Virus record (IMG/VR): IMGVR_UViG_3300037189_007701
Location: 1 to 29,037 of that record
DNA from: a virus
DNA: 29,037 bases
Reading direction: 5' to 3' (one strand)
Part shown: piece after piece, positions 1-29,037 of the stretch
How the letters are laid out: each line of letters starts with the position of its first letter
How positions within the stretch are numbered: position 1 is the first letter of the stretch
Notes under the pieces: generated by a model
What the model was told of the DNA's origin: nothing
Database searches by the model: none
What the model saw: only the letters and a program-made list of their open reading frames with translations
Position numbers and translations under genes: made by a program

Positions 1-32
1 CGTGTTAATTAAGTAGTCATATAATTAACCTA

Positions 33-40
33 AATAAATA
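33..40 (+). promoter_or_regulatory. T4-like late promoter element (AATAAATA)
   Basis: The octamer AATAAATA matches the NATAAATA late-promoter pattern described for marine T4-like phages (TATAAATA in T4). It ends 18 bases before the ATG at 59 of the gp6-like gene, so a transcript would start just ahead of that gene. The same pattern stands in the gaps before the genes at 18329 and 20288, which supports it as functional rather than AT-rich noise. In T4 this class of promoter is read by host RNA polymerase carrying the phage sigma gp55 and coactivator gp33; neither gene is in the window. Confidence 0.55.
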
Positions 41-58
41 CTTGATATAGGTAAAAAT

Positions 59-3000
59 ATGACACAAACCACACGTCAAACAAGTCTCTTAGTCCAGCAA
101 GATTGGACAAAAATTTATCAGACGTTTACAAACGCAGACTTTACTAGCTACGATTTTGAAACACTACGCAATAGTATGATTAATTATATTAAGACATACT
201 ACCCAGAAACATTCAACGATTTCCTAGAAAGTTCAGAATATTTGGCACTCATTGACATGATTGCTTTTTTGGGCCAAAGCCTGGCATTCCGCACTGACTT
301 AAATGCACGTGAAAACTTTATTGACACGGCACAACGCCGCGATAGTATTTTAAAACTAGCTCGTATGTTAAGTTACAATCCCAAGCGTAATACAGCCGCT
401 AGTGGACTACTAAAAATTGACAGCGTCAAAACAACCGAACCAATTATTGATGGCAACGGCACAAACTTAGCCAATGCTAACATACATTGGAACGATCTAA
501 CCAATGACAACTGGCTAGAACAGTTTACTGCTATTATAAATGCATCGTTGGTCACCACTCAACAGATTGGCAAGCCGGGCAACGGTCAAAAAATTGGCGG
601 TATTCAAACAGACGAATATTCAGTCGCATTAAATCCCAACACTTTACCGGCCGCTGGATTCTCGGTCAACATTCAAGGCACCGCAGTTGGATTTGAAGCT
701 GTCAGTGCAACGTCAGCAGGACAAACTTATATCTACGAAGATGATCCAACCAAACTTGGACAGTTCAATTTATTGTACAGAAACGACAACAATGGCAACG
801 GAAGTAATAATACCGGATTCTTTGTTTATTTTAAGCAAGGTACATTGAATGCAACAACATTTAATATTACCAATAGTATTCCAAATAACTTTGTACCTGT
901 GGTAGCCAATAACATTACCGACAGTGACCACTGGCTGTATGGATTGAACGTCAACGGCAATCCAGTAACTAAGTGGACCCCAGTTCCTGCACTACCTGGT
1001 GTTAATGTTATTTTTAATAATTTAACAGAAAAGAATTTATATCAAATCAATACTACAAATAACGATCAGGTTAATTTAGTATTTGGTGATGGCTCATTTG
1101 CAAACATTCCGCAAGGCAGCTTCCGTTTTTATTATCGTACCGGTAATGGGCTAACATATTCAGTCACTCCCGATGATATGTCAAGTGTAAGCATTGCCTT
1201 AACGTATATTAGCAAGAATAACACAGTTGAAACATTGACAGTTGTAGCTAGTCTAGCCTACACAGTAACCAATGCCAATGCTGCTCCAAGTTTAGGCAGT
1301 ATTAAATCGGCAGCGCCACAACAATACTATACACAGAATCGTATGATTACTGCGGAAGATTATAACATTTTCCCAACAACATCATTTACCAGCATTCAAA
1401 AAATCAAGGCAGTTAATCGTTCAAGCTCGGGGGTGAGCTTGTATCTCGATGCAATTGACCCAACTGGTAGTTATTCTAGTACAAACATTTTTGGCGACGA
1501 TGGTATCATTACAAGTAACAGTGCAGTCAACTCAACTACATTTAGTTTCTTAACTACCAATGACATCTACTCGGCAATCTACAATCAAGTAATTCCAACG
1601 ATTGACAGTACTGAAGTTAAAAATTATTATTATGGAACTTATCCAAAATTTAATACTCCGGCAGCACTTGGCGGCAATATTATTTTTACAAAAAACAAAG
1701 CCGACACAACCAGCACCAGCTCAGGTTATTTAATTGCCTCCACAACTGGCAACATATTGCAAGTTGGTACGGGAGTTACAGCAAATTTGAAATATGTTAA
1801 TACAGGTGCCAGCGTACTATTTTCTGCACCAGCTGGTTACAGATTTGACGCACAACATACTATTCAACCGGGCAACACATTAATTAATCCGGGTGACTCG
1901 CTGAGTTTTTATGCTGTAGTCACCAACGTTGTTGAAAATGGCGATGCGTACACACCAAGTCAAGTAACCTTTGGTACAATAGTTCCAAATAATGCTGTTG
2001 TAAGTGATACTTTATTGGCCGGCAATAATTGTATTGTGCCCGCTTATAAAAATAATTTAACCAGCAGTTTAATTTCTGTATTAATTGAACAAATTTTAAC
2101 CAAAACAAACTTTGGTCTAACCTACGACCAGGTTAATCAGACCTGGGTAAATATTTTACCGTCGGCAATCGGCACTAGATCAGACTGGATTTTAAAATTT
2201 ACATACAATCAAGGATTATACACAGTTAACTATCGTACAATTTCTTACGTGTTTGCCAGTGCAGGAAAAACACATTTTTACTTCGATCCTGCTAGCAAGT
2301 CATACGACAGTACCACAGGCTTAGTGGCCATAGACTTTATCAAAATACTTAAGATTAATACTAAACCTGATCTGTCAGGCACATCATTGACCAATGACAT
2401 ACTATGGCAAATCTATGATACTGTGACAGAAGCCGACGGATATGTAAATCAAAATCAAATTTTAATCAAGAGCCCAGCAACACAAATGATGGGGGTTCCG
2501 GACAATCCAGACCTCTACACCACTGTGGCCAACACACAACCCTTGCGTAACAGTTTATATTTCCAATATAAACACAATAGTCCGAGTCGAAGTCGCATTG
2601 ATCCCACTCCGGTGAACTTGATTGACGTGTATATCTTAACCAGCGGCTATTCAATTGGCTATTTAAATTGGCTACGTGACTTGACTGGCACAGTCAAAGA
2701 ACCCGAATTCCCAACTTCGAGTTCGTTACAAACTGCCTACGCCACACTAGATAATTTTAAAGCTGTGAGTGATACAATCATTTACAACCCAGCACGATTC
2801 AAGCCCTTGTTTGGACAAAAAGCAAATAGGAACTTACAAGCACGATTCCAAGTGGTAAAAAACAACATAGCCGGGGCGACTGATAATGAAATAAAGACTC
2901 GGGTTATTAGTGCAATTAACAATTACTTTGATCCAAGCAACTGGGATTTTGGTGATACATTCTATTTCTCAGAGCTAGCCGCGTACTTACACGCTACCTT

Positions 3001-3190
3001 AGCACCAAACATTTCTAGCGTACTGATTGTACCTGCCAGTGCAGATTTAGTATTTGGTAACTATTTCCAAATCAACTCCGAGCCATGGGAAATTATTACC
3101 AGCGCAGCAACAGTCAATGACATTGATATCATTACCGCTGTAACAGCGGCACAATTAAATCTTGGCAATAATCTAATAGGAACTTATTAA
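59..3190 (+). CDS. 6: Baseplate wedge protein, T4 gp6-like
   Basis: This is a structural subunit of the contractile-tail baseplate wedge; in T4 gp6 forms the iris-like dimer ring that joins the wedges. Residues about 48-116 carry the strongest family signature: an ESSEYLALIDMIAFLGQ stretch followed by LNARENFIDTAQRR. Further family-like stretches are FGDGSFANIPQGSFRFYYR (about 341-360), QNRMITAEDYNIFP (about 427-440) and near the C-terminus WDFGDTFYFSELAAYLHATL (about 963-982). At 1043 residues it is longer than T4 gp6 (660), as expected for marine relatives with an expanded middle. The ATG at 59 follows a weak AGG ribosome site. The stop TAA shares one base with the ATG of the next gene, implying translational coupling. 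Confidence 0.85.
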   Translation: MTQTTRQTSLLVQQDWTKIYQTFTNADFTSYDFETLRNSMINYIKTYYPETFNDFLESSEYLALIDMIAFLGQSLAFRTDLNARENFIDTAQRRDSILKLARMLSYNPKRNTAASGLLKIDSVKTTEPIIDGNGTNLANANIHWNDLTNDNWLEQFTAIINASLVTTQQIGKPGNGQKIGGIQTDEYSVALNPNTLPAAGFSVNIQGTAVGFEAVSATSAGQTYIYEDDPTKLGQFNLLYRNDNNGNGSNNTGFFVYFKQGTLNATTFNITNSIPNNFVPVVANNITDSDHWLYGLNVNGNPVTKWTPVPALPGVNVIFNNLTEKNLYQINTTNNDQVNLVFGDGSFANIPQGSFRFYYRTGNGLTYSVTPDDMSSVSIALTYISKNNTVETLTVVASLAYTVTNANAAPSLGSIKSAAPQQYYTQNRMITAEDYNIFPTTSFTSIQKIKAVNRSSSGVSLYLDAIDPTGSYSSTNIFGDDGIITSNSAVNSTTFSFLTTNDIYSAIYNQVIPTIDSTEVKNYYYGTYPKFNTPAALGGNIIFTKNKADTTSTSSGYLIASTTGNILQVGTGVTANLKYVNTGASVLFSAPAGYRFDAQHTIQPGNTLINPGDSLSFYAVVTNVVENGDAYTPSQVTFGTIVPNNAVVSDTLLAGNNCIVPAYKNNLTSSLISVLIEQILTKTNFGLTYDQVNQTWVNILPSAIGTRSDWILKFTYNQGLYTVNYRTISYVFASAGKTHFYFDPASKSYDSTTGLVAIDFIKILKINTKPDLSGTSLTNDILWQIYDTVTEADGYVNQNQILIKSPATQMMGVPDNPDLYTTVANTQPLRNSLYFQYKHNSPSRSRIDPTPVNLIDVYILTSGYSIGYLNWLRDLTGTVKEPEFPTSSSLQTAYATLDNFKAVSDTIIYNPARFKPLFGQKANRNLQARFQVVKNNIAGATDNEIKTRVISAINNYFDPSNWDFGDTFYFSELAAYLHATLAPNISSVLIVPASADLVFGNYFQINSEPWEIITSAATVNDIDIITAVTAAQLNLGNNLIGTY

Positions 3191-6100
3191 TGGCCTTATC
3201 TAATACCATTGAGTTTTTGCCTCCGGTATTTAGAACTCCGACAAATCAGCGTTTTCTTGGTGCCACAGTTGATCAATTATTTACAGATCCTGTAGTAATA
3301 CCAATGAATGGCTATGTTGGACGACGCTTCAGTCCAACCTATAAAATCAACGACAACTATATTCCCGAATTAACTGGTCAGAGGCAAAACTATCAGCTTG
3401 AGCCTAGCGTGGTAGTCAAAGACAATAATAAAAACATTTTGTTTAACACCGGCTACATTGATCTAATTAACAGCGTTGCAAACAACAATGGTTATGTTGA
3501 CAACCATCAAAGATTATTTTCAGCAAAGAGCTACAGCTACGATGGCCACTTTGACTATGATAAATTTGTCAACTACTACAACTACTATTGGTTACCAAAT
3601 GGTCCTGCAGCAGTGCCTATTGTCACTAACGAAGTACCATATACCAAATCTTTTACAGTCACTAGAAATACCACCGCCGGTGGATATAACTTTACCGGGG
3701 TAGGATCACAACCAAACAGCCAATTGACTTTGGCACGTGGTGGCAGTTATACATTTAATATCAATCAGCCCGGCATCAAGTTCTGGATTCAAAGTAGTCC
3801 TGGCACGCTGGGTAAAGACGCCAATCTCCCAACAGTAAGTACACGTCAGGTGTTTGGTGTTAAGAACAACGGGATAGATCAGGGCGTTATAACTTTCAAA
3901 GTTCCGTTATTAGATTCGCAAAATTTTTATACTGCAATGCCAATCGTTGCCACAGTAGACGCTGCAGTGACATTTAAGTATACTGATATACAAAATAGAT
4001 TATTAAGTGAATTTCTAGCAGAATTTCCAACAGGTTTAGATGGTATTTCAAATTCAGTGGCGCTACAAGGTTCTACATTTGCGTTCATTGATCAATTAGA
4101 CAATGCTAATGATTGGACTACCCCAAGCATACCTGCTGGTAGCATCACCACAGACACTAACTCTTACGCACCCGGCACAATAGTATCTAGAACCAGCAGA
4201 GTGCATGGGTGGAGAGTGTCGTTAATCCCCACAGTGACGGTGGCCGGCAATGATTATGTGATTCAAATAAGCTCGAGTATTCCAGCGACAACGAAACAAA
4301 AAATCTTTGTCAGATCCGGCAAAACTTATGCATCAAATCAATTTTGGATTAACAATAATTTAACTTACCAGCCGGTACCAACCATTACTGCTACCAAAGA
4401 TTATTTGTATTACCAAGATTCAGAAAATCCCGAGTTCTATGGACAAATTAAGCTAGTCAACAATTCTAATTCCAAGGTTGATGTTGACAAGGACATACTG
4501 GGACAAATTGGTTACACCAGCCCCAATGGTGTAATTTTTACCAATGGATTAAAGATTTATTTTGATCGATATGTGACTCCGGCATCTTATGCTAACAAAG
4601 AATACTATGTTGAAGGAGTTGGTCGTGGCATCAGTCTAACTCCTGTGGACCTATTAATTGTACCAGAAACATTTGGCCTAAGTATTGATACATTACCTGA
4701 TTACCTTACTATTAATCGTGCCAGCAGAGATTGTAATCCGTGGACACGTAGTAATCGCTGGTTTCACAAAGATGTTGTACTAGCAACAGCAAACTACAAC
4801 AACACAGAAACAGACTACGGGCCCAATCTTCCCGGCCGTAGACCAATCCTTGAATTTGATTCTAACATACAATTATTTAATTTTGGACGCCAAGCCAAGG
4901 CCAGCATCACTTACATAACCCGTGAAAAAAGTGCGCAGACGTTGACCTTGGGCGGCCACTATAATATTCTTAGTGTGGGCACCACCGACTTCACTTCTTT
5001 TGGTGCCGCAACAAATGCAGTTGGTGTAACCTTCATAGCAACCCGAAACGGAACTGCACAGGATGGTACCGGCACAACAACTACAGATGCGTTCAATGAC
5101 TACAAGGGCAAGGTTACCGCAAGCATAGATGGATACGATTTACAAAATAACGATAGAATTGTTTTTTCTCAAGACTATGATACTACAATTTTAAATCAAA
5201 TATTCAAAGTGGTAATTGAAAAGATTAATAATTCTAATTATATTACTCTGGTGCCAACTGATGATACTCCTGTATTGGCAGGAGAAAATCTTTTAGTAAC
5301 CAGTGGCGATCGCCAAGGCGAAACTTGGAGATTTGACGGTACTAGTTGGTATCAGTGCCAGGTCAAAACGTCGGCCAATCAAGAACCATTGTTTGATTTA
5401 ATTGACGCAGATGGTTACAGCTTTAGCGATATAACCAGATACCCAGATACTACCTTTGCAGGCAGCCGTTTATTTGGTTATGCCCGCGGCACAGGTACAG
5501 CTGATCCAATGTTGGGCTTTCCGTTAAAGTATCAAAACTTTAACAACATTGGCGACATTGCATTTTACAACTATTACGATTTTCAATTTGATTCAATTGG
5601 TGCATCCACACCGGCCACATTTACCTATACAGATAATTTAACCACTAAGACAATTAATCTTAATAGCGGTTTTGTTGCCCAATCGCCGAGCCTAGAAAAA
5701 ACACAATATTCAAACAACTGGATTGAAACAGTTGAGCCGTCGGCCCAATATCAAATTTTCACCAAGTTCTATGACGGAACAGTTATTACAATCAATGAGG
5801 CGCAGCACGCCTTTGTACAGGTAGACATACTACCAGGTACTTCCGCTACAGTTCCACACCTTAAAGTTTATTTGAACAATAAGTTATTGACCCCGGGCAA
5901 CGACTACGACCTCACAATGTATGGTGTGTATGCTGTGGTAATCCTATCCTCGGCAATAGTACTTGAAATTGGTGACAAGATTGATGTGGCAGTATTTAGC
6001 AGCGCCGTTAGTCAAATAGCGTACTACGAAGTACCAAAAAATCTAGATTATAATCCACTCAATGAGAACTTTAACATTGTTACTCTAGGTCAGCTAAGAA

Positions 6101-9100
6101 CTCATTATAATAAATTAATTGAAAACACAGCAGTTACCACTGGCAATCAAGTGCCAGTCCAAGACCATTACTTAAAAGCACAAAGCGGAACCTTATTGCA
6201 ACATGATGCACCATTGGTGTATGCAATGACTTTCTTAAATGATCCCACTGTAAATTTTGTCAATGGACTGAATTTTGCGAGAAAAGAATATACAAAATTT
6301 AAAAACAGATTTTTAACGCTATGTACTACGATTAAAAATTTAGATTACTCTGATCCAGCGGCCAGCGTAGATACTATATTACAAAACATCAACGCGGTTA
6401 AAAATATCAGTTTTCCTTGGTTCTATTCGGACATGGTGCCACAAGGCAAAGAATACACCACAATTACATACACAGTATTGAACGTTCGACAAACCAATTA
6501 CGAAATTAATACTTTCTTTGACATTGCCAAACTAAGCAATCGGGCAGTTTTGGTTTACGTTAATAATGTACAGCAAAGTATTGGGACCGACTACGAATTT
6601 AGTACGTTGAACCCAACTATTATTTTCTTAAAATCATTGGCTATTAACGATGTAATAACAATACGTGATTATCCTAACACTGACGGTAACTACATTCCAG
6701 AAACTCCAACCAAGTTGGGTCTATATCCAAAATCGTTGCCTCAAGTGTATGTTGACACTACATATCAAACCTCCACAGAAGTATTGCGTGGCCACGACGG
6801 TAGTCTAACTCCTACCTTTGGCGACTTCCGTGACGATTTTTTATTGGAACTAGAATTAAGAATTTACAATAATATCAAATCCGACCATGACAAAAATCAA
6901 ATGGACATATTTGATGTGTTGCCTGGACGTTTCAGAACAACAGATTACAGCCTTGAAGAATACAACAAAATACTAAGTCAAAATTTCTTAACCTGGGTGG
7001 GCAATCATTCCATAGATTATATTTCAAATAAAACATACGATGTCAATAATGCTTGGACATGGAACTATAGTAGCTACGGCGATTCGGTTGACAATTCAAA
7101 ACTACAAGGATCCTGGCGTGCCATTTACAAATACTGGTACGACACAGATACTCCCAACTTAACTCCGTGGGAAATGCTAGGCTTTTTTGACCGCCCAGTC
7201 TGGTGGATTGACCGCTATGGCGTTGCTCCGTACACCAAAGGCAACTCATTACTATGGGAAGATCTTGAAGCAGGATATGTATGGAACGGTAGTAATGCAT
7301 TGGCCTATACAGACTCACGTTTTATCAGACCAAATCTAGTAGATTTTATCCCAGTTGATTCGGCTGGCAATTTATTAAATCCAGTCCAGATTCCATTGAC
7401 CAATATCGCAGCCTCTGGGCAGTTTAGCACAGCATACTCTGGTGCAGATTTTGCAGTAGGCCAACAAGGTCCCACAGAAACAGCCTGGCGCCGTAGTAGC
7501 GATTATGCCTACGCGGTACAACTAGCATTGGCATTAACAAAGCCTGCCACGTACTTTGCTACGCAATTAGATACAAGCAGATTCTTTAATAATAGTGTCA
7601 CCGGACAGTTTAGCAATATTGACAATCAAAAAATTGCTCCAAGTATTTTAACTGTCAATGGCAATGCTACGTCGGGCACAGTACAACGTACCAGTGGTTA
7701 TATCAATTGGATTGCAGACAGTATTAAGAATCTCGGTATTGATCCGGTTGCTAAAATTACAGAGTATTTTTCAAATTTGTCTGTTCAATTGAATTACAAA
7801 GTTGGCGGATTTACGGATACAAAAATACTTACAGTAACAGCAGAACAAACAACTCCTGGCTCAACTAGTTCCGGTGTTATTATCCCAGATTCCAATTATA
7901 ATGTTTACCTAAACAAGTCGGTGCCAGTGCGCACGGCGGTGTATAGTGCGGTCATTGTTGAAAAAACAACCACCGGCTTCTCAGTAACAGGCTACGATCC
8001 ATCAACGCCATTTTTTACTATTATCCCAAGTGTTGCTAATAACAATGCAGCATCGCTGTCGGTTAATGATGTTAGTATAAAACTATATCAAGAAAGCACA
8101 AACATAGCTCAAGTTATACCATACGGTACAGAATTTGCAACAATCCAACAGGTCACTGACTTCTTAATAAGCTACGAAAGATACCTAGTATCACAAGGTT
8201 TTGTGTTTACAACATTTGACAAAGATTTAAACATACAGCGTGATTGGACACTGAGTATTCGCGAGTTTTTATACTGGGTTCAGCAGGGCTGGTCAGCAGG
8301 CACTATCATTGTATTAAATCCGGTAGCAACAAAACTAAAACTAAACTCTGTTGGCGAAGTTGTTGACGAAATTACCAATATCACCAATGGCAGTAAACTG
8401 TTAGATCAAAATTTCTTATCAATTAAGAGCAACGATTTTACTATACTTCGTACAGAAAATGCACTGACTCAAAACACATTTGACGTTTCTACTTTAAGTG
8501 GAAAAATGATTACCTATGCAAAACTTAATTTAATACAATATGAACATGTATTGATATTCGACAATGTCGACGACTTTAACCATATTGTTTATATTCCAAG
8601 TCAAGGAACTCGCCAATTCAGATTAAAATTTTCCGGTTATAAAACAGGTGCTTGGACTGGTGCGTTAAGTGCACCTGGATTTATCTACAACAGTCCTACG
8701 ATCAATGAGTGGAATTCTAGCCTAGACTATAGACTCGGTGATATCGTTAAGTATAATAATTTCTATTATACTGCAACACAGGACATTGCAGCTAGCGAAA
8801 CCTTTAATAGTATTGTATGGACCCAGATACAAAAAGATGATATCCTGACTGGATTGTTGCCAAATTTTGGATTAAATGCAAGACAGTTTAACACTATCTA
8901 CGACATAGATAATCAACCAATCAATGAAAATTTACAAAACTATAGCGCCAGCTTAATCGGATTCCGTCAACGCCAATACTTGACAGACCTGGGCATTGGC
9001 ATCCCAACACAGACCAAGTTCTATCAGGGCTTTATCAAAGAAAAAGGCTCATTGAATGCTATCAACGCATTAACCAAAGCAACCTTTAATAATGTCAACG

Positions 9101-12100
9101 GTAACATCAACGTCTACGAAGAATGGGCATTTAGAACTGGATTATACGGCGGAATCAACAACAACACCTATAAAGAATTTGTATTAGATCAAAGTATTTT
9201 TACTACAAATCCTATTTCCTTCACATCCGGATCAGACTACGATGCCGGAAATATCATTGTAGTATTAAATGGTAATTCGACGTCAACCGACCCATTGACC
9301 GGAAACACTAATTCTAACATTTATACTGCTAGTAACTTATTATCCACATCAACAACCCTGTATACCAATCGAGTAAACGATGTTTACATTAGAGATATAC
9401 CTACAGCAGGATATGTAAACTTACAAGACATTGATTACACTATATTTGATATTGATAGTATCGCACAAACAACAATCCCAATTGAAAAAATTGGTGCCGG
9501 CGATAAGATTTGGTTAGCTAAAAATGAAGTCGATGAGTGGGAAATATTGCGAGCAACTGAAACGCAACTGGCGGCAACATCCTTAACCTATACGCTAGAT
9601 TCATATGGATTATTGACATTCAGTGGCCGTCACAACTTTGTTGCCAATGACATTATTGTGCTTAAAGATTTTGACACAGCATTTGATGGAATATACAAAG
9701 TTGAAAGTGTTACAAATTCTACCAGCATAGTTATAACTATTAGTTCAGCGAATCCGAAATTCGGACAAGTTAGTCCGCTACAAAAACTAATTAGAGCATT
9801 GACTATCACGGGCTCGGGCATAGTATATGGTCTGAACTCGGCCAGAGTTGACACGGTTACAGACCTGATCAACCAAACTCCGCCAAAGGGCGGTTGGACA
9901 GATCATGATCATGTTTGGGTCAATTCAACCGGCCAGGGCTGGGGTGTTTACACACATACTGTTCCGTGGCACAGTAATGCCACGACCATTATTAGTAACC
10001 GCAGCACAACCAATGCCAAATTTGGATCGGTGGTGCGCATCAACACCACAAACAATAACATCTATGTTGGCAATCCTGGCTCGGCCAATGTACAAGTATT
10101 TTCTAATACCGGTGCATACATTACATCCATAGCAAATGCACACGCTAGCTTTGGATCAGCTATTGCTACACAAGGAAATTTATTAGCAATTGGTGCACCC
10201 ACAGCAAGTGAGGTACACATATACATTGATAATGTTTATACACAAACTTTGGGCTCTGCTGGTGGTAACACAGTTGTTGTTAGCGAAGATCGTCAGTGGA
10301 TTTATTCTGGCAATGTTATCAGCAATCAAGTTAAAGCATACACCCCCGGTACAGTAACTTACTTAAATATTGGTAATTTGATTGTTTCTCCAACTCTGGC
10401 TATTGGTGATTACATCACACAATCAAATAGTGCAAATTATATTACCGCAAATGGTACGGTGGTTTATTCGTCGGTTGGCAACCTGATAGCACTGAGAGAT
10501 GTGGTTGGCACTTTTGTCTCTAATGTTGGCAACGTGCAGTTAGCTGGATTTGGCAATACTATGATTGCCAGGAATGGTGCATTGATAGCCAATGCTAACA
10601 TTACCAGCCGAACTACATCTATAAATTACTTATTAGCTGCTACTATCACCGGACCGGCAGACAGTATGTTTGGCACTGCTTTAGAAACCGATTCAATTGG
10701 GTCTAAACTGCTTATTTCGGCACCAAATGCTACTAATACCTATTCTCAAAACGGTAATGTTTATGTTTATACTCGATCTGGCACTACTATTACCTTAGCG
10801 CAAACATTGTCTAGCCAACACAAAAATCAATCAGCCAAATTTGGCGCAAGTCTGGCAACAGATAGCACAACGGCTAACTTATACGTGGGTGTTCCTGGAT
10901 CTTTAGCCTCGGGCAACTTCAACGGATTAGTAGAACGTTGGACTTTGTCTGGCAGCACTTATGTATTTGATCAAAGCATTTTCCACCCCAACAATGAAGT
11001 GGGTGCATTTGGTTCTAGTCTAAATGTGTCCGATGACGCAAAGTTATTGGCTGTGGGAAGTCAGGGATCTGCATCACAAGAAACAACAGTATTTGACAAT
11101 AGCTATACTACCATTGATGAATCAACAACTCAATTTGTTGATTATGTGATTAATAGTGGTGCTGTATATTTGTTTGAACCATTGGTTGATCCATTGGTTA
11201 CGAACACCAAAGGCAAATACATTTTCACACAACAACTTGAGGCGCAAGTTAGTAGCGGGGATCAATATGGTTATTCAATTGACTTGACCAGAAACATTAT
11301 TGTTGCCGGTGCCCCGGGTGCAAATTTGTCGGCAGGCCAAGTATTCCTGGCAAAAAATAACAATGCTTCTACTGCTTGGATACTGGCCAGACAACAACAG
11401 CCAAAAGTTGACATTGATAGCATTAGTCGAACCTTTATCTATAATAAATCAAACAACAATATGTTAGCCGCGCTTGACTTTATTGATCCTGCCAAAGGAA
11501 AAATATTGAATTCTGTGTCGCAGGATATTGATTATCAGTTAACCAAAGATCCAGCACTCTACAATCAAGGTAAAAAGACTGTGTCCGCAGACCTATACTG
11601 GGGTCCAGCACAGGTTGGACAGGTATGGTGGGATCTGAGCACTATACGTTACATAGACTACGAACAAGATGCACTAATCTATAGGCTTAACCATTGGGGT
11701 GAACGTTTCCCTGGTAGCAGTATTGATGTTTATCAGTGGGTAGAAAGTCGTGTATTGCCAAGTCAATACACTGGATCGGGCACTCCATTGTACGCAGATG
11801 ATAGTGCTTATAGTACCTATGGATATGTAGATACAAATCGTGCCGTACAGATAAAATATTATTTCTGGGTTAAGAATATTGATTCGGCTGCTACATCAGC
11901 TGGCAAGAACAATAGCATAGTTAGTATCACTAGCGCAATTGAAAATCCACAGACTCAGGGAATTCCCTACGTTGAAGTGTTAAGAAATGATACACTAACA
12001 ATGTATAACGTTAACAACTTGCTGGTTGGACAGAACAGCGTAGTTCACATCGGCACAACCAATGGAGAAACTAATCTAATACACAGCGAATATGCGTTGG

Positions 12101-14967
12101 TACAAGAAGGCAATCCGTACAGCACCATACCGGCTAGCATTTTACGTAAATTTGCTGATAGTTTGTCTGGCATAGATGTTGTAGGTAATCCTGTACCAGA
12201 TCCCGCACTAATACCAAGCCAACGATATGGCATTGATATACGTCCAAGACAAACCATGATCATGGATAGAACAACTGCACTATCTAACTACTTGACTTTG
12301 ATTAATCAATATCTAATCAACTACCCTGTAGTGGCTAGCAAGGTGTTAACTACATTAAACAGTAATGAGCCGGCGCCGGGTGTAGATTCCGGAGAATACG
12401 ATCTTGTTATTGACACAGTAGATCAATTAAATTACATCAACACCACTGACAAGCCAGCTGGTTACAAAGTATTAATTAATTCTGATATAACACAATTGGG
12501 TAAATGGTCAATTTATTCCTGGACTGGTTCTACTTGGATTCTTGCCACCCGCACAGATAATACAGCCTGGGTGCAAAACTATAAAACAAACTTGTATTGG
12601 GATTACGCTGACTATTACGACTACAGCGCATACGACCCAACACAAATAACAGAAATAACAGTGGCTAACCGTTTAGAGTTAGGCAAACTAACACTGGTGG
12701 CAGGTCAACACATTAAAGTATTAGACAACGGAAATAATCAATTTGAAGTTTATCTAGTAGACAGCACGCTTAATCTTTTTTTAGTTGGCATTCAAAACGG
12801 CACTATACAGATTAAAACTACTGCAATTCCAGGCAAAGAGCTACGTCAAATTTTACTGGCCATGCAGACTGAAATATTTGTTGATGATATTGCCAGTGAG
12901 TATAACATTATTTTCTTTGCCATGATCAAATATATTTTAACTGAGCAAAAAAATCTTGACTGGGTATTTAAAACCAGCTTCATTGGCGCCACACAACAGA
13001 TTCGTAAGTTAAGACAGTTTCCTGCTTACATTCCAGATAATCAAAACTTCTACTTGGACTATATCAATGAAGTTAAACCATATCGTACAGTGGTTCGAGA
13101 ATTTGTAGTTGATTACGTTGGCGACGATATTTTTGCCGGTGATGCAACTGACTTTGACTTGCCACCGTATTATGACGTCAGTCTTGCGATCTACCGTAGT
13201 CCAAATGGTAGCGTAAGCACAGATGCAGCAAAACTTAACACTGGCATTTATTCTCAATGGACTAATAATTACAAGTATCAAGTAACCAATATTATAGTAG
13301 AAACGTCCGGCACGGGTTATGTAACTCCACCACAAATTGTTATCACCGGAGGTGGTGGTACCGGAGCAACCGCATACTCTGTACTCAACGCCGCGGGCGG
13401 AGTAGCCTCGATTGTATTAACTGATCCGGGGTCGGGGTATACCAGTACGCCAACTGTGACTATTAACGGAACAGGTTCTGACGCAAGTGCAAGTGTGGTG
13501 TTACGCAACGTCTACGATAGCAACACCACAGGACATAACCTTGTCAGAAGCATTGAAACCAAAGTTAAATTTGATCGTGTAAACTATACCAATCCAAATA
13601 CATTCTTGTCATGGAGTACAGTTACCACGGCCAATGTTGGACAGACTATTGCGGCAGATACTATCATAAACATTGAAAACAACCTGTACAAGTTAGTTAC
13701 ACCATATGTCATTGATTCGGCGGTAACTTTTCCAATTGCCAATGTTACTCCAATTTCTATAGCGGACTTTAACAATGCCAATGATAGAATTGCAGCATAC
13801 TCCCCTGGCATCAATCTTAAAAACATTGGGGAAGGATTGGATTATCCGGGTATTCAAATTGATGGCAATACTTATGTTGGCACATACAACGACACCAATG
13901 TACAAAACTATTACACCAGTAATGTTGGTATCAATCCAAGTGATATTATCATTGACGGCGGCGCCTATGTTGATCGCTACAGTAGTCATGCACCGGAGGA
14001 ACTTGTTCCAGGACGTATGTATGATGCTTTAAACATTACAGTATATGATACTAATAATCTTGGCATCAGAATTTTTAATGATATGAATTTACAGCCTAGT
14101 TATTATAGAATTGCTGGCGCAAATACAACTGAATTGAGCGCAAATTTAAATCTATTAGACAGTAATGTTTACGTTATAAATGCAAGCGTGTTGCCAGAAC
14201 CCAATCCGTCTAATGCTGTTCCTGGCGTGGTATTCATCAACGGCGAAAAGATTACATATTATGTTCGCGATACTGTAAACAACCGTCTGGGACAGATACG
14301 TCGTAGTGTTGACGGAACCGGCGCCATGAATATACACCTGACAGGTACTCGTGTAATTGATTCTAGTATACAACAACAGATTCCGCGGAGTGTGGTTAAT
14401 CCGTTAACGCTGACAGCCAATACCGGCTTTAAGGTAACAGATACAACCTATGTCACTTTGGGATTAAACCTAACCGGTAATATCACTGGCAACATTGGTG
14501 ACATTATTCAACAGATTAATGCTAATACAAATTCCATAGTTGGAACCTTTAGACTATTGCAAACAGTAAGTAATGTAAAAGTCATTCCTGTTTCATTATT
14601 GTCTGGCACTATAACAGGATTAGGAGATGTGTTTGACAGCGCACTAGGATTTGATGTAACCGGCTTTGATAACACTATCAGCCCAATCTACATTCTAGAC
14701 CCAATTACCCAGGCTAACCTTGCCACAGGATCCTATGTGATTAGCCCATACGTTTTGGCTAACCCCACCGGCAATCCGCGCAAGATAAACATAAATGGAA
14801 CAATTTACCTGGAGCCGCAGACTCGGGTAGACAACGGCAACGTTTTGTACAGTCCAGGCGCCGGTCTGCCTAGTGATGGCACAGGCCTAATCAACAGCAC
14901 AACAACAGCAGCTGAATTCTTAAAAGCGTCAAGAAGCTTTAACGTGCCACCAGGAACTACACCATGA
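3190..14967 (+). CDS. Giant gp7-like baseplate/tail structural protein (3925 aa)
   Basis: This is a very large virion protein, placed where gp7-like wedge proteins follow gp6 in T4-like phages; T4 gp7 is 1032 residues, so this one is almost four times longer. The N-terminus (FLPPVFRTPTNQRFLGAT, then YVGRRFSPTYK, YQLEPSVVV and FVNYYNYYWLPNGP) recalls a family of marine myovirus baseplate proteins. Residues about 155-264 form a beta-rich domain with LARGGSYTFNINQPG and FWIQSSPGT motifs. Inserted modules include a GTTDFTSFGA unit (588-622), a carbohydrate-module-like unit (1838-1881), an FG-GAP-like propeller (about 2276-2724) and a GSGYT repeat (about 3369-3437). Conserved tail motifs are TPWEMLGFFDRPVWWIDRYG (about 1324-1343), FYLDYINEVKPYRT (about 3287-3300) and the C-terminal INGEKITYYV...RRSVDGTGA. 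AGGA at 3178-3181 is its ribosome site. The gp7 link is inferred from order and family resemblance; the virion role is more secure. Confidence 0.72.
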   Translation: MALSNTIEFLPPVFRTPTNQRFLGATVDQLFTDPVVIPMNGYVGRRFSPTYKINDNYIPELTGQRQNYQLEPSVVVKDNNKNILFNTGYIDLINSVANNNGYVDNHQRLFSAKSYSYDGHFDYDKFVNYYNYYWLPNGPAAVPIVTNEVPYTKSFTVTRNTTAGGYNFTGVGSQPNSQLTLARGGSYTFNINQPGIKFWIQSSPGTLGKDANLPTVSTRQVFGVKNNGIDQGVITFKVPLLDSQNFYTAMPIVATVDAAVTFKYTDIQNRLLSEFLAEFPTGLDGISNSVALQGSTFAFIDQLDNANDWTTPSIPAGSITTDTNSYAPGTIVSRTSRVHGWRVSLIPTVTVAGNDYVIQISSSIPATTKQKIFVRSGKTYASNQFWINNNLTYQPVPTITATKDYLYYQDSENPEFYGQIKLVNNSNSKVDVDKDILGQIGYTSPNGVIFTNGLKIYFDRYVTPASYANKEYYVEGVGRGISLTPVDLLIVPETFGLSIDTLPDYLTINRASRDCNPWTRSNRWFHKDVVLATANYNNTETDYGPNLPGRRPILEFDSNIQLFNFGRQAKASITYITREKSAQTLTLGGHYNILSVGTTDFTSFGAATNAVGVTFIATRNGTAQDGTGTTTTDAFNDYKGKVTASIDGYDLQNNDRIVFSQDYDTTILNQIFKVVIEKINNSNYITLVPTDDTPVLAGENLLVTSGDRQGETWRFDGTSWYQCQVKTSANQEPLFDLIDADGYSFSDITRYPDTTFAGSRLFGYARGTGTADPMLGFPLKYQNFNNIGDIAFYNYYDFQFDSIGASTPATFTYTDNLTTKTINLNSGFVAQSPSLEKTQYSNNWIETVEPSAQYQIFTKFYDGTVITINEAQHAFVQVDILPGTSATVPHLKVYLNNKLLTPGNDYDLTMYGVYAVVILSSAIVLEIGDKIDVAVFSSAVSQIAYYEVPKNLDYNPLNENFNIVTLGQLRTHYNKLIENTAVTTGNQVPVQDHYLKAQSGTLLQHDAPLVYAMTFLNDPTVNFVNGLNFARKEYTKFKNRFLTLCTTIKNLDYSDPAASVDTILQNINAVKNISFPWFYSDMVPQGKEYTTITYTVLNVRQTNYEINTFFDIAKLSNRAVLVYVNNVQQSIGTDYEFSTLNPTIIFLKSLAINDVITIRDYPNTDGNYIPETPTKLGLYPKSLPQVYVDTTYQTSTEVLRGHDGSLTPTFGDFRDDFLLELELRIYNNIKSDHDKNQMDIFDVLPGRFRTTDYSLEEYNKILSQNFLTWVGNHSIDYISNKTYDVNNAWTWNYSSYGDSVDNSKLQGSWRAIYKYWYDTDTPNLTPWEMLGFFDRPVWWIDRYGVAPYTKGNSLLWEDLEAGYVWNGSNALAYTDSRFIRPNLVDFIPVDSAGNLLNPVQIPLTNIAASGQFSTAYSGADFAVGQQGPTETAWRRSSDYAYAVQLALALTKPATYFATQLDTSRFFNNSVTGQFSNIDNQKIAPSILTVNGNATSGTVQRTSGYINWIADSIKNLGIDPVAKITEYFSNLSVQLNYKVGGFTDTKILTVTAEQTTPGSTSSGVIIPDSNYNVYLNKSVPVRTAVYSAVIVEKTTTGFSVTGYDPSTPFFTIIPSVANNNAASLSVNDVSIKLYQESTNIAQVIPYGTEFATIQQVTDFLISYERYLVSQGFVFTTFDKDLNIQRDWTLSIREFLYWVQQGWSAGTIIVLNPVATKLKLNSVGEVVDEITNITNGSKLLDQNFLSIKSNDFTILRTENALTQNTFDVSTLSGKMITYAKLNLIQYEHVLIFDNVDDFNHIVYIPSQGTRQFRLKFSGYKTGAWTGALSAPGFIYNSPTINEWNSSLDYRLGDIVKYNNFYYTATQDIAASETFNSIVWTQIQKDDILTGLLPNFGLNARQFNTIYDIDNQPINENLQNYSASLIGFRQRQYLTDLGIGIPTQTKFYQGFIKEKGSLNAINALTKATFNNVNGNINVYEEWAFRTGLYGGINNNTYKEFVLDQSIFTTNPISFTSGSDYDAGNIIVVLNGNSTSTDPLTGNTNSNIYTASNLLSTSTTLYTNRVNDVYIRDIPTAGYVNLQDIDYTIFDIDSIAQTTIPIEKIGAGDKIWLAKNEVDEWEILRATETQLAATSLTYTLDSYGLLTFSGRHNFVANDIIVLKDFDTAFDGIYKVESVTNSTSIVITISSANPKFGQVSPLQKLIRALTITGSGIVYGLNSARVDTVTDLINQTPPKGGWTDHDHVWVNSTGQGWGVYTHTVPWHSNATTIISNRSTTNAKFGSVVRINTTNNNIYVGNPGSANVQVFSNTGAYITSIANAHASFGSAIATQGNLLAIGAPTASEVHIYIDNVYTQTLGSAGGNTVVVSEDRQWIYSGNVISNQVKAYTPGTVTYLNIGNLIVSPTLAIGDYITQSNSANYITANGTVVYSSVGNLIALRDVVGTFVSNVGNVQLAGFGNTMIARNGALIANANITSRTTSINYLLAATITGPADSMFGTALETDSIGSKLLISAPNATNTYSQNGNVYVYTRSGTTITLAQTLSSQHKNQSAKFGASLATDSTTANLYVGVPGSLASGNFNGLVERWTLSGSTYVFDQSIFHPNNEVGAFGSSLNVSDDAKLLAVGSQGSASQETTVFDNSYTTIDESTTQFVDYVINSGAVYLFEPLVDPLVTNTKGKYIFTQQLEAQVSSGDQYGYSIDLTRNIIVAGAPGANLSAGQVFLAKNNNASTAWILARQQQPKVDIDSISRTFIYNKSNNNMLAALDFIDPAKGKILNSVSQDIDYQLTKDPALYNQGKKTVSADLYWGPAQVGQVWWDLSTIRYIDYEQDALIYRLNHWGERFPGSSIDVYQWVESRVLPSQYTGSGTPLYADDSAYSTYGYVDTNRAVQIKYYFWVKNIDSAATSAGKNNSIVSITSAIENPQTQGIPYVEVLRNDTLTMYNVNNLLVGQNSVVHIGTTNGETNLIHSEYALVQEGNPYSTIPASILRKFADSLSGIDVVGNPVPDPALIPSQRYGIDIRPRQTMIMDRTTALSNYLTLINQYLINYPVVASKVLTTLNSNEPAPGVDSGEYDLVIDTVDQLNYINTTDKPAGYKVLINSDITQLGKWSIYSWTGSTWILATRTDNTAWVQNYKTNLYWDYADYYDYSAYDPTQITEITVANRLELGKLTLVAGQHIKVLDNGNNQFEVYLVDSTLNLFLVGIQNGTIQIKTTAIPGKELRQILLAMQTEIFVDDIASEYNIIFFAMIKYILTEQKNLDWVFKTSFIGATQQIRKLRQFPAYIPDNQNFYLDYINEVKPYRTVVREFVVDYVGDDIFAGDATDFDLPPYYDVSLAIYRSPNGSVSTDAAKLNTGIYSQWTNNYKYQVTNIIVETSGTGYVTPPQIVITGGGGTGATAYSVLNAAGGVASIVLTDPGSGYTSTPTVTINGTGSDASASVVLRNVYDSNTTGHNLVRSIETKVKFDRVNYTNPNTFLSWSTVTTANVGQTIAADTIINIENNLYKLVTPYVIDSAVTFPIANVTPISIADFNNANDRIAAYSPGINLKNIGEGLDYPGIQIDGNTYVGTYNDTNVQNYYTSNVGINPSDIIIDGGAYVDRYSSHAPEELVPGRMYDALNITVYDTNNLGIRIFNDMNLQPSYYRIAGANTTELSANLNLLDSNVYVINASVLPEPNPSNAVPGVVFINGEKITYYVRDTVNNRLGQIRRSVDGTGAMNIHLTGTRVIDSSIQQQIPRSVVNPLTLTANTGFKVTDTTYVTLGLNLTGNITGNIGDIIQQINANTNSIVGTFRLLQTVSNVKVIPVSLLSGTITGLGDVFDSALGFDVTGFDNTISPIYILDPITQANLATGSYVISPYVLANPTGNPRKININGTIYLEPQTRVDNGNVLYSPGAGLPSDGTGLINSTTTAAEFLKASRSFNVPPGTTP
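4951..5055 (+). other. GTTDFT-type module inside the giant protein
   Basis: Residues about 588-622 of the 3925-residue protein read GGHYNILSVGTTDFTSFGA followed by an N-x-VG-x-x-F-x-A-T stretch and a Gly/Thr-rich tail. This short module recurs in many unrelated phage tail proteins, usually as a mobile beta unit. Its function is unknown. Recognition is from memory of the motif, not from a search. Confidence 0.5.
8701..8830 (+). other. Carbohydrate-binding-like (CBM5/12-style) unit inside the giant protein
   Basis: Residues about 1838-1881 contain W-N-S-S-x-x-Y-R-x-G-D-I-V-K-Y-N-N-F-Y-Y-T-A followed, after a spacer, by VWTQI. The pattern W..y..GD.V.y.g..Y.a....W resembles the small chitin/cellulose-binding CBM5/12 fold, in which exposed aromatics stack on sugar rings. 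It may place a glycan-binding patch on the baseplate. The match is short and the assignment tentative. Confidence 0.4.
10015..11361 (+). repeat. FG-GAP-like beta-propeller repeats inside the giant protein
   Basis: Residues about 2276-2724 hold six units of the form [A/S/Q]-[F/Y]-G-x-[S/A]-[V/I/L] followed about 12-20 residues later by a V/I-G-x-P/Q-G-like turn and a V-x-V/L-[F/Y/W] strand. Units begin near 10015, 10141, 10660, 10831, 10999 and 11257, for example AKFGSVVRI...YVGNPGSANVQVF and DQYGYSIDL...VAGAPGANLSAGQVF. A seventh, degenerate blade may lie between the second and third (SEDRQWIYSGNVISNQVKAY), giving the seven blades of integrin-alpha propellers. Such repeats commonly support cell-surface or protein adhesion. 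Repeat boundaries were set by eye. Confidence 0.55.
13297..13500 (+). repeat. GSGYT-type tandem beta repeat in the giant protein
   Basis: Two tandem units of about 32 residues share the pattern [T/P]-GxGY-x-[T/S]-x-P-x-[V/I]-x-I-x-G-x-G: first SGTGYVTPPQIVITGGGGTG, then PGSGYTSTPTVTINGTGSDA, at about residues 3370-3437. Units of this type are frequent in phage tail and fibre proteins and likely form a short beta-prism or solenoid segment. No specific ligand is known. Confidence 0.5.
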
Positions 14968-15671
14968 TAAATATTGATACACCAAGTTCTAAGAACGAAA
15001 TAACCGAGGAAAAAGCAGTGGAAAACAAACAAAAACATCCAGATGAATCTTCTGGAATCTATATACGCGGACACATCAAGATTTTTGATCCAGAGTCTGG
15101 TGAAGTATTCATTGATAAATCAAATGCTATCCACTATGAAAACTTTAGTATTGCTCTTGCTAGAAGTATTGCGGATAAGAATTCTACCGAAGGCGGTTTT
15201 ATTTACGAAATGCATTTTGGTAACGGTGGCACCAGTGTAGACCCAACCGGTATTATTACATACTTGCCCACAAACACAATAGGGCAAAATGCCAACTTAT
15301 ATAATCCAACTTACTCTAAGATTGTTGATGATACAGTTATTGCTAATCCGAATCCGGCAAACAACAAAATGACAGTAACACACTATCCTGGTACTGTATA
15401 CACTGACATCTTGGTCAGTTGCTTGTTAGACTACGGCGAGCCTGTCAATCAAGAACTGTTCGACAACAGTCAAACTTTAAATGGGCAATACGTATTTGAC
15501 GAACTAGGTCTACGTGGTCGCAGCATTGATGGAACCAGTGGACTAACTAGCACCGGGCTATTGCTAACTCACGTGGTTTTTCATCCAGTGCAAAAATCAC
15601 TGAATAGATTAATTCAAATTGATTATACTGTGCGTATCCAAACATTAACAAATCTCAGTACGATAGGATAA
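14964..15671 (+). CDS. Tail/baseplate-associated structural protein (235 aa)
   Basis: The product is probably a virion protein at the baseplate or fibre base, inferred from its position between the giant baseplate gene and the first fibre gene. After a charged, probably disordered N-terminus of about 30 residues comes a compact domain starting IYIRGHIKIFDPESGEV. It continues with NAIHYENFSIALARSIA (about 54-70) and FIYEMHFGNGGTSVDPTGII (about 79-98), and ends in a strand-rich LLLTHVVFHPVQ...IQIDYTVRIQT segment. I recall the middle motif from other marine phage proteins of unknown function; it does not resemble T4 gp8. The ATG overlaps the preceding stop (ATGA). A GTG at 15018 with a better ribosome site is a possible second start that would keep the whole compact domain. 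Confidence 0.6.
   Translation: MINIDTPSSKNEITEEKAVENKQKHPDESSGIYIRGHIKIFDPESGEVFIDKSNAIHYENFSIALARSIADKNSTEGGFIYEMHFGNGGTSVDPTGIITYLPTNTIGQNANLYNPTYSKIVDDTVIANPNPANNKMTVTHYPGTVYTDILVSCLLDYGEPVNQELFDNSQTLNGQYVFDELGLRGRSIDGTSGLTSTGLLLTHVVFHPVQKSLNRLIQIDYTVRIQTLTNLSTIG
14966..14973 (+). promoter_or_regulatory. Possible internal late promoter (GATAAATA) overlapping a start codon
   Basis: GATAAATA begins at the third base of the ATG that opens the 235-residue gene. A transcript from it would start downstream of that ATG and so miss it. However GAGGA at 15006-15010 stands 7 bases before an in-frame GTG at 15018, which such a transcript could use. The octamer sits in coding sequence, where chance copies are expected in AT-rich DNA, so this is a weak call. 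Confidence 0.25.
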
Positions 15672-15675
15672 TACA

Positions 15676-17334
15676 ATGACATACCCTATTAACAAAACCG
15701 ATGGCACGTTACTAGTAAATCTGCCGGACGGTACAAGAGATACCAGCACCGGACTAACGTTGATCGGTCGCAACTTTCCCAACTACGGCGAGTTGCAAAA
15801 TGAAAATTTTGTTAAATTATTAGAAAATTTTGCCGACGACATTCCGCCAACAGAAAGCAGCATAGCACTAACTCCTCTGGCCGGTACATTATGGTGGGAT
15901 ACCGGCGCCCAAAGATTAAAAATATACAACGGCACAGAGTTTAATTCTGTTAGTCCTCTAGTAGAATCTGCCACAGCTCCTACAGCCAATAATATTGGCG
16001 ATCAGTGGTGGGACACAGTTAATAATCAATTAAAAACTTGGACCGGTGGTGCTTGGCAATTGATTGGCCCGCTATACACTCAAAGTCAAGGCAAGAGTGG
16101 TCCGGTCGTGGAAACACTATTAGACAATACCAATGTTCCACACACAGTGGTCACAGAGTATGTGGATGGACAAGTAATCAGCGTTTCCAGTGTAGATACA
16201 TTTATTTTATTAAGTACAACCTACGGTTTCACTGCAATACAACAAGGTATTAATTTGCCAGGCAATAAAGTTGTGGAAGGCAATGCTTATGTAGGCGGAT
16301 ATAGTACTCTCGGCGCTGATGCTATCGTCAACGGGCAATTAATATTGGCCAGACTCAATGGCACAACACCAGAATCTGGTGCAGCAGTAATTCCGGGAAC
16401 TAACAACATATACGACATTGGATCTGGTACTCAAGCGTTTAGAAATATCTTTACCAGCGGCAACCTAGTACTAACCAATGCCAACTTGTTTGTGTCTGGT
16501 GGTGCATTAATTGCTCAAAATAAAAATTATGGCGGCAATGTAGATGTGTATGTTAATGCCACAGCCAATGGTAATGTTAAAGCAATTAGTATTAGTGGCA
16601 CTGATGGATTAGTATATGTGTCCAATGATCCTACTCAGCCATTGGGGGTTGCTACCAAGCAATATGCAGATGCTGTTGGCACAGCAGCCAATTCTGCGGC
16701 AGCATTTGCGATTGCATCAACCAACTCCAACGTAGCAATACTACAAAATCAATTTAGTAGTAATATAGTGTCGTTGGTCAATAGTTTAGCTGCCAACGTG
16801 GCACGAATTGATGCTACGAATACAAATCAGACTGATAACATAACAAATTTAGGTGCAAGAATTGATGCTGCCAACGTAGCTTCAGACGCAAACGTTACGA
16901 CATTAACTTCAAGCATTAACTCTATTAATAACGCACTTTCAAGTTTTGCTCCGCTAACAGATCCAGCGTTTGGTGGTAATCCTACTGCGCCAACACCGGG
17001 TCCTGGGGATAATACAGTATCTGTTGCAACTACAGGATTTGTAACTGGTGCAGATAATCTTTTAAAAGACGATTATAATTTTAAAATTGATAGTTTAACA
17101 GCGTCTTCTGCAGCCAATTTAGCCCTAGGCCTGGCTACTAAAGCATCGATTGCTAGCCCCACATTTACAGGAGTTCCGAGAGCACCTCGTCCAACAGACG
17201 GAGATAATAGTACTCAGATTGCGACCACTAATTATGTAACACAGGCTATTGCAAATCAAAAGTTTAATTACACAGTTTCTGCTAATTCTCCTACTGGTGG
17301 CAATGATGGTGATTTCTGGTTCCAGATAGGATAA
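15676..17334 (+). CDS. Tail fibre protein A (552 aa)
   Basis: This is a tail fibre subunit, one of three here sharing an N-terminal module. Residues about 1-150 carry the shared pattern: a GLTLIGRNFPNYGE-type strand, an NENFVKLLENFA helix, and two Trp hairpins (LAGTLWWDTGAQRLKIYNG and IGDQWWDTVNNQLKTW), then GPLYTQSQGKSG. The middle has an IYDIGSGTQAFRNIF fibre motif. Residues about 335-420 are Ala/Asn/Thr-rich and look coiled-coil-like, typical of trimeric shafts. The C-terminus has two PTAP...TTGFV / PRAP...TTNYV units, a common fibre repeat, and ends DGDFWFQIG. AGGA at 15665-15668 overlaps the upstream stop region, 7 bases from the ATG. The next gene follows in the same frame immediately after the TAA. 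Confidence 0.75.
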   Translation: MTYPINKTDGTLLVNLPDGTRDTSTGLTLIGRNFPNYGELQNENFVKLLENFADDIPPTESSIALTPLAGTLWWDTGAQRLKIYNGTEFNSVSPLVESATAPTANNIGDQWWDTVNNQLKTWTGGAWQLIGPLYTQSQGKSGPVVETLLDNTNVPHTVVTEYVDGQVISVSSVDTFILLSTTYGFTAIQQGINLPGNKVVEGNAYVGGYSTLGADAIVNGQLILARLNGTTPESGAAVIPGTNNIYDIGSGTQAFRNIFTSGNLVLTNANLFVSGGALIAQNKNYGGNVDVYVNATANGNVKAISISGTDGLVYVSNDPTQPLGVATKQYADAVGTAANSAAAFAIASTNSNVAILQNQFSSNIVSLVNSLAANVARIDATNTNQTDNITNLGARIDAANVASDANVTTLTSSINSINNALSSFAPLTDPAFGGNPTAPTPGPGDNTVSVATTGFVTGADNLLKDDYNFKIDSLTASSAANLALGLATKASIASPTFTGVPRAPRPTDGDNSTQIATTNYVTQAIANQKFNYTVSANSPTGGNDGDFWFQIG

Positions 17335-17337
17335 TTG

Positions 17338-18288
17338 ATGTCGGCTCGCGGAATATTTGTCAAGCGAAATGGCACCTGGCAAGCAGTTACCAACCCAGCG
17401 GTTAAACAAGGCGGATCTTGGACTGGTGTTAATGCTGGCTATGTAAAGAAAAATGGGGTATGGGAACAATTTTATCCACCTAATGTTATCGCAAAAATAC
17501 TTGTTGTTGCCGGTGGTGGTGGTGGTGGCATAGGCTATGGCTACGAAGGTGGTGGCGGTGGCGGTGGCGGTGGAGTAGTATATAAAGACAATATTGTATT
17601 ATCGACTATAACTGGTTCAAAATATACCGCAGTGATTGGCAGCGGTGGTGTCTCAAATTCCAATGGTAGTCCTAGCAGATTCCAGGGTCTAACTGAAGCA
17701 GTTGGTGGGGGCAGCGGCGGCTGGGGAACAAATAGCCAAACTGCTGGCAATGGTGGAAGCGGTGGTGGTGGTTGTGGTTATGTATCTACACGTCCTGGCG
17801 GAAACGGGGTTCCCGGGCAGGGCAACCCCGGTGGTGTTGGTGTTTGGCAAGGGTTTGGCGCTGGTGGCGGTGGTGGTGGTGGCGGTTTTGCCGGAGCAGG
17901 CGCAGGATCAAATGGTAATGCCGGAGGAGCAGGCGGCTCAGGATCACAATTATTAGGATTTGCTGTAGCAGGTGGTGGTGGTGGCGGGTACGGAAATCAA
18001 GGATCCAGTGGTACTGGCCCCGGCGGACCGGGCGGTGGTGGAGGAGGCGGAGCTGGCAACGGCGGTGATGCTACGGCAAATACCGGTGGTGGTGGCGGTG
18101 GCGGATTGCACGGCGGGCAAACTGCCGGAGGAAGTGGCGGATCTGGTGTGGTGGTGGTGCAGTATCCGGCTGCACGAGCATTTTTTACAGGCGGCACAAT
18201 TACCATTAATAATAGCATGGTAACCCATGTTTTTACTACAACCGGCGTTTTAGAGGCAATTACAACAATCAACACCAGTTTAGCATAG
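17338..18288 (+). CDS. Glycine-rich tail tip/adhesin-like protein (316 aa)
   Basis: The protein is likely a receptor-binding or fibre-tip component. It opens with three short V-K-x-x-G-x-W units (VKRNGTWQAV, VKQGGSWTGV, VKKNGVWEQF), then from about residue 54 a long Gly-rich region with many runs of 4-8 glycines. It ends in a conserved strand segment, GGSGVVVVQYPAARAFFTGG...VTHVFTTTGV, usual for phage glycine-rich domains. Glycine runs of this kind form polyglycine-II sandwiches in the T-even phage gp38 adhesins; extension to this protein is inference. I prefer ATG 17338, six bases after AGGA (17328-17331), over TTG 17335. It lies in frame with the upstream fibre gene, separated only by TAA and TTG. 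Confidence 0.65.
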   Translation: MSARGIFVKRNGTWQAVTNPAVKQGGSWTGVNAGYVKKNGVWEQFYPPNVIAKILVVAGGGGGGIGYGYEGGGGGGGGGVVYKDNIVLSTITGSKYTAVIGSGGVSNSNGSPSRFQGLTEAVGGGSGGWGTNSQTAGNGGSGGGGCGYVSTRPGGNGVPGQGNPGGVGVWQGFGAGGGGGGGGFAGAGAGSNGNAGGAGGSGSQLLGFAVAGGGGGGYGNQGSSGTGPGGPGGGGGGGAGNGGDATANTGGGGGGGLHGGQTAGGSGGSGVVVVQYPAARAFFTGGTITINNSMVTHVFTTTGVLEAITTINTSLA

Positions 18289-18295
18289 GGCTACG

Positions 18296-18303
18296 AATAA
18301 ATA
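18296..18303 (+). promoter_or_regulatory. T4-like late promoter element (AATAAATA)
   Basis: AATAAATA sits in the 40-base gap between the glycine-rich gene and fibre gene B and ends 25 bases before the ATG at 18329. It is an exact NATAAATA match in one of the few non-coding gaps, and the downstream gene is a virion gene, which fits late expression. The following A-rich leader lacks a strong Shine-Dalgarno sequence. Confidence 0.55.
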
Positions 18304-18328
18304 AGTTAATATAAGAAAATAAAAAAAT

Positions 18329-20254
18329 ATGTCATATTCATTTACAATTAGCGATGGAGCAGTATCATTTAACATACCCGCTGGTAATTTAGATTACTCA
18401 TCGGGCTTAATACTGCCCGGACCTAACACACCCGGATATGGCCTGTATCTAAATCAAAATTTAGCAAAACTTTTAAATAGTTTTGCATCAAATACCGCAC
18501 CACAAACTACAAATCTGGAAGGCCAACTTTGGTTTAATAAATCCTCACAGTCTCTGAATGTGTTTACAAATCAGGGCTTCAAGCCAGTTTCGGGGGTTAC
18601 CAATTCTACTACTCAACCTGGCATTGCTAAAAACGGTGACATATGGTTCGATACAACACGCAACCAAACTTTTTTATACAACGAAGGATTGTTTAATTTA
18701 GTAGGTCCCACATACACTAAAGCCCAGGGCATAAGTGGTGCAATTCCAGTCGCAGTACAAGATGGATTTAATGTTGGTGTTGTTCGCAATATACTAAAAT
18801 TTCAATATGGTAATACTGTGTTTGCAACTGTCAGTGGGGACCCAAGTTTCACTCCACTAGATGCTATACCAGGCTTTGCAACTATTAATCCCGGCATCAC
18901 TTTTAACTCCGGAATCGCTGCCACAATTAACAGCAATTTAGTAGGAAATGTTGTTGGCAACTTAGTCGGAGATGTGACAGGTAATATCACAGCGAGCCGA
19001 CTGTCGGGCACACTAACAGGCACGGTCATTGGCAATCTGTTTGGTGATGTTTCTGGCACAACTTTACGCGGCACGTTAATTGGAGATTTTAGTTCAATCA
19101 CTGGACTAGCTACAAACTTTAGTTCAGGCAATGTTTTAATCACTGGTGGCAATGTTACTGTAACAAATTCAACAAGTACTCGGACCAGCACAACAACATT
19201 ATCAGCAACCACAGCAACCGCTACCAACTTTAGTTCAGGCAATGTTTTAATAACTGGCGGCACAGCTAGTCTAAACACATTAACAGCAACAGCAGGAACA
19301 ATTTATAACTTAACTTCAACGGGAGTAGCTATTAGCGGCGGAAGTGCCACAGGCCTACTTAATGTTGGCGCTACTAATGGATACATCCAAAACTTTAGCG
19401 TTGGTAATATATTAATTTCTGCCAGTGGCGGCGGTGGTGCAATCGACGGTGTTAACACAATGTCTGCTACTGTTGGATATTTTAATAATTTTAGCAGTAG
19501 TAATGTAATAGTATCGGGCGGAAGTGTCAATGATACACAAATCGGTGCTAGTGTAGCGGCCAGTGGTAGATTTACTGTGCTAAATGCAACGTCGGCCACA
19601 CTCAATACACTGGCCTTGACAACATTAACTGGTGAAGTTGATGCCAACATCGGCACACTATCGTCTGCATCCACAACTACAGCCTCTGCAGTCTCTACCC
19701 TACAAGCTAATTTAGGTGGGTATCAAATTGCTACAAATGCCAACGTGGGCACCCTCACAACCACGGTGAACACAATCAATGCCAATCTTGGCAGTTTCCA
19801 GAATAGAACTAGTGCCAACATTGGTGCGTTAACTAATGCCACAATTCCGGTGGGCGGAATCATACTATGGTCTGGTGCGGCCAATGCTATCCCAACATAT
19901 TGGCGCCTTTGCGACGGTAACAACGGAACGCCAGATTTGCGTGGTAGATTCGTTATGGGTGCAACAGCCACGACCGGGAATGTGGGCACACGTGGTGGTA
20001 CAGCAGATGCGGTGGTAGTTTCTCATACTCATACTGCAACTGTTACTGACCCCGGTCATGCCCATCCGAATGTGTTTGGAGCTTTCGGTAGTGACTTAGG
20101 CGACCAGAGAACCACGAATTTCTCTACTATGAATAATACCACCGGTTCAGCTACAACAGGCATCTCTGTAACGAACAGCACTGCTGGTGTCAGCGGCGTT
20201 GGCCAAAATTTACCCCCTTTCTACGCTTTATGCTACATCATGAGAGTATCATAA
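18329..20254 (+). CDS. Tail fibre protein B with C-terminal tail-collar domain (641 aa)
   Basis: This is a short-tail-fibre or receptor-binding-type protein. The N-terminal 200 residues match the shared module of fibres A and C (GLILPGPNTPGYG, LNQNLAKLLNSFA, LEGQLWFNK, GDIWFDTT, GPTYTKAQGISG). A GNVVGNLVGDVTGNIT-like Gly/Asn repeat and four NFSSGNVLITGG-like units (at N263, N300, N355, N387) suggest a beta-helical shaft. A SANIGAL-type coiled-coil-like neck precedes the terminal domain. From residue 507, PVGGIILWSG, WRLCDGNNGTPDLRGRFVMG and H566-T-H568 match the phage tail-collar fold of T4 gp12 type, where an HxH pair in each chain of the trimer holds a metal ion. It ends LPPFYALCYIMRVS, a typical terminus. 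Its own late promoter lies upstream; the ribosome site is weak. Confidence 0.8.
   Translation: MSYSFTISDGAVSFNIPAGNLDYSSGLILPGPNTPGYGLYLNQNLAKLLNSFASNTAPQTTNLEGQLWFNKSSQSLNVFTNQGFKPVSGVTNSTTQPGIAKNGDIWFDTTRNQTFLYNEGLFNLVGPTYTKAQGISGAIPVAVQDGFNVGVVRNILKFQYGNTVFATVSGDPSFTPLDAIPGFATINPGITFNSGIAATINSNLVGNVVGNLVGDVTGNITASRLSGTLTGTVIGNLFGDVSGTTLRGTLIGDFSSITGLATNFSSGNVLITGGNVTVTNSTSTRTSTTTLSATTATATNFSSGNVLITGGTASLNTLTATAGTIYNLTSTGVAISGGSATGLLNVGATNGYIQNFSVGNILISASGGGGAIDGVNTMSATVGYFNNFSSSNVIVSGGSVNDTQIGASVAASGRFTVLNATSATLNTLALTTLTGEVDANIGTLSSASTTTASAVSTLQANLGGYQIATNANVGTLTTTVNTINANLGSFQNRTSANIGALTNATIPVGGIILWSGAANAIPTYWRLCDGNNGTPDLRGRFVMGATATTGNVGTRGGTADAVVVSHTHTATVTDPGHAHPNVFGAFGSDLGDQRTTNFSTMNNTTGSATTGISVTNSTAGVSGVGQNLPPFYALCYIMRVS
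19109..19262 (+). repeat. 43-bp imperfect direct repeat within fibre B
   Basis: Copies at 19109-19151 and 19220-19262 are identical at 40 of 43 positions by hand alignment and lie 111 bases (37 codons) apart. Both encode ATNFSSGNVLITGG. Two diverged protein-level copies follow at residues 355 and 387. The pattern suggests shaft growth by unit duplication. Confidence 0.75.
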
Positions 20255-20256
20255 CC

Positions 20257-20264
20257 GATAAATA
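20257..20264 (+). promoter_or_regulatory. T4-like late promoter element (GATAAATA)
   Basis: GATAAATA lies just after the stop of fibre B, in the 33-base gap before fibre C, and ends 23 bases before the ATG at 20288. GAGGA at 20277-20281 then gives a good ribosome site. Position and spacing closely match the elements before the genes at 59 and 18329. Confidence 0.55.
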
Positions 20265-20287
20265 ACATATAATACTGAGGAATTAGC

Positions 20288-21922
20288 ATGGCATATACCA
20301 TTAATCGATACAACGGAACAACACTAATACCAGGCGGCTTGTCTGACGGTAGCGTTAATATTACATCTACAAGTCTAACCCTGATTGGTAAAGATTATGC
20401 TGGTTATGGTGCGTTTTTAAACGAAAATTTTGTATACCTATTAGAAAATTTTGCCGGAACTACCAGCCCAAGTAATCCAATAACCGGACAACTTTGGTGG
20501 GACACAACAAATAGTATCTTAAAGGTGTATTCTGGCTCCAGCTGGAAAATTTCAACTGGTGCGACAAGTGCCCCATTTAGTGCTCCCCCGGGAGATCTAA
20601 GTGCCCTGGGCGGCGATCTATGGTTTGACACAACCAATCAACAATTAAAGGTATACTCAGGGAGCTCATGGGTCACTGTTGGACCACAGGCAACATCGAC
20701 ACTACAAACAACAGGATCTTTTGCTGCTACTATTACGGATACATCCAATGGTGCACGTAAAGTTGTTCAGATTCAGTTCAATGGCGTTACATACGCTATA
20801 ATTGCCTATGAAAACTTCACCACAACAATCCCTGGCTTTACCACGATTAAAGCTGGTATTAACTTTAGCACCACAACCAGCCCAAGTTGGGTAGTTAGTA
20901 ATCAAGACGTTAACCCCACAATCAACACAGTTGTACAACGCGATGGCTCTGGTGCTATCCAAGCAACTGGAGTCACAGCCGGCACAGTTAACGCAACAAC
21001 AATTACAGCATCGAGTGTTATCAATGGCACATTTAATGGTAACCTAACAGCGTCGAGTGCATCAATTAACACTTTAAGTGCTACCACAGTGACAGCATCT
21101 CAAGTCATTGGCACAACTGCATTAACCGGTGTATTAAACACACCTGCGCAAACCAATATCACAAGTGTCGGTACCTTGACTGGATTAACGGTCAATGGGG
21201 CAACTACGTTTAGTCAACCCCCAACCATTGGTGGTTTTCCAGTTGCCACAGTCGGCGGAACAACTAGCTTCAGTTCGATTGACGGAACACCAATTGGTGC
21301 AACTTCTGCAAACACTGGCCGATTCACTACACTAACAGTAACTTCAAGTCTGGTACCGGCAGCCAATTTAACAATTGACATTGGTGCGAACCCCGGCGGT
21401 TGGTGGAATACTATACATGCCAATACTGTAAGCGTGGTCACCGGACTCACACCTGCAGGTAATCTCACAGCGAATCTTGGTACTCCAACACGTTGGTTCA
21501 ACAACATTTATGGTCGTAGTATACAAGCTCTGTATGCTGACTTGGCAGAACGCTTCCATGCCGACGCAGAATATGCGCCGGGCACAGTAGTGGAAATGGG
21601 TGGACCAAACGAAATTACCAAAGTGGTAGAAGAATGTAGTGAACGTGTGTTTGGTGTGATAAGTACTAGTGCAGCATACTTAATGAATTCGGGCGCTGGC
21701 CCAGATGCTACGCATCCGCCAGTGGCAATGAGTGGACGTGTTCCAGTTAGAGTTGTTGGCATGATTGCCAAAGGCGATCGCCTGGTCAGTGCTGGCAATG
21801 GCCTGGCACGTACAGGATTAAGAAAAGAATTAACAGCGTTCAATGTGATTGGACGTGCATTAGAAAACAAAATTGATGCCAATGAAGGTGTCATTGAAGC
21901 TATCGTTAAATTAAATAGCTAA
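20288..21922 (+). CDS. Tail fibre protein C with ADLAERF-type C-terminal domain (544 aa)
   Basis: This is the third fibre of the paralogous set. The N-terminus repeats the shared plan: LTLIGKDYAGYG, NENFVYLLENFAG, and two near-identical hairpins GQLWWDTTNSILKVYSGSSW and GDLWFDTTNQQLKVYSGSSW, then IPGFTTIKAGINFSTT. The shaft has an IGATSANTGRFTTL hinge, shared in style with fibre B, and two IDIGANPGGWWNTIHA / NLGTPTRWFNNIYG motifs. From residue 416 the terminal domain reads YADLAERFHADAEYAPGTVV, then VFGVIST-x-AYLMNS, GRVPVRVVG and KGDRLVSA. This recurrent C-terminal domain of phage fibres probably caps the trimer. Expression is likely late, from GATAAATA upstream; GAGGA lies six bases before the ATG. 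Host receptor specificity cannot be read from the sequence. Confidence 0.75.
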   Translation: MAYTINRYNGTTLIPGGLSDGSVNITSTSLTLIGKDYAGYGAFLNENFVYLLENFAGTTSPSNPITGQLWWDTTNSILKVYSGSSWKISTGATSAPFSAPPGDLSALGGDLWFDTTNQQLKVYSGSSWVTVGPQATSTLQTTGSFAATITDTSNGARKVVQIQFNGVTYAIIAYENFTTTIPGFTTIKAGINFSTTTSPSWVVSNQDVNPTINTVVQRDGSGAIQATGVTAGTVNATTITASSVINGTFNGNLTASSASINTLSATTVTASQVIGTTALTGVLNTPAQTNITSVGTLTGLTVNGATTFSQPPTIGGFPVATVGGTTSFSSIDGTPIGATSANTGRFTTLTVTSSLVPAANLTIDIGANPGGWWNTIHANTVSVVTGLTPAGNLTANLGTPTRWFNNIYGRSIQALYADLAERFHADAEYAPGTVVEMGGPNEITKVVEECSERVFGVISTSAAYLMNSGAGPDATHPPVAMSGRVPVRVVGMIAKGDRLVSAGNGLARTGLRKELTAFNVIGRALENKIDANEGVIEAIVKLNS

Positions 21923-21939
21923 TCGATTAGGATAAGAAA

Positions 21940-22836
21940 ATGCCAACAGTAAGCTCGGGCGCAGTAATTTATGGTTCAGACTACAACACGATACAAGCAT
22001 TAGTGACACAGGTCCTAGGATCTGGCACGCCGTTTGGACCCGGAACAGCCAGTCCCGATTACGGATACAATCAAACTTTGCAATCCAGCTTGGTCAATGT
22101 GGGCCAAGTAATTACCGGACAACAATGGCAACTTTTGGCCGCTGACGTTAACACAATTTACACACACCAAATTGGTACTGCATGGCCCGGTTACGCCAGC
22201 CAAATTTCAAATCAATCCAGTGGAAAACTTATAACTGCTGCAGATTACAATGCTGTATTCAATGCCATGACACCATTGGTCAACACCCGTCTTACAGTGG
22301 CACCCACTCAATTGGCCACGGTCACCGCTGGCACTAGCACATACTCGCCCAGCTGGGGCGGAGGCGCAGCAGGAATAACGAATTCGGGCAGTATCACATT
22401 TGCCAGTGCCGCCGCCTTGCGTTATTTTTTCAACCAGGGTGGAAGTATCAATTTTGCAGGCTTTGGACCAAGTTCAACTGCTACCAATCAAGACTCAAAC
22501 TGGTCCATTGCCTTGACGGCATTTAGATCCAGTATTAATAGTAACAATTTTACCAGTTTGAGTGGCACACCTTTCAACGTGTATCGGGCATTCAATGGAT
22601 CCAGTCCTGCAGGATATACCACCAGCTTTGTCAAGTTGACTGCTACCGTAAGTGGCGGAACTATTTCTTGGTCAGTCATCTATGATGATGAACACACCAA
22701 TGCATTTTTTGATACTGTCACTGGTGGGGTAGGATATGGGGTAACTGTTTCTACAGCCACCGGCGCCTTTTCTGGAACTGCTTATACTTCAGCCAGCATA
22801 ACCAATTCTTGGACAATTGGTACATTTGTCTACTAA
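21940..22836 (+). CDS. Tail/virion structural protein with FFN-GG type domain (298 aa)
   Basis: The product is probably a late virion protein. The N-terminal half holds three related helical units, IYGSDYNTIQALVTQVLG, ITGQQWQLLAADVNTIYT and ITAADYNAVFNAMTPLVN, each with an aromatic-x-x-[I/L/V] core. The C-terminal half (about 145-298) reads ITFASAAALRYFFNQGGSIN, then a W-x-x-x-L-T segment and repeated strands ending SWTIGTFVY, a pattern I know from marine phage tail proteins. Function is otherwise unknown. AGGA at 21929-21932 is 7 bases from the ATG, and no separate promoter is seen in the 17-base gap, so it is likely co-transcribed with fibre C. It is the last virion-type gene before the modification cassette. 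Confidence 0.6.
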   Translation: MPTVSSGAVIYGSDYNTIQALVTQVLGSGTPFGPGTASPDYGYNQTLQSSLVNVGQVITGQQWQLLAADVNTIYTHQIGTAWPGYASQISNQSSGKLITAADYNAVFNAMTPLVNTRLTVAPTQLATVTAGTSTYSPSWGGGAAGITNSGSITFASAAALRYFFNQGGSINFAGFGPSSTATNQDSNWSIALTAFRSSINSNNFTSLSGTPFNVYRAFNGSSPAGYTTSFVKLTATVSGGTISWSVIYDDEHTNAFFDTVTGGVGYGVTVSTATGAFSGTAYTSASITNSWTIGTFVY

Positions 22837-22841
22837 AAGCC

Positions 22842-22870
22842 TTGTATTTCCGTTTTATTTCGTGTATACT
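22842..22870 (+). promoter_or_regulatory. Candidate sigma70-like promoter
   Basis: TTGTAT (22842-22847) and TATACT (22865-22870) are separated by exactly 17 bases. The -10 hexamer matches TATAAT at 5 of 6 positions; the -35 is weak (3 of 6). No NATAAATA lies in this gap. Position at the border between virion genes and the transferase cassette fits a host-polymerase, early- or middle-type promoter for the cassette, but that is inference. Confidence 0.4.
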
Positions 22871-22872
22871 TA

Positions 22873-22896
22873 GGAAATCATTATTGAGGATTTTCC
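22873..22896 (+). promoter_or_regulatory. Possible ribosome-site hairpin before the gene at 22897
   Basis: GGAAATC (22873-22879) can pair with GATTTTCC (22889-22896) with a one-base bulge, ending directly before the ATG. The Shine-Dalgarno GAGGA (22886-22890) lies in the loop and inner stem. Such RBS hairpins are used as translational operators in T4 (for example by gp43), but the stem here is short and AT-rich, so it may be chance. Confidence 0.25.
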
Positions 22897-23247
22897 ATGG
22901 ATGTACGTTTAACGCAAGCACTTGACTTATCCAAATTTAGATATACATTATTTTTAGAAAAGCGCAGGCTACAAGAAAAGCTACGAGCCGACTTGACCTT
23001 TTCGGTCAACGGTGGACAATTTTATATTGATCGCAATTTTATTGTGTTCTTAAATCTCCTGGTCCCCGAAGAAGGAACCATGTCTGCTACTATCCTAGAT
23101 GACAATTTAACTCCAATCTACATTGATGATCTTGCTAAATTACAAAAAACTGTACTAGACATTTACACACGCACAGTCAACCAATACCAACTTGACTTTG
23201 ATGCGCTTAGAAAAAAACGAAAACCTGCGGCAATAGTAGATCTATGA
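22897..23247 (+). CDS. Small conserved-type phage protein of unknown function (116 aa)
   Basis: I recall similar short proteins from marine T4-like phages but know no function. The sequence opens with a basic helical stretch (KFRYTLFLEKRRLQEKLRADL, about residues 13-33). A strand motif TFSVNGGQFYIDRNFIVFLN (about 34-53) follows, then DDNLTPIYIDDLAKLQKTV and a charged tail with LRKKRKPAAIVDL. No transmembrane segment or signal peptide is visible. GAGGA at 22886-22890 lies six bases from the ATG. It is the first gene of the downstream cassette, and its stop overlaps the next start (ATGA), so it is translationally coupled to the first glycosyltransferase. Confidence 0.6.
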   Translation: MDVRLTQALDLSKFRYTLFLEKRRLQEKLRADLTFSVNGGQFYIDRNFIVFLNLLVPEEGTMSATILDDNLTPIYIDDLAKLQKTVLDIYTRTVNQYQLDFDALRKKRKPAAIVDL

Positions 23248-24176
23248 CACAAGGTTGTTTGATATTTGCACACGACGGAACCATTGACTATGGTAGCCAG
23301 GCAGTCTTGGCGGCACGATTGGTTATAAAACATCTTGGTATGCCTGTTAGTTTGGTAACAGATAAAGACACAATTAAAAATATCAACAAGAACTTTAAAA
23401 AAACACCATTTGATCAAATAATAGAAATACCAGCACCCGAATCTAAAAATACGAGACTGCTAACTGATCACGCCGCGATAGTATCCAATTTAGCTGCCAG
23501 ACTGGCCATAGAGCAATATGGTTTGCCCGCAGATCAATTGCCAATGAAACCAGTTAAAGAAGTTGTGTCCTTTATCAATGACAGTAGAGTACTTGCATAT
23601 GATCTTACCCCATATGATCGCACTTTGGTAATCGATTCAGACTATTTGATTTTTAGCGATCATTTAAATCGTTATTGGGATTGGGCACAAGATTTCTTAA
23701 TCTGTCCCGGCATGCTGTACATACAAGAAAACAATATCGGTCCTAAGGATTTTCAAATTAATCCATACACAATTAATCAGCTCTGGGCTACTACTTTTAT
23801 GTTTTCTAAAACAGCAGATACTAAAATATTTTTTAACTTGCTAAAATACATACAAGAAGAATATGAATACTTTGCGGCCTTGTATAATTTTGATCCAGGT
23901 CAATATCGCAATGACTTTGCCTTTAGCGTAGCATGTCATATCATTGGTGGTCACGGAGTAGACAAGTGGCACGGCGAACTTCCTATACCACTGATGTTGA
24001 CGGATGCAGATCGTATAGTAGATATCAAATCCACTGGCGAAATTGTTTTTCTATTAGGCGATACAGCACAGCACGGAGATTATCTACTGTCCAAGAGCTA
24101 CCAACAAGATATACATCTTATGAATAAACGGGATATACTTGCTAATCTTGATAAACTAATGGAACTTGCTGAATGA
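23244..24176 (+). CDS. GT-A/GT8-like glycosyltransferase, copy 1 (310 aa)
   Basis: This is probably a nucleotide-sugar-dependent glycosyltransferase acting in the cytoplasm; no membrane segment is seen. An N-terminal Rossmann-like strand (GCLIFAHDG), VSLVTDKDT and YDRTLVIDSDYLIFSD lead to D131-S-D133, the likely metal- and sugar-nucleotide-binding DxD of GT-A folds. A later FAFSVACHIIGGHG segment resembles the part of GT8-like enzymes that holds the acceptor site. Sugar donor and acceptor are unknown. The next gene has a related layout and may be a diverged copy with different specificity. The start overlaps the preceding stop by ATGA and has no clear ribosome site, so it depends on coupling. 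Confidence 0.6.
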   Translation: MTQGCLIFAHDGTIDYGSQAVLAARLVIKHLGMPVSLVTDKDTIKNINKNFKKTPFDQIIEIPAPESKNTRLLTDHAAIVSNLAARLAIEQYGLPADQLPMKPVKEVVSFINDSRVLAYDLTPYDRTLVIDSDYLIFSDHLNRYWDWAQDFLICPGMLYIQENNIGPKDFQINPYTINQLWATTFMFSKTADTKIFFNLLKYIQEEYEYFAALYNFDPGQYRNDFAFSVACHIIGGHGVDKWHGELPIPLMLTDADRIVDIKSTGEIVFLLGDTAQHGDYLLSKSYQQDIHLMNKRDILANLDKLMELAE

Positions 24177-25030
24177 GTCGCGGCTACTTATTGTTTGCAC
24201 TAAATGCCAACGAGGATGGAAAAAGACAATATTCCAAGTTGGCCTATGCTTGTGCATTGAGTATTCGAGCAACACAACTCGCAGGTTATGACAATGTATC
24301 TGTAGTTACAAATGATCCACAGGCATTTGCTGATTACAAAAACGTGTTCGACAATATTATAGAATACTCTGGTCCAAGGGGAATGGATGCAAGATCTAGG
24401 GCACTAGATTATGCTCCGTATGATGAAACAGTATTACTCGACGCAGACATGTTGTTCTTAAAACCCATGGATCATTATTGGGACATGTTAAAAGATAGAG
24501 ACTTGTTCATAACAACTAGTCCACAAACATACAAAGGCAATACCTTTAAATACGGATTTTATCGTCTGGTAATGGAAAAACATTCTTGGCCTGATGTATA
24601 CAATGCTTGGACCTACTTTAAACCAAGATCTACAACAGCTATAGAGTTTTTTGATCTAGTTAAGTTTATAACCGACAATCCAAGACAATATATCAATATG
24701 TTTTTGTCTGATACTTTATATACAACTGTTCCCACAGACGAAGCATTTGCTATGGCTTTGTGTATTTTAGATCTTACAGAGTATGTTTGCCCAAGCGGAT
24801 GGGACTTCCCAAGAATAACACACATGAAGCCAGCAGTACAACAATGGAAAGAAAGCGTAGCAGATTGGCCAGACAAAATTAGATTTTCTTTAGCTGACAA
24901 TTTAGAAATTAAACTCGGGGTGTGGTCACAAGCAGAACTATTACACTATGTTAAAAAAGAACTAATGACGCCAGCAATAATTGCACAGTTAGAAAAACAA
25001 TATGACGCAAGACTTTTATCTTCTATATAA
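24173..25030 (+). CDS. GT-A/GT8-like glycosyltransferase, copy 2 (285 aa)
   Basis: This is a probable cytoplasmic glycosyltransferase of the GT-A type. It has RGYLLFALNANEDGKRQYSK, then SIRATQLAGYDNVSVVTNDP and, at residues 87-96, VLLDADMLFL. D90-A-D92 is the expected DxD that binds the divalent metal and the donor diphosphate. SDTLYTTVPTDEAFAMALCI (about 183-202) resembles the helix with an acidic residue seen near the active site of GT8-like proteins. The layout parallels the preceding gene, but the sequences are clearly diverged. The start overlaps the preceding stop (ATGA), and its own end overlaps the following gene by 29 bases. Donor and acceptor are unknown. Confidence 0.65.
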   Translation: MSRGYLLFALNANEDGKRQYSKLAYACALSIRATQLAGYDNVSVVTNDPQAFADYKNVFDNIIEYSGPRGMDARSRALDYAPYDETVLLDADMLFLKPMDHYWDMLKDRDLFITTSPQTYKGNTFKYGFYRLVMEKHSWPDVYNAWTYFKPRSTTAIEFFDLVKFITDNPRQYINMFLSDTLYTTVPTDEAFAMALCILDLTEYVCPSGWDFPRITHMKPAVQQWKESVADWPDKIRFSLADNLEIKLGVWSQAELLHYVKKELMTPAIIAQLEKQYDARLLSSI

Positions 25031-25556
25031 TCTAGAATCTAGAGTTCCGCACACTATAAGTGGAACTCCAATAACTTTGGTACCTGAAGGTATGGCGACC
25101 TGCCGGGTAAAGTTTAACCTTGGTGAAGATTTTGTATTAGCTAAAAAATCTTTATTTCATTATGCAGTTATAGTTAGTAAAGGTTATGCAGAATTTCATA
25201 GCAGATGGAAAACATCAGAATACAAACGATATGCTATACCCGAAGGTATACTAGAAGATCTCGACTATAAAATGTCGTTTGTCTCGGATCTTGGTATTAA
25301 ATATTCTATAATAGACCAACAACTGACTTTAAATTTTGATCTGGCTAATTTAACTTCAGATCAGCGCAACGCTTTTAGAACATCTATCAATGCCAAAAAT
25401 GGAAAGTACACAGTATATGTAACACGCTACCGAGACCCTGCAGCATTGTTAGAAAAATTTGATATAGATTTATACAAGTTAAGTAAAGTAAAACAGTATT
25501 CAACAGCGTTGTCTGTTGACGAACCTGTAAGCATATGGACAACAAAAACACAATGA
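25002..25556 (+). CDS. Unknown protein (184 aa) in the modification cassette
   Basis: I do not recognise a family. The sequence appears as mixed alpha/beta: DFYLLYNLESRVPHTI at the start, then TCRVKFNLGEDFVLAKKSLF, an EFHSRWKTSEYKRYAIPEGI stretch (about 67-86) and a C-terminal KYTVYVTRYRDPAALLEKF segment. No transmembrane segment or signal peptide is visible. The ATG at 25002 lies inside the end of the preceding glycosyltransferase, overlapping by 29 bases, and no strong ribosome site stands before it. Its stop overlaps the ATG of a 29-codon gene (ATGA). Location between two transferase genes suggests a role in the same process, which is inference only. Confidence 0.55.
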   Translation: MTQDFYLLYNLESRVPHTISGTPITLVPEGMATCRVKFNLGEDFVLAKKSLFHYAVIVSKGYAEFHSRWKTSEYKRYAIPEGILEDLDYKMSFVSDLGIKYSIIDQQLTLNFDLANLTSDQRNAFRTSINAKNGKYTVYVTRYRDPAALLEKFDIDLYKLSKVKQYSTALSVDEPVSIWTTKTQ

Positions 25557-25642
25557 ATATTTTTAAACGAATCAAACAGTATTTCGCATATCGCAAGAGA
25601 TTAAAAGAGCTACGTAAAAGAGATCCATTTACATATAAATGA
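25553..25642 (+). CDS. 29-residue basic microprotein
   Basis: A 29-codon frame begins in the stop of the preceding gene (ATGA at 25553) and ends in the start of the carbamoyltransferase gene (ATGA at 25639). Its product reads MNIFKRIKQYFAYRKRLKEL followed by RKRDPFTYK: eleven Lys/Arg against two acidic residues, in a pattern that suits an amphipathic helix. I recall similar short products in marine phages, but this was not checked. Double coupling with no intergenic base argues that it is translated. A membrane-surface, nucleic-acid or protein-binding role is possible, and so is a pure coupling bridge. Confidence 0.55.
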   Translation: MNIFKRIKQYFAYRKRLKELRKRDPFTYK

Positions 25643-27114
25643 ATATACTTGGAATATCTGCCGGATTTCATGACGCCGCTGCTACAGTAATCGACCAACG
25701 AGGGGAAATACTTTTTGCTGGTCACAGTGAGCGTTATAGCCGTATTAAAAATGATCCTGACATTCACGTAGATATGCTTCGAGAGTGTGCCGAGCATCGC
25801 ATCGACCAAATTGCATATTATGAAACTCCGTGGCGGAAACAATTACGACAACTTTACAGTGGACAAGGTATTGAATGGAACAAATTAACTACCCAACAGA
25901 TTTTAAAAAAGCAACTGCAAGGATTTTTTAGTAAAGTCCATGTGAGTACTTATAGTCATCACCTGAGTCATGCAGCTGCTGGATTCCAAACTAGTACATT
26001 TAAACGTGCCACAGTTGTTGTAATTGATGCCATTGGAGAATGGGACACCATAAGCATATGGGGTGCTCACTATGTCAACGGACGTGCCGAATATCACAGA
26101 TTATGGTCGCAAAAATATCCACATTCAATCGGGTTATTCTACACAGCAATGACACAACAAGTGGGCTTAAAGCCCATGGAGGATGAATACATCCTGATGG
26201 GCATGTCTGCGTATGGAAGTAAGCAGGCCAGCACTTTAATGAAAATGCAACTGATAGACGATGAGTGGGACATGACTTTCAAGGAAAATTTACATATAGG
26301 TACAACTTGGGATTGGGGATACCACTTTGATGGAACAGATATTGCTGCCTCAACTCAGAGTTTATGTGAAAATTTGATATATAATGTAATGCGCCGCGCA
26401 AAAGACTTTGAGTGGAGCAGAAATTTGATTTATCAGGGCGGTGTTGCCCTTAATTGTTTAGCTAATAGAAATCTTGGTGATTATTTTGAAAAAATTTGGA
26501 TCATGCCTAATCCTGGTGACGCTGGTAGTAGCCTCGGTGCTGCCGCTCTCGCTTACGGCGGACCAATTAACTTCAAACACGCATACCTTGGTTATGACAT
26601 TGGCGGTCCGTACCCTACAAATGCCATCCTTGATAGTTTACTCAGCGATAGAATCGCTGGAGTTGCTAGCGGTAGAGCAGAATTTGGACCAAGGGCCCTC
26701 GGCAATAGAAGTTTACTCGCCGATCCACGAGGATCGGATATAAAAGATCTTGTTAACAAGATCAAACAGCGTCAACAATTTCGTCCTTTTGCTCCTGTTA
26801 TATTAGAAGAGCATGCCAGTGATTATTTTGTCATGCCCAAGGGATTTGACACAAGTCCTTACATGCAAACAGTTGGAATCTGCAAGTATCCAAAACAATT
26901 CCCTGCAATAATACATCACGATGGTACAAGCCGAGTGCAAACTGTACCTAAAAACAATTCAGGCATACGAGACCTATTGGAAAAATGGTATGTATTAACT
27001 GACTGCCCAATGTTGTTGAATACCAGCTTGAATGTCAAAGGTGAGCCAATGGTTAATAATATAGAGGATGCAAAACGTTTTGAAATGCTGTATAATATCA
27101 AGGTACACTCATGA
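25639..27114 (+). CDS. NodU/TobZ-type carbamoyltransferase (491 aa)
   Basis: Family members transfer a carbamoyl group from carbamoyl phosphate, via an adenylated intermediate, to hydroxyl groups of sugars, antibiotics or Nod factors. The N-terminal ASKHA-like domain shows GISAGFHDAAATVI (residues 5-18) and H107-H108-L-S-H111-AAAGF, whose histidines bind the catalytic metal in TobZ. GGVALNCLANRNL (267-279) and PNPGDAGSSLGAAALAYGG follow. The C-terminal YrdC-like domain carries GRAEFGPRALGNRSLL (345-360), QFRPFAPVILEE and LNTSLNVKGEPMV. Key motifs are present, so it should be active. At 491 residues it is somewhat short, with a trimmed C-terminus. Some viral homologues are reported to carbamoylate 5-hydroxymethylcytosine; glycan carbamoylation is equally possible here. 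ATGA overlaps link it on both sides. Confidence 0.85.
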   Translation: MNILGISAGFHDAAATVIDQRGEILFAGHSERYSRIKNDPDIHVDMLRECAEHRIDQIAYYETPWRKQLRQLYSGQGIEWNKLTTQQILKKQLQGFFSKVHVSTYSHHLSHAAAGFQTSTFKRATVVVIDAIGEWDTISIWGAHYVNGRAEYHRLWSQKYPHSIGLFYTAMTQQVGLKPMEDEYILMGMSAYGSKQASTLMKMQLIDDEWDMTFKENLHIGTTWDWGYHFDGTDIAASTQSLCENLIYNVMRRAKDFEWSRNLIYQGGVALNCLANRNLGDYFEKIWIMPNPGDAGSSLGAAALAYGGPINFKHAYLGYDIGGPYPTNAILDSLLSDRIAGVASGRAEFGPRALGNRSLLADPRGSDIKDLVNKIKQRQQFRPFAPVILEEHASDYFVMPKGFDTSPYMQTVGICKYPKQFPAIIHHDGTSRVQTVPKNNSGIRDLLEKWYVLTDCPMLLNTSLNVKGEPMVNNIEDAKRFEMLYNIKVHS

Positions 27115-28019
27115 AAAAAGATCAATTAACTATTTCTGAATTAGACTGTATTTTCATCAGTTATGACGAATCTAATGCTGAAGCCAATTGGGCAGACTTA
27201 CTTACCAAGTGCATGTGGGCCGAACGTGTACACGGAGTCAAAGGATCAGACGAATGTCATAAAGCAGCCAGTTACAAAAGCAATACAGATTGGTTTGTTA
27301 CAGTAGACGCAGATAACATTGTTGATCCTGAGTTCTTTGATCAAGTGATCGATGTACCAGAGGGTGCATTAGCATTTAGCTGGCCTGGTGTAAACATCAT
27401 CAATGGATTACAATATGGCAATGGTAGTCTTAAAGTCTGGCGTAAAGACTTTGTTATGAATATGAAAACCCACGAAGCCGCAGACAAAGATGATGGGCAA
27501 GTCGACTTCTGTTGGGAAGATGGTTATCGTCCCATGGTAGAAAGTTACTCAACTACATATCCTAATGCCAGTCCTTATCAAGCATGGCGAGCTGGGTTCC
27601 GCGAAGGCGTCAAGATGAGTTTGGTAGATGGTGTATTGCCAGAAGATCCGGCGCCGGCAAAACTACTATGGCACAACCTACACAGACTTAAAGTATGGGC
27701 AAGCATCGGAAGTCATGTTCCAAATGGATTGTGGGCCATGCTAGGTGCCCGCCACGGCTGCTATAAAACAAATTGCACCAATTGGAATTACGTTGACGTC
27801 CGCGACTTTGACTGCTTAAAAGAAATATGGGAAGAAGTTAAACATTGTGATTTAACAGAAGAACTCAATCGTTATGAGGCCTTGCTTGAACGAGAGTACG
27901 GCCTAAAGGTGACAACGCTAAATGCTAGTGCCAGCCAGTTTGTAGTTGAAACATTTAAAGAACAATACAAACAAGCAGTAGAACAGATCACTTGGACGAT
28001 GAAACGCAATGCTATTTGA
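27111..28019 (+). CDS. Phage glycosyltransferase-like protein, DxD type (302 aa)
   Basis: This is a probable GT-A-fold transferase. Residues about 14-20 (FISYDES) and a VHGVKGSDECHKAA block (about 43-56) precede FVTVDADNIVDPEFF, with D66-A-D68 as the likely metal/donor-binding DxD. Downstream AFSWPGVNIINGLQYGNGSL and YQAWRAGFREGVKMS fit donor or acceptor pocket segments. Length is normal for a phage GT. The following gene is a colinear paralogue sharing FISY-x-E-x-NA-x-ANW, HGV-x-G and FRE-x-VK motifs. No membrane segment is seen. AAGG at 27100-27103 lies 7 bases from the ATG, which overlaps the carbamoyltransferase stop (ATGA). Substrate unknown. Confidence 0.6.
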   Translation: MKKDQLTISELDCIFISYDESNAEANWADLLTKCMWAERVHGVKGSDECHKAASYKSNTDWFVTVDADNIVDPEFFDQVIDVPEGALAFSWPGVNIINGLQYGNGSLKVWRKDFVMNMKTHEAADKDDGQVDFCWEDGYRPMVESYSTTYPNASPYQAWRAGFREGVKMSLVDGVLPEDPAPAKLLWHNLHRLKVWASIGSHVPNGLWAMLGARHGCYKTNCTNWNYVDVRDFDCLKEIWEEVKHCDLTEELNRYEALLEREYGLKVTTLNASASQFVVETFKEQYKQAVEQITWTMKRNAI

Positions 28020-28695
28020 TATATTTTTTATATCATATCAAGAGCCCAATGCTGACGCCAATTGGGAATCTCTTAGAGATCGTTTTCCGTACGCTAGACG
28101 CTTACACGGTGTCACTGGTTTGCATAAAGCACATCGTATGGCAGCCAAATTGGTTGCTACAGATTATTTTTGGGTGGTAGACGGTGACAGCACTATCGTA
28201 GAAGATTTTAATTTTGTCTCTCCTGTGATTATGGACCAATATAGTAAGGACAAGATTGAAAATGTTGTTTATGTGTATAGAGCACGTAATCCTGTAAATG
28301 ATTTGGCCTACGGATATGGTGGAGTTAAACTATTACCAAAGCTAGCGACCATGAACATGGCCTACGGAAATATTGATATGACTACCAGTATCAGCGAACA
28401 CTTTTATCCAGTGGATCAGATAGCAAGTGTGACTAATTTTAACACAGATCCTTTTAACTCTTGGAAAAGTGCCTTTAGAGAATGCGTTAAATTAAGCAGC
28501 AAAGTGATAGATAAACAAAATGATACAGATACAGAAACTAGATTAGAAGTCTGGTGTACACAAGGCACTGATCCAGATGTACTGCGTGGGGCACAAGCAG
28601 GTAGAGATTATGGCACCGCCAATCGTGGCAACATCGATGCACTCAAATTGATCAATGATTTTGCCTGGCTTAAGGAACGATTCGATGAGCAATGA
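28009..28695 (+). CDS. Paralogous glycosyltransferase-like protein (228 aa)
   Basis: It is a shorter paralogue of the preceding gene. FFISYQEPNADANWESL (about 6-22), RRLHGVTGLHKAHRMAA (about 32-48) and WVVDGDSTI align in order with the neighbour; D58-G-D60 replaces its D-A-D. Later, FNSWKSAFRECVKLS, TRLEVWCTQGTD and GAQAGRDYGTAN also match in order, so about 70 residues of the neighbour's middle and its C-terminal tail are missing. A probable cytoplasmic transferase, perhaps partnering the neighbour as a heterodimer or adding a second sugar; both ideas are inference. The start overlaps the previous gene by 11 bases and the ribosome site is weak. Its end overlaps the next start by 11 bases. 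Confidence 0.55.
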   Translation: MLFDIFFISYQEPNADANWESLRDRFPYARRLHGVTGLHKAHRMAAKLVATDYFWVVDGDSTIVEDFNFVSPVIMDQYSKDKIENVVYVYRARNPVNDLAYGYGGVKLLPKLATMNMAYGNIDMTTSISEHFYPVDQIASVTNFNTDPFNSWKSAFRECVKLSSKVIDKQNDTDTETRLEVWCTQGTDPDVLRGAQAGRDYGTANRGNIDALKLINDFAWLKERFDEQ

Positions 28696-29037
28696 ACAGC
28701 GTATACAGATACTCAAAGACAAACGAGACCTGATCAATAAGGTTAGTCCTAGTTTCTGCACGGCCAAATGGCTACAAACAACGCTGATGTTACAAAATGG
28801 ATATAACCATAGTTGCCATCATCCTAGTCCACACAAAATCCCTTTAGAAGAACTTGCGGCAGACCCCGAAGCACTTTTTAACAGTCAACATAAAAAACAA
28901 CAGCGTCAACTGATGCTTGTAGGAGAAAGACCCCAGGAGTGTGACTACTGTTGGAATATAGAAGACCTTGACACAGAATATTTCAGCGACAGGCACTACA
29001 AAACCGCCGACGATTGGGCCTGGGATAGATTTGATGA
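28685..29037 (+). CDS. Start of a radical SAM/twitch-type phage protein (partial, 117 aa)
   Basis: An open frame runs from ATG 28685 to the end of the window without a stop, so only the N-terminus is present. AAGGA at 28672-28676 gives a good ribosome site, 8 bases from the ATG. The sequence contains SPSFCTAKWLQTTLMLQNG, NHSCHHPSPHKIPLEEL and GERPQECDYCWNIEDL, with Cys25, Cys44, Cys86 and Cys89. This layout recalls the N-terminus of phage proteins annotated as twitch-domain radical SAM, where such cysteines could bind an auxiliary iron-sulfur cluster. The radical SAM CxxxCxxC core would lie downstream, outside the window. The family link is from memory. Placement at the end of a transferase cassette suggests a modification role. 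Confidence 0.6.
   Translation, partial: MSNEQRIQILKDKRDLINKVSPSFCTAKWLQTTLMLQNGYNHSCHHPSPHKIPLEELAADPEALFNSQHKKQQRQLMLVGERPQECDYCWNIEDLDTEYFSDRHYKTADDWAWDRFD

Follow-up and report, generated by a model that had tools for sequence, protein, structure and literature searches.

The window, i.e. the whole stretch of 29,037 nucleotides that was analysed, is taken from an IMG/VR virus record of an uncultured phage, and the record ends within the last gene described here. Upstream lie the genes of a baseplate wedge protein, a giant virion protein and tail-fibre proteins, and g08 (21940..22836, on the plus strand, as are all the genes below), which encodes a 298-residue protein of the fibre locus and precedes the module of genes A to H in most relatives. 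The fibre genes are followed by nine genes: A (22897..23247), a 116-residue protein of unassigned function that belongs to the A-B-C-D-G-H module; B (23244..24176), a 310-residue GT8-like glycosyltransferase and paralogue of C, with an invariant DxD motif (D131, D133); C (24173..25030), a 285-residue GT8/GT24-like glycosyltransferase of the predicted GT-A fold, with DxD at residues 90-92; D (25002..25556), a weakly conserved 184-residue protein of unassigned function whose position is kept; E (25553..25642), a 29-residue microprotein (MNIFKRIKQYFAYRKRLKELRKRDPFTYK) of an unnamed family tied to carbamoyltransferases; F (25639..27114), a 491-residue NodU/TobZ-type O-carbamoyltransferase with a Kae1-like N domain and a YrdC-like C domain; G (27111..28019), a 302-residue putative GT-A/GT2-like glycosyltransferase with a DAD motif; H (28009..28695), a 228-residue paralogue of G and putative glycosyltransferase with a DGD motif; and I (28685..29037), a twitch-domain radical SAM protein (NF033640) of which only the N-terminus lies before the contig end. 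Profile searches returned no family match for A, D or E.

The reading frames and junctions agree with those described in an earlier note on this DNA: five junctions are of the ATGA type (at 23244, 24173, 25553, 25639 and 27111), and the remaining overlaps comprise 29 bases (C/D), 11 bases (G/H) and 11 bases (H/I). Their arrangement is not due to chance, since related contigs contain the same genes, again closely joined. Gene starts were called mechanically and many of the contigs are fragments; retrieval by conserved peptides favours close relatives, and the loci within one scan are related to each other.

The presence of glycosyltransferases and an O-carbamoyltransferase beside the fibre locus, as the earlier note had proposed, is upheld by both the families and the location, with differences between the individual assignments. 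Protein C matches the glycogenin (GT8) profile (2e-5), and its AlphaFold2 model (pLDDT 91.9) has UGGT and glycogenin as its best Foldseek matches (E 3.5e-8); with a predicted GT-A fold, a DxD motif and similarity to glycogenin, C is assigned to GT8 by profile and fold, while B has a marginal match to the same profile (0.05), and the reading of both as GT8-like transferases is firm for C and marginal for B. Of the proposed pair of paralogous DxD transferases, G has a weak Foldseek match to a GT2-like fold (E 7e-5, with a TM of only about 0.3), and Pfam GT2 is matched weakly by four of 21 members, so that G is probably a GT-A/GT2-like enzyme; H is a putative glycosyltransferase, judged by its paralogy to G only. 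A search of 50,697 phage records gave no cultured relatives of B, C, G, H or E, with the search for E perhaps weakened by the low-complexity filter.

The radical-SAM-like start seen at the contig end is that of a twitch-domain radical SAM protein. The window holds its N-terminus only, and the assignment comes from a contig that is 94% identical (L002), where gene I runs on for about 900 bases past the window end; this copy, 97% identical over the shared part, matches NF033640 (N_Twi_rSAM) at 6e-88, with 295.6 bits against a curated cut-off of 170.

The arrangement of these genes in relatives was mapped by a scan with G, followed by an HMM-based map of the loci. In most loci the order is fibre gene, A, B, C, D, G, H, with D being undetected in one subgroup, and where a locus extends far enough upstream, the module mostly adjoins fibre genes; A-B-C-D-G-H is one conserved, fibre-linked glycosyltransferase module. 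Genes E and F are located after D in the window, in L081/L276 and in L243; in about twenty loci they follow H, and from others they are absent, i.e. the module often occurs without a carbamoyltransferase. Conversely, well over a hundred phage loci have a carbamoyltransferase but lack A-D, G and H; of the 80 loci that were retrieved by a scan with F, almost all lack these genes at the carbamoyltransferase. E-F is a separate two-gene unit, inserted into the glycosyltransferase module. Twitch-domain radical SAM genes come and go among the module loci, and in the loci of the F scan that lack the module, the E-F pair is preceded by twitch-domain radical SAM paralogues in runs (one cluster comprises 303 proteins), accompanied by SGNH-hydrolase-like, aminotransferase and epimerase-like genes. 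As E-F and the module map separately, the cassette is put together from three parts: the glycosyltransferase module, the E-F unit and a radical SAM gene that varies. The earlier note had regarded all nine genes as one coupled system and had named independent occurrence of the genes as its refutation: the carbamoyltransferase and the module do occur independently, so the whole set is not one system, while the part that concerns A-B-C-D-G-H, one module beside the fibre genes, stands.

The carbamoyltransferase named in the earlier note is borne out by the domains of F, which matches PF02543 (Carbam_trans_N, 1.4e-35) and PF16861 (Carbam_trans_C, 2e-48), both above the cut-offs, and keeps the motifs of both domains (HHxSHA, DAIGE, DEYILMG, GGVALN, FGPRALGNRS, RPFAP and LNTSLN). 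By sequence, F is a NodU/TobZ-type O-carbamoyltransferase, with carbamoyl transfer to a hydroxyl as its predicted reaction. Its two-domain architecture and catalytic motifs are like those of TobZ, GdmN, the novobiocin O-carbamoyltransferases and the NodU family, with sequence matches to TobZ, GdmN and the novobiocin enzyme of up to 1e-48; unlike the solved chains of this group (576-702 residues) it is shorter, it has Val in place of TobZ W408, and it is accompanied by E. Among phages, the Nol-like carbamoyltransferases of cyanophages and pelagiphages (phrog_1601) belong to the same broad family, with about 29-35% identity to F in the best-covered deposited phage genomes, and E is absent beside the carbamoyltransferase of the three deposited phages that were inspected (C48C1, Mosig and S-CAM8). 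A closer carbamoyltransferase (50%), with an E-like open reading frame, is found in the single-cell record AG-345-D19. In the phylogenetic tree, where the long-branched C48C1 enzyme is placed insecurely, the enzymes that are accompanied by E form one well supported clade (100/99) with a few members that lack E, so E looks ancestral in the clade, with losses.

Microprotein E ends in DPF[I/T]YK (DPFIYK in the window copy), with D, P and Y being invariant in the aligned tails; the family ranges from 29 to 50 residues in phages, is strongly basic (about +9), and contains tryptophan or tyrosine in its N-terminal part. No Pfam, PHROG or NCBIfam match was obtained for E, seven diverse E proteins have no Pfam family, and a PDB profile search gave no credible match. 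The dN/dS is about 0.19, with the strongest constraint in the C-terminal half (pN/pS 0.13); as its amino acids are conserved, E is a real gene under purifying selection. A classic in-plane membrane helix was rejected for E, as the moment z of the first 18 residues is 0.56; computed on the sequence that precedes the last 17 residues, it is 1.3-1.7, and N-terminal amphipathicity, which depends on the segment that is chosen, is suggestive at best.

A scan with E alone retrieved 84 loci, and in 78 of these a carbamoyltransferase follows downstream, on the same strand and at a distance of 0-1.75 kb; among the exceptions, L128 and L134 carry one elsewhere in the same contig, while L088, L106 and L239, records of uncertain completeness, are without one. 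In the opposite direction, the scans with F, E and G together gave 130 distinct phage carbamoyltransferases, and E is located within 1.8 kb upstream of 127 of them; the HMM detected 125 of these cases, L253 and L154 (the latter by its true start) were recognised by inspection, and the three enzymes without E are L017, L052 and L069. Members of the E-bearing clade that lack E, i.e. L017 and the group of L052, L053, L062, L069 and L072, indicate that E is not strictly essential. No fusion with a carbamoyltransferase was found among the E reading frames. Its occurrence with the enzyme in nearly all the related phages examined makes E a probable working partner; it is probably a small partner subunit that is predicted to bind the carbamoyltransferase. 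In the literature, we found no description of a phage carbamoyltransferase with a small protein, a primase or a radical SAM protein.

The part of the enzyme that E accompanies is indicated by a second genomic setting. In some E loci the carbamoyltransferase consists of its N-terminal domain alone, with no trace of the C domain. Scans with two such enzymes retrieved 107 loci, none with a C domain, and 102 of the proteins are complete (312-343 residues); a primase is located upstream in 105 of these loci, a DnaB-like helicase downstream in 100, and E is present in 105. Enzymes without the C domain keep E, which shows that E tracks the N domain, and it does so in both genomic settings; in L254 an enzyme of the N-domain-only type occupies the E-F slot of a fibre cassette. 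A scan by primase alone, unbiased for both genes, yielded 63 complete primase-helicase intervals, of which 54 contain both E and a carbamoyltransferase (52 by HMM, plus L395 and L446, where the HMM detected the carbamoyltransferase only and E was found on inspection), nine contain neither and none contains one alone (Fisher p 4e-11, kinship ignored); i.e. where the carbamoyltransferase is absent from the replication slot, E is absent too. The primase tree implies at least four gains or losses. In the replication slot E directly follows the primase, at a variable distance (up to about 1.8 kb) from the carbamoyltransferase, and a primase-related role for E is thus conceivable.

A parallel occurs in bacteria, where DUF5989 (PF19451), found above the cut-off in 46 of 200 sampled genomes, is a protein of about 50 residues that adjoins a carbamoyltransferase of roughly 612 residues in all 20 loci examined, immediately upstream in 16. 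Like E, it is very small, uncharacterised, usually located directly upstream of a NodU/TobZ-type carbamoyltransferase, and has a C-terminal PFIY; it differs from E in its tail (APFIYTLF vs DPFIYK) and in having a hydrophobic stretch that looks like a transmembrane segment, which E lacks. E is at most a candidate member of this family: PF19451 has no match in the window, and likeness beyond chance is limited to the PFIY tail, since profile-profile comparison aligned five columns, PFIY only (probability 20%), and the C-terminal match exceeds that of shuffled sequences while the N-terminal one does not (p 0.36). We found no paper that names DUF5989. In the sxt cluster, the short, functionally uncharacterised genes sxtJ and sxtK lie beside the carbamoyltransferase gene sxtI (PMC2885083, PMC2679770), and SxtK beside SxtI resembles E-F by size and position.

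What the analysis establishes directly is the family of each of the proteins F, C and I, the structure of the module, the association of E with the carbamoyltransferase, the purifying selection on E and the link of E to the N domain. Beyond this, we favour a joint reading to which we give about an even chance: a composite region with a TobZ-like F, an E that binds its N domain, and a sugar as the acceptor. A fibre-linked A-B-C-D-G-H module would have received an E-F unit, followed by a twitch-domain radical SAM gene. As in TobZ, the YrdC-like C domain of F would convert carbamoyl phosphate and ATP to carbamoyl-adenylate, and the Kae1-like N domain would pass the carbamoyl group to a hydroxyl, which would probably belong to a sugar of a glycan built by B, C, G and H; the DPFIYK tail of E would bind the N-terminal domain, and the N-terminal part of E, basic and with tryptophan or tyrosine, may contact membrane or nucleic acid and so place the enzyme.

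One alternative concerns the acceptor, i.e. that E-F modifies nucleic acid, with F carbamoylating a hydroxymethylated base or nucleotide and the strongly basic E aiding binding to DNA or the replisome. An enzyme of the same metagenomic, phage-type PF02543/PF16861 class as F is known to make 5-carbamoyloxymethylcytosine (MetaGPA, PMC8670742), and E with a carbamoyltransferase, often its N domain only, lies between primase and helicase in more than 100 loci, and this frequent location does not speak for a glycan as the acceptor elsewhere than in this cassette. However, the 5-hydroxymethylcytosine carbamoyltransferases carry L, C and T at TobZ W408, G421 and R423, with a dCMP-hydroxymethylase-type ThyA (Asp at 177) as neighbour (PMC8670742); F has V, G and R at the equivalent positions, placed by the conserved W..GR.EFGPRALGNR spacing, and its clade has V/I/A, G and R in 132 of 132 enzymes. 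The window contains no ThyA homologue, and those near the carbamoyltransferase loci of relatives all have Asn at 177 (36/36, the dUMP type), so that no source of hydroxymethylcytosine is seen. DNA-base modification by the published route is disfavoured by both the signature residues and the ThyA type, and the pair of the window sits inside a glycosyltransferase cassette; we regard the nucleic-acid alternative as improbable. As carbamoyltransferases on unmodified contigs are reported to have glycosyltransferases and the like among their flanking genes (PMC8670742), a sugar hydroxyl is the better guess and probably the acceptor in this cassette.

It is similarly unlikely that the nine genes form a single dedicated pathway for building one virion or host-surface glycan and capping it with carbamoyl: the tight translational coupling in the window, the complete A to I set that recurs in L081 and the module beside fibre genes would fit it, but E-F changes its position (after D in a few loci, after H in most others), is absent from many modules and is widespread without them, and the twitch-domain radical SAM genes are also variable. 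That E is only a coupling or leader peptide, whose role is to adjust how the downstream gene is translated and which does nothing as a protein, would explain the four-base ATGA overlap with the carbamoyltransferase gene in 61 of 126 cases; other genes or sequence, however, separate the two in about half of the loci, and it is the amino acids rather than the bases that are conserved (pS 0.77, pN 0.21), making this explanation very hard to credit.

Beyond the favoured joint reading, we entertain as a speculation, one that is doubtful at present, that E is an obligate subunit which enables the N domain, even alone, to place a carbamoyl or related acyl group onto a nucleic acid, a nucleotide or a replisome-linked target in replication operons, and which was redeployed beside fibre genes for glycans. 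If so, E and the carbamoyltransferase would constitute an undescribed two-component phage enzyme. A family with members in antibiotic synthesis, nodulation-factor synthesis and DNA modification is in phages almost always accompanied by a tiny protein that the family libraries do not match, and in bacteria the same layout occurs with a different tiny protein beside the carbamoyltransferase. Located between primase and helicase, the N-domain-only forms, which lack the activating domain, pose the question of their role in phage replication; and should E be a subunit, a testable role would follow for DUF5989 and perhaps SxtK, which have long been listed without a function.

DUF5989 adjoins the carbamoyltransferase, a protein of about 612 aa, in all 20 of the bacterial loci that were examined (L210-L229), and is located immediately upstream of it in 16 of them. 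In five loci (L052, L053, L062, L069 and L072), the position directly upstream of the carbamoyltransferase, i.e. the place of the 29-aa microprotein E, is occupied by a 92-aa protein of unknown function.

Many uncultured phages, which together form a large group (L280-L386; L392-L471), encode carbamoyltransferase homologues that consist of the N domain only (312-343 aa), flanked by a DNA primase and a DnaB-like helicase, with E being located after the primase; now and then, this primase-helicase slot is filled by a full-length carbamoyltransferase instead.

Upstream of the carbamoyltransferase in L003-L080, paralogous twitch-domain radical SAM proteins stand in arrays, with at most about six members at each locus; after the array comes a conserved protein of ~360 aa (cluster f5) that belongs to no Pfam family. 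The large proteins of cluster f6 (L019:14029-15861 and relatives; about 530-1400 aa) resemble the putative glycosyltransferase H in their C-terminal part and apparently contain repeated glycosyltransferase-like domains. In the window, the first half of the giant virion protein (3190-14967; 3,925 aa) matches phrog_10938, and a separate stretch matches the head closure protein Hc2.

Carbamoyltransferases of the Nol/NodU type are common in cyanophages; if the cyanophage carbamoyltransferase to which a role in pyrimidine synthesis has been given (PMC9146016) is of this type, that role merits re-examination.
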